From Knoellia flava TL1 (GTDB lineage Bacteria; Actinomycetota; Actinomycetes; Actinomycetales; Dermatophilaceae): a stretch of DNA of 64,000 bases. The notes under the pieces were generated by a model, which did no database searches, was not told the DNA's origin, and saw nothing but the letters and a program-made list of their open reading frames with translations. A program made the translations under genes and the position numbers. How positions within the stretch are numbered: the stretch's first letter is position 1; each line of letters starts with the position of its first letter. The stretch lies in NCBI RefSeq assembly GCF_000768675.1, contig NZ_AVPI01000022.1, positions 1-64,000 on the forward strand. The letters run 5' to 3'. Below are positions 1-64,000 of the stretch, piece by piece.

Positions 1-12
1 GGGTCCGGGGCG

Positions 13-780
13 TCACGGCGTCGTCGTCGCGCTCGGTCGGGGCGCCGTGTCGGCCTGCGAGGGCCGGCCGGTCGATCCGCCCTCGGACGGGTTGGCCGAC
101 GGCCTGTCGGTGGCCCGGTCGGAGGCGTTGGGGCTGGGCGTCGCCGACTCGCCGGGCGTCCCGGACGGGGTCGCGGCGGGGGCCACCTTCCTCGTCGCAG
201 TGGTCGTGCGCGTCTCACCGGTGCGTGCGTCGACACTCGTCGTCGTCACCTCGATGTTCGCCCCCTTGACCGTGGTCACTGTCGTCGTCGTCACGGTGCC
301 CACCGTCCTGACCGTCGTCTGGGGTGTCGTGGCCGGGCGGGCAGCCGCGGCAGCGGAGCTGCCTTGTGTGGCCACCGTAAATTCCTTCTGCGCCGTCGCC
401 CCCTCCGCCACGCCGAGGACCTTGCCATCGCTGAGCCGCAGGAAGGCCGCGGTCTCCGACGGGACCATGCCCATGTCGAGGGCGCGACGGGCGAGCTCGG
501 CCGGCGCACTCTGCGCGTTGATGGCGTGGCCGAGCTCCTCCTCGGCGGCCGCGAGCTGGTTCGACTGGTCCTGGAGGTCGCCGAGCACGAAGGAGCCCTT
601 GGCCATCGCGGTGTTGAGCATGAGCACGCCGAGCAGCCCTGCGACGAGCAGGGCGAGGCACGCGCCGACGAACACCGGCTGTCCCTGCTGCGGGGCGCGC
701 TGAACGACGCGCAGGGGCTGCGGCCTCGTGGGCCGCGACGGTGAGCGGTGGAGTGGACGTGCGGTGGCGGTCGAGGTCAT
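13..780 (-). CDS. FtsL-like cell division protein with long Thr/Pro-rich tail
   Basis: A 255-residue protein whose ATG overlaps the stop of rsmH by 4 bases (ATGA), so it is translationally coupled. A basic, Pro/Arg-rich N-terminus (about 1-35) is followed by one membrane segment (about 37-57), then a heptad-like stretch rich in Gln/Glu/Leu ([16 protein letters not shown]) and a short segment containing [10 protein letters not shown]. This is the architecture of FtsL/DivIC-type septum proteins, and the position directly after rsmH is where actinobacterial ftsL lies. The C-terminal half, from about residue 130, is low-complexity Thr/Ser/Pro/Ala (TTTTVTTV and similar) and would lie outside the membrane. 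The penicillin-binding protein normally next in the cluster would be beyond the window edge. Family call is from position and topology, since FtsL sequences are poorly conserved. Confidence 0.75.
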
Positions 781-1757
781 CGCCGGGCCCCCTTGGTAGA
801 GCGTGTACGTTCTGCGACCCGCAGCCGCGCCGATGCGGATCGTGGGTTGGTGGACTGCTCCTCGGCGCCGGGCTCCTCGGCCCCGCGCGTCAGCAGGCGG
901 AGGTAGGCCGCGTGCTCGGGGAGCTCGACCGGCATACCGGGTGGTGTCGTCGAGGTGGCACCAGCGGCGAAGGCGCGCTTGGTGATCCGGTCCTCGAGCG
1001 AGTGGTAGGAGAGGACGGCGATCCGACCGCCGACGGCGAGGACGTCGACGGCTCCGGCGACGGCCCGCTGCCACGCGCCGAGCTCGTCGTTGACCTCGAT
1101 GCGCAGCGCCTGGAAGGTGCGCTTGGCCGGGTGCCCGCCGGTCCGCTGCGACGCCGCCGGGACCGCGTCGCGCAGGAGCTCGACGAGCCGCGCCGAGCGG
1201 GTGAACGGCTCGACCTCCCGCTCGCGCACGATCGCCGAGACGATCCGCTTGGCGAAGCGCTCCTCGCCGAAGTCCCGCAGGACCCGGACGAGCTCGCCGG
1301 GGGCATAGGTGTTGAGGACCTCGGCGGCGGTGATGCCACGCCCCTGGTCCATGCGCATGTCGAGCGGGGCGTCCTGCGCGTAGGCGAAGCCCCGGTCGGC
1401 CTCGTCGAGCTGCAGCGAGGAGACGCCGAGGTCGAAGAGGACGGCCTGCACCTCGCGCAGGCCGGCGTCGGCGACGACCTCGCCGATCTCGTCGTAGACC
1501 GCGTGCACCCCGCGGAAGCGGTCGCCGAACCGGGCGAGGCGCTCCCCCGCCAGCGCAAGGGCCTCCTCGTCGCGGTCGATGCCGATGACGGTCGCCTCGG
1601 GGCAGCGCTCGAGGAACGCCTCCGTGTGCCCGCCCATGCCCAGGGTCCCGTCGACGAGGACCGATCCCGGGGAGGTGAGAGCCGGGGCCAGGAGGTCGAC
1701 GATGCGGTCGCGGAGCACGGGGACGTGGCGCTCGTGCGCGTCTCCCCGGAACTCCAT
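777..1757 (-). CDS. rsmH: 16S rRNA (cytosine-1402-N4)-methyltransferase RsmH
   Basis: A 326-residue SAM-dependent methyltransferase that modifies C1402 of 16S rRNA together with RsmI. The opening [13 protein letters not shown], the SAM-binding [10 protein letters not shown], the acidic [11 protein letters not shown], the [11 protein letters not shown] segment and the C-terminal SYHSLEDR are the standard RsmH blocks, and the length is typical. The ATG at 1757 has AAGGAG about 6 bases upstream. It lies between mraZ and ftsL in the conserved dcw order and overlaps ftsL by 4 bases. Confidence 0.97.
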
Positions 1758-1986
1758 GGGGCTCTCCTTGTCTGCTGGGCTGATGTGACTGGCGTGGCGG
1801 GTGGGACGAAGCAGCGGGTGCAGCTGGGCCCGGGTCGTGTCGTGGCTCGTGGGTGGTGGGAGGTGGTGGAGGTCGATCCCTTGCGGTGTCCCGGTCCCCG
1901 GCCCCTGGTCCCCATCCGTCCGGTGCCCGGCACGGGGGAAGTCGTGTCGGGAGCCGGTCGGCTGGAGGCCGGGAGCCGGGGCGAGG

Positions 1987-2418
1987 TCACATGAGTCCGG
2001 GGATGACCTCCTCGGACTGCTCGGAGTAGGCCTGTTCGGTGCTGGCGAGGTAGTCGTTCCACGCGTCGGTGTCCCAGACCTCGACGCGCGACCCGGTGCC
2101 GATGACGGTGCAGTCGCGCGAGAGGCCGGCGTACTGGCGCAGGTGCGCCGGGATGGTGACGCGGCCCTGCTTGTCGGGGATCTCGTCGCTCGCGCCCGAG
2201 AGGAAGACGCGGATGTAGTCGCGGACGGCCCGGTTGGTCGTCGGCGCCTCCTGCATCTGCTGGGTCACCTTGACGAACTCGTCCATGGGGAAGACGTAGA
2301 GGCAACGCTCCTGGCCGCGGGTGACGACGAGACCGGTCGCGAGGCGCTCGCGGAACTTGGCGGGGAGGAAGAGGCGGCCCTTGTCGTCGAGGCGCGGCGT
2401 GTGAGTACCGAGGAACAC
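1987..2418 (-). CDS. mraZ: Transcriptional regulator MraZ
   Basis: A 143-residue protein with two SpoVT-AbrB-like half domains: [21 protein letters not shown] at the start and [18 protein letters not shown] in the second half. MraZ is a DNA-binding repressor of its own dcw operon. An upstream in-frame extension is possible, but the GTG at 2418 is preceded by a near-perfect GGGGAGGTGAG ribosome site and gives the family's normal N-terminus. It is the first gene of the mraZ-rsmH-ftsL run; a 229-base gap separates it from rsmH. Confidence 0.95.
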
Positions 2419-2450
2419 GCGCTCACCTCCCCATCCACTCGACCCGTGGG

Positions 2451-2490
2451 CGACACTTCTCTCCGGTGTCCCCCACTTTACTCCACCTTT
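2451..2490 (-). promoter_or_regulatory. MraZ-box direct repeats upstream of mraZ
   Basis: Read on the minus strand, four consecutive 10-base units are AAAGGTGGAG, TAAAGTGGGG, GACACCGGAG and AGAAGTGTCG. Units 1, 2 and 4 carry the AAAGTG[G/T]-type core known as the MraZ target, in helical register. The array lies 33-72 bases upstream of the mraZ GTG. This indicates autoregulation of the operon; the assignment rests on motif match and position. Confidence 0.65.
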
Positions 2491-2767
2491 ACTTGAAATC
2501 AAGTCGTTATGAACACCTTGAAGCGCTTTTTCCGCAGGTCAGATGCGGTGGTGCAAAGTGGGGCACTTTTGCGGCTCCCCTCACCGACAGAGCGTGATGC
2601 CGGGCGACGACGGCCCGTATGCCGTCCACTCACTCCGCGCTCCCCACCTGCACGTTCGCTGTGAACCGCGTTTTCGGGCGTGAGGGCCTCCCTCGGTGGA
2701 GGAATGTGGGGCAAGATCGAAGACCCGGTGGCGCAAGGCCTCGGGAGCACTCATCCCAGGAGCACCG
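2491..2767. other. Intergenic region between divergent mraZ and moxR operons
   Basis: No gene was recognised. The region holds a dyad, ACTTGA-AA-TCAAGT (2491-2504), directly upstream of the MraZ boxes, and an imperfect inverted repeat GCAAAGTG...CACTTTTGC (2553-2571) whose arms again contain AAAGTG. A GTATGCCG octamer lies at 2617-2624. Promoters for both operons must lie here, but no unambiguous -35/-10 pair could be assigned by eye. Confidence 0.5.
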
Positions 2768-3787
2768 GTGCCGGCACACGACGAGGTCCAGCAGTCACAC
2801 GAGACCGTCCGCGGCGAGCGGCCCACACCGTCGGGTGCTGCGCTCGACCAGGTGCTCCAGGTCGCGAGCTCGCTGCAGAACGCGATGAACTCGGTCATCG
2901 AGGGCAAGCCCGCAGCGGTGCGCACCGCCGTCATCGCACTGCTCGCCGAGGGCCACATCCTCATCGAGGACGTGCCGGGCGTCGGCAAGACCATGCTCGC
3001 CAAGACCCTCGCCCGCTGCATCGACGCCTCGGTGCGTCGGGTCCAGTTCACCCCCGACCTCCTGCCGAGCGACATCACGGGCGTGAGCGTCTTCAACCAG
3101 GACGTGCGCGACTTCGAGTTCCGGCCCGGTGCGATCTTCGCCAACGTCGTCGTCGGCGACGAGATCAACCGCGCCTCCCCCAAGACCCAGTCCGCGCTGC
3201 TCGAGTCGATGGAGGAGGCGCAGGTGACGGTCGACGGCACGACCTACTCCCTGCCCCGCCCCTTCATGGTGCTCGCGACCCAGAACCCCATCGAGATGGA
3301 GGGCACCTACCCCCTGCCCGAGGCACAGCGAGACCGCTTCATGGCGCGGATCTCCATGGGCTACCCGTCGGCCCGCAGCGAGCTCGACATGCTCGACCAG
3401 CACGGTGGCGGCTCACCCCTCGACGACCTCCGGCCGGTCACGGACGCCACGACGATCACCCACATGATCGAGTCGGTCCGCCGCGTCCACGCGTCGCAGG
3501 CCCTCAAGCAGTACGTCGTCGACCTCACCCAGGCCACCCGCACGAGCTCGGCGCTGCGCCTCGGCGCCTCTCCGCGCGCGAGCCTGCACCTGCTGCGCGC
3601 GAGCCGCGCCCACGCCGCGCTCGCGGGCCGCGACCACGTCCTGCCCGACGACGTCCAGTCGATGACGACCCCGGTCCTCGCGCACCGGCTCATGCTCACC
3701 GGCGAGAGCCAGCTCGCGCACCGGAGCGCCGCCGACGTCCTCGCCGACCTCCTCCAGCGCGTCCGCGTGCCCGCTCCCACCCGCTGA
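2768..3787 (+). CDS. MoxR-family AAA+ ATPase
   Basis: A 339-residue AAA+ ATPase of the MoxR group, thought to act as a chaperone or activator for a partner that includes VWA/DUF58 proteins. Visible motifs are Walker A GVGKTMLAK, Walker B VVVGDEINRASPKTQ, sensor-1 ATQNPIEMEGTYPLPEAQ and the arginine-finger DRFMARI. The GTG at 2768 is chosen because AGGAG lies 5 bases upstream; an in-frame extension to 2696 lacks a ribosome site. It is first in an operon with the DUF58 gene (6-base gap) and a membrane transglutaminase. Confidence 0.93.
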   Translation: MPAHDEVQQSHETVRGERPTPSGAALDQVLQVASSLQNAMNSVIEGKPAAVRTAVIALLAEGHILIEDVPGVGKTMLAKTLARCIDASVRRVQFTPDLLPSDITGVSVFNQDVRDFEFRPGAIFANVVVGDEINRASPKTQSALLESMEEAQVTVDGTTYSLPRPFMVLATQNPIEMEGTYPLPEAQRDRFMARISMGYPSARSELDMLDQHGGGSPLDDLRPVTDATTITHMIESVRRVHASQALKQYVVDLTQATRTSSALRLGASPRASLHLLRASRAHAALAGRDHVLPDDVQSMTTPVLAHRLMLTGESQLAHRSAADVLADLLQRVRVPAPTR

Positions 3788-3793
3788 GGTCCC

Positions 3794-5056
3794 ATGCGCC
3801 GCTTCCGTGAGTCGCTGACGACGAGGGGTGCCGCGTTCCTCGCCTCGGGGATCGTCCTCGTCCTCTCCGGCCTCGCCCTGGGCCAGCACGACCTCAGCCG
3901 GATCGGGACCGCACTGTGCGCACTCCCCCTGCTCTCAGGGCTCATGGGCCGCCGGCACGACCTCCTCCTCGAGGTCGACCGCGAGGCCCGTCCCTCCCGC
4001 GTGACGATCGACGAGCCCGCCGTCGTGCGGGTCGCCATCACCAACCCCTCGTCGACGCGCTCGCCGATCCTCCTCGCCGAGGAGCACCTCGACTACTCGC
4101 TCGGTGACCGACCGCGCTTCGTCGTCCCCTCCCTGCCCTCGCAGGGAGAGACGCACGTGGAGTATGCCGTCCGCGCCCACGCGCGCGGTGCGCACCGTCT
4201 CGGGCCGCTGGCGGTTCGCGTCCAGGACCCCTTCGGTCTCACCCTTCGCCACACCTCCATCAGCAGCCACGACGAGCTGCTCGTCCTTCCCCGCATCGTC
4301 ACCCTCGCCGACGGGCGTGCCCTCGGGCGCGGGCTCGGCGCCGAGGGCTCGGTGCCCCACCGGGTGGCCCTGCACGGGGAGGACGACCAGTCGATCCGCG
4401 AGTACCGCGACGGCGACGACCTGCGGCGCATCCACTGGCCGGCGACCGCTCGCACCGGCGAGCTCATGGTGCGCCAGGAGGACCGGCCGGCCAAGCGCCG
4501 CGCGGTCGTGCTGCTCGACACGCGGACCCGGGCCCACGGCGGCAGCGGCCCGAGCGGCTCACTCGAGTGGGCCGTGACGATGGCCGCCTCCGCGGTCAAC
4601 CACCTCCTCGACAGCGGGTTCGCCGTGCACCTGCTCACACCGGACCCGGGCCAGGAGTCGGGCGTGCGCGAGGACTCGGACCTCGACGTCGCCCTCGAGA
4701 CCCTCGCCCGCACCACCCCGTCCGACGAGCCCGGTATCGGGAGCATGCTCCACGCCGCGAGCGGCGCCACCGCACAGGGCGGTCTCGTCGTGGCCGTCGT
4801 CGGTGCCCTCGACGACGACTCGGCCAGGGCACTGTCCTCCCTGCGGCAGCCCGGCGGTCCGGGTCTCGCGTTCGTCATCGACGGGCCCTCGTTCGGACGT
4901 GGGGGCGACTCCGGGGACGGCGCCCTCGATCCCCGCGCCACCACGGCTGCGCTCTCAGGTGCGGGGTGGGCCGCCCTGCCGGTCACGCCGGACCTCGCCG
5001 TCGGCGACGCCTGGGCCGCGGTCGCCGGTGCCCGACGCCTGGTCGGTGCGCGATGA
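3794..5056 (+). CDS. DUF58 domain-containing protein
   Basis: A 420-residue protein. Two hydrophobic segments near the N-terminus (about 12-50) are followed by a beta-rich region and the DUF58 signature QSIREYRDGDDLRRIHWPATARTGEL at about 196-221. The remainder resembles a von Willebrand-A-like domain (VVLLDTRTR at about 238). DUF58 proteins accompany MoxR ATPases and transglutaminases in a conserved three-gene set, probably in envelope processing. Its stop overlaps the start of the next gene (ATGA), so the two are coupled. Confidence 0.92.
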   Translation: MRRFRESLTTRGAAFLASGIVLVLSGLALGQHDLSRIGTALCALPLLSGLMGRRHDLLLEVDREARPSRVTIDEPAVVRVAITNPSSTRSPILLAEEHLDYSLGDRPRFVVPSLPSQGETHVEYAVRAHARGAHRLGPLAVRVQDPFGLTLRHTSISSHDELLVLPRIVTLADGRALGRGLGAEGSVPHRVALHGEDDQSIREYRDGDDLRRIHWPATARTGELMVRQEDRPAKRRAVVLLDTRTRAHGGSGPSGSLEWAVTMAASAVNHLLDSGFAVHLLTPDPGQESGVREDSDLDVALETLARTTPSDEPGIGSMLHAASGATAQGGLVVAVVGALDDDSARALSSLRQPGGPGLAFVIDGPSFGRGGDSGDGALDPRATTAALSGAGWAALPVTPDLAVGDAWAAVAGARRLVGAR

Positions 5057-7362
5057 ACCGCACCCGTCCGGTCGAGACCCTGCTCGCGGCTCTCGCGAGC
5101 TTCACCGTCGCCCTCCCGCTGCTCACCCTCTTCGACTCGAACGCCTGGGTGCGGCCGACGCTGCTCGTCATCGTCGTCATCGCCGGGGTCGGGCTCGCGC
5201 TGCGGTCACTCTCGGCGTCGGCACTCCAGGTCGTCCTCGGCCAGCTCGTCGTCGGCTTCCTCGTCGTGTCGTGGATCCATGGACGCGGCCACCTCTACTA
5301 CGGCTTCCTCCCCGGGCCCGACACCCTGCGGACGTTCGGCATCCTCCTCGGCGAGGCCCAGCAGACCGTGCTGTCCTACTCGGTGCCCGTCCCGACCGAG
5401 CGCGGTGTCGTCGTCGCGATCACGATGCTCGTGGGCATCACCGCGCTCGCCACCGACGCCGTCGCGGTGACGCTGCGCCTGCCCGCGCTCGCGGGCCTCG
5501 GTCTCCTCACGGCATACCTCGTCTCGGCGACGAACTCCGGTGAGGGTCTGTCCTGGAAGTACTTCGTGCTGCCGTTCGCCTGCTGGAGCGCGCTCGTCGC
5601 GACACAAGGCATCGCCTCGGTCCGGCGATGGGGCACCGCCGTGCCGCGCAGCCACGACGGCAACGAGAACGACCCGGTCCTCGGGGTCGCGGGCACGGCC
5701 CGGCTGCTCGGCGCCGCCGCCCTCGCCCTCGCCGTCGTCGTGCCCGCCGTCGTCCCGCACCTCCCCACGACCTACCTCGCCGACGGGCTCGGCCGCTCCG
5801 ACGAGGGTCGCGGCGGCGGGTCGGTGCGACTCAACACGACCATCGACCTGCGCAACTCGCTCGAGAGCCAGTCGCAGGAGCCGGTCATCAGCTACACGAC
5901 GTCCACGAGCTCCCCCGCGCCGCTGCGGGTCTCGATCCTCACCGACTACCGCCGGGGTGAGTGGCGCACGCGCTTCGACGCGGACGACGTCGTGCCGGGC
6001 GGGACCGAGCAGGTCGTCGGCGCCCCCGACGTCAAGCGCACCGACGTCAAGGTCGACGTGTCCGAGAACCGGCTCCAGGCACCCCAGATCGCGCTGCCCA
6101 CTCCCCTGCGGTCGGTCGACCTCGACGGGGCGGTGCTCACACGCAACTTCGTCGGCGGCTACGAGGTCGACCGCGGACGGGGCGACTACTCCGCGACCTA
6201 CAGCGAGGTCGCGCCGCGCGAGCAGGACTTCGCCTCCGACGGCGAGGAGCCTGCGGGTGCGGAGCAGGGCATCTTCACCGAGCTCGACAGCGAGGGCATC
6301 CTGCGCCTCAGCGAGCTCGTCGACTCCGTCGTGCCCGAGGACGCCACACCGCTCGAGACCGCCCGCCTGCTCCAGGCCCACTTCCGCAGCAGCCAGTACA
6401 CGTACTCGCTCCAGCTGCCGACGCCGACCGACCCGGTCTCTGGCCGCGCGATGATGTCGGACCCACTGTCCAACTTCCTCGTCTCACGCACCGGCTACTG
6501 CGTGCAGTTCGCGACGGCCTTCGTCATGGCTGCACGGCTCAAGGGAATCCCGGCGCGGATGGCCATCGGCTTCCTGCCCGGGTCGTTCACCAACGGCGGC
6601 TACACCGTCCGCGCGGCGGACGCGCACGCCTGGCCCGAGCTGTGGTTCCCCCGGCTGGGCTGGACCCGCTTCGAGCCCACGCCGGGCGTGCAGTCCGGTG
6701 CGGCGCCGACCTACTCGCTCATCCCCACCGAGGCCGCTCCCACCGCGAGCCCGACCGGGAGCGCGACGACCGCCGCCCCCACCCCGACGCTGAGCGAACG
6801 GCCCGACAGCGACGAGGGTGCCGTGCAGGACAACCCCACGGCGACCGCTGGTCCGCTGGGCTGGGTGCGCGACAACCTGCTGACGATCGGGGTCGTCATC
6901 GGCATCGTCCTCTCCCTGCTCCTCCTCCCGGTCGCCGCATGGATGCGTCGTCGTCGCCTGCGCCTCGACGCACGCGACGACGCCGAACGGGTCGAGGCCG
7001 AGTGGGCCTCGCTCATCTCACGGCTCGGGGACATCGGCATCGCACCCCCGGTCGGCAGCACGCCGAGGCAGGCCGGCGCCCGCCTCACCCACGACGCCAT
7101 CCTCAGCGGTGACTCGAAGGCGGCGATGGGTCGCCTCGTCGACACCGTCGAGCGGGCCCGCTACGCCCCTCCGCGCACACCGGTCGACGACGTGTCCGAC
7201 GACGCGCGCACGGTGTGGCGAGCCGCCGTCTCGGCGCGCCAGCGCAGCGACCAGGTGCGCGCCTACCTCGTCCCCTCGGACGGGTTGCGCCAGTGGAACG
7301 ACGCCAAGGACGCGGTCCTCGACTGGCCGCGACGCGCCTGGCTCCGCCTCCGCCGCCGTTGA
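5053..7362 (+). CDS. TgpA-type membrane transglutaminase-like protein
   Basis: A 769-residue protein. Roughly the first 235 residues hold several membrane helices, then an extracytoplasmic region with a transglutaminase-like core. The presumed catalytic Cys is in SRTGYCVQFATAF (about 482), His in ADAHAWPELW (about 522), and the WTRFEPTPG strand follows. A Ser/Thr/Pro-rich linker leads to a further membrane segment (about 607-632) and a cytoplasmic tail resembling the DUF4129 region. The start is ATG 5053, overlapping DUF58 by 4 bases; the open frame continues upstream but only as a shadow of DUF58. Substrate is unknown. Confidence 0.92.
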   Translation: MNRTRPVETLLAALASFTVALPLLTLFDSNAWVRPTLLVIVVIAGVGLALRSLSASALQVVLGQLVVGFLVVSWIHGRGHLYYGFLPGPDTLRTFGILLGEAQQTVLSYSVPVPTERGVVVAITMLVGITALATDAVAVTLRLPALAGLGLLTAYLVSATNSGEGLSWKYFVLPFACWSALVATQGIASVRRWGTAVPRSHDGNENDPVLGVAGTARLLGAAALALAVVVPAVVPHLPTTYLADGLGRSDEGRGGGSVRLNTTIDLRNSLESQSQEPVISYTTSTSSPAPLRVSILTDYRRGEWRTRFDADDVVPGGTEQVVGAPDVKRTDVKVDVSENRLQAPQIALPTPLRSVDLDGAVLTRNFVGGYEVDRGRGDYSATYSEVAPREQDFASDGEEPAGAEQGIFTELDSEGILRLSELVDSVVPEDATPLETARLLQAHFRSSQYTYSLQLPTPTDPVSGRAMMSDPLSNFLVSRTGYCVQFATAFVMAARLKGIPARMAIGFLPGSFTNGGYTVRAADAHAWPELWFPRLGWTRFEPTPGVQSGAAPTYSLIPTEAAPTASPTGSATTAAPTPTLSERPDSDEGAVQDNPTATAGPLGWVRDNLLTIGVVIGIVLSLLLLPVAAWMRRRRLRLDARDDAERVEAEWASLISRLGDIGIAPPVGSTPRQAGARLTHDAILSGDSKAAMGRLVDTVERARYAPPRTPVDDVSDDARTVWRAAVSARQRSDQVRAYLVPSDGLRQWNDAKDAVLDWPRRAWLRLRRR

Positions 7363-7409
7363 CGCGCACGGGCTCGCGGCGAGGGCTCCCCGCCGGGTCG
7401 GGGTGACGC

Positions 7410-7447
7410 ACGTATGCCGTGTGCCTAGGTGGGCACACGGCATACGT
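7410..7447. terminator. Bidirectional hairpin between tgpA-like gene and sigA
   Basis: A perfect 16-bp stem (ACGTATGCCGTGTGCC and its complement) with a 6-base loop sits between two convergent genes, 47 bases past one stop and 15 past the other. There is no T-tract, as is usual in actinobacterial terminators. The stem embeds one copy each of GTATGCCG and CGGCATAC. Confidence 0.75.
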
Positions 7448-7462
7448 GGTGGTGGTCGAGCC

Positions 7463-9172
7463 TCAGTCGAGGTAGTCGCGCAGGGCCTGCGAGCGCGACG
7501 GGTGACGGAGCTTGCTCATCGTCTTGGACTCGATCTGGCGGATCCGCTCGCGGGTCACGCCGTAGACCTTGCCGATCTCATCGAGGGTCTTGGGCTGTCC
7601 GTCGGTGAGGCCGAACCGCATCGAGACGACCCCGGCCTCGCGCTCGGAGAGCGTGTCGAGGACCGAGTGCAGCTGCTCCTGGAGGAGCGTGAAGCTCACG
7701 GCGTCGGCGGGCACGACGGCCTCGGAGTCCTCGATGAGGTCACCGAACTCGCTGTCGCCGTCCTCACCGAGGGGCGTGTGCAGCGAGATGGGCTCGCGGC
7801 CGTACTTCTGGACCTCGACGACCTTCTCGGGGGTCATGTCGAGCTCGAGCGCGAGCTCCTCTGGGGTGGGCTCCCGACCGAGGTCCTGGAGCATCTGGCG
7901 CTGGACCCGGGCGAGCTTGTTGATGACCTCGACCATGTGCACCGGGATGCGGATGGTGCGCGCCTGGTCGGCCATGGCGCGGGTGATGGCCTGACGGATC
8001 CACCACGTCGCGTAGGTCGAGAACTTGTAGCCCTTGGTGTAGTCGAACTTCTCGACCGCACGGATGAGGCCGAGGTTGCCCTCCTGGATGAGGTCGAGGA
8101 AGAGCATGCCGCGACCGGTGTAACGCTTGGCCAGCGAGACGACGAGGCGCAGGTTGGCCTCGAGGAGGTGGTTCTTGGCGTTCTTGCCGTCCTGGGCGAT
8201 CCACCAGAGCTCACGCTTGAGCTTCATGTCGATCTTGTCGCCGGAGTTGAGGCGCTCCTCGGCGAAGAGGCCGGCCTCGATGCGCTTGGCGAGCTCGACC
8301 TCCTGCTCGGCGTTGAGGAGGGCGACCTTGCCGATCTGCTTGAGGTAGTCCTTGACCGGGTCGGCGGTGGCTCCGGCGGTCACGACCTGCTGGACGGGTG
8401 CGTCCTCCTCGTCGTCGTCGCGCAGGACGAAGCCACCGGCGCTCTCGGGAGCGGCCTCGGCCTTGGCCTTGTCGCCGTCCTCGGTCTCGTCCGAGTCCTC
8501 GGAGTCGGAGCTGTCGTCGGCGGCGTCCGCGGCTGTGTCGGCGGCGGTGTCGGCGACCTCCTCGGTGTCGACCTTGGCCAGCTCGGCCTCGTCGACGTCC
8601 TCGGGCTCGGCGCCCTCGTCCTCGGCGTCGACCTCGGCATCGGCGTCGGCGACCTTGGTCGCGGCGGTCTTCTTCGCGACGGCCTTCTTCGTCGCCGGGC
8701 CCTTGGCCGCGGTCTTCTTCGCCGGGGCAGCGGCGGCCGCGGCGGCCTTCTTCGTCGTGGCGGCCTTGGCCGTCTTCTTCGCCGGGGCGGCCTTGGCTGC
8801 CGGGGCCCCGTCGGCCTTCGCCGCGGTCTTCTTGGCGGGCGCGACCTTCTTCGCCGGCGCCGCCTTCGTCGTCGCCTTCTTGGCGGCGGCCTTCTTCGTC
8901 GTCGCGGAGGTCGTCTTCTTGGCGGTCGCCTTCGTCGCGGCGACGGCGCGGTCGGGCGCGGTCATGACGACCTCGATGCCCTGACCGGCAAGCGCCTTGA
9001 GGACGATGCGCCCCCGGCTGGCCCGGACGCCGGCGGCCACGATGGCCTGCGACACCTGCTCACCGGACACCTGGCCGGTGGTGCGGCCCGTCCGGACGAG
9101 GTCCTGGAGGGCGGGGTGGCCGAACTCGGCGGGGAGGGGCGTCTCGGAGGCGTTCGTGGACACAGGCGACAC
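7463..9172 (-). CDS. sigA: Primary RNA polymerase sigma factor (SigA/RpoD/HrdB type)
   Basis: About 569 residues. The N-terminal half has a short domain ([14 protein letters not shown]), then a long Lys/Ala-rich stretch of AKK/TKK units and an acidic Asp/Glu segment. The C-terminal 320 residues carry region 1.2 ([13 protein letters not shown]), 2.1-2.4 ([27 protein letters not shown]... [13 protein letters not shown]), 3 ([14 protein letters not shown]) and 4 ([32 protein letters not shown]). That makes it the housekeeping sigma factor. GTG 9172 is preferred because GAAAGG lies 6 bases upstream; an in-frame ATG at 9232 has no ribosome site. Confidence 0.95.
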
Positions 9173-9307
9173 CGACAACCTTTCGTCACGGGGAGGCACG
9201 ACAGTGCTCACGAGCGGGCGGAGCAGGGACATGCTGGTCTGGTTGGCAACCCCTCACACGGACTCCGCAGGGCTGCGGTTCGGCCGTTGCGCGAAGGGAA
9301 CATGACC

Positions 9308-9313
9308 ATTATA
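9308..9313 (-). promoter_or_regulatory. -10 element of the sigA promoter
   Basis: Read on the minus strand the sequence is TATAAT, a perfect consensus -10 and very AT-rich for this genome, about 136 bases upstream of the preferred sigA start. It abuts the hairpin at 9314-9359, so any -35 element falls inside the hairpin; no good TTGACA match is seen there. Confidence 0.6.
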
Positions 9314-9359
9314 AATCGCCGCGGTCCCCCTTCTCCATTCCCGGGGGTCCGCGGCGATT
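9314..9359 (-). terminator. Rho-independent-type terminator of the universal stress protein gene
   Basis: An 11-bp stem (AATCGCCGCGG and complement) extended past one mismatch by five G-C pairs, with a 12-base loop, starts 15 bases after the universal stress protein stop. Read on the minus strand it is followed by a short T-rich stretch that also forms the sigA -10 box. Confidence 0.7.
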
Positions 9360-9374
9360 CCACGTGCGTGTGGG

Positions 9375-9749
9375 TCAGCTCTTGACGGCGAGCACCGGGC
9401 AGGGCGCGTCGAGCAGGATGCGCTGGGCGTTGGAGCCGAGGATGAGCTTGCCGACGGGGGTGCGCCGACGGAGCCCGATGACGATGAGGTCGGCGCCGAT
9501 CTCCTCGGCGACGGCGATGAGGTCCTCGGCGGGCTCGTTGCCCCGGATGAGCTGACGGACCTTGACCCCCACGCCCTTGCCCTTGAGCTCGTCACCGAGC
9601 CGGTCCAGCTCCTCGGAGTCGTCGCCCGCACCGTCGCGTCCGGAGTTGATGACGACGAGGTCGGTCTTGCGCAGGAGTGCTTCCTCGCCGGCGCGGGCCA
9701 GGGCTGCCGCGCCTTCCTTGGTCGGGATGTATCCCACGACGATGGCCAC
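9375..9749 (-). CDS. Universal stress protein (UspA family)
   Basis: A 124-residue single-domain UspA protein. It opens MAIVVGYIPTKEGAAAL, has the core IAVAEEIGADLIVIGLRRR, and a nucleotide-loop-like segment, G-x7-GKLILGSNAQRILLDAPCPVLAVKS, resembling the ATP-binding G-2x-G-9x-G(S/T) pattern but not matching it exactly. It is transcribed as a single gene with its own terminator. The particular stress signal cannot be read from sequence. Confidence 0.93.
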   Translation of the reverse strand: MAIVVGYIPTKEGAAALARAGEEALLRKTDLVVINSGRDGAGDDSEELDRLGDELKGKGVGVKVRQLIRGNEPAEDLIAVAEEIGADLIVIGLRRRTPVGKLILGSNAQRILLDAPCPVLAVKS

Positions 9750-9870
9750 GAGTGTCTCCTTCGGTCAGGTGATCAGCCGGACGGCTCTTGGCTGGACGCT
9801 ACCGGAGAATGTGAGCGAGGACACGGAGGCCGGACGACCGGTGTGGGTGCGCCGCGACCGGCGCGACCGC

Positions 9871-11004
9871 TCAGTCGTCGACGCTCGCGAACGCCTCCCG
9901 GATGATGGCGCCGACCTGCTCGATCTCAATGAGGAAGCCGTCGTGGCCGAAGCGCGACCCGATGCGTCGCAGGGTCGTCCCCGGGCGCAACGCGGCGATC
10001 TCGTCGGAGAGCCGCTCCGGATAGAGACGGTCGGTGTCCACGCCGGCGACGACGAGGCGGCCCTCGAAGGCGGCGAGCGCCGCGGCGACTCCCCCACGCC
10101 CGCGCCCCACGTCGTGGCTGTTCATGGCCTCGCTGAGCACGACGTAGGAGTTGGCGTCGAAGCGGCGACCGAGCTTGCCTGCGTGGTGGTCGAGGTAGGA
10201 CTCGACCGCGAAGCGCCCACCCCGGTCGAGCGGTTCCTCGCCCGGCTGCGCATCACGCCCGAACCGCTCGGCGAGCTCGCCCTCGTGCCGGTAGGTGACG
10301 TGCGCGATGCGCCGCGCGATGCCGAGCCCGTCGCTCGGGGTGACACCGTGCTCGTAGTAGTCGCCGTCGTGGAAGGCCGGGTCGCTGCGGATCGCGAGCA
10401 GCTGAGGCTGGCACCACGCGATCTGGTCGGCCGTCGCGTATGCCGTCGACGCGAGCACGACGCACGTCGCCACCCGCTCCGGGTGGGTCGTCGCCCACTC
10501 GAGGGCCCGCATGCCGCCCATCGAGCCACCGAGCACGCCGGCCCACCGGTCGATGCCGAGGTGGTCGGAGAGCCGCGCCTCGACGGCGACCTGGTCGCGG
10601 ATCGTCACGGATGGGAAGCGGCCGCCCCACGCACGGCCGTCGGGCGCGTCGCTCGACGGGCCGGTCGTCCCCTGGCACCCGCCGAGGACGTTGCTCGCGA
10701 CGACGAAGAACCGGTCGGTGTCCAACGGTCGCCCGGGTCCGACGAGCCCGTCCCACCAGCCGGGCGTCGGGTGTCCCGAGCCGGGCGGTCCCTCGACGTG
10801 GGAGTCGCCGGTGAGGGCGTGCTCGACGAGGACGGCGTTGTCGCGAGCGGCGTTGAGTGTCCCCCACGTCTCGTAGGCGACGGTGACCTCGGGCAGGAAG
10901 CCCCCACGCTCGAGCTCGAGGGGGCCGACGTCGACGAACCGTCGGTCACCCGGGTCGTCGCCGGGACGCCAGTAGGACGTCGTCGGGAGGTCGGTGATCG
11001 TCAT
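9871..11004 (-). CDS. metX: Homoserine O-acetyltransferase MetX
   Basis: A 377-residue alpha/beta hydrolase-fold enzyme transferring acetyl from acetyl-CoA to L-homoserine, the first committed step of direct-sulfhydrylation methionine synthesis. Visible features are the nucleophile elbow LGGSMGGMRALEW, the oxyanion-region HALTGDSH, and the catalytic Asp in VDTDRLYP and His in FGHDGFLIE. A SAM-IV riboswitch lies just upstream, and its partner metY with a matching riboswitch is at 27.5-28.8 kb. Confidence 0.96.
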   Translation of the reverse strand: MTITDLPTTSYWRPGDDPGDRRFVDVGPLELERGGFLPEVTVAYETWGTLNAARDNAVLVEHALTGDSHVEGPPGSGHPTPGWWDGLVGPGRPLDTDRFFVVASNVLGGCQGTTGPSSDAPDGRAWGGRFPSVTIRDQVAVEARLSDHLGIDRWAGVLGGSMGGMRALEWATTHPERVATCVVLASTAYATADQIAWCQPQLLAIRSDPAFHDGDYYEHGVTPSDGLGIARRIAHVTYRHEGELAERFGRDAQPGEEPLDRGGRFAVESYLDHHAGKLGRRFDANSYVVLSEAMNSHDVGRGRGGVAAALAAFEGRLVVAGVDTDRLYPERLSDEIAALRPGTTLRRIGSRFGHDGFLIEIEQVGAIIREAFASVDD

Positions 11005-11020
11005 GGGGGTGCTCCTCGCA

Positions 11021-11133
11021 CGTCGCGCTTGCCCGCCGGATGCCGACGGGCCGTGTCCTCACCCGGGGCACCCCACCGCGAGGAGGGTTGCCGCCCAGCA
11101 AGCCGGGGCTTGTCGCTGGGACTCTTGACCTGG
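11021..11133 (-). ncRNA. SAM-IV riboswitch controlling metX
   Basis: On the minus strand, 5' to 3', the leader reads GGTCAAGAGTCCCAGCG, a P1-P2 region with AAGCCCCGGCTTGCTGG, then CGGCAACCCTCC, GGGGTGCCCCGGGTGAGGAC, and finally a pseudoknot-type GGCAAGCGCG 17 bases before the metX ATG. These blocks match the actinobacterial SAM-IV class known ahead of methionine genes. SAM binding would be expected to reduce metX expression. Boundaries are by motif, not by folding. Confidence 0.9.
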
Positions 11134-11194
11134 GTGGAGTCTAGGTGCGCCACGGCGCCTCGCGGGAGGCCTGTCCGCACCGTGAGAGCGCTGG

Positions 11195-12310
11195 TCAGGC
11201 GGCGATCTCGCCCCACCGGTGCCGTGGCCGCATCTGATGCTCGACCATGCGGTCGAGGAAGGCCGCGAGACGGTAGTCCGGGTCGACGCGCAGCGCTCTG
11301 GCGACGGCGTCCCCCGCGGTGGAGCCGTTGCCCACGCCCCACGCGACGCAGCCCGCCACGGTGCAGATCGCGGCGACCTCCGCGGGCCACGCGTCCGGCA
11401 CCCGGGTCGTCATCGCGAGGAGGCGACGGAGCACCACCTCCGAGTGCTCGGAGGTCGTCACCGCGCCGGTGGTGACGTGTCGGCGCAGCAAGGCCGTCGA
11501 CTCGTCGTCGACCTTGTCGAGCGGGAACATCACCGGTGACATCCACGCGACGAGGGCATCGCGCCAGGCCCTGTCGGCGAGGGACCGAACCAGCCGGGCG
11601 GCGTCCTCGTCGGTCACCGCGAACGTGTCGCCACGGTCCCCCAGCGGAGCAAGGACCTGCGCCCACACGTCCGGCACCCGGTCGAGGGAGTCGTCTCCGC
11701 CGCGGTCAGCGGCGTCGAGTCCTGTGGGGTCTCCCGGCAGGAGCACGGCTCCGGGCTCCGGAAGGGTCGCCAGCGCGGCGCCGACCCCGTGGCTCAGCGC
11801 CGGGTTCTCCTCGACCAGCGCGCCCACCTGGTCTCGACTCGCCAGCGGCGCACTGCCCCGGGCGATGAGCTCGGCGACCGCCGGCACCTCGAAGTCGTCC
11901 GGGACGGGGTGTCCGTCGGCGTGATCGAGCAGGAGGCCGTCGAGCTCGTCCACGGGACGGCAGCACCACCCCCACCACCGGCCGTCGCGGACCACGACGT
12001 GGTCGATGATCCCGACGCCGGCGGAGCGCAGCCCGCGGTGGACGGCCCGCCGCAGCGACCGTGACTCGCCGGCCACGCTCTCGTGACCGACGACGAGCGC
12101 CGCCTGCGGCTCGACGCGCAGCAGGCTCTCGAGGAGCAGGCGCGCCGTGGGCCGCACGTCGCACTCGGGTGGCAGGTCGATCCTGGCCACGGGTCCGAGC
12201 AGCCCGCCGGAGACGACGCTGACGGTGAGCGAGCGGGAGATCCGGTGGCCGACCTGGTGCGGCAACAACGCCAGCATCTCGTCGGTCGTGGAGACTTTCA
12301 CTGTGGTCAT
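11195..12310 (-). CDS. DUF4192 domain-containing protein
   Basis: A 371-residue protein matching the actinobacterial DUF4192 family: it begins with an MLALLPHQVGHRISRSLTV-type segment, followed by DHVVVRDGRWWGWCC and a C-terminal TVAGCVAWGVGNGSTA segment. No catalytic motif or signal peptide is evident and the family has no assigned function. It is a monocistronic-looking gene on the minus strand between the metX leader and a DUF1232 gene. Confidence 0.85.
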   Translation of the reverse strand: MTTVKVSTTDEMLALLPHQVGHRISRSLTVSVVSGGLLGPVARIDLPPECDVRPTARLLLESLLRVEPQAALVVGHESVAGESRSLRRAVHRGLRSAGVGIIDHVVVRDGRWWGWCCRPVDELDGLLLDHADGHPVPDDFEVPAVAELIARGSAPLASRDQVGALVEENPALSHGVGAALATLPEPGAVLLPGDPTGLDAADRGGDDSLDRVPDVWAQVLAPLGDRGDTFAVTDEDAARLVRSLADRAWRDALVAWMSPVMFPLDKVDDESTALLRRHVTTGAVTTSEHSEVVLRRLLAMTTRVPDAWPAEVAAICTVAGCVAWGVGNGSTAGDAVARALRVDPDYRLAAFLDRMVEHQMRPRHRWGEIAA

Positions 12311-12403
12311 GGAGCCACCCTCGGGAGACCCCGACCACCACGGAAGGGTCAGGTTCCGCCGCTGTGGACGGCGGACGGCAGACGCGTCTGGTGTGGACGA
12401 CGC

Positions 12404-12841
12404 TCAGGCACGCGGCGGGACCGAACCCCCACGAGAGGCGTCGTCGACGACCTCGCCCGGCACCGCGTCCGCGGGGGTCCTGGGACCGGCGCCGTGGCCC
12501 GACCCGCGGCCGGTCGCGCGCTCCCACTCGAGGAACGCCTCGGTCTCGGTGACGAGCTGCGCGGCGAGCCACGACCCGACCATCGCGTCGTCGGCGAGCC
12601 CGAAGGCACCGAGGAGCGCCTCGGGCAGCAGGTCCACCGGCGAGACGAGGTAGCCGGCCGCACCGGCGATCATGAGGAGGCGGCCGACGGAGGTCCCGGT
12701 GTACTCGCCCGAACGCACCGCCTTGACGAGCCGCGGCACTGCCTGCGCACGCTCGACCATCGACGGGCCGCCGGGCCGGGTGGCGATGCGGATCGCCGTC
12801 GCCAGGCTCTTGAACGTCGTGACCTTGGAGGCCATCGCCAT
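12404..12841 (-). CDS. DUF1232 (YkvA-type) small membrane protein
   Basis: A 145-residue protein with the DUF1232 core: a hydrophobic helix LLMIAGAAGYLVSPVDLLPE followed by AFGLADDAMVGSWL. The SPVDLLPE motif is characteristic. The C-terminus is a Gly/Ser/Ala-rich tail. The start overlaps a Met-Ala-Met repeat; ATG 12841 lies one base after the stop of the EcsC gene, so the two are probably an operon. Function is unknown. Confidence 0.82.
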   Translation of the reverse strand: MAMASKVTTFKSLATAIRIATRPGGPSMVERAQAVPRLVKAVRSGEYTGTSVGRLLMIAGAAGYLVSPVDLLPEALLGAFGLADDAMVGSWLAAQLVTETEAFLEWERATGRGSGHGAGPRTPADAVPGEVVDDASRGGSVPPRA

Positions 12842-12842
12842 G

Positions 12843-13592
12843 TCAGGCCTGCGCGATCTGCGGCGTCGCGGTCGGGAACTCGCGCCGGGCGTTGTCGGAG
12901 ATGCGCTTGAGCAGCCAGCCGTCGAGCCCGGCGCCGACGACGCCACCGACGATCGGCACGTTGCGACCGAACCGGGCGAACGTCTTCTTGCCCGCCGTCG
13001 AGAGCAGCCGGAACCCGATCGCCTTGTTGACGACCATGAGCGCTGGTCCGGGGAGCCGCTGCGCGGCGAGGTTCGTGAGACGTCCTGCCGGCGCGACCAT
13101 GCCCGCCTTGGCGAGGAGGTCGTCAGCGTCGGCACCGACGAGCGTGAGCAGCACGGCGGTGCGGATCTGAGGCTGGCTGATGTCGTGCCCGCGCAGCGAC
13201 GCGACGGCCGCGGTCATCCGGGTGGCGATGAGGTAGAAGCCGAGGACGTTGGCCGGCAGCGAGACGGGGAGGGTGATGAACCCGCCGAGGCTCGTGACGA
13301 ACCCGCCGGCCGCGGCGAGCTTGAGGTGGCCCTTGACGATGTCGTCGACGGCGGCCTCGGCGTTGCCGTTGTTCTTCCTCAGCGCGGCGGCCGCGACCTT
13401 CGCGGCGGAGTCGAACGGGCCCTTGCCGTCGATGCCGGTGTCGAGGAGGTTCTCGACCATCTTCGTGGCGGAGTTGCCGACGAAGCCCTGGTCCTTGGGT
13501 GCCTCCTGGGCCTGCTCGAGCGCGGACTTCGTCTGCGCGATCTGGTCCTTGGCGTCCTTGGCGTCGTCCTTGCCGAATCCGAAGAATCCCAC
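12843..13592 (-). CDS. EcsC-family protein
   Basis: A 249-residue protein. GTG 13592 is chosen because AGGAGGT lies 5 bases upstream and gives a VGFFGFGKDDAKDA start. A charged N-terminal helix is followed by hydrophobic segments around LPVSLPANVLGFYLIATRM and VPIVGGVVGAGLDGWL, both typical of EcsC-like proteins. EcsC of Bacillus is linked to an ABC exporter, but no transporter is adjacent here. It is coupled to the downstream DUF1232 gene. Confidence 0.8.
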   Translation of the reverse strand: MGFFGFGKDDAKDAKDQIAQTKSALEQAQEAPKDQGFVGNSATKMVENLLDTGIDGKGPFDSAAKVAAAALRKNNGNAEAAVDDIVKGHLKLAAAGGFVTSLGGFITLPVSLPANVLGFYLIATRMTAAVASLRGHDISQPQIRTAVLLTLVGADADDLLAKAGMVAPAGRLTNLAAQRLPGPALMVVNKAIGFRLLSTAGKKTFARFGRNVPIVGGVVGAGLDGWLLKRISDNARREFPTATPQIAQA

Positions 13593-13721
13593 TGATGACC
13601 TCCTGTGGTGCGCGGCTCTTGCCGGCACCGTCGCGACTGCTGTCCCGACCGATCCTGCCACGTCAACGCGGGTACGCCGCTCGGGCGCGGGGGTGTCCTG
13701 ACCCTCACCTAGGCTGCGCCC

Positions 13722-15419
13722 ATGGCCTTCGCCGGCGATCCCGCCGACCTCGTCGCCGCCGTGGTCCACGGTGGCCGTGCCGCGCTCGTCGGCGACCGCG
13801 TCCGCACGGTCGGACCTGTCGGTGACGTCGCCCGCGAGCTCGCGGTCATCGAGACATCGTCGCGTCCGCGGTGGGTCTGGTGGAGCGCCCGGTATGCCGG
13901 CCCGCTGGTGTCCGCGGCCGGCGCACCCCTCGCTCGGGCCTGGGACCTCGCCGAGGCCCACCGGATCCTCCACGGCGGGTGGAACGCGGAGCCCGGTCGC
14001 GTCTGGGCGGGGGCACACGGCATACCGGTCTCGACGATGCCGGCCCCGTCGGCAGGTGACCTCTTCGACTTCTCGGCGGGCGACGAGGTGGGGCCCGAGG
14101 ACCTCGTTCGTTCCGACGGCCACCTGCGCGCGGACGCGGCATCGGGCTGGCTCGAGACCGACGAGCGACTGCTGCGGTGGGCCGAGGCAGCGCTCGAGTG
14201 CGCGGTGGCGCAGCGGGAGCGTGCCGGGTCGCTCGGCGCCCGGACCGTGGCGACCGTGCACTCGGAGTCCGCCGCGGCCCTGCTGTGCCTCGAGCTCGAG
14301 CATGGCGGCCTTCCCGTCGACCGCGTCCTCCTCGAGCGGCTCATCGGTGAGTTCGCAGGTCCGCGCGCGGCGTCCGAGGAGGCGGCCGTGGCGGCGCGAC
14401 GCGAGCGCGACGCGCAGGTCCTCCAGCACGTGCCCGGTCGCGAGTCGACCGACCTGCGCAACCCGCAGCAGGTGCGCGAGATGCTCGCCGGCGTCGGTGT
14501 CGACGTGCCCAACACGCGCAAGTGGGTGCTCGACGCCTACCGGCAGGTCCACCCCGTCGTCGACGCGCTCCTGACGTGGCGCAAGGCGGAACGGATCGCC
14601 ACGACCTACGGCTACCGCTGGCTCGACGAGTGCGTCGGCCCCGACGACCGGCTCCGCGGCGGCTGGTCGGCGTGCGACGGCGCTGCGGGGCGGATGACCG
14701 CCGAGAACGGCCTGCACAACCTGCCGGCGGCACTGCGGGCAGGGGTAGCCGCGCACCCCGGCCACGTCCTCGTCCGCGCCGACCTCGGCCAGATCGAGCC
14801 GCGGGTGCTCGCCGTCGTGTCGGGCGACCCGGCCTTCGCCGAGGCGACCCGTGCCGACGACCTCTATGCGCCGGTGGCGTCACGCCTCGGCGTCGAGCGG
14901 CCGGTGGCCAAGGTGGCGGTGCTCGCCGCGATGTACGGCCAGCGCAGCGGCGCCGCGGGTGAGGCCCTGCGCGGGCTCGAGCGGGCCTATCCGGTGGCGA
15001 TGGGGCTGCTCGACCGTGCCTACGACAGCGGGGTGCGCGGCGAGCCGCTGCGGACCTTCGGTGGCCGGCTCATCCCGACCGGTCGGTTCCTCGCGCAGTC
15101 TCCGGTGGGCGCGAACCCGGCGCTCGACGCGGCCCGGGGACGGTTCGCGCGCAACGCGATCATCCAGGGGGCGGCGGCCGAGCTCTTCAAGGCGTGGGCG
15201 GCGACGGTCCGCGCGCTCGGTGGCCCGCTGGGCGCCGAGATCGTGCTGTGCCTGCACGACGAGCTGCTCGTGCACGCGCCGGCCGAACGAGCCGAGGAGG
15301 TGTGGGCCCTCGTCGACCGGGCGCTGGCCGACGCGTCGCGGCGGTGGGCGGCAGGGGCGCCGGTGCGGTTCGTCGCCGACACCTCCGTCATCGCCCGCTG
15401 GTCCGACGCCAAGGACTGA
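13722..15419 (+). CDS. Bifunctional 3'-5' exonuclease / family-A DNA polymerase
   Basis: A 565-residue PolA-like protein lacking the 5' nuclease domain. An N-terminal degenerate exonuclease-like region (1-190) precedes polymerase motifs: RMTAENGLHNLPA, motif A VRADLGQIEPRVLA (DLGQIEPR where Pol I has DYSQIELR), motif B PVAKVAVLAAMYGQRSG, and motif C IVLCLHDELLVHAP. Such short Pol I paralogues are widespread in Actinobacteria alongside full PolA. ATG 13722 follows a plausible promoter region after the divergent EcsC gene. Its role is probably accessory repair synthesis (inference). Confidence 0.88.
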   Translation: MAFAGDPADLVAAVVHGGRAALVGDRVRTVGPVGDVARELAVIETSSRPRWVWWSARYAGPLVSAAGAPLARAWDLAEAHRILHGGWNAEPGRVWAGAHGIPVSTMPAPSAGDLFDFSAGDEVGPEDLVRSDGHLRADAASGWLETDERLLRWAEAALECAVAQRERAGSLGARTVATVHSESAAALLCLELEHGGLPVDRVLLERLIGEFAGPRAASEEAAVAARRERDAQVLQHVPGRESTDLRNPQQVREMLAGVGVDVPNTRKWVLDAYRQVHPVVDALLTWRKAERIATTYGYRWLDECVGPDDRLRGGWSACDGAAGRMTAENGLHNLPAALRAGVAAHPGHVLVRADLGQIEPRVLAVVSGDPAFAEATRADDLYAPVASRLGVERPVAKVAVLAAMYGQRSGAAGEALRGLERAYPVAMGLLDRAYDSGVRGEPLRTFGGRLIPTGRFLAQSPVGANPALDAARGRFARNAIIQGAAAELFKAWAATVRALGGPLGAEIVLCLHDELLVHAPAERAEEVWALVDRALADASRRWAAGAPVRFVADTSVIARWSDAKD

Positions 15420-15428
15420 AACCCCTCT

Positions 15429-15509
15429 CTCGACTTCTTATTGCCCGTTTGGGACACAGCATCGAGTGCTTCGCCGAGCGGATGCGTCCCAAACGGGCAA
15501 TAAGTCGAG
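15429..15509. terminator. Long hairpin between polymerase and PAC2 genes
   Basis: A 24-bp stem with a 3-base bulge: left arm 15429-15455 (CTCGACTTCTTATTGCCCG...GGGAC), right arm 15486-15509, loop of 30 bases. It lies between convergent genes and most likely ends both transcripts. Its outer part resembles the hairpin at 27451-27503 (CGACTTCTTGCCCG). Confidence 0.7.
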
Positions 15510-15513
15510 GTTC

Positions 15514-16422
15514 TCAGTCGTCGCTGACGTTGCGGAGGAACTCCTCGATGTCGGCACCGAGCTCGTCGGCGGACGGCAGGTCCTCGGCCTCGGTCGCGAG
15601 CAGGCTCGGACGCTCCTGGCCCTCGACGAACGCGTCGTACTGCTGCTCCAGCGCGTTGACGATCTGGCCGGCCTCGGCGTTGTCGGCGAGCTCGGCCGCG
15701 ATCTCGCGGTTGTTGACCCCGGCCTTGGCGACGAGCTCGTCGTTGGGCAGGTTGAGACCGGTGGCGTCGGTGATCGCGTTGAGCGCGGCGAGGGCACCCT
15801 CGGCCCACTCAGCCTGCGCGAGGTACTGCGGCACGTGGATCGCGAACCCGAGCGCGTCGCGCCCGGCCTCGCCGAGGCGCAGCTCGAGCAGGGCCGGGAA
15901 GCTCGCCGGCACCTGCACCTGCCCGAACGGGGACTCCTTGTCACCGACGAGGCGGGGGTCGGTGGCGTGCGCCGTCATGCCCACGGGACGGGTGTGCGGC
16001 ACGCCCATCGGGATGCCGTGGCTCGTGACGACGAGCGTGATCCCGAGGATCTGGATGAGATGGCGGATCGCCTCGATCGTGCGCTCCCACTGGAAGTCCG
16101 GCTCCGGACCCGTGAGGAGGTAGTAGGTCTGGCCGTCGCGGTCGCGCATCCGGTAGAGCACCATCGACGGGTCGGCGTAGCTCTCCCAGCGGTTGGTGTC
16201 GAAGACCATCGCGGGGCGACGCCCGCGGTAGTCGAGCAGCGCGTCGACGTCGAACGTCGCGACGACCTCGGCGTCGGTCGTGTCGACGAGGTGCGTGCCG
16301 AGGATGCGCTGGATATTGCCGGCGTCGATGAACGCGCCGAGGAGCACGATGAGCGCGCCCGGCTGCCGGGTCGGCGGCTGGACGTCGATCTCGAAGCGGT
16401 AGAGGTCAGACGGGTTCTGCAC
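15514..16422 (-). CDS. PAC2-family protein
   Basis: A 302-residue protein of the PAC2 (proteasome assembly chaperone 2-like) superfamily. It has LIVLLGAFIDAGNIQR near the start, the FDVDALLDYRGRRP segment, LLTGPEPDFQWERT and TSHGIPMGVPHTRP. Actinobacterial PAC2 proteins are common, and a link to the mycobacterial-type proteasome is inferred rather than shown. It is a single gene, with its stop 5 bases from the hairpin. Confidence 0.85.
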   Translation of the reverse strand: MQNPSDLYRFEIDVQPPTRQPGALIVLLGAFIDAGNIQRILGTHLVDTTDAEVVATFDVDALLDYRGRRPAMVFDTNRWESYADPSMVLYRMRDRDGQTYYLLTGPEPDFQWERTIEAIRHLIQILGITLVVTSHGIPMGVPHTRPVGMTAHATDPRLVGDKESPFGQVQVPASFPALLELRLGEAGRDALGFAIHVPQYLAQAEWAEGALAALNAITDATGLNLPNDELVAKAGVNNREIAAELADNAEAGQIVNALEQQYDAFVEGQERPSLLATEAEDLPSADELGADIEEFLRNVSDD

Positions 16423-16485
16423 GGGAACAGCCTCTCAGGGGGGTCACGTGTCTGGTCAAACGTGCCGGTGCGCACGGAGATTCCC

Positions 16486-19400
16486 TCACCGCGTCACCGC
16501 CGCGATGGCGTTGCGCACGCGCTTCTCGCTCACCGGGTGCGCGGTCCCGAGCGACTGCGCGAAGAGACTCACCCGCAGCTCCTCGATCATCCACGCGATG
16601 TCAGTCACCTCGGGCGCGCGGGCGGCGGTTGCCGGGAGCGCGTCGAGCAGGTCGGCGTATGCCGTCTCGACCGAGTCGACCTGCGCCTGCAGCTGCGGCT
16701 CGCGGGGGTTCGTCGGGGCTCTGTCGAGGCGCTGGAGCATCGCCTTGAGGTAGCGCTGGAGGTGCGGCAACCGGGCCAGCCCCGTCTCGGCGACGAATCC
16801 CGGCCGGATGAGCCCGTCGAGCTGGGCGCGCACGTCCGCCGTCGTCGCGGCGAGGCTGCGGGCACCTGCCCCCGAGCCGATCGCGTCGAGCCGCCGGCGC
16901 ACGTCACCGGCGAGCGCGAGCACGGGCTCGACCGCCTCGACGACGACGAGGACCCGGGTGACGACGTGGGTCCGCACGGCCGCGAGCGCGGTCTCGAACT
17001 CGGCCCGCGTCCGGACCTCGCCGGCGACGTGTTCGGCCACGATCGCGTCGACGGCGGCGGCGAGGCAGTCCTCGAGCAGCGCCGGGACCGACCCGTGCGG
17101 GTTCTGCCCGAGGGCAAGCTTCTGTGCGTTGCTGAGCCGGGCGAGGACCCGCTTCCACGGCGCGCTCGTGTTGAGCAGGAGCAGCCGGCGCACACCCTGC
17201 CGGTGGGCGGCAGCGGCCGTGCCGGGGTGGTCGAGCACCCGCAGCGCGACCGACGTCCCCTCGTCGACGAGCGCGGGGAACCCCTGGACGGTGTGACCGT
17301 CGGAGCGCCCCTCGAAGGTGCGTGGCACGTCGTCGACGGTCCAGCCGGTGAGCCCCCGTCGCTCGATGGACGCCCCGGCCCGGGCCATGCGCTTGCGCAC
17401 CGCTCCCTCGGACTTCGGGCGCAGCTCGTCGAGGTCCTTGCCGCGGGCGACGACGCGGCCGCCGGGGGCCTCCACGGAGAAGGTGATCCGCAGGTGGTCG
17501 GGGACGCGTGCCCAGTCCCACTCCCCCGGTGGCACGGCGACCCCGGTCCGCTCGCGGAGGACCCGGGCCAGCTCGTCGGTGAAGGCAGCGCCCGAGCCCG
17601 GGTCCGCGGCCGCCAGTGCGGCGTGCGCGTGGTCGGGGGTCGGCACGAAGTGGCGACGGGTCGCCTTGGGCAGCGACTTGAGCAGGGCGACGGCGAGGTC
17701 CTCACGCAGCCCGGGCACCTGCCAGTCGAACCCTGCGGCGTCGAGCCGGTTGAGCACCGCGGTGGGGACGTGCACGGTCACACCGTCGGCGGCGTCGCCC
17801 GGCGAGAACTGGTAGGTGACGTCGAGCTCGAGGTCGCCCTGGCGCCAGGTGCGTGGGTAGTCGCCCGCCGAGACGGCGTCGGCGTCGTCGCGGGTGAGCA
17901 GCTCCTCGGTGAAGGTGAGCAGGTCGGGCCGTCGCCGCTGTTCGCCCTTCCACCACCGGTCGAAGTGGCGGCTCGACGTGACGTCGGGCGGGATCCGCGC
18001 GTCGTAGAACTCGAAGACGACCTCGTCGTCGACGACGATGTCGCGCCGCCGAGCCCGCTCCTCGAGCTCCGAGAGCCGTTGCAGCAGTGCAGTGTTGGCC
18101 TTCCAGAACCGGTGGTGCGTCTCCCAGTCACCCTCGACGAGCGCGTGCCGGATGAAGAGGTCGCGCGCCTCCTCGGGGTTGATCCGTCCGTACTGCACCG
18201 TGCGGTCCACGACGAGCGGCACGCCGTAGAGGGTGACCCGCTCGGAGGCGACGACGCTCCCCTGCGACTTCGCCCAGCGCGGTTCCGACCAGGTCCGCTT
18301 GACGACGTGCGCCCCGACCTCCTCGGCCCACTCGGGCTCGATGGCGGCGTTGACGCGCGCCCAGAGCCGGGTCGTCTCGACGAGCTCGGCGGCCATGACC
18401 ACGTCGGGCTGCTTCTTGAAGAGCCCCGACCCCGGGTTGATGGCGAAACGCGAACCGCGCGCACCGGCATACTCGCGCTTCTGCTCGTCGCGGACACCGA
18501 CGTGCGAGAGGAGCCCGGCGAGAAGCGCCTTGTGGACGAGGTCCCAGTCGGGCTCGCCGCCCTTGGCCGCCGAGCTCTGCTCGGGGTCGATGCGCGCCTG
18601 CTTGCACGCGCTGCGCAGCTGCTGGTGCAGGTCCTGCCACTCGCGGATGCGCAGGTAGTGCAGGAACTCCGCCTTGCACATCCGACGAAAAGCACTGCCG
18701 GACAACGCCTTCTGCTGCTCCTTGACGTAGCGCCACAGGGCGTGGAAGCCGGCGAAGTCCGACGTCTCGCTCTTGAAGCGGGCGTGCTGCTGCTGGGCCT
18801 GCGCCTCCTTGTCGACCGGCCGCTCGCGCGGGTCCTGGATCGACAGGGCCGCGACGATGACGAGGACCTCCTTGGTGCACCCGAGCCGACCCGCCTCGAT
18901 GAGCATCCGTCCCATGCGCGGGTCGAGCGGCAGTCGGGCGAGCGTCTTCCCGTATGCCGTGAGCCGCTTCTCGCCTCGCCTCCCCTGGCCCTCGCGCAGG
19001 GCCCGCAGCTCCTCGAGGAGCCGGACGCCGTCCGCGACCTGCTTCGGGTCGGGAGCGTCGACGAACGGGAAGCGGGCGACGTCGCCGAGCCCCAGCGAGG
19101 TCATCTGGAGGATGACCGACGCGAGCGAGGTGCGCTGGATCTCGGGCTCGGTGAACTCGGGCCGGCTCTCGAAGTCCTCCTCCGAGTAGAGCCGGATGGC
19201 GATGCCGTCGGCGACGCGACCGCAGCGCCCGGACCGCTGGGCCGCACTGGCCTGCGAGATCGGCTCGATAGGGAGTCGCTGGACCTTGGTGCGCTGGGAG
19301 TAGCGCGAGATGCGGGCGGTGCCGGTGTCGATGACGTAGCCGATGCCGGGGACGGTGAGCGAGGTCTCGGCGACGTTGGTGGCGAGGATGATTCGGCGGC

Positions 19401-20349
19401 CACGGCCCCGGGTGAAGACCCGGTGCTGCTCGGCCGCCGAGAGCCGGGCGTAGAGCGGGAGGACCTCCGTGTTCGGCAGGCCGAGGCCGGTGAGTGCGTC
19501 GGCCGCGTCGCGGATCTCGCGCTCCCCCGAGAAGAAGACGAGGATGTCGGTCGCCGTGTGCCCGGGAGGGGTCTCGGTCCACAGCTCGGTGACGGCGTCG
19601 ACGACGCCGGTGACCTGGTCGCGCTCCTCGACGACGTGCCCACCCTCGCCGCGCTCGACGAGCGGCCGGTAGCGGACCTCGACGGGATAGGTGCGCCCCG
19701 ACACCTCGATGACGGGCACCTCGCGCACGACCTTGCCGCGGGCGTCCGTCGAGAAGTGCTCCGCGAAGCGGGCGGGGTCGATGGTGGCCGAGGTGATGAC
19801 GAGCTTGAGGTCGGGACGACGCGGCAGCAGCGACTTGAGGTAGCCGAGGATGAAGTCGATGTTGAGCGACCGCTCGTGCGCCTCGTCGATGATGATCGTG
19901 TCGTAGCGGCGCAGGTCGCGGTCGCGCTGCATCTCCGCGAGGAGGATGCCGTCGGTCATGACCTTGACGCGAGTGCGGTCGCTGGAGTGGTCGGTGAAGC
20001 GCACCTGGTAGCCGACGAGGTCGCCGAGCTCGACCTCCATCTCCTCGGCGATGCGCTCGGCGACGCTGCGCGCGGCGATCCGACGCGGCTGGGTGTGGCC
20101 GATCTGGCCGGTGGCGCCGAGGCCGAGCTCGAGGCACATCTTCGGGAGCTGGGTCGTCTTGCCCGAGCCGGTCTCACCCGCGATGACGACGACCTGGTGG
20201 TCGCGGATCGCGGCGAGGATGTCGTCGCGGCGCTCGGCGACGGGCAGCTGCTCCGGGTACCTCAGCCGCTCGGGGTCGACCGGCCCACGGTCGGCGACGA
20301 CGGGTCGGGGCTCGGGCACGCGCTCAAGGATAGGTCGGGCGCGGGACAC
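16486..20349 (-). CDS. hrpA: ATP-dependent RNA helicase HrpA
   Basis: A 1287-residue DEAH-box helicase, close to the roughly 1300 of E. coli HrpA. Motifs I (GETGSGKTTQ), Ia (TQPRRIAARSVAERIA), II (DEAHERS), III (SATID), V/VI (TNVAETSLTVPGI and QRSGRCGR) are all present, then the HA2/OB-fold region and the long C-terminal HrpA-specific domain. HrpA rescues stalled or collided ribosomes in E. coli; the same role here is inferred by homology. Start ATG 20349 has no strong ribosome site, so the first few residues are uncertain. Confidence 0.95.
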   Translation of the reverse strand: MSRARPILERVPEPRPVVADRGPVDPERLRYPEQLPVAERRDDILAAIRDHQVVVIAGETGSGKTTQLPKMCLELGLGATGQIGHTQPRRIAARSVAERIAEEMEVELGDLVGYQVRFTDHSSDRTRVKVMTDGILLAEMQRDRDLRRYDTIIIDEAHERSLNIDFILGYLKSLLPRRPDLKLVITSATIDPARFAEHFSTDARGKVVREVPVIEVSGRTYPVEVRYRPLVERGEGGHVVEERDQVTGVVDAVTELWTETPPGHTATDILVFFSGEREIRDAADALTGLGLPNTEVLPLYARLSAAEQHRVFTRGRGRRIILATNVAETSLTVPGIGYVIDTGTARISRYSQRTKVQRLPIEPISQASAAQRSGRCGRVADGIAIRLYSEEDFESRPEFTEPEIQRTSLASVILQMTSLGLGDVARFPFVDAPDPKQVADGVRLLEELRALREGQGRRGEKRLTAYGKTLARLPLDPRMGRMLIEAGRLGCTKEVLVIVAALSIQDPRERPVDKEAQAQQQHARFKSETSDFAGFHALWRYVKEQQKALSGSAFRRMCKAEFLHYLRIREWQDLHQQLRSACKQARIDPEQSSAAKGGEPDWDLVHKALLAGLLSHVGVRDEQKREYAGARGSRFAINPGSGLFKKQPDVVMAAELVETTRLWARVNAAIEPEWAEEVGAHVVKRTWSEPRWAKSQGSVVASERVTLYGVPLVVDRTVQYGRINPEEARDLFIRHALVEGDWETHHRFWKANTALLQRLSELEERARRRDIVVDDEVVFEFYDARIPPDVTSSRHFDRWWKGEQRRRPDLLTFTEELLTRDDADAVSAGDYPRTWRQGDLELDVTYQFSPGDAADGVTVHVPTAVLNRLDAAGFDWQVPGLREDLAVALLKSLPKATRRHFVPTPDHAHAALAAADPGSGAAFTDELARVLRERTGVAVPPGEWDWARVPDHLRITFSVEAPGGRVVARGKDLDELRPKSEGAVRKRMARAGASIERRGLTGWTVDDVPRTFEGRSDGHTVQGFPALVDEGTSVALRVLDHPGTAAAAHRQGVRRLLLLNTSAPWKRVLARLSNAQKLALGQNPHGSVPALLEDCLAAAVDAIVAEHVAGEVRTRAEFETALAAVRTHVVTRVLVVVEAVEPVLALAGDVRRRLDAIGSGAGARSLAATTADVRAQLDGLIRPGFVAETGLARLPHLQRYLKAMLQRLDRAPTNPREPQLQAQVDSVETAYADLLDALPATAARAPEVTDIAWMIEELRVSLFAQSLGTAHPVSEKRVRNAIAAVTR

Positions 20350-20430
20350 GGGTCGTCCGAGTTCTCCGGCGCCGGCCGGTCGTCCGGCGCCGGAGAGGTC
20401 CCGCGGCGGGCTGGGCCGGCCTCCGCGAGG

Positions 20431-21288
20431 TCAGCCCCGGACGAGCTGGAGACGCCAGGCCTCCGGTCCCCGTTCGAGGTACTCGACCGTGAAGGCACCG
20501 GGAGCGCGTCCCTCGAGCTGGCGCAGAAGAGGCAGCGGGTCGTGCGGAGCGACGAGGACCAGGCCGCCGCCGGGCTCGACGGCGTCGAGGGCACCGAAGA
20601 TCGTCGCGTGCCGGATGGCGTGCGGGACATCGCGTGCGTCGAGCTCGGGGTAGCCGGCGCCGTCGCTCTCGCCGCAGGCGCAGGCGCCACCGCACCCACC
20701 GCCCGGCGCCGGTTCGGCAGCCGAGGTGGGGGCTGCCTCGCGGCGGTCCCCGGCGTCGACGTGTTCGTCGTGACCGTGGTCGGGGTCGTGGCTGTGCTCG
20801 TGGCCCTCGTGGCCACCGAGCAGCTCGTGCATCCCCGCGAGGGCCGCGGACAGCGACACGTCGGGCTTGCCCGCGAGCAGGGGGAGGATCTGGTCGTTCT
20901 CCTTCGCGAGGTGGCTGTCGAACGTCACCGCGAGGGCGCGTGCCTCGGCTGCGGCGTGCACGTGGTCGGGCGCCGCGGCGAGGCGGCCGACGAGCCCGAC
21001 GATGAGGACGTGCTCGGCGAGCATCGCCTCGACGAGCAGGCCGGCGCGCTCGTCGGCGTGCGCGAGGGGATACATCGCCGCCTCCTCGGCACGGGCGTGC
21101 GGGACGAGGTCCCCCTCGGCCCAACGGACGAGGGCGTCGCGCGCCCGGAGGGCGGTCGCGTCGTCCGTCGCGTCGAGGACCCTGTCGACCAGCCCGGCGA
21201 GGGTGCCGGCCATGTGTGCGTGGTGCTGCTTCACCGCCTCGACGGCTGCGGAGTCGGACGCGGAGCTGGCGACGACGACGTCGTTCAC
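20431..21288 (-). CDS. Hemerythrin-like domain fused to DUF2249 domain
   Basis: A 285-residue protein. The N-terminal 4-helix hemerythrin-like domain has His/Glu iron-ligand candidates (KQHHAHM, PHARAEEAAMYP, MLAEHVLIV, DSHLAKENDQILP). A His/Gly-rich linker with a CGGACACGE cysteine cluster leads to a C-terminal DUF2249 domain (LDARDVPHAIRHATIFGALDAVEPGGGLVLVAPHDP). Such fusions are linked to NO and O2 stress. GTG 21288 is chosen because AAGGA lies 8 bases upstream. It is divergent from the HTH-NnrS-like-NirK operon. Confidence 0.85.
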   Translation of the reverse strand: MNDVVVASSASDSAAVEAVKQHHAHMAGTLAGLVDRVLDATDDATALRARDALVRWAEGDLVPHARAEEAAMYPLAHADERAGLLVEAMLAEHVLIVGLVGRLAAAPDHVHAAAEARALAVTFDSHLAKENDQILPLLAGKPDVSLSAALAGMHELLGGHEGHEHSHDPDHGHDEHVDAGDRREAAPTSAAEPAPGGGCGGACACGESDGAGYPELDARDVPHAIRHATIFGALDAVEPGGGLVLVAPHDPLPLLRQLEGRAPGAFTVEYLERGPEAWRLQLVRG

Positions 21289-21331
21289 GGTGGTTCCTTC
21301 CCTGAGGGCCCCCGGTTGGCGTGAGGCCACA

Positions 21332-21344
21332 TCTATTTAATACA
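21332..21344. promoter_or_regulatory. AT-rich dyad in the divergent promoter of the nitrite/NO locus
   Basis: TCTATTTAATACA has the symmetric pattern TnTATTnAATAnA, strikingly AT-rich here. It lies 9 bases before the GTG of the HTH regulator and 43 bases upstream of the hemerythrin start, so it is well placed as a shared operator or -10 region. The binding protein is inferred (the adjacent regulator). Confidence 0.45.
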
Positions 21345-21353
21345 CTTTGTTCC

Positions 21354-22115
21354 GTGAATAATCCAATCCCGGCGACGGCGGCCCTTGACGAACGGATGGC
21401 TGCAGGTCTCGGCCCCCGTCCGACCACGACGAGCAGGGTCCGCGAAGCGCCCAGCCGAGCCGCCGGCGCCGTCCTCGAGGTGCTCGAACGCCTCGAGGCG
21501 CCGGTCTCGGTCGCGGAGGTCGCCGAGTCCACCGGCCAGCACTCCAACACCGTCCGTGAGCACCTCGACGCCCTCGTGACCGCGCAGCTCGCGACACGCG
21601 AGGCCCGGGCCGCGACCGGGCGCGGTCGACCGGCCTGGTTGTATGCCGCGGTGCCGGCCCCCGAGCCCGGCGCACCCGAGTACGCCGGGCTCGCGACGGC
21701 CCTGGCGATGCAGCTGGCCGCCACCAGCCCCGACCCACGGCGTGAGGCCGCCGCTGCCGGTGAGCTGTGGGGGCGACGGCTCGCCGACGATCGCCGCCCC
21801 GAGCGCCGGAGCGCGGTGGCCGCCCGGCGGGCAGTGGTCGGGCTGCTGGGACACCTCGGCTTCGAGCCGGCCACCGACTCCCGCGCCACCACGACCCGCC
21901 TCACGACGTGCCCCCTGCTCGAGGCTGCCGTGGACCAGCCCGACGTGGTCTGCTCGGTCCACCTCGGGATCGTGCGCGGGGCCCTCGACACGTGGGGTGC
22001 CGACGACGAGCCGGCCGCGCTCGTCCCGTTCGCCGAGCCCGGCGCCTGCCTACTCCACCTCGGCCACCCAGCAACGCGCCTCGCCGGGTCGAGCGCCGAC
22101 GCCGCGGGGTCCTGA
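21354..22115 (+). CDS. HTH transcriptional regulator with C-terminal cysteine cluster
   Basis: About 253 residues. A winged-HTH of the ArsR/SufR-like type (VSVAEVAESTGQHSNTVREHLDAL) is followed by a regulatory domain with cysteines at LTTCPLLEA, DVVCSVHL and PGACLLHL, the first two 13 residues apart, as in iron-sulfur or NO-sensing members of this group. GTG 21354 is very close to the AT-rich dyad and has no ribosome site, so it may be leaderless; ATG 21396 is an alternative. It is coupled (TGATG) to the next gene and probably regulates this locus. Confidence 0.75.
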   Translation: MNNPIPATAALDERMAAGLGPRPTTTSRVREAPSRAAGAVLEVLERLEAPVSVAEVAESTGQHSNTVREHLDALVTAQLATREARAATGRGRPAWLYAAVPAPEPGAPEYAGLATALAMQLAATSPDPRREAAAAGELWGRRLADDRRPERRSAVAARRAVVGLLGHLGFEPATDSRATTTRLTTCPLLEAAVDQPDVVCSVHLGIVRGALDTWGADDEPAALVPFAEPGACLLHLGHPATRLAGSSADAAGS

Positions 22116-23275
22116 TGCTGCGCGTCCGTGCCGTTGCGAGTGACGACGCGACGGTGAACGCCCCGGCCACGTCCCCTCCTGCACGGACCCGTCGTGGTTC
22201 GGCTGTCCCGCCCGGGCTGTGGCGCGTCCCCTTTCTCGTCCCCGGGGCGCTGGCCCTCCTTCTCGGGCTCGACGCCGGGCTGCTCCTCCTCGACGCCCCG
22301 GCTCTTCCCCTCGGCAGCCGCCTGCCGGACGTGCACGGCTTCCTGCTCGTCCTGGGCTTCGTCGGCACGCTCATCGCGCTCGAGCGAGCGGTCGCCCTGC
22401 GCCACCGCGCCGGCTACGCCGCGCCCGCACTGCTGGGGACGGGAGGGCTGCTCCTCGTTCCCACTGCGACCGGGAGCCTCGGACAGCTGCTCCTCGTGGC
22501 CGGATCGGCGGCGCTCGGCCTGGTCCTCGTCGCCCTCTGGCAACGACAGCGCGACGAGGCCGTGACCGTGCAGGCGCTCGGCAGTGTGCTCGCCCTCGGT
22601 GCATCGATCCTGTGGCTGAGGGAGGTGCCCGTGCCACGCCTTCTTCCCTGGCTCGCCGGCTTCGTCGTGCTCACCATCGCCGGCGAGCGCCTGGAGCTGG
22701 CCCGCATCGAGCTCGCGCGGTCCGGCCCGGTCGTCCTTGGCGCCTTCGGGCTCTGTGGGGCGGCAGTGGCGTCGCTGCTCTGGCCCGAGGCCGGCCAGGC
22801 CCTGTTCGGCCTCGTCCTCGCCGGGCTCGTGGTCTGGCTCGCCGGACACGACGTCGCGAGACGGACTGTCCACGACACCGGTCTGCCCCGGTTCGCCGCC
22901 GCCTGCCTCCTCGCCGGCTACGTCTGGCTCGCCGCGGCAGCCCTGCTCTGGCTCCTCGGCAGCCCGGTCCTCGACGGAGCCACCTACGACGCGGTGGTCC
23001 ACTGCGTCTTCCTCGGCTTCACGCTGTCGATGATCATGGCCCACGCCCCGGTCATCCTCCCGGCCGTGCTCCGGGTGCGACTGCCCTACCGGTCGGCTCT
23101 GTGGGCGCCGGCCGTGCTCCTCCACGGTTCGCTGCTGCTGCGCGTCGCGGTCGGTGACCTGCGCGGGTGGGAGCCGGCTCGGCAGCTGGGCGGTGCACTC
23201 AACGTCGCCGCGGTGCTCCTCCTCGTCGCGGTGCTCGCCCGGTCCGCGACTATGGCGGGGCGGCGAGCCGGATGA
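22115..23275 (+). CDS. Polytopic membrane protein, NnrS-like
   Basis: A 386-residue protein with about ten to twelve hydrophobic helices and few soluble loops. Conserved-looking histidines occur in LPDVHGFLLVLGFVGTLIALERA, VVHCVFLGFTLSMIMAHAPVILPAVL and AGHDVARR, consistent with a heme/metal-binding NnrS-type fold used in NO metabolism. The family call is tentative. It overlaps the HTH gene by one base (TGATG) and the next gene by 4 (ATGA), so all three are one translational unit. Confidence 0.6.
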   Translation: MLRVRAVASDDATVNAPATSPPARTRRGSAVPPGLWRVPFLVPGALALLLGLDAGLLLLDAPALPLGSRLPDVHGFLLVLGFVGTLIALERAVALRHRAGYAAPALLGTGGLLLVPTATGSLGQLLLVAGSAALGLVLVALWQRQRDEAVTVQALGSVLALGASILWLREVPVPRLLPWLAGFVVLTIAGERLELARIELARSGPVVLGAFGLCGAAVASLLWPEAGQALFGLVLAGLVVWLAGHDVARRTVHDTGLPRFAAACLLAGYVWLAAAALLWLLGSPVLDGATYDAVVHCVFLGFTLSMIMAHAPVILPAVLRVRLPYRSALWAPAVLLHGSLLLRVAVGDLRGWEPARQLGGALNVAAVLLLVAVLARSATMAGRRAG

Positions 23276-25908
23276 AGCCCCGCGTGAGGTGGCACGTGGC
23301 CGCCAACAGTGGCGTCGTCCTGTGGCTGTTCGCCCTTCTCGCCACCACCCTGACCCACCCCTTCCTGCCCGAGGCGCGCTGGCTCATGGTCCACCTGCTG
23401 CTGCTCGGCGCCGTGACGAACGCGATCCTCGTGTGGAGCACCCACTTCGCCCGCGCCCTCCTGCGCGCGGCACCGTCGAGGAGACGCTGGGAAGCTGTGC
23501 GCCTGCTTTCGCTCAACGTCGGTGTCGCCACGGTGGTCGCCGGTGTCGTCGGCCAGGTGTGGCAGCTCGCCCTGTTCGGCGCCTTGGTCGTCGGCGCATC
23601 GGTTGCAGCACACGGCATCTCGCTGCTCCGCCTCATGAGACGCGCCCTGCCCGGACGCTTCGGCACGACGATCCACCACTACGTGGGTGCCGCGCTCATC
23701 CTCCCGATCGGAGCCGTCCTCGGGACTCTCCTGGCACGAGAGCCAGCCGATCCTGTCCACGGCCGCCTGCTCGTCGCGCACCTCACCGTCAACGTGCTCG
23801 GCTGGGTGGGGCTCACCGTCATCGGCACGGTCCTGACCCTGTGGCCCACCATCCTGCGGACCCGCATCCCCGACGGTGCCGAGCGCTCCACCCGGCGCTC
23901 GCTCCCCGTACTCGTCCTCGGCCTCTCGGTGGTGGGCGCGGGAGCTGCCGCGGGGGCGCTCACCCTCGCCGCACTGGGCGTGATCACCTACCTCTGCGGA
24001 GCCCTCTGGTCCCTCAGTCCGCTCCTCGTCGCCGCCCGCACCAAGCCACCGCAGTCGTATGCCGCGTGGTCCGTGCTCGCGGCGACCGGCTGGTTCGTCG
24101 TCTCGGTCGCGTGGTTCGCGGTGCTGCTCGCCACTGCTCCCGACTGGGCAGCCGCCGGCGAGAGCGGGAACCGGGTCGCGGTGCCACTTGCCGTCGGCTT
24201 CGCGGCACAGGTCCTCCTCGGGGCCCTCACCCACCTCGTGCCCGTGGTCCTCGGCGGCGGGCCGGCGCGCGTGCGCGAGCTCAACGCCACCCTCGAGCGA
24301 GGTGCCGCGCTGCGTGTCGTCGTCGCCAACACCGGTCTCCTCGTCTGCCTCCTGCCCTCCCCGAGCCTCGTCAGGGTCCTCGTCTCGATGCTCGTGCTTA
24401 GCGCGATGGCGTCCTTCGTGCCACTCCTCGGCGGGGCCCTGCGTCGCTCGCGGCGTCCGATCGGCCCCGTGCCGACCCACCCGGCCCGCCACGTGCCGGA
24501 GCCGGGAGCGGTGGTGCGCGGACGGCATACGGGCATGGGAGCGCTCGGACTCGCAGCGGTCGTCCTCGCCGTGGCCGCGGGCGCCGCCGCCGACCCGAGC
24601 GCCCTGGGCGGCGTCGGCCCCTCGGCGGCGGGGGGAATCAGCGCCACCGGGGCGACGACCACGGTGCGGGTGGAGGCCCGCGGGATGCGGTTCCGCCCCG
24701 ACCGGGTCTCGGTCCCGGCCGGCAACCGGCTCGTCGTCGAGCTCGCGAACGCAGACGAGGACGTGCACGACCTCGCCCTGGAGAGCGGCGAGCGCAGCGG
24801 ACGCATCGCGCCCGGGTCGAGCGGAAGGCTGGAGGTCCCGGTGGTGGGCAGGGGTCTCGACGGCTGGTGCACCATCGCCGGCCACCGGCAGATGGGCATG
24901 CTCTTCGCCGTCGAGGTGACCGGCCTCGACGCGGCCACCCGGTCCGACTCGGTGGAGCATGCGGCCACTGGACACCCCACCCAGGAGAACGACAGCGACG
25001 CCGCGTCGCAGCAGAACGCCTCACCCGCACCGCGCTTCGACTTCATGGCCGCTCCCCCGCCCGGCTTCCGAGCACGCGACGCAGCCCTCCCACCGGCGTC
25101 GACGAGCCGGACCCACCACGTGGAGCTCACCGTGCGCGAGGTCGAGCGCGAGGTGGGCGTCGGTGTGCGACAGCGGCTCTGGACGTTCAACGGCACGACG
25201 CCCGGTCCGGTGCTCCGAGGCCGGGTCGGCGACCGGTTCGTCATCACGCTGCACAACGAGGCCACGATCGGTCACTCGGTCGACTTCCACGCGGGGTCGC
25301 TGGCGCCCGACGGCGCGATGCGCACCATCGCGCCCGGGTCGAGCCACACCTTCTCGTTCACCGCCACGCGGGCCGGCATGTGGATGTACCACTGCAGCAC
25401 CATGCCGATGTCGCTGCACATCGCGAGTGGCATGTTCGGTGCCGTGGTCATCGACCCGCCCGGGCTCGCGCCGGTCGACCGGGAGTACCTCCTCGTGCAG
25501 TCCGAGCTCTATCCGGGCCCGTCCTCCGCGGATGCCGACAAGGTCAACGCGGAGCGTCCGGACGCCGTCGTCTTCAACGGGTTCGCCAACCAGTACGACC
25601 ACGACCCGCTTCGCGCGGCCGTCGGGGAGCGCGTGCGGCTCTGGGTGCTCGACGCCGGCCCGAACCGGGCGTCGTCCTTCCACGTCGTCGGAGGGCAGTT
25701 CGACACGGTCTTCGCCGAGGGTGCGTTCTCGCTGAGGCCCGGATCCCCGGGCAGCGTGGGCGGAGCCCAGTCGCTCGGGCTGCACCCCGCCCAGGGCGGG
25801 TTCGTCGAGCTGTCCCTGCCCGAACCAGGGCACTACCCGTTCGTCTCGCACCTCATGGTCGACGCCGAACGCGGGGCCCACGGGATCCTCGAGGTCACTG
25901 CACCCTGA
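23272..25908 (+). CDS. Membrane-fused copper-containing nitrite reductase
   Basis: An 878-residue three-part fusion. Residues about 1-430 form a polytopic membrane domain with His motifs (HHYVGAAL, LVAHLTVNVLGWVG, LTHLVPVVLGGG). Residues about 460-550 are a cupredoxin (DVHDLAL... GWCTIAGHRQMGM gives the His, Cys, His, Met type-1 set). Residues about 590-878 are a two-domain NirK/AniA-like region: VDFHAGS, MYHCSTMPMSLHIASGM, SFHVVGGQFD. NirK reduces nitrite to NO. Start ATG 23272 overlaps the previous stop. It is the last gene of the operon; its 3' end overlaps the convergent gene by 14 bases. Confidence 0.85.
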   Translation: MKPRVRWHVAANSGVVLWLFALLATTLTHPFLPEARWLMVHLLLLGAVTNAILVWSTHFARALLRAAPSRRRWEAVRLLSLNVGVATVVAGVVGQVWQLALFGALVVGASVAAHGISLLRLMRRALPGRFGTTIHHYVGAALILPIGAVLGTLLAREPADPVHGRLLVAHLTVNVLGWVGLTVIGTVLTLWPTILRTRIPDGAERSTRRSLPVLVLGLSVVGAGAAAGALTLAALGVITYLCGALWSLSPLLVAARTKPPQSYAAWSVLAATGWFVVSVAWFAVLLATAPDWAAAGESGNRVAVPLAVGFAAQVLLGALTHLVPVVLGGGPARVRELNATLERGAALRVVVANTGLLVCLLPSPSLVRVLVSMLVLSAMASFVPLLGGALRRSRRPIGPVPTHPARHVPEPGAVVRGRHTGMGALGLAAVVLAVAAGAAADPSALGGVGPSAAGGISATGATTTVRVEARGMRFRPDRVSVPAGNRLVVELANADEDVHDLALESGERSGRIAPGSSGRLEVPVVGRGLDGWCTIAGHRQMGMLFAVEVTGLDAATRSDSVEHAATGHPTQENDSDAASQQNASPAPRFDFMAAPPPGFRARDAALPPASTSRTHHVELTVREVEREVGVGVRQRLWTFNGTTPGPVLRGRVGDRFVITLHNEATIGHSVDFHAGSLAPDGAMRTIAPGSSHTFSFTATRAGMWMYHCSTMPMSLHIASGMFGAVVIDPPGLAPVDREYLLVQSELYPGPSSADADKVNAERPDAVVFNGFANQYDHDPLRAAVGERVRLWVLDAGPNRASSFHVVGGQFDTVFAEGAFSLRPGSPGSVGGAQSLGLHPAQGGFVELSLPEPGHYPFVSHLMVDAERGAHGILEVTAP

Positions 25909-27091
25909 GCTCCACGGGCACCTCGCCTCTCTCACGCTCGCGACGGGCCGCCTGCTCCTGCCGCTCCACACGGCCGTCGTGGACCTTGTCGACCTTCGCG
26001 GCGACGGTGGGGGCGTGCTTGAGCGTCATGCCCGCCACGAACATCCTCTGGGCATCGGGTCCACTCGCCGTGGCGACCCGCCAGCCGTCGAGGACGGCGT
26101 TGTCGACGGCCCGCGTGGCCGCGTTGACAGCCTTGCCGGTCATGGACGTCGCGGCGGGAAGTGGCCGCGGTGGGATCCGGACCTGTGCGGGTGCCACCGG
26201 CAACCCGGCCTTGACCCGCCACCCGCGCACCCAGTCGTCGAACGTGGTCCGCGCGCCCGCGCCGAGCCGGGACCCGGTCGACGGGTTGGCCACCTTGGTG
26301 AAGACCCGCCGCCCGCCGTCGACGGCGACCCTGACGCCGAGTGCAGACCCCGCGACCATGACCGAGCCCGCGGCCGTCCCCACGGCGACGAGCGCGTTCA
26401 TGCCCACCTGCTTCCACGAGCCCTCGTCGTAGAAGACGAGGAGACCCACCTCGCTCAGCGTGCCCGTGGCGGCGCCGGCGACGCCGATGAGCTTGAGCCT
26501 TCCCGGCAGCATCCCGCCGACCATCGCCACCGGCTTCGACATCGTCCCCGCCCCGACGACCGCCGTGTATGCCGTGGTGTCCTCGATCCCGTCCCGCGCC
26601 AGGGCCCGCAGCGCTCGTGTGCACGAACGGTCCGCCTCGCGGTGGAGCTCGACGGCTCGGGCATGGCGTCGCTCGGCGTCATCGATGAGGGCGATCTCGG
26701 CGTTCATGGCGCGCTCGAGGTCCTGTTGCTCGACCGGGTCGACGGCGAACCCACGTCGGCTCATGAAGGCGTCGTGCCGGCGCCACGCCTCGTCGTGCGC
26801 GATCGTCGCCCGGGCCACCTCGTCCTGGGCTGCCTCGAGCGCGTCGGCGAGGGTGCGCAGCGCCCGGGAGGCACCGGCATACCTCTCGATGACGGCAGCG
26901 ATGACGGTTGGCGGCCCTTGGACGGCGGCCTCGAAGGCGTGCCCCGACGGGCTGTCCCAGCGCACGCCGGCGCGCAGGCCGAGCAGCACGGTGTTGACGG
27001 CCGACAGCCGCGCGGCTCCCCCGGCGAGGGCGTCGGCGAGCATCCGCAGTCGATCCGGGTGGCCCGGCAGCGGGAGCAACGCCCGGGTCAC
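25895..27091 (-). CDS. WXG100-associated protein of unknown function
   Basis: A 398-residue protein. An N-terminal alpha-helical region with WDSPSGHAFEAAV resembles the ESX/WXG-like fold; residues about 70-190 are coiled, Arg/Glu/Ala-rich helices. A hydrophobic glycine-rich stretch (KLIGVAGAATGTLSEVGLLVFYDEG and AVGTAAGSVMVAGSALG) follows, then a basic tail. GTG 27091 overlaps the stop of the upstream WXG100-like gene (GTGA). This layout resembles putative type VII secretion substrates, but no toxin domain is recognised and no secretion machinery is in the window. Confidence 0.6.
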   Translation of the reverse strand: MTRALLPLPGHPDRLRMLADALAGGAARLSAVNTVLLGLRAGVRWDSPSGHAFEAAVQGPPTVIAAVIERYAGASRALRTLADALEAAQDEVARATIAHDEAWRRHDAFMSRRGFAVDPVEQQDLERAMNAEIALIDDAERRHARAVELHREADRSCTRALRALARDGIEDTTAYTAVVGAGTMSKPVAMVGGMLPGRLKLIGVAGAATGTLSEVGLLVFYDEGSWKQVGMNALVAVGTAAGSVMVAGSALGVRVAVDGGRRVFTKVANPSTGSRLGAGARTTFDDWVRGWRVKAGLPVAPAQVRIPPRPLPAATSMTGKAVNAATRAVDNAVLDGWRVATASGPDAQRMFVAGMTLKHAPTVAAKVDKVHDGRVERQEQAARRERERGEVPVELRVQ

Positions 27092-27375
27092 TGGGAGCCC
27101 CCGGCGAGGGACCGGCCGACCCTCTCCTCGGTCTCGACGAAGGCGGCTCCGGCAACCGAAGCCCTGTCGGAGAGGTCGGCCAGCTGCTCGACGAGGGCGA
27201 GCCGCTGACGGCGCCACCCCGCCATGAGGTGGTCGAAGGCCGCCGCAGCGTCGCCGGGACCGAACGCGGCTGCGTCCTCGTCGCCGTCGCCTGCCTCCGC
27301 CAGCTGCGCGCCGATGTCGGCGAGCGAGACCCCGAGCTGGGCGATCCACTCCGCCTCGATGCGCATCGTCGTCAT
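27088..27375 (-). CDS. WXG100-like small helical protein
   Basis: 95 residues from ATG 27375: MTTMRIEAEWIAQLGVSLADIG at the start and FDHLMAGWRRQRLALVEQL in the middle, i.e. two amphipathic helices around a Trp-x-x-x-x-x turn. The size and pattern fit WXG100/ESX-type proteins, although no exact WxG is present. It is the first gene of a coupled pair. An upstream in-frame start (27423) would lie inside GC-rich leader sequence without a ribosome site. Confidence 0.6.
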   Translation of the reverse strand: MTTMRIEAEWIAQLGVSLADIGAQLAEAGDGDEDAAAFGPGDAAAAFDHLMAGWRRQRLALVEQLADLSDRASVAGAAFVETEERVGRSLAGGSQ

Positions 27376-27450
27376 GCCGACGACGCTAGGGCGAACCGCG
27401 GGCACGGGCGTCGAGTTGTCCACAGCCCCCGCGCCCCCGCTCAGGCCCAG

Positions 27451-27503
27451 CGACTTCTTGCCCGGATGCGACAGGCTCGCTGGCGCATCCGGGCAAGAAG
27501 TCG
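27451..27503. terminator. Perfect 20-bp hairpin between metY and the WXG100 pair
   Basis: CGACTTCTTGCCCGGATGCG (27451-27470) and its exact complement (27484-27503) with a 13-base loop. The stem ends 6 bases after the metY stop and is upstream of the WXG100-like gene. On the minus strand it lies directly downstream of metY, so it is a metY terminator. It shares CGACTTCTT...GCCCG with the hairpin at 15429-15509. Confidence 0.7.
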
Positions 27504-27509
27504 GGGCGC

Positions 27510-28847
27510 TCAGGCGCCCTTCGCCGCGGTGAAGCCCTGCTCGAGGTCGGCGAGGATGTCGTCGATGTGCTCGATACCCACGGCGAGGCGCACGAGCCCG
27601 GGCGTCACACCGGCTGCCAGGCGGTCCTCGTCAGGCCCCTGCGAGTGCGTCGTCGTCGCCGGGTGGATGGCGAGCGAGCGCACGTCACCGAGGTTGGCGA
27701 CGTGCGAGTGCAGCCTCAGCGACTCGACGAACGTCCGGCCGGCCTCGACGCCACCGGCGATCTCGAACGCAAGCACCGCGCCCGAGCCCTTGGGCGTGTA
27801 CTTCTGCGCGAGCTCGTAGTTGTCGTCGCCGGGCAGCGAGGCCCAGCGCACCGACTCGACCTGCTCGTGGCCCTGGAGGAACTCCGCGACCTTGCGGGTG
27901 TTCTCGAGGTGACGGTCGATGCGCAGGCTGAGCGTCTCGATGCCCTGAGCGATGAGGAAGGCGTTGAACGGCGCGACCGCCGGACCGAGGTCGCGCAGCA
28001 GCTGGACCCGCGCCTTGAGGATGTAGGCGAGGTTGGCGCCGAGGGCACCGCCGACGCCGAGGTCCCGCGCGAAGACGAGCCCGTGGTAGCTCTCCTCGGG
28101 CGTGTTGAAGTTCGGGAACTTCTCGGGGTCCTTGCCGAAGTCGAACGACCCTCCGTCGACGATGACGCCGGCGATCGTCGTGCCGTGCCCACCGAGGTAC
28201 TTCGTCGCCGAGTGCACGACGATGTCGGCCCCGTGCTCGAGCGGGCGCAGCACGTAGGGCGTCGCGACGGTGTTGTCGACGATGAGCGGGACACCGGCGT
28301 CGTGGGCGACGGCCGCCACCGCCTCGATGTCGAGGATCTCGATCTTGGGGTTGCTGATCGTCTCGCCGAAGAAGAGCTTCGTGTTGTCCTGCACCGCTGC
28401 TCGCCACGACTCGGGGTCGGCGGGGTTCTCGACGAAGGTCACCTGGATGCCGAACTTCGGGAGGGTGTGCTTGAGCAGGTTGAAGGTGCCGCCGTAGAGC
28501 GAGGGCGAGGCGACGACGTGATCACCGGCCTCGGCGATGTTGAGGATCGCGAGCGTCTCGGCCGCCTGGCCCGACGCGACGAGGAGGGCGCCGACGCCGC
28601 CTTCGAGCGAGGCGATGCGCTGCTCGACCGCGTCCTGGGTCGGGTTCATGATGCGCGTGTAGATGTTGCCGAACTCCCTGAGCGCGAAGAGGTTCGCCGC
28701 GTGCTCGGTGTCCCTGAAGACGTAGGAGGTCGTCTGGTAGATCGGCAGGGCCCGAGCGCCGGTCGCCGCGTCGGGCTCCTGCCCGGCGTGGATCTGGCGG
28801 GTCTCGAAGGACCAGTTCGGGGTGCCGGAAGTGGGGTCGTCGGCCAT
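27510..28847 (-). CDS. metY: O-acetylhomoserine sulfhydrylase MetY
   Basis: A 445-residue PLP enzyme of the Cys/Met metabolism family that makes homocysteine from O-acetylhomoserine and sulfide. Visible are TRQIHAGQEPD near the N-terminus, the YTRIMNPTQDAVEQRIASLEGG block, the ASPSLYGGTFNLL segment, and the PLP lysine in VVHSATKYLGGHGT. ATG 28847 has AAGGAG 7 bases upstream. A SAM-IV riboswitch precedes it, pairing it with metX at 9.9-11.0 kb although they are far apart. Confidence 0.96.
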   Translation of the reverse strand: MADDPTSGTPNWSFETRQIHAGQEPDAATGARALPIYQTTSYVFRDTEHAANLFALREFGNIYTRIMNPTQDAVEQRIASLEGGVGALLVASGQAAETLAILNIAEAGDHVVASPSLYGGTFNLLKHTLPKFGIQVTFVENPADPESWRAAVQDNTKLFFGETISNPKIEILDIEAVAAVAHDAGVPLIVDNTVATPYVLRPLEHGADIVVHSATKYLGGHGTTIAGVIVDGGSFDFGKDPEKFPNFNTPEESYHGLVFARDLGVGGALGANLAYILKARVQLLRDLGPAVAPFNAFLIAQGIETLSLRIDRHLENTRKVAEFLQGHEQVESVRWASLPGDDNYELAQKYTPKGSGAVLAFEIAGGVEAGRTFVESLRLHSHVANLGDVRSLAIHPATTTHSQGPDEDRLAAGVTPGLVRLAVGIEHIDDILADLEQGFTAAKGA

Positions 28848-28865
28848 GGCCTTGCTCCTTGTGTG

Positions 28866-28979
28866 CCGTGCTTGCCCGACGCCGGTCGGCGTCGCGCCCG
28901 GTCCTCACCCGGGGCACCCCACCGCGGTTGGAGGGTTGCCGGCCAGCAAGCCGGGGCTTCGCGCTGGCACTCATGACCT
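28866..28979 (-). ncRNA. SAM-IV riboswitch controlling metY
   Basis: Minus strand, 5' to 3': GGTCATGAGTGCCAGCG, AAGCCCCGGCTTGCTGG, CCGGCAACCCTCC, GCGGTGGGGTGCCCCGGGTG and the closing GGGCAAGCACGG, 18 bases before the metY ATG. The core is nearly identical to the metX copy at 11021-11133 and to the known actinobacterial SAM-IV class. Confidence 0.92.
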
Positions 28980-29074
28980 GGTCCCCACGGTAGCCGCGCG
29001 TGACCGGCATACGACATCGGCGTCTCGGGAGGTGGACGGCCCGTCGTGACGGTGATCGCGGGCAGAATGGGCGC

Positions 29075-30121
29075 ATGACCTTCCACGTCGACGAGTACAA
29101 GGCGGCCGCTGGCCGCTACCGCGCCGGTATGCCGTTCCGCCGGGTCGCGCGGTCGGGTCTCGACCTCCCGGCGATCTCCCTGGGCCTGTGGCACAACTTC
29201 GGTGACGACGTGCCGCTCGAGCGCCAGCAGGCCATCCTGCGGCGCGCGTTCGACCGCGGCGTGACGCACTTCGACCTCGCGAACAACTACGGGCCTCCCT
29301 ACGGCTCGGCGGAGCGCAACTTCGGCACGCTGTTCGCCCGCGACTTCAGGCCCTACCGAGACGAGCTCGTCATCAGCAGCAAGGCCGGCTACGACATGTG
29401 GCCCGGCCCCTACGGCCAGGGTGGCGGCGGCCGCAAGTACATCCTCGCGAGCGCCGACCAGTCCCTGACGCGGATGGGCCTCGACTACGTCGACATCTTC
29501 TACAGCCACCGCTTTGACGAGACGACGCCGCTCGAGGAGACCATGGGCGCGCTGGACTCCCTTGTGCGACAGGGCAAGGCGCTCTACGTGGGCATCTCCT
29601 CCTACTCGGGCCCGCGCACCCGCGAGGCGGTCGAGATCCTGCGCGAGCTCGGCACTCCCCTGCTCATCCACCAGCCGTCCTACTCGATGCTCAACCGCTG
29701 GGTCGAGGAGGAGCTGCTCGACGTCCTCGGCGAGACCGGCGTCGGGTGCATCGCGTTCTCCCCGCTCGCGCAGGGGATGCTCACGAGCAAGTACCTCAAG
29801 GGCGTCCCCGAGGGCTCTCGTGCGTCGCAGGGCAAGAGCCTGTCGCCGGACCTGCTCACCGAGGAGTCGCTCAAGCACGTCCGCGCGCTCAACACGATGG
29901 CGAAGAAGCGTGGTCAGACCCTCGCCCAGATGGCGTTGGCCTGGCTGCTGCGTGACGACAGGGTGACCTCGGTGCTCGTCGGTGCCTCGAGCGTCGAGCA
30001 GCTGGACGACAACCTGCTGGCCGTCAAGAACCTCGACTTCACCGCCGATGAGCTCGCGAAGATCGACAAGCACGCCGTCGACGCCGGCATCAACCTCTGG
30101 GCGACGTCGAGCGACAAGTAG
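29075..30121 (+). CDS. Aldo/keto reductase (L-glyceraldehyde 3-phosphate reductase type)
   Basis: A 348-residue NADPH-dependent oxidoreductase with an AKR fold. Catalytic Asp and Tyr lie in THFDLANNYGPPYGSAE, Lys in LVISSKAGYDMW, His in DIFYSHRFDE; the cofactor segment is VLVGASSVEQLDDN. The NNYGPPYGSAERNFG and KAGYDMWPGPYG blocks are typical of the YghZ/Gpr subgroup, which reduces L-glyceraldehyde 3-phosphate and methylglyoxal. ATG 29075 is the first good start; longer in-frame sequence is non-coding. Confidence 0.9.
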   Translation: MTFHVDEYKAAAGRYRAGMPFRRVARSGLDLPAISLGLWHNFGDDVPLERQQAILRRAFDRGVTHFDLANNYGPPYGSAERNFGTLFARDFRPYRDELVISSKAGYDMWPGPYGQGGGGRKYILASADQSLTRMGLDYVDIFYSHRFDETTPLEETMGALDSLVRQGKALYVGISSYSGPRTREAVEILRELGTPLLIHQPSYSMLNRWVEEELLDVLGETGVGCIAFSPLAQGMLTSKYLKGVPEGSRASQGKSLSPDLLTEESLKHVRALNTMAKKRGQTLAQMALAWLLRDDRVTSVLVGASSVEQLDDNLLAVKNLDFTADELAKIDKHAVDAGINLWATSSDK

Positions 30122-30124
30122 CCG

Positions 30125-30586
30125 TCAGGCGCCGGCGCTCCCGCTGCTACGGCTGCGCACCCGCGTGAGCCACCAGATGCCGAGCACCGGCAGGACGAGC
30201 GGCACGAACCCGTAGCCCGACCCAAAGTGGGACCACACGGTCTTGTCCGGGAAGGCGCTCGGGACGGCATACGAGAGGGCGCCCACGACGAGCACGCCGA
30301 CGAGCTCGATGGTGCAGGCGACAAGGGCGACCCGGTTGCTCGCGCGGTTGCCACGCGCCATGCCGACGGTCGCGACGATGTAGATGACGGCGGCGAGCGC
30401 AGAGAGCACGTAGGCCAGCGGCGCACGGTCGAAGTACTCGACGATCTGGAGGACCGAGCGGCCGGTGGCCGCGAGCGCGAGCACGCCGTAGACGACGACG
30501 AGGATGCGGCCGGGGCCGCGGCCGGAGTCGGTCGGGGTGGTGTCTGCGGCGTCGGTGGCGTTCGCGCGGTCGGTGGCGTCAGGCAT
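30125..30586 (-). CDS. Small four-helix membrane protein, unknown function
   Basis: 153 residues. A hydrophilic Asp/Thr-rich N-terminus (1-25) precedes four hydrophobic segments (about 28-45, 56-78, 88-108, 125-141) with a final basic VRSRSSGSAGA tail. No conserved motif was recognised. It overlaps the upstream membrane protein gene by 8 bases, so the two are likely co-transcribed, and it converges on the aldo/keto reductase gene with a 3-base gap. Confidence 0.7.
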   Translation of the reverse strand: MPDATDRANATDAADTTPTDSGRGPGRILVVVYGVLALAATGRSVLQIVEYFDRAPLAYVLSALAAVIYIVATVGMARGNRASNRVALVACTIELVGVLVVGALSYAVPSAFPDKTVWSHFGSGYGFVPLVLPVLGIWWLTRVRSRSSGSAGA

Positions 30587-30935
30587 AGAGGTCCCAGATC
30601 TGTTGCAGGCGCAGCGTCATGACGACGACCGCGAACGCTCCCACGGCGATCGAGGCCATGGCCCACCGCGTCTTGTCCTTGATGGCGCCCAGCGTCGTGA
30701 TCGCGAGGACGAACGGCAACGTCACGAGGTATGCCGTGAACGTCGCCTTGTGCTCGCTCAGGTCGGGGATGCCGACGAGTCCGCGCCCGAGCTGGACCAC
30801 GACCCCGAGCTCGACGAGGGCGACGAGGCCGAGGAGCCAGTTGTCGATGAGCCGGTCGAGGAGGGTGTAGCCCAGGGCCACGAGGGTGAGCAGCGCCGCG
30901 ACCGCGACGAGCACTTGGGTGAGCTGGAGGAGCAC
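30579..30935 (-). CDS. Small multi-pass membrane protein, unknown function
   Basis: 118 residues from GTG 30935, with about four hydrophobic segments (LTQVLVAVAALLTLVALGYTL, WLLGLVALVELGVVVQL, FTAYLVTLPFVLAITTLG, WAMASIAVGAFAVVVMTL). The frame is open to 31028 but that part lies in the promoter region of the divergent hydrolase. No Shine-Dalgarno is seen at 30935, so it may be leaderless. It is probably co-transcribed with the 30125 gene. Confidence 0.65.
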   Translation of the reverse strand: MLLQLTQVLVAVAALLTLVALGYTLLDRLIDNWLLGLVALVELGVVVQLGRGLVGIPDLSEHKATFTAYLVTLPFVLAITTLGAIKDKTRWAMASIAVGAFAVVVMTLRLQQIWDLYA

Positions 30936-31015
30936 GGCGGACAGCCTAGTTGGGGGTGCCGGTGCAACCGCCCCGCGGGAGGTGCGGAGGGACGGCGCTT
31001 TGGTTGGATGAGGGC

Positions 31016-31921
31016 ATGACCTCGGCACAGATCGGCGACGTGCGCATCGAGTACGTCATCGACGGACCCGACGACGGCGACCCGATGCTCCTCATCATGG
31101 GCATGGGCGCACAGCTCGTCGCGTGGCCGCAGGACCTCGTCGACCTGCTCGTGGACCGCGGCTTCCGCGTCGTGCGCTACGACAACCGCGACCAAGGGCT
31201 GTCGTCGTTCACCGAGACGCCCGCCCCGACGCGCAAGGACATCGCGCGTGGGCTCGCCGCGCGCCGGCTCGCGCGGGCCGACTACACGCTCGCCGACCTC
31301 GCCGGGGACGCCGCCGGACTCCTCGCCCACCTCGGCATCGCGTCCGCGCACGTCGTCGGCGCCTCGATGGGCGGCATGATCGCCCAGCAGCTGACCATCG
31401 ACCGGCCCGAGCTGGTGCGGTCGCTGTGCTCGATCATGTCGAACACCGGTCACCGTCGCTACGGTCGTACGTCCGCGAAGCTCCTGCCGGCGCTGGTGCG
31501 CCAGATCCGCGCGAACCCACCGACGACGCGGGACGAGGCCATCGCGGCGAGCGTCGAGGCGTTCCGGGTCATCGCGGGCAAGGACTTCGACGCCGACGAG
31601 ATGCGGCTCATCGCCCAGGCCCACGCAGAGCGAGGGACGGTGACCTCGGTGAGCCGCGACCGCCAGCTCAACGCCATCAACGCCTCCCCCGATCGCACGG
31701 CCGCCCTGCGGTCGATCACCGTGCCGACGCTCGTCATCCACGGCCTGCGTGACCGTCTGGTCCTGCCGAGCGGCGGGGTCGCGACGACGAGGGCGATCCC
31801 CGGCTCGCGACTCCTCGTCTTCCCCGAGATGGGGCACGACCTCCCCCGCGGCCGGCGCGTGGAGATGGCCGATGCCATCGCGCTCAACGCCTCGCGCGCG
31901 GACTCCACAGCCTCAGGCTGA
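31016..31921 (+). CDS. Alpha/beta fold hydrolase
   Basis: A 301-residue hydrolase. The nucleophile elbow is VGASMGGMIAQQL, the acid lies near IHGLRDRLV and the catalytic His is in FPEMGHDLPR. VRYDNRDQGLSS near residue 60 matches the esterase/RdmC-like group. Substrate cannot be told. ATG 31016 gives a normal MTSAQIGDVRIEY start. Its stop overlaps the end of the convergent TspO-like gene by 9 bases. Confidence 0.88.
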   Translation: MTSAQIGDVRIEYVIDGPDDGDPMLLIMGMGAQLVAWPQDLVDLLVDRGFRVVRYDNRDQGLSSFTETPAPTRKDIARGLAARRLARADYTLADLAGDAAGLLAHLGIASAHVVGASMGGMIAQQLTIDRPELVRSLCSIMSNTGHRRYGRTSAKLLPALVRQIRANPPTTRDEAIAASVEAFRVIAGKDFDADEMRLIAQAHAERGTVTSVSRDRQLNAINASPDRTAALRSITVPTLVIHGLRDRLVLPSGGVATTRAIPGSRLLVFPEMGHDLPRGRRVEMADAIALNASRADSTASG

Positions 31922-32734
31922 ACGGGTGGGTGACCGTACGTCGACCGACGCCTCGGCCCGGCGGGACATCGAGAAGGCCACGGCGGCGACCGCGATGGCG
32001 GCAGCCGCCACGAGGGCGCCGGTGCCGACGGCCGCAGACCGTGGCTCGTCGGTGAACCGGCCCACGGCCAGCCAGGCGAGACCCCAGACCGCCGCGGCGG
32101 CTACGCCCCAGCGCGTGGGCTCGGCCCGCATGAGCGCGACGGCGACCGACGCGACGAGGACGAGCGCCACGAGGGCGCCCACGACGGCAACCCCCGTCGT
32201 GACGTTGGTGCCGGTGCTGCCGAGCGCTGCCGCGATGTTGGCGAACGTCGCGACGGCGACCCAGCCGAGGTAGAGGCCGACGGTGCCGCGGACGAGCCAC
32301 GTCCCCACGCGGTCGGCGGCGTGGTCACCGATGGCGGCGAGCTCGAGCGCGAGCCGGGCGAGCAGGAGCAGCAGGGTGAGGATCACGAGGACGCTGAGCC
32401 AGATCCAGCCCTGCTGGGTGACGAGGAGCCACAGCGCGTTGAGGACCATCGACCCGGCGACCATCCACCCGGTGCGCCGGGCGAGCTCGCTGCGCCCGGG
32501 GCCGGGCAGCCACTGCCACACCGTGTAGGCGGCGAGCCCCGCATAGATGACCGACCAGATCGAGAAGGCCGGCCCGGCCGGGGCGAGCAACGTGGCATCG
32601 GCCGCGAGCGAGCCACCCGAGGACTCCTCGACCCGGGTGCCGATGACCCCGACGCCGACGAGGGTGCCGAGGATGCAGAACACCTCCGCGAGCGTGACGA
32701 CGACCTGACGGGTGCGGTCCGACGACATGTCCAT
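31913..32734 (-). CDS. TspO/MBR-like tryptophan-rich membrane protein
   Basis: 273 residues with about six to eight hydrophobic segments. FSIWSVIYAGLAAYTVWQWLP and NALWLLVTQQGWIWLSV resemble the tryptophan-rich core of TspO-type proteins, and VGLYLGWVAVATFANIAAAL follows. The family can bind tetrapyrroles. It is divergent from a B12-binding protein (about 100 bases between starts), so the two could share a tetrapyrrole or light theme. Confidence 0.78.
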   Translation of the reverse strand: MDMSSDRTRQVVVTLAEVFCILGTLVGVGVIGTRVEESSGGSLAADATLLAPAGPAFSIWSVIYAGLAAYTVWQWLPGPGRSELARRTGWMVAGSMVLNALWLLVTQQGWIWLSVLVILTLLLLLARLALELAAIGDHAADRVGTWLVRGTVGLYLGWVAVATFANIAAALGSTGTNVTTGVAVVGALVALVLVASVAVALMRAEPTRWGVAAAAVWGLAWLAVGRFTDEPRSAAVGTGALVAAAAIAVAAVAFSMSRRAEASVDVRSPTRSA

Positions 32735-32833
32735 GGGATCAGCCTGCCACCGGTCGTCCGGCGACGCAGGGACGACGTACCCGCGTCATGTCATAACCGC
32801 AGGTCGGGACATCGGACCACCTACACTTCGGGG

Positions 32834-33499
32834 GTGACCACACCCTCCGACGCGGCGACGCCTGTCGACGCGATGCTCGCCGCGGCCAACGCCATGGACG
32901 AGCACACCCTGCGCGCTGGCCTCCGCGACGCGGCACGAGACCTCGGCGTGAACGTCGCCGTCATCGACGTCGTCCTGCCGTTCCTCAACGCCGTCGGCCG
33001 CGCCTGGGAGCGCGGCGACTGCTCGGTCGCGTCCGAGCACTTCGCCAGCCAGGTCGTGCGCTCGTGGCTCACCGGGGCAGCACTCGCCGACGTCGACGCG
33101 GCGTCCACCGCCACGGACCCGATCGTCCTGGCGTGCCCGCCCGGCGAGCGACACGACCTCGGCCTCCTGTGCTTCCACGTCCTGCTCGTGCGGTCCGGGG
33201 TGCCCTCGCGCTTCCTCGGCTCCGACACCCCGCTGCCCGGGCTGGCCGACGTGTGCCGGGTCGTCGGGGCGTCGGGCGTCATCGTGGCCGCGACCCGGCG
33301 ACGCGTGTTCGAGGCGCACGGCGGCGCCCTGCGGGTGCTCGCCCGGCACTACCCGCTCTCCATCGGTGGGGCCGGGGCCGACGCGGAGGTGGCCGAGCAC
33401 GTCGGCGCCACCCTCCTGCCGTCCGACATGCGACGCTCCCTCGCGCAGGTCGTCCGCTGGCACAGCGGCGACGCCACCGGCGTGAACGTCTCGGCCTGA
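32834..33499 (+). CDS. B12-binding domain protein without HTH
   Basis: 221 residues. Residues about 45-80 hold the helical cap typical of MetH-type cobalamin binders (SVASEHFASQVVRSWL), and residues about 95-210 the Rossmann-like B12 domain, with GERHDLGL as an ExHxxG variant of the DxHxxG lower-ligand motif. It resembles CarH/LitR sensors but no MerR-type DNA-binding domain is present. GTG 32834 follows GGGG without a clear Shine-Dalgarno. A strong terminator follows. Confidence 0.75.
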   Translation: MTTPSDAATPVDAMLAAANAMDEHTLRAGLRDAARDLGVNVAVIDVVLPFLNAVGRAWERGDCSVASEHFASQVVRSWLTGAALADVDAASTATDPIVLACPPGERHDLGLLCFHVLLVRSGVPSRFLGSDTPLPGLADVCRVVGASGVIVAATRRRVFEAHGGALRVLARHYPLSIGGAGADAEVAEHVGATLLPSDMRRSLAQVVRWHSGDATGVNVSA

Positions 33500-33530
33500 C
33501 CGAGCAGCACACCCTCCCGTAACCCGAACG

Positions 33531-33561
33531 GGCCCGGCTCGCCGAGAAGGCGAGCCGGGCC
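33531..33561 (+). terminator. Terminator hairpin after the B12-binding gene
   Basis: Stem GGCCCGGCTCGCC with its exact complement and a GAGAA loop, 13 bp. It is flanked by additional CCGAAC/GGTTCGG complementarity. It lies 31 bases after the B12 gene stop and 40 before the rocD stop on the other strand, so it can serve both. Confidence 0.8.
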
Positions 33562-33601
33562 GGTTCGGAACGGGGACGTCCTGAGCGGACGTCGGCGAGA
33601 G

Positions 33602-34834
33602 TCAGCCCTCGAGCGAGTCCTTGACGGCGGCGACAAGCTGGTCGACCTCGTCCTCGGTGATGACGATGGGCGGGGCGAGACGGATCGTCATGCCGTGGGT
33701 GTCCTTGGCGAGGATGCCGCGCTCCATGAGGCGCTCGCACAGCTCACGACCCGTCGGGCCACCCGGCGTGACGTCGAGGCCGGCCCAGAGCCCTCGGACG
33801 CGCACTGCGTCGAGCCCGTGGCCGACGAGCGGCTCGAGGCCGGCGAGCAGCCGCTCCCCCAGCCGGCGCGCGCGGTCCTGGTACTCGCCGGTGGCGAGCA
33901 GACGGCATACCTCGTGCCCGATCGCGGCAGCGAGCGGGTTGCCACCGAAGGTCGAGCCGTGCGAACCGGGGGTGATGACGCCGAGGACGTCCGTGTTCGC
34001 CGCCACGGCGGAGACCGGGTAGAGCCCGCCGCCGAGGGCCTTGCCGAGGATGTACATGTCGGGCACGACCTCTTCGAGGTCGCACGCGAACGTCGTGCCG
34101 GTGCGGGCGAGGCCGGACTGGATCTCGTCGGCGACCATGAGGACGTTCTCTTCCGAGCAGACCTCGCGCAGGTCGCGCAGGAAGCCCTTGGGCGGCACGA
34201 CGACGCCGCCCTCGCCCTGGATCGGCTCGAAGAGGACCGCGACGGTGAACTCGTCGATCGCGGCGCGCACCGAGTCGATGTCGCCGTAGCGGACGGCGCG
34301 GAAGCCGGGGGTGTAGGGGCCGTAGTTGTCGTGCGCGACCTTGTCGTCCGAGAAGCTGACGATGGTCGTCGTGCGGCCGTGGAAGTTGCCCTCCATGACG
34401 AGGATGTTGGCCTGGTCCTCGGGCACGCCCTTGACCTCGTAGCCCCAGCGGCGGCTCACCTTGATCGCCGTCTCGACGGCCTCGGCGCCGGAGTTCATCG
34501 GCAGGACCATGTCCTTGGCCGTGAGCTCGGCGAGGGCCTGGGCGAACGGCCCGAGCTGGTCGTTGAAGAAGGCGCGGCTCGTCAGGGTCAGGGTGCCGAG
34601 CTGCTGGCGCGCCCGCTCGACCAGCTGCGGGTGCGAGTGACCGAAGTTGAGGGCGGAGTAGCCGGCCAGGCAGTCGAGGTAGCGCTTGCCGTCGACGTCG
34701 GTGACCCACGCACCCTCACCGCTCGCGAGCACCACCGGCAGCGGGTGGTAGTTGTGCGCCGCGTAGCGCTCGGTGATCTCGATGTGCTGCTCGCTGGTCA
34801 GCGCCTCGGTGGCGCCGGTCTGCTGGGGCGTCAT
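33602..34834 (-). CDS. rocD: Ornithine--oxo-acid transaminase RocD
   Basis: A 410-residue class III PLP aminotransferase moving the delta-amino group of ornithine to 2-oxoglutarate. It has AAHNYHPLPVVLASGEGAWV at the start, NSGAEAVETAIKVSRRWGY, the FHGRTTT segment, ADEIQSGLARTG and the PLP lysine in ILGKALGGGLYPVSA. These match ornithine aminotransferase well. ATG 34834 is preferred: AAGGAG lies 11 bases upstream, whereas a GTG four codons earlier overlaps that site. Confidence 0.93.
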   Translation of the reverse strand: MTPQQTGATEALTSEQHIEITERYAAHNYHPLPVVLASGEGAWVTDVDGKRYLDCLAGYSALNFGHSHPQLVERARQQLGTLTLTSRAFFNDQLGPFAQALAELTAKDMVLPMNSGAEAVETAIKVSRRWGYEVKGVPEDQANILVMEGNFHGRTTTIVSFSDDKVAHDNYGPYTPGFRAVRYGDIDSVRAAIDEFTVAVLFEPIQGEGGVVVPPKGFLRDLREVCSEENVLMVADEIQSGLARTGTTFACDLEEVVPDMYILGKALGGGLYPVSAVAANTDVLGVITPGSHGSTFGGNPLAAAIGHEVCRLLATGEYQDRARRLGERLLAGLEPLVGHGLDAVRVRGLWAGLDVTPGGPTGRELCERLMERGILAKDTHGMTIRLAPPIVITEDEVDQLVAAVKDSLEG

Positions 34835-34952
34835 GGTGGTGCGCACTCCTTCGTGTGTGGGTCGGGGCCAGCGTATCCGCGCGCCGACGGTGCCGACGAC
34901 GCCTCATGGGCGAGCGGCTGGGTGGTGCGTGCGCGTCAGGGCTGGCGGCGGC

Positions 34953-35636
34953 TCAGGGCTGGCGACGACTCAGGCTCCACGCGTCGGCCGTGTCGAGATC
35001 GCCGTCGCCGGTGCGGGTGAAGACGAGGCGGTCGTGGAGGCGGTTCGTGCGCCCGCCCCAGAACTCCACCTCGTCGCAGAGGATGCGGTAGCCGCCCCAG
35101 AAGTCCGGGAGGGGCACGTCGTCCGCGTTGCCGCGGTCCGGCCAGCGGACGGCATACGCCTCGTAGGCCTCCTCGAGCTCGGCGCGCGAGGCGACCGGCT
35201 GTGACTGGCGGGAGGCCCACGCAGAGATGCGCGAGGCCCACGGCCGGCTCGCGAAGTAGTCGGCGACCTCCGCGCGGTCGAGGAGGACGGCATACCCGCG
35301 AAAGCGGATTGCCCGGAACATCGACGGCCACGTGAGCGAGGCGGCGATGGCCGAGGTCGCGGCGAGCTCGACGCCCTTGGTCGACGACGTGTTCGTGAGG
35401 AAGCCGGGTCCTCTCTCGTCGAAGTAGCGCATGAGCACGGTGCGCACGTTGGGCAGGCCGTCCGCGTCCACGGTGGCGACCGAGAGGGCGTGCGGCTCGG
35501 GGACGTCGGCCTGCGCCCGCGAGCGCTCGACCGCCTCGTCGACCCAGATGCGGGCCTGCTGCCAAGGCGTCGGGGCGATCTCCTCCTCGGAGAGTCCGGT
35601 GCCGGTGTAGTCGATGCGGGTGACGTCGTTGCTCAC
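34953..35636 (-). CDS. pdxH: Pyridoxamine 5'-phosphate oxidase PdxH
   Basis: A 227-residue FMN-dependent oxidase converting PNP/PMP to PLP. Motifs: EPHALSVATVDADGLPNVRTVLMRYFDERG, AASLTWPSMFRAIRFRG, SRPWASRISAWASRQSQPV, and the C-terminal WGGRTNRLHDRLVFTR. PLP made here serves RocD and MetY. GTG 35636 gives the usual N-terminal extension; no clear Shine-Dalgarno is seen. An unrelated open frame continues upstream but lacks family similarity. Confidence 0.93.
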   Translation of the reverse strand: MSNDVTRIDYTGTGLSEEEIAPTPWQQARIWVDEAVERSRAQADVPEPHALSVATVDADGLPNVRTVLMRYFDERGPGFLTNTSSTKGVELAATSAIAASLTWPSMFRAIRFRGYAVLLDRAEVADYFASRPWASRISAWASRQSQPVASRAELEEAYEAYAVRWPDRGNADDVPLPDFWGGYRILCDEVEFWGGRTNRLHDRLVFTRTGDGDLDTADAWSLSRRQP

Positions 35637-35716
35637 GGTGGTGAGCGTATGCCGGTCGGTCCCGTCGCGCTCGACCCCTGCGGTTCCGCGGTGGGCTGCA
35701 GCGGTTGGATGGTGGC

Positions 35717-36184
35717 GTGCTGACCATCGACGACGCCGGCCTCGGCGACCCCGCCGATCCCGAGCTGCTGGACTTCCTGCGAGCCCACCTCGACGACCTC
35801 GCGCCGACGGCTCCCCCGGAGAGCCGGCACGCCCTCGACGTCGAGGGGTTGCGTCAGCCGGGGATACGGATGTGGGTGGCGCGCGACGAAGGACGGCTCG
35901 TGGGGACGGTGGCACTGGCACCGCTCGAACCCGGTCACGAGGAGCTCAAGAGCATGCGGACGTCACCGGAGTCGCGCGGGCGCGGGGTGGGTGGGTCGCT
36001 GCTGCGCCACGCACTGGCTGACGCTCGGGCTCGTGGCGTCACGAGGGTGTCGCTCGAGACAGGGAGCATGGAGTTCTTCGTGCCGGCCCGCTCGCTCTAC
36101 CGAGGAGCCGGGTTCGCCGAGTGCCCGCCGTTCGGGTCCTATGTCGAGGACCCGAACAGCACGTTCCTCACGCTGCTGCTCTGA
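35717..36184 (+). CDS. GNAT-family N-acetyltransferase
   Basis: 155 residues from GTG 35717. The acetyl-CoA-binding SRGRGVGGSLLRHALADARARG is the standard Q/RxxGxG/A signature, followed by SLETGSMEFFVPARSLYRGAGF, typical of the YhhY/small-GNAT group. The acceptor substrate is unknown. An in-frame TTG 12 bases upstream is possible but less likely. It is divergent from pdxH. Confidence 0.85.
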   Translation: MLTIDDAGLGDPADPELLDFLRAHLDDLAPTAPPESRHALDVEGLRQPGIRMWVARDEGRLVGTVALAPLEPGHEELKSMRTSPESRGRGVGGSLLRHALADARARGVTRVSLETGSMEFFVPARSLYRGAGFAECPPFGSYVEDPNSTFLTLLL

Positions 36185-36204
36185 GGGTTCGCGACGGCCA
36201 CTCG

Positions 36205-36762
36205 TCACGAGCGGCGGAGGTCTGCCGCCGTCCAGGAGGTCGGGAGGGACCGACCGGCGAAGGCAGCGAGGCGGTCCTGTATGGACGCGCCCTCCGGCGC
36301 CTCGACCTCGGGTCCGAACGCGCCCGACCGGTTCTCCGGTGTGAGGTTGTCGGACATGAAGGCGAGCGCCTGTTCGGCGACCTCGTCGTCGAGCCGGGTC
36401 GAGCTGCCGATCGAGCGCGAGAGGTCCCAGCTGTGCACGGCGAACTCGGGCAGCGCGGCCGAGGACGACCCGCCGGACTCGTCGGCCTCGACCTTCTCCA
36501 TCAGAACCTCGGCGTGGGTGCGGAAGGTCGCCGCGGGGTCGTCACCGGGCTCGGGCGGGTTGGCCCAGTCGACCTCCTTGCCGGAGAACATGTCGACGAA
36601 GTTCTGCGGCGAGGCGACGACGTGACGGACGAGCTCGCCGACGGTCCAGTCGCTGCACGTCGAGGGCTTGTCGTGGTCGTCCGGGGACACCTCGTCGAGC
36701 AGGGCCGCCGTCTGTTCGACGGCCCGCGACAGGAGGGAGCCGGCGTTGCTTTTCGCGTTCAT
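36205..36762 (-). CDS. TIGR03086-family DinB-like metal-binding protein
   Basis: 185 residues of the actinobacterial DinB-like/maleylpyruvate-isomerase-like group. STCSDWTVGELVRHVVASP carries the conserved N-terminal His, and FAVHSWDLSRSIG a second His/Asp site; together these form the putative metal site. Family members act on small thiols or are uncharacterised. It stops 20 bases from the end of the GNAT gene (convergent). Confidence 0.8.
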   Translation of the reverse strand: MNAKSNAGSLLSRAVEQTAALLDEVSPDDHDKPSTCSDWTVGELVRHVVASPQNFVDMFSGKEVDWANPPEPGDDPAATFRTHAEVLMEKVEADESGGSSSAALPEFAVHSWDLSRSIGSSTRLDDEVAEQALAFMSDNLTPENRSGAFGPEVEAPEGASIQDRLAAFAGRSLPTSWTAADLRRS

Positions 36763-36879
36763 CGGTGGTGAGCCTTCCGTCGACGATGGGCTGTGTCTCC
36801 GACGCTAGCGAGGGGTGCCGAGAGCGTGTGGGTCGGCGAGGGGCCAGATCAGGGACCGTGCCGTAGCGTCGCCGGGACC

Positions 36880-37653
36880 ATGGGGATCTTCAGCTTCCAT
36901 CTCGCCCACGTGCCGGCGAACGTTGCTGCTCGTGCCTTGCTGCGCGGGTCAACCGACGGTGAGCGGGTGGCCGGCCTCGAGCACGTCGAGCACCTGTCGC
37001 TCATGACACTCGGTGCTCCGCCGGTGTCGCTCGAGCGGCTGCAGCTGCGGCGGCTCGCTGTGTTCGCCTCGTGGGAGTCCGAGGCTGCACTGGACTCATG
37101 TCTGGGCGGCGACGCGCTGGGTCGGTACTTGGCGGAGGGCTGGCACCTGCGGCTCGAGTTCGTGCGCCGCTGGGGTGGGGTGACCGGGTTGCACCGGCTG
37201 CCGCTCAACGCCTCGACGATGGCCGACGACGAACCCGTCGTCGCCGTCACCCTCGCGCACCTGCGTCTGCCTGAGCTGCGCCGGTTCTTCGCGTGGGGGC
37301 GGCCCGTCGAGCAGCAGGTCCGCGGCTCCCCGGGCGTCTCTCTGGCCGTGGCGGCGGTGCGACCGCCGCGGACGTTCTCGACGTTCTCGGTGTGGCGGTC
37401 GGTGGGCGAGATGCGCGACATGGTCGAGGGGCGCGCGCAGGGTTCTTGTGAGCCCCGCGGCCCCCATGGCTCGGGCACGGTGAGCGCGACGGGCGGGACC
37501 GTCGGTGGCCCAGCGGTCGACGGGCGGCATGCCGGCGCGATGGCCGAGCGAGAGCGTCGCGACTTCCACAGCGAGTTCACGACCCTGCGCTTCCGTCCCC
37601 TGTCCGAGCACGGTGCGTGGGAGGGTCGGCGCTCCATCGTCCCGTGGCACTGA
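36880..37653 (+). CDS. Protein resembling spheroidene-monooxygenase-type heme proteins
   Basis: 257 residues. MGIFSFHLAHVP, FASWESEAALD and RTFSTFSVWRSVGEMRDMV resemble the ABM-like/CrtA-like domain seen in putative spheroidene monooxygenases. Cofactor residues cannot be confirmed. ATG 36880 is chosen because upstream in-frame sequence is Gly/Arg-rich and without similarity. No pigment genes are nearby, so a carotenoid role would be an inference. Confidence 0.55.
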   Translation: MGIFSFHLAHVPANVAARALLRGSTDGERVAGLEHVEHLSLMTLGAPPVSLERLQLRRLAVFASWESEAALDSCLGGDALGRYLAEGWHLRLEFVRRWGGVTGLHRLPLNASTMADDEPVVAVTLAHLRLPELRRFFAWGRPVEQQVRGSPGVSLAVAAVRPPRTFSTFSVWRSVGEMRDMVEGRAQGSCEPRGPHGSGTVSATGGTVGGPAVDGRHAGAMAERERRDFHSEFTTLRFRPLSEHGAWEGRRSIVPWH

Positions 37654-37728
37654 CGGGGCGAGGCCGCGTCCAGCCGCCTGTCAGGTGCGCTCGTTAGGGT
37701 GGCAAGCCCCTGCCACCGAGGAGTCCGT

Positions 37729-38637
37729 GTGCCCGCCGAACCGACCCCCGCACGATGGGATGCCCGGCTGCGCCGGCAGCTGGCAACCGCGCTGCGCTCC
37801 CGCGTCGCCGGTGACGACGCCGCGGCCAAGGCGGCTGTCATCTGGGGTGCTGAGGGCGAGCGGTGGTTCACCCCCGAAGACCCGATCTGGCGGGTCCACG
37901 CCGATGCCGCGATGTTCCCCGGCGGCATCCGGGCCCTCCTGCTCCAGTCGCTTCACCCCCTCGCCATGGCCGGCGTCGCGGGGCACTCCGGCTTCAAGGG
38001 CGACCCGTGGGGTCGGCTGCAGCGCACGAGCGAGTTCCTCGCGACGACGACGTTCGGGACGATCGAGCACGCCGAGACCCAGATCGCCCGGGTGCGCGCC
38101 ATCCACGAACGCGTGCGCGGCAAGGCCGCCGACGGCCGCCCGTATGCCGCGAGCGACCCCCACCTGCTTCGCTGGGTCCACGTCACAGAGGTCGACAGCT
38201 TCCTCGCGTCCTTCCAGCGGTATGCCGCCGAGCCGCTCACCGCCGACGAGGCCGATCGCTACGTCGAGCAGACCGCGGTGGTCGCTAGGCGTCTCGGCGT
38301 GGTCGACCCTCCCCTGACGACTTCAGAGCTCGCGTCGGTCATCGAGTCGTACCGGCCCGAGCTCGAGTCGACCGCCGCCTCACGCGATGCGGCTAGGTTC
38401 CTGCTGCTCCACCCGCCGCTGCCGATCGCAGCCAAGCCCGGGTATGCCGCCCTGGCCGCCGGCGCAGTCGCGCTGTTGCCGCGGTGGGCTCGTCGTCCGC
38501 TGCGGCTGCCGTGGCTGCCGGTGACGGAGCTCGTGGTGGCTCGGCCGCTGGGTGACGCGGCAACCGCCGCCGTGCGGTGGGCCATGACCGACCCGGACGA
38601 CGTGCGCGCCGCCGCCGAGCGTTCCCGCGCGGGCTGA
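37729..38637 (+). CDS. Oxygenase MpaB family protein (DUF2236)
   Basis: 302 residues. The family signature is seen in DPIWRVHADAAMFPGGIRALLLQSLHPLAMAGVAGHS, with His and Arg residues of the putative heme or metal site, then FGTIEHAETQIARVRAIHERVRG and LLRWVHVTEVDSFL. MpaB oxygenases include a mycophenolate-pathway enzyme, but actinobacterial members are mostly uncharacterised. GTG 37729 has GAGGAG 5 bases upstream. Confidence 0.9.
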   Translation: MPAEPTPARWDARLRRQLATALRSRVAGDDAAAKAAVIWGAEGERWFTPEDPIWRVHADAAMFPGGIRALLLQSLHPLAMAGVAGHSGFKGDPWGRLQRTSEFLATTTFGTIEHAETQIARVRAIHERVRGKAADGRPYAASDPHLLRWVHVTEVDSFLASFQRYAAEPLTADEADRYVEQTAVVARRLGVVDPPLTTSELASVIESYRPELESTAASRDAARFLLLHPPLPIAAKPGYAALAAGAVALLPRWARRPLRLPWLPVTELVVARPLGDAATAAVRWAMTDPDDVRAAAERSRAG

Positions 38638-38714
38638 CGAATGACGCTGGGGCGCAGGCGAACTGACCTCCCTGCGCACGCCCCCGGGGTGCCCTCGGTC
38701 GAACCACCGAGAGG

Positions 38715-39443
38715 TCAGCTCGCGAGGCGGTCGGCGGCTTCGAGGACCTCGTTCGGCACGGCATACAGCTCGTCGTCGATGCGCACCTGGCTCCGGGTCG
38801 GGAAGGTGGCCTCCACCTCGCCGACGACGCCGTGGAGCGGGCCGTCGGCGACGATGCGGACCATGGCACCGATCGGGAAGGCAGTGTGCGGCAACGCTGC
38901 TGACGGCATCTGAACCGCCCGCCGTGTCGCCGCAGCGCCCTGGCGACGGATGATCTCGTCGAGCTCCTCGCGGTAGGACTCCCCCATGTCGACCCGTCGG
39001 CCGCGGTAGGTCCACGTGAGGATCGAGCCGGCGTCGAACTCGGGGTGGCAGGTGAGGCAGCTGAGAACGCGACGCGGCCGACGGTGCCGGGTGTAGGTGT
39101 GGCCGCCGGGGCACTCGCCCTTCCACGGTCCCTCGACCTGCGGTGAGGTCGCGTCGACGGTCCGCTGCCCGGTGCAGCCGATCTCGACGGCCTTCCTGCG
39201 CCACGTGTCGTCGTGACCATGGCTCGGTCCGACGAGGGCGTGCGCGATCTCGTGGAGCAGCGTGTCGCGCACCTCGGACTCGTCGTGGAGGCGCGTCAAC
39301 GGCGCGCTGACGGAGATCGTGCGGGTGCCGAAGCGGCATACGCCGGCGCGCGTCTTGGCCCGATCGGTCGTCACGCGCCAGTGCTCGAGCCCGTGCTCGC
39401 GCAGCAGGGATCGCCCGAGAGCGAGTGCTGACGAGATCTCCAT
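38715..39443 (-). CDS. SprT-like zinc metalloprotease-domain protein
   Basis: 242 residues. The HExxH motif in LLHEIAHALVG and the downstream GHDDTWRR are the zinc site of SprT-like proteins. Further on CTGQRTVD, GECPGGHTYTRHRRP and LSCLTCHPEF form the C-terminal zinc ribbon. A role in protein-DNA adduct removal or protein quality control is plausible but inferred. ATG 39443 is chosen; an alternative ATG lies three codons upstream. Confidence 0.85.
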   Translation of the reverse strand: MEISSALALGRSLLREHGLEHWRVTTDRAKTRAGVCRFGTRTISVSAPLTRLHDESEVRDTLLHEIAHALVGPSHGHDDTWRRKAVEIGCTGQRTVDATSPQVEGPWKGECPGGHTYTRHRRPRRVLSCLTCHPEFDAGSILTWTYRGRRVDMGESYREELDEIIRRQGAAATRRAVQMPSAALPHTAFPIGAMVRIVADGPLHGVVGEVEATFPTRSQVRIDDELYAVPNEVLEAADRLAS

Positions 39444-39481
39444 GCCGACCATGCTGCCAGCGGCCACCGACAGTGCGCCTA

Positions 39482-39821
39482 TCAGGCGGGCATACCCCAC
39501 TGCATGGGGTCGTCGTGGTCGTCGCACCCCCGTCGTGCCGACTCGAGGTCGTCGACGATCTCGTCCAGCACCCACTCCGGGACGCCGGGGTCCCACCCCT
39601 CCGGCGGCCCCGTGTCGAGGCTTCGTCGAGGAGGGCGTGTGCCCGATCGAGCTCGTGCGCGAGCAAGGTCCGCGAGGTGCTCCGGCAGCTGCCGGTCGTA
39701 GCTTCCGGGGCTGAGGTCCCACGTCACGCACCGCCCGTGCTCGTCGGGCGGGTGCACGAGAGCGATGAGCCTGCGGTCGTGGACCTGGGTGTGGTGGTGC
39801 TGGCAGAGCAGCGCCGCGTTG
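39482..39821 (-). pseudogene. 3' remnant of a DUF222/HNH endonuclease gene (separated by an integrative element)
   Basis: From 39821 downward the frame reads NAALLCQHHHTQVHDRR, then VTWDLSPGSYDRQLPEHLADL, to a stop at 39482. This is the C-terminal end of an HNH endonuclease of the DUF222 family, starting exactly at the conserved cysteine/histidine block. The other part lies at 44370-45607. Joining 45607-44370 to 39812-39482 gives 1,569 bases, exactly 523 codons, and restores DLGNAALLCQHHH across the junction. Confidence 0.88.
39813..39821 (+). repeat. attL-type core (GCCGCGTTG)
   Basis: The nine bases are identical to 44370-44378. They lie 26 bases before the recombinase start and correspond to codons for Asn-Ala-Ala of the HNH motif region read on the minus strand. 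Confidence 0.75.
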
Positions 39822-39846
39822 TCCGCTAGTCGCTAATCTGACCCTC

Positions 39847-41249
39847 ATGACGACAGTGCGTTCTGCGGCGGTCTACGCGAGGATCAGCAGCGACCAGGAG
39901 GGGGCCGGGTTAGGGGTTGGTCGGCAGGTGCAGGACTGCCGAGCGTTGGCCGAGCGTCTGGGGTGGCCTGTCGGCGAGGTGTACGAGGACAACGACTTCT
40001 CGGCGTACTCGGGCAAGCGTCGCCCTGCCTATGTCCGGATGCTCGACGACTTGCGCGACGGCACGCGGGACGCAGTGATCGTCTACCACGTGGATCGGTT
40101 GACGCGGCGGCCCATCGAGCTGGAGGAGTTCGTCGCCACCCTTGACGCCGCACGGATTCGGCACGTCCGGTTCGTGGTCGGGGACTCCGACATGATGACC
40201 GGTGACGGGCTCATGGTCATCCGCATGCTGTCCGCGGTGGCAGCGAACGAGTCAGCAACGAAGTCCCGTCGAATCCGGCGAAAGAACGAGCAGCGAGCCG
40301 CCGCAGGGTTGCCGCACGCTGGCGGGTCGAGGGCTCGACCGTTCGGCTACGAGCGCGACAAGGTGACCATCCGCGAGGACGAAGCAGCGGTCGTTCGCAC
40401 GCTGGTCGAGCGGTTCTGTGCCGGGGAGTCGCTGCGGTCGTTGACCGTGTGGCTCGACGCGCAAGGCGTCAGAACGATCTGCGGGGGGCTCTGGAAGACG
40501 CAGACCCTGCGGACACTCATCACCTCCCCGCGCATCGCCGGTCTGCGTGAGCATCGAGAGCAGGTTGGCGGCCCCGCCGTGTGGGAGGGAATCATCACCC
40601 CGGAACAACGAGACGAAGTTCTGGCCGTCATGTCCACCAAGCAGATCACCGGTCGTCGCGCCCCCCGCCGATACCTGCTTTCCGGGCTGCTGCGATGCGG
40701 CAAGTGCGGGAACCGTCTCTACTCTGCCGCCCGGCAGTCCACGCGCCGCTACGTCTGCCAGAAGGGACCGGACCACGGAGGATGCGGCCAACTCAGCGTC
40801 GTCGCGCCCCCCGTTGAACAGCTGATCGCCGATGCCGTCCTGATCCGCCTCGCCTCGTCGGAGTTCTCCGACGCCCTCGCAGGACGAGCCGCAGCCTCAG
40901 CAGAGACCGCACAACTGGCCGAGCAGGTCACCGCCGACCGGGCACAACTCGACGAACTCGCCGACCTCTACGCCGCCAGAACCATAACGGCAGCCGAATG
41001 GGCACGAGCCCGTGAAGGCATTGACACCGACTACGCGACGCCCAACGACGACTCACCCGAGCCACCAGCAGCCACGCCCTCGAGGGGCTCCACCCCAGCG
41101 ACGACCTCACCGCGAAGTGGAGCGACCTCAACCTCGACCGTCAGCACGCCGTGGTCGCTGCAGTCCTGGACCATGCCGTCATCGCCCCCGGAGTCCTTGG
41201 AGCCCAACGCCTGGACCCAGCCCGAGTGAAACCGATCTGGCGAGTCTGA
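39847..41249 (+). pseudogene. Large serine recombinase, frameshifted near its C-terminus
   Basis: Resolvase domain at the N-terminus with catalytic Ser in YARISSDQEG, then DAVIVYHVDRLTRRPIELE, the recombinase domain (residues about 165-260) and a zinc ribbon LLRCGKCGNRLYSA...YVCQKG. As read, the frame stops at 41229 with an atypical Pro/Ser/Thr tail. One frame over, from about 41030, the sequence reads LRDAQRRLTRA, then KWSDLNLDRQHAVVAAVLDH, to a stop at 41249, the normal end of this family. One base is missing in ACCGA around 41026-41030. Activity is uncertain because most of the protein remains intact. Confidence 0.85.
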
Positions 41250-41449
41250 ATCTGGCAGGGGTGCGGGGCGGGCGCGCCCCGCACCCGCAAGCGGTCCCCG
41301 CGTGGCCCCGCCCACACCCGCGCCCCTGCCAGAGACCAGCACCGCCACCGACGCCAACACCTTGGGATCGGCCACCACCACCGCAACGCCCTGCGCCTCA
41401 CAGGATGCGACCAGCCACGCCCGCACCACCTCCGCAGGCACCAGCGCAG

Positions 41450-42259
41450 TCATCGCCCGTCCCACTGGAGCCACAGCGCCGGCGGAGCCTTCCAGTCGTC
41501 CACCTCATCCGAGGTCCACAACCGTGCCGGCCGCCCACCCATTGCCCCCGACGCGTGCTCGATGACCTCATCACGCGAGGTCCCCGGGACCTTCACGACC
41601 GAGGGCTTGAACCCCTGCGCCACATCGAAGCGGTGCAGCCCCGGCGGACGGATCACCCCATTCCCGGTGTCCAGGAACGACTTCGACACGTACTTGGACA
41701 GGTAGTTGGCCGCCACCCGTGACTCCGCCATCGCGCCGGACCCGACCGGCAGGTCATTCAACTGCTTGATGTGCACCCAGCCGCGCCCCCACGCGGTGTC
41801 GATCTGTCCGCGAGGAATGAACGACCCCACCGCGAAGTGCACATGAAAGTGCACGCCGTCCTTGTGGACTTCGGGCACCCAGACGTACGGGAACGGCTTA
41901 CCTCGCACGGCCCGCAACTGCCTGAAGAACGACGCCACATGCACCCGCAGCTCGCGAGGATCGGTACACCGCGGTGGGCCATACGTCAGCGTGCCCAGCC
42001 GGTTCAACCGGTTGTGAGCGCAGTACCGCCGGAGGCGACTCTTAGCCCGGCGCCCAGCCTCATGCGCCGCACGCTCCGGATCAGCCGCAGCCCCCTTGAC
42101 ACCAACACTGTGCCGCCGCTCACCGGCAGCGATGAAGCAGCCTCCAGCCTCACCCGCCCCCGGATACAGCGACAGCGACCACCCTGAGAATGGTGGCGGA
42201 ACCCTAACCGAGACAGACACGACAACCCCACAACGACGAGAGTGGAGACCCCCGGACAC
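41450..42259 (-). CDS. HUH-type rolling-circle replication initiator (Rep)
   Basis: Up to 269 residues. GTLTYGPPRCTDPRELRVHV, the HUH motif in GVHFHVHFAVG (His-hydrophobic-His), and AANYLSKYVSK with two tyrosines four apart are the three Rep motifs of the phiX174-gpA-like class. Such a protein nicks the element's origin and starts rolling-circle replication. The first GTG (42259) may be too early; several GTG codons near 42220 are alternatives. It is transcribed toward the recombinase gene, whose end lies 200 bases away with no gene recognised between. Confidence 0.78.
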   Translation of the reverse strand: MSGGLHSRRCGVVVSVSVRVPPPFSGWSLSLYPGAGEAGGCFIAAGERRHSVGVKGAAADPERAAHEAGRRAKSRLRRYCAHNRLNRLGTLTYGPPRCTDPRELRVHVASFFRQLRAVRGKPFPYVWVPEVHKDGVHFHVHFAVGSFIPRGQIDTAWGRGWVHIKQLNDLPVGSGAMAESRVAANYLSKYVSKSFLDTGNGVIRPPGLHRFDVAQGFKPSVVKVPGTSRDEVIEHASGAMGGRPARLWTSDEVDDWKAPPALWLQWDGR

Positions 42260-42671
42260 GCGAAGAACCGGGAACCACTTGGCTCGACCGGTTCCGTGAG
42301 TTCGCTTATCAGGGGCGGCAGCGGCTCCTGCGGATGAGCCGTCGACGTGATCCCGTCACCCTGCGATACGTGTGGACGCTCTGTCTGTCGTCCCTGATCG
42401 CTTCGCGCCCCAGGCAAGGGCTTCAATTTTGTCGTTGTGTCTTCGCCCCCGGTCAGAGGCGCCGCATCCACATGAGACCACACGAACCACAGCCATGTCA
42501 CTCACTTGAACGAGTCACCTTCGGCGGTCGCCGTCCCGCCGCACCAGTCTCCGATGCCTCCGCCGCCCGTCAAGGGTCCGCTCCGCCGCTACGCGCCCTT
42601 GACAGCCTCCCCCGGCACCTCACGACCGCCGCTATGGAACGACGCCCACCCCTGCCCAGCAGCGCGTGTGA
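42260..42671. other. Gap upstream of Rep inside the element
   Basis: About 410 bases without a gene that could be supported. As the leader of a Rep gene it is the likely place for a double-strand origin, but no origin hairpin was identified by eye. A 46-residue open frame (42356-42496, minus strand, containing SCGCGAS) has no ribosome site and was not called. Confidence 0.4.
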
Positions 42672-42815
42672 CTACCGCGGGTCCCAATGTGCGTTCTTGT
42701 CCGTGAACCACGCCAAACAGATCTCACACTGGAACACGTGCTCCCCCATGTCAGACGCCAGGTGAGGACCCGAGGCATCGCAGCGCGGACAGTCCAGCAT
42801 CGAGAAACTAGGCAT
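42672..42815 (-). CDS. Zinc-ribbon miniprotein (47 residues)
   Basis: From ATG 42815: MPSFSMLDCPRCDASG, then GEHVFQCEICLAWFTDKNAHW and a stop at 42672. The two Cys-x2-Cys knuckles (CPRC and CEIC, 22 residues apart) are typical of small zinc ribbons in mobile elements. It lies between the Rep gene and the channel-like gene on the same strand. Function unknown; DNA or protein binding is an inference. Confidence 0.6.
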   Translation of the reverse strand: MPSFSMLDCPRCDASGPHLASDMGEHVFQCEICLAWFTDKNAHWDPR

Positions 42816-42858
42816 GAAGCCATCTAAGCGGCCCAACGAGTTGTGTTGCTAGTTCAAG

Positions 42859-44067
42859 TCAAGCGCGGGTGGACCCGTCGCGCCCCTGAGACGAGCTGGG
42901 CCGACGTACGAAGAGGAACGGGATCAGCTTCACGAAGCCCACGCCAAGTTCCTCAAGCCGTCGCACCAACTCATCCGGTCCGAGTCCGTACTCACGCGCC
43001 AACCGGTCCTCGAATTCGTCCGCCTCTCTGCGCATCGCTTCGATTTGCTTTGTAGCTGCCTCGTCCTCCCTAGTCTGGCGGAAGCCCAGGACCACTGAGG
43101 CGATTAGCATGCAGATGATGACGCCTGAGCCAACCCCAGTGAGCAGGTTTACGGCGGTCGCCAGACTGCCCTTAGGAATCAGTGCCGATATTTCACCAAA
43201 TGACGCTGACGACGACGTGTAATAGGCGAAGGTCGCGAGGCTCGGCTCATAGCCTGCAAGAAACTCCTGGGGCGCCGACTTATAAACAGCCATGTTTACA
43301 AAGGTGAAGGTGAAAAGGCCCATGAGAAAAAGGCCGAAGACGGCGAAGCAGCTTGAAAGAATGCTAGCGGGGCTACGGCGATAGGCTTCGAGATGACTCG
43401 CGGCAAACTGCGCACCCCGGGAACACACCAACCCCGTCGACAGGCTGGTAACAATGGCGTTGGCCTGCTGTTGGTCGTACTTTTGAATCGCCGGGTTCTT
43501 CAGGTTCTCGTCCAGATGGACGAATCGCCAGACGACGTCACTATTGAACAACCGTGTGAACAGGGATCGTTGGCTCGCGATAAAGCGTCCTGGAGAGATG
43601 GCGAACCTCAACGTTTTCACTAATGAGAATACCCAGAGGGAAAACAGTGCGACCGCACAGACGACGAGCACCCACCGCGTTTCACTGGCCAGTATTCCGA
43701 TAACCGCGAGAGCTGTGATTGACAAGGCGATCAGCGTGAACCGCAGACTGCGAAAGAAGCCCGAAACCGCATGGATTACCCCGACAGCGAGCGTTGGGTT
43801 CTTCCGCCTGTACAGGGCTTTCGGCAGAAAGAAGACGAGCATCAGCAACGGCCACAAAAGTACGAAGACAGGCATCCACCAAGATTTTCGACGAATCACT
43901 GTTACGAGGACAGCCGCAAGAAGCAAGAATCCCAGAAGACGGAAGTCAAGAACCCATGCCCAAGAGGGCGCTACGGCTCCGAACAACCAGCGGTCAACGT
44001 CTCCCACAAATACCTTGATCAGTACCCAAGACCAAGACAGGAAGCCAAGAAGGTGCAGAAATGGCAT
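42859..44067 (-). CDS. Ion-channel-like membrane protein, probable cargo gene
   Basis: 402 residues. Hydrophobic segments lie at about 3-22, 42-63, 68-85, 108-130 and 132-150, then a soluble region (about 155-240), then a C-terminal pair of helices (about 243-262, 312-333) flanking YYTSSSASFGEISALIPKG. This last pattern resembles the pore helix and filter of two-helix (Ion_trans_2-type) channels, with SASFGEI where K+ channels have TVGYGD. A coiled, charged tail follows. The gene is markedly AT-richer than the chromosome. It is the only gene in the element without an obvious mobility role. Confidence 0.6.
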   Translation of the reverse strand: MPFLHLLGFLSWSWVLIKVFVGDVDRWLFGAVAPSWAWVLDFRLLGFLLLAAVLVTVIRRKSWWMPVFVLLWPLLMLVFFLPKALYRRKNPTLAVGVIHAVSGFFRSLRFTLIALSITALAVIGILASETRWVLVVCAVALFSLWVFSLVKTLRFAISPGRFIASQRSLFTRLFNSDVVWRFVHLDENLKNPAIQKYDQQQANAIVTSLSTGLVCSRGAQFAASHLEAYRRSPASILSSCFAVFGLFLMGLFTFTFVNMAVYKSAPQEFLAGYEPSLATFAYYTSSSASFGEISALIPKGSLATAVNLLTGVGSGVIICMLIASVVLGFRQTREDEAATKQIEAMRREADEFEDRLAREYGLGPDELVRRLEELGVGFVKLIPFLFVRRPSSSQGRDGSTRA

Positions 44068-44369
44068 GCGGTACTTTCTCCACCGCGAGGGCGGCGGCTT
44101 TGGGGTCGCCTCCTTCTTGACGACACCTTCTGCAGCCTGCCAGCACCGACGGATCGAAACGTGCCCAGATGTCTACAGCTTGTCCATTTCCCCCACCGGG
44201 CGACTTCCCCTCTGCCATGGCCGCATCTTGACACGAATGCTGGGTTCTACGCGGGACATGCGCGGATGTGCGCCTGGGGAGTAGCCGGGCTACGTGCCTA
44301 CGTGCTGCGGGAGAAGCAACACGGGCAAGTCCACACTGCTACGCCGCCAAGGGGTCCTGTTTAGAACTG
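44068..44369. other. Right-end gap of the integrative element
   Basis: About 300 bases between the channel-like gene and the right core repeat, the presumed promoter region for the minus-strand gene. No coding frame could be supported. A short open frame continuing from the HNH fragment ends at 44339. Confidence 0.4.
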
Positions 44370-44378
44370 GCCGCGTTG
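44370..44378 (+). repeat. attR-type core (GCCGCGTTG)
   Basis: Identical to 39813-39821. Read on the minus strand the HNH frame runs GACCTCGGC into this core and then leaves the family at once (AS SKQDPLAA), which pins the insertion point. Confidence 0.75.
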
Positions 44379-45607
44379 CCGAGGTCCGACGGGCCGCCAT
44401 CGGCCCAATGCACGACATGGTGGGCCTGTGCCCAGGCAGCAGGTGTCGTGCATCCGGGGAACGTGCAGAGGCCGTCGCGGTGCCACAGCATCCGACGCTG
44501 CCCCCGCGTGAACAGCCGCGTCACCCGCCCGAGGTCGACCACCTCGCCGTCGGCGCCGAGGACGACGAGGACGACGTCTGCGTCACAGGCCATCTGTCGC
44601 ACGGTCGAAGGTGCGAGCATCGTCTGCCTCGCACGCGAGACCATGACCCGCCCCGCACCGTCGGCGCCCGCAACGCCTGACAGCCCAGCGATCAGCTCAG
44701 CCAGGCTCATCGTGACGTGCACGACGGTGGCGGCACCTCCCGGTTCTGCGGCCGCCGCATCGTGCGCGGCCGCGCCACCCAGCACGGAGGCGAGTGCCTC
44801 CACCCTGCGCTGGCCCGCACTGCGCAGGTCTGCCTCGCCCGTCTCAGGGTTCGGCGCGGGCTTCGACAGCGGCTCGATCGCTGCCTCCAGCCGGGATGCC
44901 TGCTCAGGCGTCATCGCCATCCTGTACTCGGTCAGGTCGCCGTCAGCCACGGACGGACTGGACAGGAACGCCCCGGCCCGCAACCGTCTGTGCTTGCCGT
45001 CGAGCTCCCCCTCCACGCCATACCTCGCGAGCAGCCGAGGGCGGATCCTGCGCGCCTCGGCCAGCCCCCACTGGACGCCGTGGTCGAGGACGGCGCCGGT
45101 CACCGTCGGCACCGCCGCGGGCGTCAACAGGTCCTTCATCCGGCTCACCTCACGCAGCGCGGTCAACGCCAGACCGACACCGACCTCCCCGCTGACCACG
45201 CGCCGCCACACGATGCCCTCGGGTCGGGTGTCGTCGGCGAAGGCACCCGCGTCCGGGCCACCTCGCGACCACAGGCCTCCCGGGGTCGAGGCAGCCGCCT
45301 CCTGCGCCAGCTGCGCCACTTGGCCGGCTCCACCCTGACGCAGCGACGGAGCGTGCTCACGCACCCAGCCGTGGACCGAACCCACTCCCCTGCGCGCGGA
45401 CGCGAACTCGCCCCGGTGGGCGGCCTCGGCGGTGACCCGCACCTGCGCGGCGGCCGCCTGTGACTTCACCTCGTCGGCCAGGGTCATCACCTCGGCGAGC
45501 TCTCCGGCGCTCAACGAGCACAGGAGGTCACCGACCCCGGCGAGGTCGTCGCGAGCAGCGGTGAGCACCCGGCGCAACGGCGCCACGGGTGTCTGCTGCT
45601 CGTCCAT
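44370..45607 (-). pseudogene. 5' part of DUF222/HNH endonuclease gene, interrupted
   Basis: From ATG 45607 (GGAGGG just upstream) it encodes about 413 residues: the helical DUF222 domain (VLTAARDDLAGVGDLLCSLSAGE onward) and the start of the HNH domain, LWHRDGLCTFPGCTTPAAWAQAHHVVHWADGG. After DLGNAA the frame enters the element and stops at 44339. Truncation removes the C-terminal CQHHH metal-binding block, so this copy should be inactive unless the element excises. DUF222-HNH genes are multi-copy in Actinobacteria. Confidence 0.88.
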
Positions 45608-45772
45608 GAGCCCTCCCTCAACGACTGCTCCCAACTTATCGGCGCCCACTGACAACGCCTGCCGACGCCGCCTCCGGCCCGTCGCTCCGCATGCCCTTCG
45701 CGGCGCCGACACGAGAGGGTGGCCGCGTGCGGGACGCGACGACCCGGCAAACCTCGTGGTGACGAGACGCGC

Positions 45773-46450
45773 TCAGCGAGCGGACGTCACAGGCTCCGCG
45801 GTGACGACGCGATCCGGCGTCGTCGACACGACGTGCTGGGCTGCGATCGCCCAGCCCCACATGAGCGGAAGGAGCGCGCTGCCCATCGAGGTCACCTCTG
45901 TGATCGCGAAGAAGAAGGGCAGGAAGGCGATGACCAACCAGGCGGTCACTCGCGGTCGGAACCCGTTGCGCAGCAGCAGGATTCCCAACCAGATGCCTCC
46001 GAAGCAGATCACCGGCAACGCCACCAGACCCACGATGAAGAACTGCTCCACGAACGGCGTGTAGTAGTCCCCCGCCACCGAGACGGTCATCAACGCGTAC
46101 GCCGCCAGCTGCACGCGCCAGGCCCACCGCTCCTTGCCCTCCGCCTGCCGTCTCCGGTAGACGAGCCACGCCGCAGCCAGGAAGGCCAGGCAGATCGGCA
46201 GCCAGATCTTGCCGTAGGTCCGGTAGACGAAGAGCGGGTCGCCCCAGTCGAGCAGCGGCCGGAAGAAGTCCAGGGCCGGCTCGGCCCAGACATTGCCGAG
46301 GCCGCCCTCGGAGAGGTCGTCCGGGTGGCTGTTGAAACGGGACAGTGCGTGCAGCTGCCCCGCAACGGTGCCGAAGGCCGCCATGGCCCAGGTCGCGATC
46401 GTGATGCGCCGAGCGGTGGCCGGCGAGAGGTCGTTGCGTGTCGTGTCCAT
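45773..46450 (-). CDS. Multi-pass membrane protein, unknown function
   Basis: 225 residues with about six hydrophobic segments, including ITIATWAMAAFGTVAGQLHAL, WLPICLAFLAAAWLVY, FFIVGLVALPVICFGGIWLGI and VIAFLPFFFAITEVTSMG. No motif was recognised. It is divergent from the truncated histidine-kinase gene; the two may have formed a signalling pair (inference). Confidence 0.7.
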   Translation of the reverse strand: MDTTRNDLSPATARRITIATWAMAAFGTVAGQLHALSRFNSHPDDLSEGGLGNVWAEPALDFFRPLLDWGDPLFVYRTYGKIWLPICLAFLAAAWLVYRRRQAEGKERWAWRVQLAAYALMTVSVAGDYYTPFVEQFFIVGLVALPVICFGGIWLGILLLRNGFRPRVTAWLVIAFLPFFFAITEVTSMGSALLPLMWGWAIAAQHVVSTTPDRVVTAEPVTSAR

Positions 46451-46580
46451 GTCTCGACGGTGGCTGTCCGGCAGGGTCGCCGTCGTCGTGCTGGCGGGCG
46501 GCCCTGGTGGACGTCAGGACGACCTTCGCGTCCTCCCCAAGGAGGACGTGCGGGTGGGCAGCCGGGCGTACCGTCGAAGC

Positions 46581-46817
46581 GTGAGCCGCCGCAACTGGGC
46601 CTTCGACATCAGCCTCGCCCTGGTGGTCGGCGTCCTCGGCCAGCTCGAGGCGTGGCTGGGTATCGGGGAGACCCACCGTCAGGGGCCGCTCTGGGCGCAG
46701 GCCCTCCTGTATGCCGTGACGTCCCTCCTGCTCGTGCCTCGCCGTGTGCGCCCCTTGGCCGTGCTGGCGGGGATGGTCGGCGTCTCGCTGGTCGAGTTCA
46801 TCGCCGTGGGGTCGGTG
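46581..46817 (+). pseudogene. N-terminal fragment of a sensor histidine kinase
   Basis: From GTG 46581 the frame reads VSRRNWAFDISLALVVGVLGQLE, then helices up to GMVGVSLVEFIAVG, matching the membrane N-terminus of actinobacterial two-component kinases. The family sequence ends near 46815, where an IS3-family remnant in the opposite direction begins; the open frame stops at 46835. No kinase core is present anywhere in the window, so downstream DNA has been lost or moved. A GTATGCCG octamer lies inside, marking it as old chromosome. Confidence 0.65.
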
Positions 46818-47320
46818 GCTTCGTCGTGCAGGTAGCGGTACCCGAACTCCGGGTCGTCGCGGTGGGCGTCGAACAGCGCGTTCGCCCGGTACGCCGCGGT
46901 CAGGTCGGCGCCGGTGACGGGCGCCTGCAGCCACCGGTAATACGGCGCCCTCGCGATCTTCAGCACCCGACACGTCACCGTCACGGGGATCCCGTTGGCG
47001 GCCAGCTCGCGGACGAGCGGGTACATCATTTTCCCGGCAGGTGCGCCTGCGACAGCTACGCGGCCCGCCCGCCGCAGGACCTCGACCTCCTGCTCCAGCA
47101 GCCGGTTGCGCCGCTTGAGCTCACACAGCTCGGCCAGCTCCTCACGATCGGCGCCCGGTTTGATCCCGGCGTCGCGGTCGGCCTGCGTCATCCAGTTCGT
47201 CAGACACGACTCGGAGATCCCGAAGTCCTTGGCAACCTGCTTCAGCGTGACACCGCCCTCACGCTGACGGGCTACTCGCACGACGTCGTCGCGGAACTCC
47301 TGCGGATAGGGATTAGGCAC
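46815..47320 (-). pseudogene. Truncated IS3-family transposase
   Basis: GTG 47320 (AAGGA upstream) starts an OrfA-like part: YPQEFRDDVVRVARQREGG, a helix-turn-helix KQVAKDFGISESCLTNWM and a leucine-zipper-like ELKRRNRLLEQEVEVLRR. It runs in the same frame into the start of an OrfB-like part (MMYPLVRELAANGIPVTVTCRVLKIAR, DDPEFGYRYLHDEA). The family sequence stops near 46815; the DDE core is missing. Its 5' side abuts the IS481 element. It is a dead remnant. Confidence 0.8.
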
Positions 47321-47365
47321 GGGGACATCCTTCCAGCGGCGCCTCACAACGCCACAGATCAGTTG

Positions 47366-48373
47366 TCACCTATCGGTGCAGCAGTCCCAGATGTACTGAC
47401 CCGACAGGTTGGTCAAGCGGGTGATGGGCGGCTTGTTCGCGCAGGCGGTGTAGGGTCGGTGGTGGTTGTACTCGTGGAGCCATGCTGGCAGGGCGTCGCG
47501 TCGTTGAGCCTCCGAGGTGTAGCAGCGGGCATAGCCCCACCCGTCGGCCAGGGTGCGGTGGAAGCGTTCGACCTTGCCGTTGGTCTGAGGACGGCGCGGC
47601 CGAGTGCGTGAGTGCTTGAGGTCGAGCTCTGCGCAGACATCCCTCCACAGGTGGGAGACGTACGGCGAGCCGTTGTCGGAAAGGACCCTGCGGATGGTGA
47701 TGCCGCGGGCGGTGAACCACGCAACGGCGCGGCGCAGAACCGCGGTGGCGGTGGTAGCGGTCTCGTTGTCGTGGATCTCGGCGTACGCGACGCGGGAGTG
47801 GTCATCGATGGCGGTGTGCACGAACGCGTGACCCATCTTCGGGTTGTAGTGCTTGTTCTTCGGCTTGCCCGGGGTGGCTGCTCGGTTCTTGCCACCCTGG
47901 GTTCGGCCCACGAAGCGCCACCCGCCACCGTCGGGAATGTTGCCGAACTTCTTGACGTCGACGTGCAGCAGGTCGCCGGGGTGGTCGTGCTCGTAGCGGC
48001 GGACCGGTTCACCGGTGGCACGGTCGACGTGCGCGAGCCGGCTCAGCCGGCACCGCGTCAGGACCCGGTGAACGGTCGAAGGTGCGACCCCGACGTGCGC
48101 GGCGAGCTGGACCGGCCCCAACCGTTTGCGTAGCCGCAGCGACACGATCCGCTTCGTCGTCGCCGCACAGGTCTTGGCCGGCATCGCGTGCGGACGGCTC
48201 GAGCGGTCGCTCATCGGCTCACCGGCCGCGTACCGATCAGCCCAGCGCTTCACCGTCGGCCAAGAGCACTGGAACCGGGCCGCGACCTCACTGATCGGCA
48301 CCCCTTGGTCGACGACGAGCTGGGCGACCTTGAGGCGGTGACGAACCGTCAAAGCGGCATTAGCGTGGGACAT
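47366..48373 (-). CDS. IS481-family transposase
   Basis: 335 residues from ATG 48373 (AGGAGG 5 bases upstream). An N-terminal HTH (QLVVDQGVPISEVAARFQCSWPTVKRWADRY) and a DDE/rve core: first Asp in LLHVDVKKFGNIP, second in SDNGSPY after HTAIDDHSRVAY, Glu in PQTNGKVERFHRTLADGW. All catalytic residues are present. The stop codon (47366-47368) lies about 25 bases beyond the left terminal repeat, so the last residues (IWDCCTDR) come from flanking DNA. Confidence 0.9.
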   Translation of the reverse strand: MSHANAALTVRHRLKVAQLVVDQGVPISEVAARFQCSWPTVKRWADRYAAGEPMSDRSSRPHAMPAKTCAATTKRIVSLRLRKRLGPVQLAAHVGVAPSTVHRVLTRCRLSRLAHVDRATGEPVRRYEHDHPGDLLHVDVKKFGNIPDGGGWRFVGRTQGGKNRAATPGKPKNKHYNPKMGHAFVHTAIDDHSRVAYAEIHDNETATTATAVLRRAVAWFTARGITIRRVLSDNGSPYVSHLWRDVCAELDLKHSRTRPRRPQTNGKVERFHRTLADGWGYARCYTSEAQRRDALPAWLHEYNHHRPYTACANKPPITRLTNLSGQYIWDCCTDR

Positions 48374-48495
48374 GAGGGCCTCCTGTGCGTGGCAGTGGTG
48401 ACTTGGCAGTTCCACTCCACCGCGGGAGGCCCTTCCCGCGCCACTGATCAGATCAGCGGATCACAATCACTCAACCAACGTCCCGGGTCAGTACA
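47392..48495 (-). mobile_element. IS481-family insertion sequence, apparently complete
   Basis: Bounded by imperfect terminal inverted repeats: TGTACTGACCCGACAGGTTGGT at the left and, reading inward on the other strand, TGTACTGACCCGGGACGTTGGT at the right; the first 12 bases are identical. The unit is 1,104 bp. The flanks (CCCAGA left, GCTAGA right) show no clear target duplication. It abuts the IS3-type remnant on the left. Confidence 0.82.
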
Positions 48496-48709
48496 GCTAG
48501 ACGCAGCCAGCACCACATTTTCGTTGGCTCCAATTAGGCCGTCAGGGCAGAGCCGAAGCCCGACGATCTCGCCTTTATGCTTTAAGCCCACGAATGGGCA
48601 TAGATAGACTGATGGCTTGATCCGCGCCTGGTTGTGCGTCAACGCAGATGCCTCAGCCACATCCCAGGCTAGACATCGCCTCGGAGCCCCAGAGCCCTAT
48701 CCCAAGGCA
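48496..48709. other. Gap between IS481 and the DUF262 gene
   Basis: About 210 bases, lower in GC than the chromosome, with no supported gene. It marks the left flank of the defence-like block. Confidence 0.4.
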
Positions 48710-49759
48710 TCACGCATGCGCATTAAGATACCGATCGAGGACTTCAAGCCGAAACTCAAGCGCATAGCCATCGGTCATCCGTTGGGCCAAACTATCGAAT
48801 TCCAGATAGTCCTTCATAGTCGGCGACAACGACTCCTCGCGCTCGAACGACTCCAACGATCTAACGATGTTGAATTGCAATAGCGCATGCCGCTGAGGAA
48901 TCGGCTGACCATGCCGCAATCTCCGGTCAAATGCGAGAAAGTACACCGAAATCATGCCCACGTTCGCGAGCAGCCTGTCGTTGTCCTCGAAAACAGGCGC
49001 CATGACGTCTAGAGCCGACGCAACACGCGTCTGCACGCCAGACATCTCGGAGGCCGCACTTTTGTTGTCGTCCCAGAACTCGTCCAATTGCCGCTTCTTG
49101 GCGTCTACAGGCCTTCCAGCCTCGGCCCACAACATAAACTTAAGCGCAAGGTCAAAATGACGGTATCTCGTGTTGTCGAACGGCACCTTGTCCGTAAAGA
49201 ACGGGTGCGTGACCAATTCCCGCACGATGGGCCGAAGGACGCCCCCTCGCCCATTTCTCTTCTCAGCCGCATTCAAAGGGACAGCTTCATTCAAGCGGCT
49301 GAACATTTCTTCGATGAGCTCGATATCGTCCGTTCGGATAACACACACATCCAGGTTGATCGACGTCAGGAAGGCGGCGATCAGGTCATCGGACTGCTCG
49401 AGCTCATTGAACGTCTTACCAGCCGCTCCTGCCGCGCCATCTTCGAGAAGCGTGAAATCGTCCGCCAAAGCGAACTCGCCGTCCAGAAAGCCCCAGATGG
49501 CTTCGAGACGCTGGCGACCGTCGATTAGAGAGAACCGAACCCGGCGTCCGTCCACCTCGATCGGGGTAGCGTGCTCGTGCAAGTAGATTTTGGGAATATC
49601 GAAGCCGTTCAACAGGCTATCGATCAAGAGGCGCTTCTTCTCGACCGACCACACGGCTCCTTGGCGCTGATAGGGAGGATCGAGCTGGATCTGTTCTCGC
49701 ATACGGTGCAGATATGCAACGTTGCTATTCCGCATCACCGAGAGTGTAAACGCGCTCAT
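48710..49759 (-). CDS. DUF262 domain-containing protein
   Basis: 349 residues of the ParB-like DUF262 (GmrSD N-terminal) type. VAYLHRMREQIQLDPPYQRQGAVW at the start and FSLIDGRQRLEAIWGF (DGRQR, the nucleotide-binding motif) are diagnostic, and EEMFSRLNEAVPLNAAEKRN follows. There is no DUF1524/HNH nuclease domain, so it is not a full GmrSD enzyme. It overlaps the FRG gene by 4 bases (ATGA). DUF262 proteins are common in phage-defence loci; the role here is inferred. Confidence 0.88.
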   Translation of the reverse strand: MSAFTLSVMRNSNVAYLHRMREQIQLDPPYQRQGAVWSVEKKRLLIDSLLNGFDIPKIYLHEHATPIEVDGRRVRFSLIDGRQRLEAIWGFLDGEFALADDFTLLEDGAAGAAGKTFNELEQSDDLIAAFLTSINLDVCVIRTDDIELIEEMFSRLNEAVPLNAAEKRNGRGGVLRPIVRELVTHPFFTDKVPFDNTRYRHFDLALKFMLWAEAGRPVDAKKRQLDEFWDDNKSAASEMSGVQTRVASALDVMAPVFEDNDRLLANVGMISVYFLAFDRRLRHGQPIPQRHALLQFNIVRSLESFEREESLSPTMKDYLEFDSLAQRMTDGYALEFRLEVLDRYLNAHA

Positions 49760-50496
49760 TTGCGAAACGTCTCCTTGATATGCTCGGCCAGGTGGGCCAA
49801 GTCCGGGTATACCGAACTCGCCGTGATGTTGAGGTCAGCCAATTCAGCCAATATTCCAGCCTTGGCCGCGGACGGTACTACCCAACTTGTTACAGCCTTG
49901 TCCCTCGCCAAATCCTCACCCGCCTGACAAATGGTGAATGTTCCTACTTGAGCCGACACCCGGTCAAAGTATCGCATGGAGGTTACAGCTAAGGGGCCAT
50001 TCCTAGGGCCGGGAGGCGCCTCAGGTAGGTACGCGTCAAGGTGGTTATCGTGCCCCAGAACGAGGAGGCTAGGCCCGGCCGGATAATTGGTGGTATTTAG
50101 GGTTTCGGGCACAAGTTCAAAGAGGCGGCCATCTGCGGCGCCACCGGATGAGGTCTCGCAGGCGAAGAAGAGCCCGACGAGCGGATGTTCGCTCCAGTCG
50201 AGCAAGCGCGTGGGTAATCCAAAGTGCTGGGCCAGCGCTAACCACTCCCAACCACCGCTCGGGCGGACAGAAGTGCGGTTCACCGCGTCGCGCATGAACT
50301 GTTTGATCATGGTCACTTCTTCGGCCAGATGACCTGAGTTCCGCGCCACTCCCGGTAGCAGACCCCAATTGCTGTCGGCTTGGCCACGGAACCAGCGGTG
50401 GCCTGAAGCGTGCGAGCCTGCCAGGGCATCCAACAGTTCGCCCACCCCGCGAATCTCCGGGTCCGCCCCGCCGCCCTCACCCTCGATTTCCGTCAC
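49756..50496 (-). CDS. FRG domain-containing protein
   Basis: 246 residues. HRWFRGQADSNWGLLPGVAR (the Phe-Arg-Gly core) and LALAQHFGLPTRLLDWSEHPLVGLFFA define the FRG domain; its enzymatic function is not established. Translation is coupled to the downstream DUF262 gene, so the two probably form one module. It is divergent from the restriction endonuclease gene with a 244-base gap. Confidence 0.9.
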   Translation of the reverse strand: MTEIEGEGGGADPEIRGVGELLDALAGSHASGHRWFRGQADSNWGLLPGVARNSGHLAEEVTMIKQFMRDAVNRTSVRPSGGWEWLALAQHFGLPTRLLDWSEHPLVGLFFACETSSGGAADGRLFELVPETLNTTNYPAGPSLLVLGHDNHLDAYLPEAPPGPRNGPLAVTSMRYFDRVSAQVGTFTICQAGEDLARDKAVTSWVVPSAAKAGILAELADLNITASSVYPDLAHLAEHIKETFRK

Positions 50497-50740
50497 GGGC
50501 GCTACTCTGCCTGATGATCGAGGTGACCGCAGGCAAACGCGAGGAACCTCAACTTAGACGCGCCGCCTCTTCAGCTGTATCGATGGATCCGCGGAGCGGC
50601 AGCTCTTTAGCGTATAGGGTCTCTGGTTCGACGACCACGAGCCGTCAGCTCTCCACGGGTCCGAATGCCCCGGGCGATGTCGCATCTCGTACAACTGTCG
50701 TCTACTTCTACGGCGCTCTATTAGACATCCGGAGGTTTCG

Positions 50741-51658
50741 ATGGGCTCGACGATCTATGAGTGGTTTGGCTACGCAGCTACGGACGCGAGCCCAGAAGCG
50801 GCCCTGGCCGCTGAGGACAAACTCTGTCCGCACATCAAGGGGATGTGTGTAAAGAGGTCCAGCGGAGGAGTCTGTTCAATCGTTCCTACGGGTTCGCCAA
50901 CCCCCGTCATTATTTGTCCACAGCGGATGTATACAGACAGTCACAGGTTTCTGAAAGAGATCGCTCTTGAAGCTTTTTCAGACGCCGATCTAGAGTCGGG
51001 CCCGGATGGGTTGCCCCTGCTAACACCTTTTGCCCAAGTGCGGGAGAGAGCGCTAATGAGCGGACGTGCACAAGTCGGCGTGTTCGGACAAGGATTCGGG
51101 GGAGAACTTCGTTTGCCACCGGCCGGCAATGGCCTCGGCAGGTACTCCATTGACTTCGTACTCACCCACGTGCAGTCTGATGGTGAACTGGCCACCTTTG
51201 TGCCGGTTGAAGTTCAATCCATCGACATCTCGAACTCAAACACTCGTGGCGTAACAGCCTTGCAGCGAGATCGGACGATTGCGCCGACTAAGGCAGGTCT
51301 CAACTATGAGAATGTCAATAAAAGGATTCTTCCGCAGCTGATTGTCAAGGGGCTTATGCTGCAGGCAGAGGAACTTTGCCGGCAGGGCATCTATTTTGTC
51401 TCACCAGTGCCGGTCTATGAGCGAGTCTTGATGCGACTTGGCGGTAGCGAGCGACTCCGACGTATCCCACGTCAGCCAGGAAGCATCACATTCTGGCCCA
51501 TCGATTACGGCGCCGCGATCGTGCCGGGTCAGACCATTCCAATTCGGCGCACAGTCGGACGGACGATCTCCACTAGCGACATGTCGATCGCGTTCATTAC
51601 TCCAGAGAACCTTCCGCCTGCAGGTGCGTATGAAGACAGAATTAGGCACCACCTCTGA
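50741..51658 (+). CDS. NotI-family type II restriction endonuclease
   Basis: 305 residues. A cysteine cluster CPHIKGMCVKRSSGGVCSI...IICPQRM matches the iron-binding fold of NotI. The PD-(D/E)XK-like site is seen in GRYSIDFVLTHV (Asp) and FVPVEVQSIDIS (Glu-x-Gln, as in NotI). ATG 50741 has GGAGG 6 bases upstream. It converges on an m5C methyltransferase gene with a 3-base gap. The recognition sequence cannot be deduced; GCGGCCGC would be the NotI specificity. Confidence 0.82.
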   Translation: MGSTIYEWFGYAATDASPEAALAAEDKLCPHIKGMCVKRSSGGVCSIVPTGSPTPVIICPQRMYTDSHRFLKEIALEAFSDADLESGPDGLPLLTPFAQVRERALMSGRAQVGVFGQGFGGELRLPPAGNGLGRYSIDFVLTHVQSDGELATFVPVEVQSIDISNSNTRGVTALQRDRTIAPTKAGLNYENVNKRILPQLIVKGLMLQAEELCRQGIYFVSPVPVYERVLMRLGGSERLRRIPRQPGSITFWPIDYGAAIVPGQTIPIRRTVGRTISTSDMSIAFITPENLPPAGAYEDRIRHHL

Positions 51659-51661
51659 TAG

Positions 51662-52864
51662 CTAGGCTGACGCCCGATCTGCGAGATCGAGCCGCGCAGC
51701 GATGCTTGCTCCTATTGCCTGGGCCAGAAGGGGAGGCACTGCGTTGCCAACTTGACGATATTGGTCCGCTCGATTGCCCAGGAATAGGTAACTGTCCCGA
51801 AAAGATTGGAGCCGCGCCGCCTCACGGACGGTAAACGCGCGATCCTGTGCGTAGTGGTAGTACGCACCCCAGTGAGGGTCACACTTAGTAAGAATTGTGC
51901 TAGCCAGTCCGTCCGGATGCACTCGCCCGTAGCGTTTTGTGTGATCCGATGTCCGTGCGCGCTGCATGCCTGATGGAAGTAGTTCCCTTGGGATATTTGT
52001 CCAGTTGCCGCCTGGTGGGATGTGGCGCAACCGCTCCAATTGCAGGGCCGAAAGCCGACTGGCCACGTGATTGCGAATTGCAGAGGAGCCGACCCGAAGG
52101 CGGGCTTGATACTCGTTCTGGGCCTCGGTCCGATATTGCTGCCCTTCGGTCGGCTCTTCACCCGTTCCTGGGAATGGCAAGTCGTCCAAACTCTCCCTAA
52201 CGGTGGTGTGCCGACGCAAATTTTGGTCGGTTGGAATGCGCACCAAGCGCCGCCCACCGAGTCGGGATGTAAAATTCACGCGTGCCGGTGCCGCATGCCT
52301 CGGAGAAGGGAAAGCACTAGTTGGATCTACTCCATCACGGAATCCTAGGACGATCGTCCGCCATCGCGTCTGCGGCACGCCGAAATGGGGGGCGTAGAGT
52401 ATTTGAACATCCGAGGCATAACCTAGTTGTTCAAGCGCTTCCAAAATTGCCTCGAGTGTTGCCCCACCCGAGAAGCTAACCAAGCCGGGCACGTTTTCAA
52501 TCAGCACGGCTAACGGTTGAAACTCGTCAACAAAGCGTAGGTAATCCCGGAAGAGATGATTGCGCTTGTCAGACTCACGACGTGCCGGCGCGTTAATGCT
52601 AAATCCTTGGCAGGGGGGTCCGCCGGCCAAAAGCGTAAGATCTCCCTGCTTCAACCCTAAACCGATTCGCACGGCCCGTGCGTCAACGTTTCGGATATCG
52701 GTTGACTCGACCACGGTGTCCGGATGATTAAAGGCGTATGTCGATGCAAACGTCGTTTCAAACTCATTGGCGTAGAGAGCTTTGAAGCCTGCGTTCTGCA
52801 GCCCATCAGACAGCCCGCCGGCTCCAGCGAATAAGTCAATAAGCGTCCGCGCCGACACGTGCAC
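51662..52864 (-). CDS. DNA (cytosine-5-)-methyltransferase
   Basis: 400 residues with the m5C motifs in order: I LIDLFAGAGGLSDGL, IV AGGPPCQGFSINAPAR with the catalytic Cys, VI IENVPGLVSF, VIII VPQTRWRTIVLGF, a target-recognition region (about 200-320), IX FTVREAARLQSF and X YRQVGNAVPPLLAQ. It is the likely protecting partner of the convergent NotI-like nuclease. Lower GC than neighbouring nrdJ suggests horizontal origin. Start GTG 52864 is followed by another GTG two codons on. Confidence 0.95.
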   Translation of the reverse strand: MHVSARTLIDLFAGAGGLSDGLQNAGFKALYANEFETTFASTYAFNHPDTVVESTDIRNVDARAVRIGLGLKQGDLTLLAGGPPCQGFSINAPARRESDKRNHLFRDYLRFVDEFQPLAVLIENVPGLVSFSGGATLEAILEALEQLGYASDVQILYAPHFGVPQTRWRTIVLGFRDGVDPTSAFPSPRHAAPARVNFTSRLGGRRLVRIPTDQNLRRHTTVRESLDDLPFPGTGEEPTEGQQYRTEAQNEYQARLRVGSSAIRNHVASRLSALQLERLRHIPPGGNWTNIPRELLPSGMQRARTSDHTKRYGRVHPDGLASTILTKCDPHWGAYYHYAQDRAFTVREAARLQSFRDSYLFLGNRADQYRQVGNAVPPLLAQAIGASIAARLDLADRASA

Positions 52865-52905
52865 AGCCTTTCAGTTAGCAACTAGAGGGACTTTATATCT
52901 TTAGT

Positions 52906-52945
52906 GTCACGGCGTGGGTCCGGCTGAACGGACCCACGCCGTGAC
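52906..52945 (-). terminator. Terminator of nrdR-nrdJ
   Basis: A perfect 17-bp stem, GTCACGGCGTGGGTCCG and complement, loop GCTGAA, 12 bases after the nrdJ stop. It marks the border between chromosome and the defence-like block. Confidence 0.85.
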
Positions 52946-52956
52946 GCAGCCGCTGA

Positions 52957-55923
52957 TCAGCTGCAGCCGCTGGTGCTTCCGCAGCCTTCGCAGACGTAGC
53001 ACGAACCAGCCGGGCGCATCTTCGTGCCGCAGGTCATGCACATCGGCGCGTCGGCGGACACACCCTGGAACTTCTCGAGCAGCTCGGCGGACGAGTGCAC
53101 GTCACCGGACACCTCACGGGCCGACGCCGCACCCGCACCGAACTTCACCTCGGACGCGTGGTCCTCGCCGTCAACAGCCGGTGACTCCCCCGCCGTCTTC
53201 GGAGCGGCCTGCGCCGTCTTCTTCGGCGAGCTCGCACCGACCCCCTGCGAGAACGACTCGATCTCGTCCTCGAGCGCCTCGACGTCCTCGTCGTCCACCG
53301 TCGACGGCGCGTACGAGCCCGTCTCGAGCTGGCGCTGACGCTCCTCGGCGGTGTGGATGCCCATGAACGACCGGGTCTCGAAGTCGAGGTGGTCGAGCGC
53401 CAAGCGACGGAAGACGTAGTCGACGAGCGACTGGCCCATCCGGATGTCCTGGTCGTCGGTCATGCCGGCCGGCTCGAAGCGCATGTTCGTGTACTTCTCG
53501 ACATACGTCTCGAGCGGCACGCCGTACTGGAGACCGACCGAGATCGCGATCGAGAACGCGTCCATGACACCGGCGAGGGTCGAGCCCTGCTTGCCGAACT
53601 TGAGGAAGACCTCACCGAGGCGGCCGTCCTCGTAGGTGCCGGCCGTCATGTAGCCCTCGGCGCCGCCGATGGCGAACGACGTGGTCTGCGAGCTGCGACG
53701 CTTCGGCAGGCGCTCACGCGTCGGCCGGTAGACCACCTTCTCGACGACCTTGGTCTCACTGGCACTGTCAGCCGCGGCAGCCTTGTCCGCCGCCGCGTCC
53801 TTGGCGGTCGATCCGCCGTCGGAGAGCGGCTGGCCGACCTTGCAGTTGTCGCGGTAGACCGCGAGCGCCTTGAGGCCCATCTTCCAGCCCTGGATGTAGA
53901 CGTCCTCGATCTCCTCGACCGTGGCCGTCTCCGGCAGGTTGACCGTCTTGGAGATGGCGCCGGAAAGGAACGGCTGGGTCGCCGCCATCATCCGCACGTG
54001 GCCCATCGGGGAGATGGCGCGCGCACCCATGGCGGTGTCGAAGATCTCGTAGTGCTCGGTCTTGAGCCCGGGCGCGTCGATGACGTGACCCTTGTCGGCG
54101 ATGTACTCGACGATCGCCTCGACGGTCTCCTCGGTGTAGCCGAGCTTGCGCAGGGCCCGCGGGATGGTGAGGTTGACGATCTGCATCGAGCCGCCACCGA
54201 CGAGCTTCTTGAACTTGACGAGCGAGAAGTCCGGCTCGATGCCGGTCGTGTCGCAGTCCATCATGAAGCCGATGGTGCCGGTCGGGGCGAGCACCGACGC
54301 CTGGGCGTTGCGGTAGCCGTTCTTCTCACCGAGCTTGACGACGGCGTCCCACGCCTTCGTCGCGGCGCGGTGGATGTCCTTGTCCATCGTGTGCAGCGTG
54401 CGCACCGCGTCGTTGGCGGCGGCGTGCTTGCGCATGACCCGCTTGTGGGCGTCCGCGTTGCGGGCGTAGCCGGCATACGCACCGACGACCCCGGCGAGCT
54501 CGGCGGAACGCTTGTAGGCGGCACCGGTGAGCAGCGACGTGATCGACGCGGCGAGCGCGCGGCCACCGTCGGAGTCGTAGCCGTGACCGGTCGCCATGAG
54601 GAGCGCGCCGAGGTTGGCGTAGCCGATGCCGAGCTGGCGGTAGTTGCGGGTGGTCTCGCCGATGGGCTCGGTCGGGAAGTCCGCGAAGCAGATCGAGATG
54701 TCCATCGCCGTGATGACGAGCTCGGCGACCGCCTGGAACTTCTCCACGTCGAACGTGTCGTCGTCCTTGAGGAACTTGAGCAGGTTGAGAGAGGCGAGGT
54801 TGCACGAGGAGTTGTCGAGCGACATGTACTCGGAGCAGGGGTTGGACGCGGTGATGCGGCCGGTCTCCGGGTTGGTGTGCCAGTCGTTGATCGTGTCGTC
54901 GTACTGGATGCCCGGGTCGGCGCACTCCCACGCGGCCTTGGCGATCTTGCCCATGAGCTCACGGGCGTCGACGGTCTCGATGACCGAGCCGTCCTTGCGC
55001 GAGCGCAGGCCGAACTCGGTGCCGTCCTCGACCGCACGCATGAACTCGTCGTTGACGCGGACCGAGTTGTTGGCGTTCTGGTACTGGACCGAGACGATGT
55101 CCTTGCCGCCGAGGTCCATGTCGAAGCCGGCGTCACGCAGCGCGCGGATCTTGTCCTCCTCGCGCGCCTTCGTCTCGACGAACTCCTCGATGTCCGGGTG
55201 GTCGACGTCGAGGACGACCATCTTGGCCGCGCGACGGGTCGCACCGCCTGACTTGATCGTGCCCGCGGACGCGTCGGCGCCACGCATGAACGACACCGGG
55301 CCGGAGGCCGTGCCACCGGAGGAGAGGAGCTCCTTCGACGAGCGGATGCGCGAGAGGTTGAGGCCCGCGCCCGACCCGCCCTTGAAGATGAAGCCCTCCT
55401 CCTTGTACCAGTTGAGGATGGAGTCCATCGAGTCGTCGACCGAGAGGATGAAGCAGGCCGAGACCTGCTGCGGCGACTTCGTGCCGACGTTGAACCAGAC
55501 CGGCGAGTTGAAGCTGAAGACCTGGTGCAGCAGGGCGTAGGTCAGCTCGTGCTCGAAGACCTCGGCGTCCTCCGGCGTGGAGAAGTAGCCGTGCTCCTTG
55601 CCCGCCTTGACGTAGGTGAGGACGACGCGGTCGATGAGCTGCTTGAGGCCCTGCTCGCGCTCGGGCGTGCCGACGGCGCCGCGGAAGTACTTGGTCGTGA
55701 CGATCGTGGAGGCGTTGACGCTCCAGAAGTCGGGGAACTCGACGCCGCGCTGCTCGAAGATCGTCTCGCCGGTCTTCCAGTTCTGCTGGACGACGTCGCG
55801 CTTCTCCCAGGTCACCTCGTCATAGGGGTGCACGCCGGGCGTGGTGTAGATCCGCTCGACGGCAATGCCCTTGCCCTTGGCGGACTTGCGGGCACCTGCA
55901 CGTGCACCGGCGGTCTCGGTCAT
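52957..55923 (-). CDS. nrdJ: Vitamin B12-dependent class II ribonucleotide reductase
   Basis: 988 residues. Active-site and loop motifs are VFSFNSPVWFNVGT, QVSACFILSVDDSMDSI, GGSGAGLNLSRIRSS, NPCSEYMSLDNSSCNLASLNL and LAPTGTIGFMMDCDTTGIEPDF. The C-terminus MCMTCGTKMRPAGSCYVCEGCGST holds cysteines that regenerate the active site. Needs adenosylcobalamin and works with or without oxygen. ATG 55923 has GAGGGAG 6 bases upstream. It is second in the nrdR-nrdJ operon. Confidence 0.97.
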   Translation of the reverse strand: MTETAGARAGARKSAKGKGIAVERIYTTPGVHPYDEVTWEKRDVVQQNWKTGETIFEQRGVEFPDFWSVNASTIVTTKYFRGAVGTPEREQGLKQLIDRVVLTYVKAGKEHGYFSTPEDAEVFEHELTYALLHQVFSFNSPVWFNVGTKSPQQVSACFILSVDDSMDSILNWYKEEGFIFKGGSGAGLNLSRIRSSKELLSSGGTASGPVSFMRGADASAGTIKSGGATRRAAKMVVLDVDHPDIEEFVETKAREEDKIRALRDAGFDMDLGGKDIVSVQYQNANNSVRVNDEFMRAVEDGTEFGLRSRKDGSVIETVDARELMGKIAKAAWECADPGIQYDDTINDWHTNPETGRITASNPCSEYMSLDNSSCNLASLNLLKFLKDDDTFDVEKFQAVAELVITAMDISICFADFPTEPIGETTRNYRQLGIGYANLGALLMATGHGYDSDGGRALAASITSLLTGAAYKRSAELAGVVGAYAGYARNADAHKRVMRKHAAANDAVRTLHTMDKDIHRAATKAWDAVVKLGEKNGYRNAQASVLAPTGTIGFMMDCDTTGIEPDFSLVKFKKLVGGGSMQIVNLTIPRALRKLGYTEETVEAIVEYIADKGHVIDAPGLKTEHYEIFDTAMGARAISPMGHVRMMAATQPFLSGAISKTVNLPETATVEEIEDVYIQGWKMGLKALAVYRDNCKVGQPLSDGGSTAKDAAADKAAAADSASETKVVEKVVYRPTRERLPKRRSSQTTSFAIGGAEGYMTAGTYEDGRLGEVFLKFGKQGSTLAGVMDAFSIAISVGLQYGVPLETYVEKYTNMRFEPAGMTDDQDIRMGQSLVDYVFRRLALDHLDFETRSFMGIHTAEERQRQLETGSYAPSTVDDEDVEALEDEIESFSQGVGASSPKKTAQAAPKTAGESPAVDGEDHASEVKFGAGAASAREVSGDVHSSAELLEKFQGVSADAPMCMTCGTKMRPAGSCYVCEGCGSTSGCS

Positions 55924-56043
55924 GACTGCTCCCTCTTCTGCCCGGCACCTGCCGGGCGATCGTGTGACCTGGTTTCTTTTCTACCCGCGGGCACTGACAG
56001 TGACGCGGTCCTGCTTTCGTGCTTCGTTTCTTCGGTATGCCGG

Positions 56044-56571
56044 TCAGTCCGGCGGGGAGACCGAGGCACCTTCTGGAGCGGACGGCCCCGCCACGCGCTC
56101 CTCCCGCTGGTCCCCTCCGAAAGCGTCGCGCTCGACGCGCAGCAGCGTGATCGCCTGCTCGAAGTCCTCGAGGCTGTCGAACGCCTGGTAGACCGAGGCG
56201 AACCTCAGGTAGGCGACCTCGTCGAGGCTCCGCAGCGGCTCGAGGACGGCGAGGCCGACCTCGTGGGCGTCGACCTCGGCCTGCCCGAGCCCGCGGATCG
56301 TCTCCTCGACCTGGTGGGCGAGGAGGGCAAGCTGGTCCTCGGTGACCGGACGGCCCTGACAGGCCTTGCGGACGCCGACGAGCACCTTCGGGCGGCTGAA
56401 CGGCTCGGTGGCCCCCGACCGCTTGACGACGGACAGCGCCGCCGTCTCGACGGTCGTGAACCGCTTGCCGCACTCGGGGCACTGACGCCGCCGGCGGATG
56501 CTCGCGCCGTCGTCGGTGGCCCGGGAGTCCATGACGCGGGAGTCGGTGTGGCGGCAGAAGGGACAGTGCAC
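56044..56571 (-). CDS. nrdR: Transcriptional repressor NrdR
   Basis: 175 residues, slightly longer than the usual 150-160 because of an Ala/Ser/Pro tail. The N-terminal zinc ribbon is [16 protein letters not shown]...[11 protein letters not shown], then the ATP-cone ([29 protein letters not shown]). It senses dATP/ATP and represses reductase genes. GTG 56571 has GAGAGGAG 8 bases upstream. Gene order nrdR-nrdJ is that of Streptomyces. Confidence 0.95.
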
Positions 56572-56653
56572 GGACCGGCTCCTCTCAGGGGCGCAATGGG
56601 GACGGTTCTGGGGACGGGTTGGGGACAACGTGTGGGTAACCCGCCCGCCCCTG

Positions 56654-56701
56654 TGAACCATATGTGGATGAACTACATCGGTGTAACCACTAGATGTTGT
56701 G
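56654..56701 (-). promoter_or_regulatory. Pair of NrdR boxes
   Basis: Two 16-base sites, TGAACCATATGTGGAT (56654-56669) and ACCACTAGATGTTGTG (56686-56701), match the acaCwAtATaTwGtgt pattern to differing degrees; the second is better. Their centres are 32 bases apart, three helical turns, as in known NrdR operators. They lie 83-130 bases upstream of nrdR, which supports autoregulation. Confidence 0.65.
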
Positions 56702-56829
56702 CCAAGTATGCGCCTCGTGTGACCCGCGCCGCAAGCCCTTCCGCACATCTGCGCGTGTCGCCCCGCAACCACGCCACCCGTCCCCGCGTGTCGTCGCGCA
56801 GACCCGGCGTGTCGCGTCCTGCCATCGCC

Positions 56830-56872
56830 GCGACCGGATGGCGACCGGCTCGCGACCGGGCAACGCCACGGT
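56830..56872 (+). promoter_or_regulatory. SARP-type promoter with three heptamers, upstream of the first secreted-protein gene
   Basis: GCGACCG occurs at 56830-56836, 56841-56847 and 56852-56858: exactly 11-base period, 4-base spacers. An 8-base gap separates the last copy from CACGGT (56867-56872), a CANNNT -10-like hexamer. This is the layout of SARP-bound promoters. The gene start is 75 bases downstream of the -10. An equivalent site is at 62580-62622. Confidence 0.75.
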
Positions 56873-56946
56873 GTGGTCGGGAGCCAGCCGGCTCCCATCC
56901 AGGACCTCGAACCGAACTCGCGGCCCGCCACCCCAAGGAGCATCCG

Positions 56947-57453
56947 ATGAACCGTCGTCGCAGTCTGGCCGCCGCCGCCTCCGCAGCCGCCCTCGTCGCC
57001 CTCACCGCACCGACCGCCACGGCAGGCGCCACCCGCACCGTCGAGACGCGGGACTTCACCATCCCGGTGCACGAGCAGACCAGCGAGGCGTGCGGCTTCC
57101 CCGTGAGCCTGCACGTCTGGGGCTGGTTCAACGTCGTGACCCACACGGACGGCGCCGGCAACGTGACCAAGGAGATTCGCAACTACCTCTTCCGTGGGGA
57201 GCTCACCGCCAACGGAGTGACGGTGCAGGGCGTCACCCACGGACCGGATGTCACGACCTACCACGACGACGGGACCGCGACGGCCATGGTGCTCGGCGTC
57301 GTCAACCGTCGCGTCCCCGGCGCCGGGACGGTCACCCTCGCGTCCGGACTCACCATCAACAACATCGACCGTGAGGGCGAGGAGGTCGTGATCTTCCACA
57401 GCGGCCCGGAGGAGGAGAGCATCGCCGAGGTCTGCTCCGCGTTCACGGCGTGA
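56947..57453 (+). CDS. Secreted protein of unknown function
   Basis: 168 residues. A signal peptide [18 protein letters not shown]...TATAGA has twin Arg, a hydrophobic core and an Ala-rich cleavage region near 27. The mature part is beta-rich ([56 protein letters not shown]) with two cysteines, at SEACGF and EVCSAF, that could form a disulfide. The family was not recognised. AAGGAG lies 7 bases before ATG 56947. It is preceded by the SARP-type promoter and followed by the SARP regulator. Confidence 0.8.
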
Positions 57454-57554
57454 CGGTCCCCTCCCGCGCTCACCCGTCCGCCAACGCGGCCCGGTCCGCC
57501 GCAGCCCCGCCGTCGCGGCGCACTCCCTGAACCGTCAAACCGAGGACGCGCGCC

Positions 57555-60500
57555 ATGACCCGCCCCTATCGTCAGCACGTGGACTACAGCGTCCTCGGCC
57601 CGCTGCGTGTGAGCAACGGGCACGGACCCATCGAGATCCGTGGCGTCAAGGAACGCACGCTCCTGGCCCACCTCATCTCCGCGGGCGGACGGCTCGTCCC
57701 CAGCAGCGACCTCATCGACTCGCTGTGGCAGGACGACCCGCCGGCCAGCGCGGGCAAGTCGCTGCAGACCTTCGTCCTGAGGCTGCGCAACGCCCTCGAG
57801 CCGGACCGGCAGGGTGCCCCTCAGCTGCTGCTGACCGAGGGCCCCGGCTACCGGCTCGCCTCCGATCCGGTCGCCGTGGACGCCGAGCGGTTCACCCGGC
57901 TCGTCGCCGTCGGACGCCGGGCGCTGGAGGAGGGCCGGCCCGACAGCGCGAGCACGACGCTCGGCGAGGCGCTCTCGATGTGGCGCGGGCCGGCATACGC
58001 GGGGTTCGACCACGCGCGCTTCGCCCAGGCCGAAGCCCGTCGCCTCGAGGAGCTCCGTCTGGCCGCGACCGAGGACCGGCTCGGCGCCGAGGTCGCGCTC
58101 GGGCGCCTCGCGACTGCGATCCCGGAGCTGGAGCGCCTCGTCGGTGTGCACCCGCTGCGCGAGCGCCTGTGGGAGATGCTCATGCTCGCGCTCTACCGGG
58201 ACGGCCGGCAGGGTGAAGCCCTCACGGCCTACGAACGCGCCCGCACGGTGCTGTCCGACGAGCTCGGCGTGGACCCCGGCGCAGGGCTTCGCGCCCTGCA
58301 TGGCCAGGTGCTCGCACACGACCCCGCCCTGCGCCCCGCGAGCCGACGACTGCCACTTCCCCCTGAGCTGGCCGCACCACCCCCGCGGCTGGTCGGTCGC
58401 GACACCGAGCTCGACCTGCTGCGCCGTGCGTGGCACCGGGCGCTCGCGTCGACCCCGAAGACGGTCCTCGTGCGCGGCCCTGTCGGCGCCGGGGCCAGCG
58501 CCCTCGCCGCGTCATTGGCCGGCGAGGTCGCCCGGAGCGGCGCGGAGGTGCGCTACGAGGCGGCCGACTCTCCCGTCGACGAGGCGCCTGCCAACTCGGG
58601 CCGTCCGCTCCTTCTCGTGGCGGACCACGTCGACCCGTCGATCACCGCGACCCTGGTCCTTCGTCTCGACAGCCCCCATTCCGGGTCCTCGGCTGCCGAC
58701 GAGGTCATCGACCTGAGTCCGCTCGCCGAGACGGAGGTCAGCGAGATCCTCGCCGACTACCTTCCCCACGACGCCGTCGACGCGGCCCTGGACTCCGTCC
58801 TCGCCCGGTCGCAGGGGTGGCCCGGCGCCGTCCACGAGGCCGCGACCCTCCGGGCCCGGGCCCACGCCACCCAGCGCGTCGGTGTCGCGGCCCGACGCAC
58901 CGACGCGAGCAGCACCTCCCTCGCCAGTGCGCGCGCCGACCTCGTCGACAGCGTCGTCGACCTGCGTGAGACGACTCTGCCCGCGGGCAGCGCCGACCCG
59001 ACGCAGTGCCCGTGGAAGGGCCTCGCCGCCTATGACGTCGAGGACGCGCGGTGGTATGCCGGCCGCGAACGTCTCGTGGCCGAGCTCGTCGCGCGCGTGG
59101 CCTCCTCCCGCGCGCTGGCTCTCGTCGGGGCGTCCGGGTCCGGCAAGTCGTCGGCGCTGCGTGCCGGCCTCGTGGCGGCCCTGGCCTCCGACGTCCTGCC
59201 CGGGAGCGCCGCCTGGTCCGTCATCGTCATGCGCCCGGGGCCGCACCCCCTGCGCGAGCTGGCCCGCGCTGCCCTGGGCCGCGGCCACAGCGACGTCGGG
59301 GACCTGCTCTCCCAGCTCATCACCGCGGACGGCGAGGCCCGCACCCGCACGGTCCTCGTCGTCGACCAGCTCGAGGAGGCGTGGACGCTGTGCGAGGACG
59401 ACCAGGAGCGCTCACAGTTCCTCGACACCCTCGCGGAGCTCGCGACCGACCCACGGTCCGACGGCACTGTCGTCGTGGCCCTGCGCGCCGACCGCACTGG
59501 CGAGCTCGCCGAGCACGCCGCGCTGGCCGCGGTCGTCCGCGATGCCACGGTGCTCGTGGGCGCGCCGACCCCTGCCGAGGTGCGTCGCACCATCGACCGG
59601 CCGGCCTCGGCAGCCGGGCTGCACCTCGACGAGGGCCTCGCGGACACGATCGTCTCCGACGCCGGCAGCGAGCCGGGGCTCCTGCCACTGCTGTCGACCT
59701 CGTTGACCCAGCTGTGGGAGCAGCGGGAGGGAGCGAGCCTCACCTACGCCGCCTACGTGCGGACCGGGGGGCTGAGCGGCGCCATCGCCACCCTCGCCGA
59801 GGAGTGCTTCGACGGACTCACGCCGGAGCAGCAGCTGAGCGCCCGCTCGCTCCTCCTCCGCCTCACCGGGCCCGGCGACGGAGAGGCGGTGACCCGACGG
59901 CGCGTGGCTCTCGTGGAGCTGGATGCGCTGTCGGACAGCGGAATCCGTCCCGCACTCGACGAGCTGGCGGCCGCGCGGTTGCTCTCCGTCACGGATGGAC
60001 ACGTCGAGGTCGCGCACGAGGCGCTCTTCCGCGAGTGGCCACGCCTGCGGTCGTGGCTGGCCGAGGACGCAGCCGGTCGCGCCGTCCAGCGACGGCTGGC
60101 CGTGGCGGCGAGCGAGTGGGACGCCGAGGGACGCGAGCCGTCCGGCCTGTGGTCGGGGACGCGCCTCGCCTCCGGGCTCGAGGTGGCACATCACCGCCCC
60201 GAGGAGCTGACGAGCGTCGAGCACGCCTTCCTCGACGCTGGCCGGGAGGCCGGGGACGCCGCCCGGCGTGACGCCGAGGCCCGGGCCGCGTCGACCGCAC
60301 GCCAGAACCGACGGCTGCGCTGGCTCCTCGGCGGCATCGCCACGGTGCTGCTCGTCGCGCTGGTGGCGGGGCTGCTCGCCTGGCAGTCACGCCAGGACGC
60401 GGCTGCGAGCGCAGTGAGCGCCGACGCCCGGCGCCTCGCCGCGACAGCCCTCACCATGGACTATCCCGACACGGCGTTGCTCGCGGCGATCGAGGCGACG

Positions 60501-62555
60501 CGCCTCGAGTCGAGCCCGGAGACACAGGGTGCCCTCCTCACCCTGCTGGCGCGCCAGCCCTCCGTCGTCCACCGCGTCCGCACCCCGAACCGCTTCCTGC
60601 GCAACGTCGCGAGCCCCGACGGGCGCACCGTCTTCGTCAGCGAGAACGCCGGGCGGCTCTGGTCCGTCGACGCCGAGACCGGTGAGGTGAGATGGACCGT
60701 CGACACCCCCGGCGAGGGGCAGGCCGGCAACCTCAGCGTCACCCCGGACGGCACCGGCATCGTCGCCACCATCTATCGCGACCCCGTCCCCGTGCTGACC
60801 CGACTCTCGGCGACGGACGGCTCGGTGGTCTGGGAGCTGGCGTCCGACGACCTGCCGGCCGTGACCGGACTCGATGGCGAGATGCTCCACTGGGCCGGGT
60901 TCGACGGAGCCGGAAGGCTCCTCGTCCAGACCGACACCCGCCTGTATGCCGTCGACCCCACCTCCGGCCAACCCCTCTCTTCCCAGCCGTGGCCCGGCAG
61001 CACCGCGGCGATGGAGTCTCTCGTCGTCTGGCCGGACGGGCGCGCCAGTCGTGAGGTGGGCTTCGACCCCGAGGCCGGCAGCATCGTCGTCGACACGCGC
61101 AACCCCACGCGCGCTCCCGCACGGGTCGCCGGGTTGATCGCGGCCGTCTCTCCCGACGGGCGGCGGATGGCCGTCGCCAAGGGTGAACGGTTCGGCGGAA
61201 CGCTCCGCGTCGTGGACACGACGACGTTCGAGGACGTCGGAGCCCCGATCCCGCTCAGGGGGGAGGTCCGAGCGGGCGCGTTCAGTCCGGACGGAAGGCT
61301 GCTCGCCGTCACTGCAGACAACGACGTCGTCGTCTACGACGCCACGACCCTGCAACCGGTCCACACCCTCGAGGGCCACAACGGCACCGCGATGGCCGTG
61401 GCCTTCGCCGGCCGGGACCACGACCTGCTGTGGACCGCGTCACGGGACGGCACAGCCGTGGGCTTCGACCTGTCCGGGACGCGCACCATCGTCGCCGAGC
61501 AGACGATCGATGCCAAGGTCATGACGGGTCAGGGCCCGAGGGTGGGCGGCCGCACCGGCGTCGTCGTGCACTTCTTCGACGACGCCCCCAACACGGCCGA
61601 GCTCGTCGACCTGTCGAGCGGCGACGTCGTCGCCGAGCTCCCGTTGCCCGGGGCCGCCACGTGCGGGTGCCAGGTGACGACGGTCGCCATGACACCCGAC
61701 GGCCGCACGGCGATCGTCTCCGAGACGACCTTCACGTCGCCGGAGGACCCGGAACCGAAGAACGACACGGGCCGGCTGCGCCTTTGGGATGTCACCACAC
61801 GCACGCTCACGGGCACGGTCGACTTGCCCGAACCCGCGTTCTCGATCGCGCTGTCCGCCGACTCGCGCCGTGCGGTTGCCAACGGCATGCACGGCGTCAT
61901 GAGCATCGACCTCGCCGCCGGACGCGTCACCGGACACCTCACAAACCTCGACCCCGAGAAGATGTACGGCGACCAGATCCCGCAGATCGCCCTGTCGCCC
62001 GACGGGCGTCTGGCGGCCGTCGGGCGCGTCGGCATGCTCGCACTCGTCGACGTCGCGACGATGACGGAGGTGCGCCGGCTGGACGACCTCACGACCGAGG
62101 GACAGCCGGTCGGCGCCGTGACGTTCAGCGCCGACGGGCGGACGGTCGTGGCGGGCGACTTCGCCGGATGGATCCATTTCCTCGGCGTCGACGACCTGCG
62201 GCCGGTCGCACCGAAGCGGCTCATCGCCGCCGGGTTCGTCATCGGTGCCCGCATCAGTCCTGACGGCTCGGTCCTGGCGTCGCTCGGCACCGACGGGGAG
62301 CTGACGCTCTGGGACACGGATACGTGGCGGCCCTTCGGCAAGCCGGTCACCGACGACCAGGCGTGGGGCTTCATCCACTTCCCCGACGAGCAGCGCATCC
62401 AGGTGATGTACGACAACTCTCGGATGGTCCGGGTCGGCATCGACCGCGACCGGTGGGTCGAGGCTGCCTGTTCGGCAGCGAACCGCGACCTCACGCCGGA
62501 CGAGGTTGCCGTCGTGCTCCCGGGTCGCTCCGCCCCCTCGACCTGCCGAGGCTGA
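57555..62555 (+). CDS. SARP-STAND-WD40 regulator with membrane helix
   Basis: 1666 residues. Order: winged-helix OmpR-type DNA-binding domain (about 10-100; YSVLGPLRVSNGHGPIEIRG), BTAD (about 105-255; ERFTRLVAVGRRALEEGR, LMLALYRDGRQGEALTAYER), a first NTPase-like region (about 280-450) whose P-loop is GPVGAGAS with Ala in place of Lys, then an nSTAND1 NTPase (CPWKGLAAYDVEDARWYAGRE; Walker A GASGSGKSS at about 526; DQLEEAWTLC), a membrane helix (about 923-943) and WD40-like repeats to the end. Thus DNA-binding and NTPase parts face the cytoplasm and the propeller would lie outside. Similar to AfsR-like regulators; it probably controls the two flanking secreted-protein genes. Confidence 0.88.
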   Translation: MTRPYRQHVDYSVLGPLRVSNGHGPIEIRGVKERTLLAHLISAGGRLVPSSDLIDSLWQDDPPASAGKSLQTFVLRLRNALEPDRQGAPQLLLTEGPGYRLASDPVAVDAERFTRLVAVGRRALEEGRPDSASTTLGEALSMWRGPAYAGFDHARFAQAEARRLEELRLAATEDRLGAEVALGRLATAIPELERLVGVHPLRERLWEMLMLALYRDGRQGEALTAYERARTVLSDELGVDPGAGLRALHGQVLAHDPALRPASRRLPLPPELAAPPPRLVGRDTELDLLRRAWHRALASTPKTVLVRGPVGAGASALAASLAGEVARSGAEVRYEAADSPVDEAPANSGRPLLLVADHVDPSITATLVLRLDSPHSGSSAADEVIDLSPLAETEVSEILADYLPHDAVDAALDSVLARSQGWPGAVHEAATLRARAHATQRVGVAARRTDASSTSLASARADLVDSVVDLRETTLPAGSADPTQCPWKGLAAYDVEDARWYAGRERLVAELVARVASSRALALVGASGSGKSSALRAGLVAALASDVLPGSAAWSVIVMRPGPHPLRELARAALGRGHSDVGDLLSQLITADGEARTRTVLVVDQLEEAWTLCEDDQERSQFLDTLAELATDPRSDGTVVVALRADRTGELAEHAALAAVVRDATVLVGAPTPAEVRRTIDRPASAAGLHLDEGLADTIVSDAGSEPGLLPLLSTSLTQLWEQREGASLTYAAYVRTGGLSGAIATLAEECFDGLTPEQQLSARSLLLRLTGPGDGEAVTRRRVALVELDALSDSGIRPALDELAAARLLSVTDGHVEVAHEALFREWPRLRSWLAEDAAGRAVQRRLAVAASEWDAEGREPSGLWSGTRLASGLEVAHHRPEELTSVEHAFLDAGREAGDAARRDAEARAASTARQNRRLRWLLGGIATVLLVALVAGLLAWQSRQDAAASAVSADARRLAATALTMDYPDTALLAAIEATRLESSPETQGALLTLLARQPSVVHRVRTPNRFLRNVASPDGRTVFVSENAGRLWSVDAETGEVRWTVDTPGEGQAGNLSVTPDGTGIVATIYRDPVPVLTRLSATDGSVVWELASDDLPAVTGLDGEMLHWAGFDGAGRLLVQTDTRLYAVDPTSGQPLSSQPWPGSTAAMESLVVWPDGRASREVGFDPEAGSIVVDTRNPTRAPARVAGLIAAVSPDGRRMAVAKGERFGGTLRVVDTTTFEDVGAPIPLRGEVRAGAFSPDGRLLAVTADNDVVVYDATTLQPVHTLEGHNGTAMAVAFAGRDHDLLWTASRDGTAVGFDLSGTRTIVAEQTIDAKVMTGQGPRVGGRTGVVVHFFDDAPNTAELVDLSSGDVVAELPLPGAATCGCQVTTVAMTPDGRTAIVSETTFTSPEDPEPKNDTGRLRLWDVTTRTLTGTVDLPEPAFSIALSADSRRAVANGMHGVMSIDLAAGRVTGHLTNLDPEKMYGDQIPQIALSPDGRLAAVGRVGMLALVDVATMTEVRRLDDLTTEGQPVGAVTFSADGRTVVAGDFAGWIHFLGVDDLRPVAPKRLIAAGFVIGARISPDGSVLASLGTDGELTLWDTDTWRPFGKPVTDDQAWGFIHFPDEQRIQVMYDNSRMVRVGIDRDRWVEAACSAANRDLTPDEVAVVLPGRSAPSTCRG

Positions 62556-62579
62556 GCCGGCTCGGGCGACCACCTCACC

Positions 62580-62622
62580 GCGACCGGACGGCGACCGAGT
62601 CGCGACCGAGGCGGCACAGGCT
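62580..62622 (+). promoter_or_regulatory. SARP-type promoter upstream of the second secreted-protein gene
   Basis: GCGACCG at 62580-62586, 62591-62597 and 62602-62608, again an exact 11-base period, then 8 bases and CAGGCT (62617-62622), a CANNNT -10-like hexamer. Same layout and heptamer as 56830-56872. It begins 25 bases after the stop of the SARP gene; the target ATG is 51 bases downstream of the -10. Confidence 0.75.
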
Positions 62623-62672
62623 GTGGGAGCGGGCCGGGACCGGCCGGCATACCTGCTCCGGAAGGAACCCCG

Positions 62673-64000
62673 ATGCACTCTCGACGCACGGTCGTCGCCC
62701 TCGGTGCGACGACCGCACTCACCCTCACCATCGCCGCCGCAGTGACGACGGCCGGGTCGGCGCTCGGTGCCCCCACCACGTCGGGCTGCCGGCTCGTGGA
62801 GCTGCCCCCACCTCCCGGCGGCTTCGACGCGGGGGTCATGGACATCGAGGTCGTCGACGGCACGACGATCTACTACGGCAACTACCAGGTGGTCGAGGAC
62901 GGTGAGCAGACCCAGCGCGCCGTCATCTGGAGGGGGATCGACGGAGCGCCCGAACCGATCAACACGGGGCTCGGCAAGGCGGTCGACATCGCGTACGAGC
63001 TGACCTCCACCGGGCTCGTCAACGGCACCAGCGAGGACCTCGACGGCGGCAGCCCGACCCACTGGGTCATGGATCTCAGGACGATGGACGTCACCGTCGT
63101 GGACAGCTCGATGGGTGCGAAGGCGGACGCCACCGCACTGGTGCGGAGGGTCAACGACAGCGGAGCCCTCGTGGGCACGGACGTCCATGGCGTGGGCGGC
63201 TCCTTCAACCGCAACGGCAACAGCGCAGTCGGGTGGGCCTCGCCCGACGCCCGGCCTGTCCGGCTGGAGGCGACGGGGTCCTCGTCCCAGGCCGAGGGGA
63301 TCAACGCCCACGGCGATCGCGTCGGCATCATCGCCAAGTCCAAGCGCCCCGGCGTGCCGCACTGGACCGACTACGACCCGACCCTGTGGCACGCCGACGG
63401 ACGCGTCACGACGATGGACCGGGTCGGCATCGACGCCATCCCGTGGGAGGTCAAGGACGACGGCAGCGCCGGCGGCGAGGGCTTCTGGGGCTGGGATCCC
63501 TTCGCGGGACACATGGAGGCGGTCTACTGGCCGAGCGCCGACGACGCCGTCGGGCTCGGGGTGCTCGACGGCGGCGGCTACTCCCGCGTCTTCGGACTCG
63601 ACGAGGGAGGCTGGGCCGTGGGGTTCGCGGACCGGTTCGCAAGTGATCCCGAGGACCCGTTCGCGTGGCGGGGCGGGGCCTACACCCACTCGTTCCTCTA
63701 CGTCCACGGGCGGACGGCGCCGGGCCACCTGCGCATCCTCCCCTCGCTCCAGTCCGTCGCCCGGGGTGACGCCGACTGGCACGACTGGCACGGGTCGGCC
63801 GTCCACGCGGTCAACGCGCAGCTCGACCAGGCTGCGAGCGCCTCGGCGACAGGAGTCGACGAGAACGGCGTGGCGACCTACGGCGCGACGGTCTACCTGG
63901 GCGCCTCGCAGTGCGGCATCGAGGTCGCGACGACCCACGACCCGTGGGGACTCGGCGAGACGCTCGACGCGGCGCGGGCCACGTCCGCCGACGCCGAGTC
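62673..64000 (+). CDS. Secreted HAF-repeat-like protein, cut by the window end
   Basis: At least 442 residues; the end lies beyond the window. A signal peptide MHSRRTVVALGATTALTLTI... (cleavage near 32, ALGA) and a mature, beta-rich chain with repeated units such as VNDSGALVGTDVHG, INAHGDRVGIIAK, LDEGGWAVGFAD and VDENGVATYGATV, resembling HAF-type extracellular repeats (INxxGxxVG). GAAGGA lies 6 bases before ATG 62673. The promoter matches the SARP sites, so it is probably co-regulated with the gene at 56947. Confidence 0.75.
   Translation, partial: MHSRRTVVALGATTALTLTIAAAVTTAGSALGAPTTSGCRLVELPPPPGGFDAGVMDIEVVDGTTIYYGNYQVVEDGEQTQRAVIWRGIDGAPEPINTGLGKAVDIAYELTSTGLVNGTSEDLDGGSPTHWVMDLRTMDVTVVDSSMGAKADATALVRRVNDSGALVGTDVHGVGGSFNRNGNSAVGWASPDARPVRLEATGSSSQAEGINAHGDRVGIIAKSKRPGVPHWTDYDPTLWHADGRVTTMDRVGIDAIPWEVKDDGSAGGEGFWGWDPFAGHMEAVYWPSADDAVGLGVLDGGGYSRVFGLDEGGWAVGFADRFASDPEDPFAWRGGAYTHSFLYVHGRTAPGHLRILPSLQSVARGDADWHDWHGSAVHAVNAQLDQAASASATGVDENGVATYGATVYLGASQCGIEVATTHDPWGLGETLDAARATSADAE

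Follow-up and report, generated by a model that had tools for sequence, protein, structure and literature searches.

The window analysed here, a stretch of 64,000 nucleotides of Knoellia flava TL1, contains a locus that we consider quite likely to encode a membrane-spanning, SARP-type one-component activator, with operators at its own operon, at the downstream gene B, and at unlinked genes for exported proteins. The operators, their register, their conservation and the order of the regulator's domains are read from the sequence itself; the operation of the circuit is worded conditionally below.

Each operator consists of three direct copies of a heptamer. On the forward strand, positions 56830-56872 read GCGACCG GATG GCGACCG GCTC GCGACCG GGCAACGC CACGGT, and positions 62580-62622 read GCGACCG GACG GCGACCG AGTC GCGACCG AGGCGGCA CAGGCT. 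A sequence-only reading of the same DNA had described these triplets, with an 11-bp period, at 56830-56858 and 62580-62608, followed after exactly 8 bp by CACGGT and CAGGCT, and direct reading confirms it. The conserved block is better given as CGCRACC, one base earlier: operator A then spans 56829..56857 and operator B 62579..62607, each with the copies CGCGACC, GGCGACC and CGCGACC. By the offset rule established below, the weak -10 hexamers are CACGGT (56867..56872), 9 bp past the third CGCRACC, or 8 bp past GCGACCG, and CAGGCT (62617..62622). Across sites the -10 follows the rule [C/G]ANNNT, a refinement of the CANNNT proposed earlier. According to the passages cited from PMC10936776, SARP repeats lie 11 or 22 bp apart, with the 3' repeat 8 bp from the -10, and the -10 of afsS is CACTGT; the target promoters here have 11-bp direct repeats, the 3' one 8 bp before the -10. 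A promoter and terminator scan of 56500-64000 detected no element, as expected, since these promoters have no -35. Allowing up to three mismatches, the window holds four triplet matches (two exact, and two register-shifted copies of the second); shuffled windows hold 0.14 on average, and four were reached in 0 of 100 shuffles.

The comparison of genomes yields the consensus CGCRACC x3, N9, [C/G]ANNNT, found 5' of the regulator or of its operon in all seven site-bearing loci, which span five genera; in six of the seven, a separate copy belongs to the gene that follows the regulator. Both Knoellia aerolata and Intrasporangium calvum have a counterpart of operator A ahead of the A-regulator operon and one of operator B ahead of gene B, the latter also present in Phycicoccus flavus. 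When 22 sequences are scored on heptamers only, ten sites reach at least 20 of 21 positions, and all ten have [C/G]ANNNT at one same offset. With six added sites, which came from searches with the -10 already in the pattern, the hexamer stands at offset 9 in 16 of 16, and the other 19 offsets combined give a single match. Over seven promoters, column identity is 92% in the heptamers, 41% in the spacers, 38% upstream and 49% downstream. In these counts P. flavus has one regulator gene, not two, since its contigs C17 and C112 carry the identical first 97 residues of one regulator; the K. aerolata gene is split between two contigs. The earlier assignment of a SARP-type operator, with its register and weak -10, is thus backed across genomes, and the triplets are conserved ahead of orthologues; this comparative evidence also supports the proposal that both secreted genes flanking the regulator are under its control.

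If we call a clade regulator one whose DNA-binding part has at least 53% identity, such regulators are present in 5 of the 186 genomes of the family, each of which has at least two sites. Strict sites occur in 5/5 of these genomes and in 2/181 others (Fisher p 1.2e-8, in a co-occurrence test that ignores relatedness and in which three genomes also supplied the motif). With up to two mismatches and the -10 intact, sites appear in four of the 181 (G015, G020, G044, G079), not two. Pattern matches in G045, G025, G016, G076, G069, G061 and G133, several of them tandem repeats, were left out for an imperfect -10, and those of G044 and G079, two genomes of the same genus that share a similar stretch, for two heptamer mismatches with the -10 intact. 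The match in G020, with its -10 intact and one mismatch, was also left out, and is unexplained. At E 1e-50, the DNA-binding part is absent from all ten left-out genomes. Two of nine clade regulators have no nearby site: the paralogue on K. flava's own contig C62, and that of Ornithinimicrobium tianjinense (C1:1009379, pattern search only).

A scan for the exact pattern over 84,980 species, one genome each, finds 16 stretches, nine of which show a SARP-like frame on the stretch that was fetched. In Nocardioides, the operators accompany unrelated exported proteins, among them a PKD protein; if the hexamer is placed at -12 to -7, the ATG of both targets falls exactly at +1 (counted by hand). Downstream, the Nocardioides operator itself forms a perfect tandem repeat of 11 bp, a kind of repeat also met without a SARP. 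Indeed, 4 of the 16 matches are 11-bp tandem repeats with no SARP on the stretch, so such repeats do arise; nonetheless, there is practically no chance that coincidence or simple tandem repetition produced our operators, an origin ruled out by the shuffles, the cross-genome conservation and the fixed -10 offset, while the spacers also differ from copy to copy at both window sites.

It is conceivable, though quite improbable, that the operators are bound by a response regulator of OmpR/PhoP type, or by some other family recognising 11-bp direct repeats, and that the SARP is a bystander: in the passages cited from PMC10972967, PhoP also recognises the afsS repeats. However, strict operators are nearly confined to genomes with a clade regulator, they accompany the regulator gene in Nocardioides too, and one operator adjoins that gene. 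We also rejected the idea that the pattern is general to nSTAND1-WD40 regulators. None of nine distant homologue loci (L053-L061), three of which show a SARP DNA-binding part, has a site of at least 18/21 or any other 11-bp triplet, and the same holds for K. flava's own pair of SARP-STAND genes on contig C34 (L049); the pattern is therefore not general to the architecture.

In the K. flava genome (3,561,699 bases, 94 contigs), the only exact GCGACCG triplets are the two window copies, a rarity that rules out random abundance. Up to three mismatches give 15 triplet matches versus 4 for a control pattern read backwards; the triplet plus -10, with up to two mismatches, gives 4 sites versus 0. The two unlinked sites lie ahead of a paralogue of gene A on contig C34 and ahead of a lipoprotein gene on contig C17. 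The system had been read as self-contained, with two targets: these sites in trans contradict the first point and enlarge the second, and the most likely target of the upstream site is the regulator's own gene. A match on contig C8 was excluded from the regulon: it has 19/21 heptamer positions but TGCACT in place of [C/G]ANNNT, and the gene behind it encodes a proline-rich, apparently non-exported protein.

Could another SARP share the operators or be their main user, either the C62 paralogue or, for the lipoprotein gene, a SARP encoded on C17? The regulon would then be a network of paralogues and not one circuit. K. flava has five BTAD genes; the DNA-binding part of the C62 protein is 59% identical, and its recognition helix, KALQTYVLRLRNAL, is nearly identical to KSLQTFVLRLRNAL of our regulator. 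The C17 promoter has a further, different triplet (CGCCACC/CGCTACC) 5' of the first, a SARP gene lies 2.9 kb from the lipoprotein gene, and the lipoprotein occurs in only 1 of 186 family genomes, K. flava's own. On the other hand, the operators stand at the locus of our type of regulator in 7/7 site-bearing loci, there is none at the C62 gene in the 7.8 kb scanned upstream, and operators occur in K. aerolata, P. flavus and I. calvum, which have no second clade member of at least 53% identity. We thus regard shared use as unlikely, and retain a single regulator as the preferred reading.

This regulator is encoded on the forward strand at 57555..62555, 101 bp past gene A, and has 1666 amino acids, as first described. 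Open reading frame, domain search and hydropathy suggest that it is probably a membrane-spanning SARP. An OmpR-type winged helix (PF00486, E 1.6e-9, aa 32-101) is directly followed by a BTAD (PF03704, E 4.1e-49, aa 108-253); this DNA-binding part, at 57648..58313, has EmbR (2fez, E 1.1e-39) and AfsR chains as its best solved matches. Against the AfsR equivalog NF053617 the regulator scores 172 bits, versus a cut-off of 1430, with aa 7-264 as best stretch. Then come a degenerate AAA_16 (58386..58556, aa 278-334), whose P-loop GPVGAGAS has no lysine, and an nSTAND1 NTPase (59010..60140, aa 486-862, PF20703, E 4e-112) with Walker A GASGSGKS and Walker B VLVVDQLEE. A single transmembrane helix is predicted at 60324..60380 (aa 924-942), just after RQNRRLR, followed by a WD40/propeller half (60381..62552, with Cys1370/1372 and Cys1639/1664) predicted to be extracytoplasmic.

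Both WD40 repeats and STAND NTPases are known chiefly from sensors that act inside the cell, and nSTAND1 is the strongest domain of the regulator. The protein might then be wholly cytoplasmic and, like the STAND proteins of conflict or stress responses, read an internal ligand with its propeller, the hydrophobic stretch being a buried helix. We find this improbable: one strong hydrophobic stretch (mean hydropathy 2.3 to 3.2) follows RQNRRLR in 7/7 regulators in which the membrane segment was seen, the cysteine pair closing the WD40 half is kept in 7/7, with a further CxC/CxxxC pair in 5/7, and the targets read as exported proteins. A predicted helix with a positive flank in all seven fits a WD40 half that would sense the outside.

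Gene A (56947..57453, forward strand) encodes a 168-aa protein with a signal-peptide-like N-terminus, judged by eye; in a predicted structure, its mature part is a barrel-like arrangement of antiparallel beta strands. It matches no Pfam family at the curated cut-off, and with an E-value threshold of 0.001, a Foldseek search with the model finds nothing in PDB or BFVD. Its likeness to VtrC is unreliable (Foldseek E 0.23; Z 6.8), and the VIA-align rows for porins, nitrobindin and VtrC, at Z 6 to 9, lie in or just above the tool's own middling range; we therefore claim no function for it. The I. calvum gene A has no BLAST-detectable homology to that of K. flava. Gene B (62673..64000, continuing to 64028 past the window, forward strand) encodes a 451-aa protein whose N-terminus, again judged by eye, resembles a signal peptide. 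It belongs to no known family, a profile search at E 0.1 yields no solved relative, and its structure model is unusable (mean pLDDT 52). Looking beyond the family, a phylum search finds gene B in 1 of 396 genomes, K. flava's own. A SARP typically sits within the biosynthetic gene cluster that it controls. At this locus, the upstream neighbours include a cytosine methylase gene and two genes that we take to be nrdR and nrdJ, and the contig ends 727 bp downstream of the window.

Among known systems, EmbR of mycobacteria has the same wHTH-BTAD fold and is linked to cell-wall genes; it has an FHA domain and kinase input where our regulator has STAND and propeller. In the solved relatives AfsR and EmbR, we know of no membrane helix. 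CadC/ToxR-type regulators have a winged helix inside, one membrane helix and a sensor outside, with a small partner (ToxS, VtrC) encoded next door. By its predicted layout our regulator would work likewise, but CadC and ToxR have neither SARP/BTAD nor a STAND core. Our regulator shares a STAND core with the transcription activator MalT, which is soluble, with a LuxR-type DNA-binding domain and a different sensor. In MalT, passages of PMC4381067 and PMC10427625 describe this core as a nucleotide-driven oligomerisation switch.

SARPs are treated mainly as activators of antibiotic clusters, and the cited part of PMC10972967 classes them into small, medium, large and SARP-LAL builds. The closest parallel at the DNA is AfsR/afsS of Streptomyces coelicolor, a large SARP with which our regulator shares wHTH and BTAD: as reported in the cited part of PMC10936776, its promoter also pairs a poor -35 with a weak CANNNT -10, which lies 8 bp from the 3' copy of the 11-bp direct repeats. 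Of the AfsR residues named there, the base-contacting T88 and R92 are apparently kept in our recognition helix (counted from the LW motif), whereas R87 and K95 are replaced by Q and N, so that two of four phosphate- or base-contact positions are kept. AfsR, with two repeats and a tail of NOD and TPR, regulates antibiotic synthesis; the K. flava regulator has three repeats and exported-protein targets, and carries nSTAND1 and WD40 together with a predicted membrane helix. The pimM operator of PimR, a SARP-LAL, also has three heptamers with 4-bp spacers; according to the cited part of PMC5930380, which mentions no membrane part, it differs in its heptamer (CGGCAAG), its single target gene within a biosynthetic cluster, and an operator that does not overlap the -35. 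The mechanism at the DNA is thus already known, while the architecture and the regulon seem undescribed: among the literature matches listed, mostly open-access texts, no paper links either WD40 or a membrane helix to SARP/BTAD.

Binding by the regulator, autoactivation, topology, the STAND switch and an outside signal are all things that we infer. In the circuit that we propose, the cytoplasmic winged helix and BTAD would bind the three CGCRACC heptamers at their 11-bp spacing, and recruit RNA polymerase, as AfsR does, to promoters with a weak [C/G]ANNNT -10 and no recognisable -35. The upstream operator would drive the gene A-regulator operon, so that the regulator would activate itself; the downstream operator would drive gene B, and at least two unlinked exported-protein genes would belong to the same regulon. 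Comparative sequence evidence suggests that the regulator probably activates itself and exported-protein genes. The intracellular STAND core, presumably closed with ADP, and open and oligomeric with ATP, would be the likely switch, and a single membrane helix would connect it to a beta-propeller half that faces outward.

It is tempting, if only as a tentative conjecture, to see the exported A and B as ligand, co-receptor or decoy of this outward propeller, with the cargo swapped, as for the PKD protein in Nocardioides, and the regulator and operators retained. Acting on the propeller, A and B would make the regulon a closed feedback loop across the membrane; if so, a STAND NTPase would, for the first time to our knowledge, be seen to relay an outside signal directly to promoter DNA. 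The finding points to a membrane-spanning branch of SARPs with exported proteins under its control. Its operator, CGCRACC x3, N9, [C/G]ANNNT, is sharp enough to pick out regulon members across genomes from sequence alone, and the locus supplies both a ready-made reporter and a system for testing whether a STAND NTPase relays a signal across the membrane to RNA polymerase.

Both triplets, at 56830-56858 and 62580-62608, and the -10-like hexamers that follow them, CACGGT and CAGGCT, are found on direct reading of the sequence exactly as the sequence-only reading had written them. With at most three mismatches, the triplet has four matches in the window, against a mean of 0.14 in shuffled sequences, and none of 100 shuffles reaches four: the triplet is thus far above chance in the window. 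The genome-wide search that the same reading had proposed finds, in 3.56 Mb, no exact copies other than these two; when the -10 is included and at most two mismatches are allowed, the K. flava genome has four sites, and the control no matches.

The first triplet precedes gene A (56947-57453, forward strand), whose product of 168 amino acids has a signal-peptide-like start; signal-peptide and lipoprotein calls were made by eye throughout. Gene B (62673-64028, forward strand, 451 amino acids) lies 3' of the second triplet, and the contig ends 727 bp beyond the window. Neither product has a Pfam family at the cut-off, B having been queried minus its last 9 residues. The structure model of A (mean pLDDT 84) has antiparallel beta strands in a barrel-like sheet, for which structure comparisons gave no reliable match; that of B is not usable. 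Gene B has copies in 6 of the family's 186 genomes, nearly full length in four of them, and in one of 396 genomes of the phylum, which is K. flava itself. On the other strand, upstream of A, lie two genes that we take to be nrdR and nrdJ. Adjoining nrdJ, at 46679-52864, a possible small defence island combines transposase-like genes with genes for a GmrSD_N (DUF262) protein, for a protein with an FRG domain (PADLOC candidate PDC-S15) and for a cytosine methylase resembling DruM.

The regulator (57555-62555, 1666 amino acids) is on the same strand as gene A and starts 101 bp after it. Pfam searches place Trans_reg_C at residues 32-101, BTAD at 108-253, AAA_16 at 278-334 and nSTAND1 at 486-862, followed by WD40 and propeller matches up to about residue 1594; hydropathy marks a hydrophobic stretch at 924-942. 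A single strong stretch of this kind, preceded by RQNRRLR, is common to all seven regulators in which a membrane segment was seen, and the simplest reading of the hydropathy would put the N-terminus inside and the propeller outside. The nSTAND1 motif GASG[ST]GKS is intact in all seven, and the AAA_16 P-loop of the window regulator, GPVGAGAS, has lost its lysine: GPxGAGA[ST] is found in six of the seven, and the Ornithinimicrobium tianjinense C3 protein has GPRGGGGT, likewise without lysine. The last two cysteines are common to all seven, and five have a CxC/CxxxC pair.

Comparison of orthologous loci, also suggested by the sequence-only reading, shows the triplets to be conserved: they recur before A and B in K. 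aerolata, of the same genus, and before B in Intrasporangium calvum. K. aerolata DSM 18566 has A, the regulator (over two contigs) and B, with one triplet ahead of A and another ahead of B. The I. calvum PheN6 regulator is 49% identical overall to that of the window; its gene B, on the opposite strand, is still preceded by a triplet, and its A slot holds a different small exported protein with a weaker triplet of its own. Scoring of the heptamers only, on both strands of 22 sequences (719,056 positions), gives ten sites with at least 20 of 21 positions: the two of the window, one each on contigs C17 and C34 of K. flava, two each in K. aerolata and I. calvum, one in Phycicoccus flavus and one in genome G015, whose locus (L070 6135-8164) has the regulator in fragments, a shortened gene B and an intact operator. 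All ten have [C/G]ANNNT at one common offset. Over 16 operators this hexamer stands at offset 9 in every case, and the other 19 offsets yield one match between them, six of the 16 operators having been found with the -10 already in the search pattern. Column identity over seven promoters is 92% in the heptamers, 41% in the spacers, and 38 and 49% in the flanks; at the level of sequence, the operators and their conservation are plain.

Clade regulators, whose DNA-binding part is at least 53% identical to that of the window regulator, are found in 5 of the 186 family genomes (K. flava, K. aerolata, P. flavus, I. calvum and O. tianjinense). The operator pattern occurs in 16 of the 186, with 29 matches against 5 for the reversed control, and each of the five has at least two sites. 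Strict sites (at most one mismatch, -10 intact) occur in 2 of the 181 remaining genomes, G015 with its eroded locus being one, and sites with at most two mismatches and an intact -10 in four. Ignoring kinship, Fisher's p is 1.2e-8 for strict sites and 2.5e-6 for all matches (5/5 against 11/181); for the two clade genomes outside the three from which the motif was learnt, 2/2 against 2/181 gives about 4e-4 by hand, kinship again ignored. Genome G020, without clade regulator, has an intact--10 operator (C33:14017; L103 6018(+)) ahead of an open frame of at least 900 amino acids, and a more distant SARP whose recognition helix fits the clade pattern.

Sites are present at seven of nine clade regulators, eight from the family and one from Nocardioides, the two P. 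flavus contigs that share the first 97 regulator residues being counted as one. All seven have an operator upstream either of the regulator itself or of the exported gene that immediately precedes it (P. flavus via contig overlap), and in six the gene that follows the regulator encodes an exported protein and has an operator of its own; in I. calvum this gene is on the other strand. Pattern search found no site near the O. tianjinense C1:1009379 regulator, and none in the 7.8 kb scanned upstream of the one on K. flava contig C62, a gene cut by the contig end. The latter (L048 ~7800-10254) is a second SARP-nSTAND1 regulator, its DNA-binding part 59% identical and its recognition helix near-identical to those of the window regulator.

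The exact pattern, searched in 84,980 genomes, one per species, yields 16 stretches. Nine have a SARP-like frame in the sequence examined around the match, six from four genomes already named and three from Nocardioides sp. SYSU D00778, a Pseudonocardia MAG and Salsipaludibacter albus; the others are four 11-bp tandem repeats without such a frame, one Verrucomicrobia and two from one Actinomadura. The Nocardioides regulator is full-length, with a DNA-binding part 56% identical and operators on both sides, the downstream one a perfect tandem repeat. Its targets, a PKD-domain protein of 746 amino acids and one of about 484 without Pfam family, both with signal-peptide-like starts, had no likeness to A or B in the search run. 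If the hexamer is taken as -12 to -7, both have, counted by hand, their ATG exactly at +1; both transcripts would then be leaderless, which gives independent support for the operator register. Since exact operators lie beside more distant SARPs in Pseudonocardia (L148 6670(-), ahead of a gene that by eye is alcohol-dehydrogenase-like) and S. albus (L149 6706(+), directly 3' of the SARP), the CGCRACC code may extend beyond SARPs predicted to span the membrane. Actinomadura sp. HBU206391 has five CGCAACC-triplet sites with CATNNT -10s (L121, L124/L150, L151, L152, L153), two exact and three with 1 or 2 mismatches; four precede genes with signal-peptide-like starts, one encoding a beta-lactamase-fold protein, and one of these four is divergent from a SARP gene. 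By their sequences, they form a sister regulon whose heptamer differs slightly.

The model for the mechanism is AfsR (PMC10936776), whose repeats are 11 bp apart with the 3' repeat 8 bp from the -10, that of afsS being CACTGT; sigma region 4 docks on two SARP protomers in place of a -35, and T88 and R92 contact bases. Counting from the LW motif, without alignment to AfsR, the window helix KSLQTFVLRLRNAL retains T88 and R92, whereas R87 and K95 become Q and N. The pattern Kx[LV]QxxVxR[LV]R is found in all nine clade members and in the site-adjoining SARPs of Pseudonocardia, Salsipaludibacter and Actinomadura C89, and fits 2 of 16 other SARPs with an extracted helix (G015 and G020). We infer binding and activation by the regulator, its topology and an outside signal. 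A-type products may be partners of its propeller, since all six family loci with operators at the regulator have a gene of the A type or of the A2/A3 type; the Nocardioides locus has neither. No paper joining SARP or BTAD with WD40 or a membrane helix was among the matches listed in literature searches. A 2024 review sorts SARPs into four classes, small, medium, large and SARP-LAL, and does not use the word "transmembrane" in its text (PMC10972967); a systematic study covers prokaryotic WD40 proteins (PMC5587647), and SARP and BTAD were not matched in the text searched of a study of STAND conflict systems (PMC7159879).

The core of the original interpretation is right, and its "self-contained" regulon is wrong, for two operators are unlinked to the locus. 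That on C34 (CGCGACC, CGCGACC, CTCGACC, -10 GAGCCT) precedes a gene for an exported protein of 172 amino acids, related to the A-slot proteins of I. calvum (E 7e-17) and O. tianjinense C3 (E 3e-15). Its kinship to A itself is more distant (90.7% probability when a profile of 4 sequences is compared with one of 3). That on C17 (-10 CACGGT) precedes a gene for a lipoprotein, present in just one of the 186 family genomes. A second, different triplet, CGCCACC/CGCTACC/CGCTACC (L010 6605-6633(-)), precedes the C17 operator by 50 bp, and a SARP gene lies 2.9 kb away. As far as it can be seen, the regulon is thus not self-contained; it is small and consists of exported proteins, and its regulator would be an activator that also turns on its own gene, with an NTPase as the switch and a sensor outside the cell.
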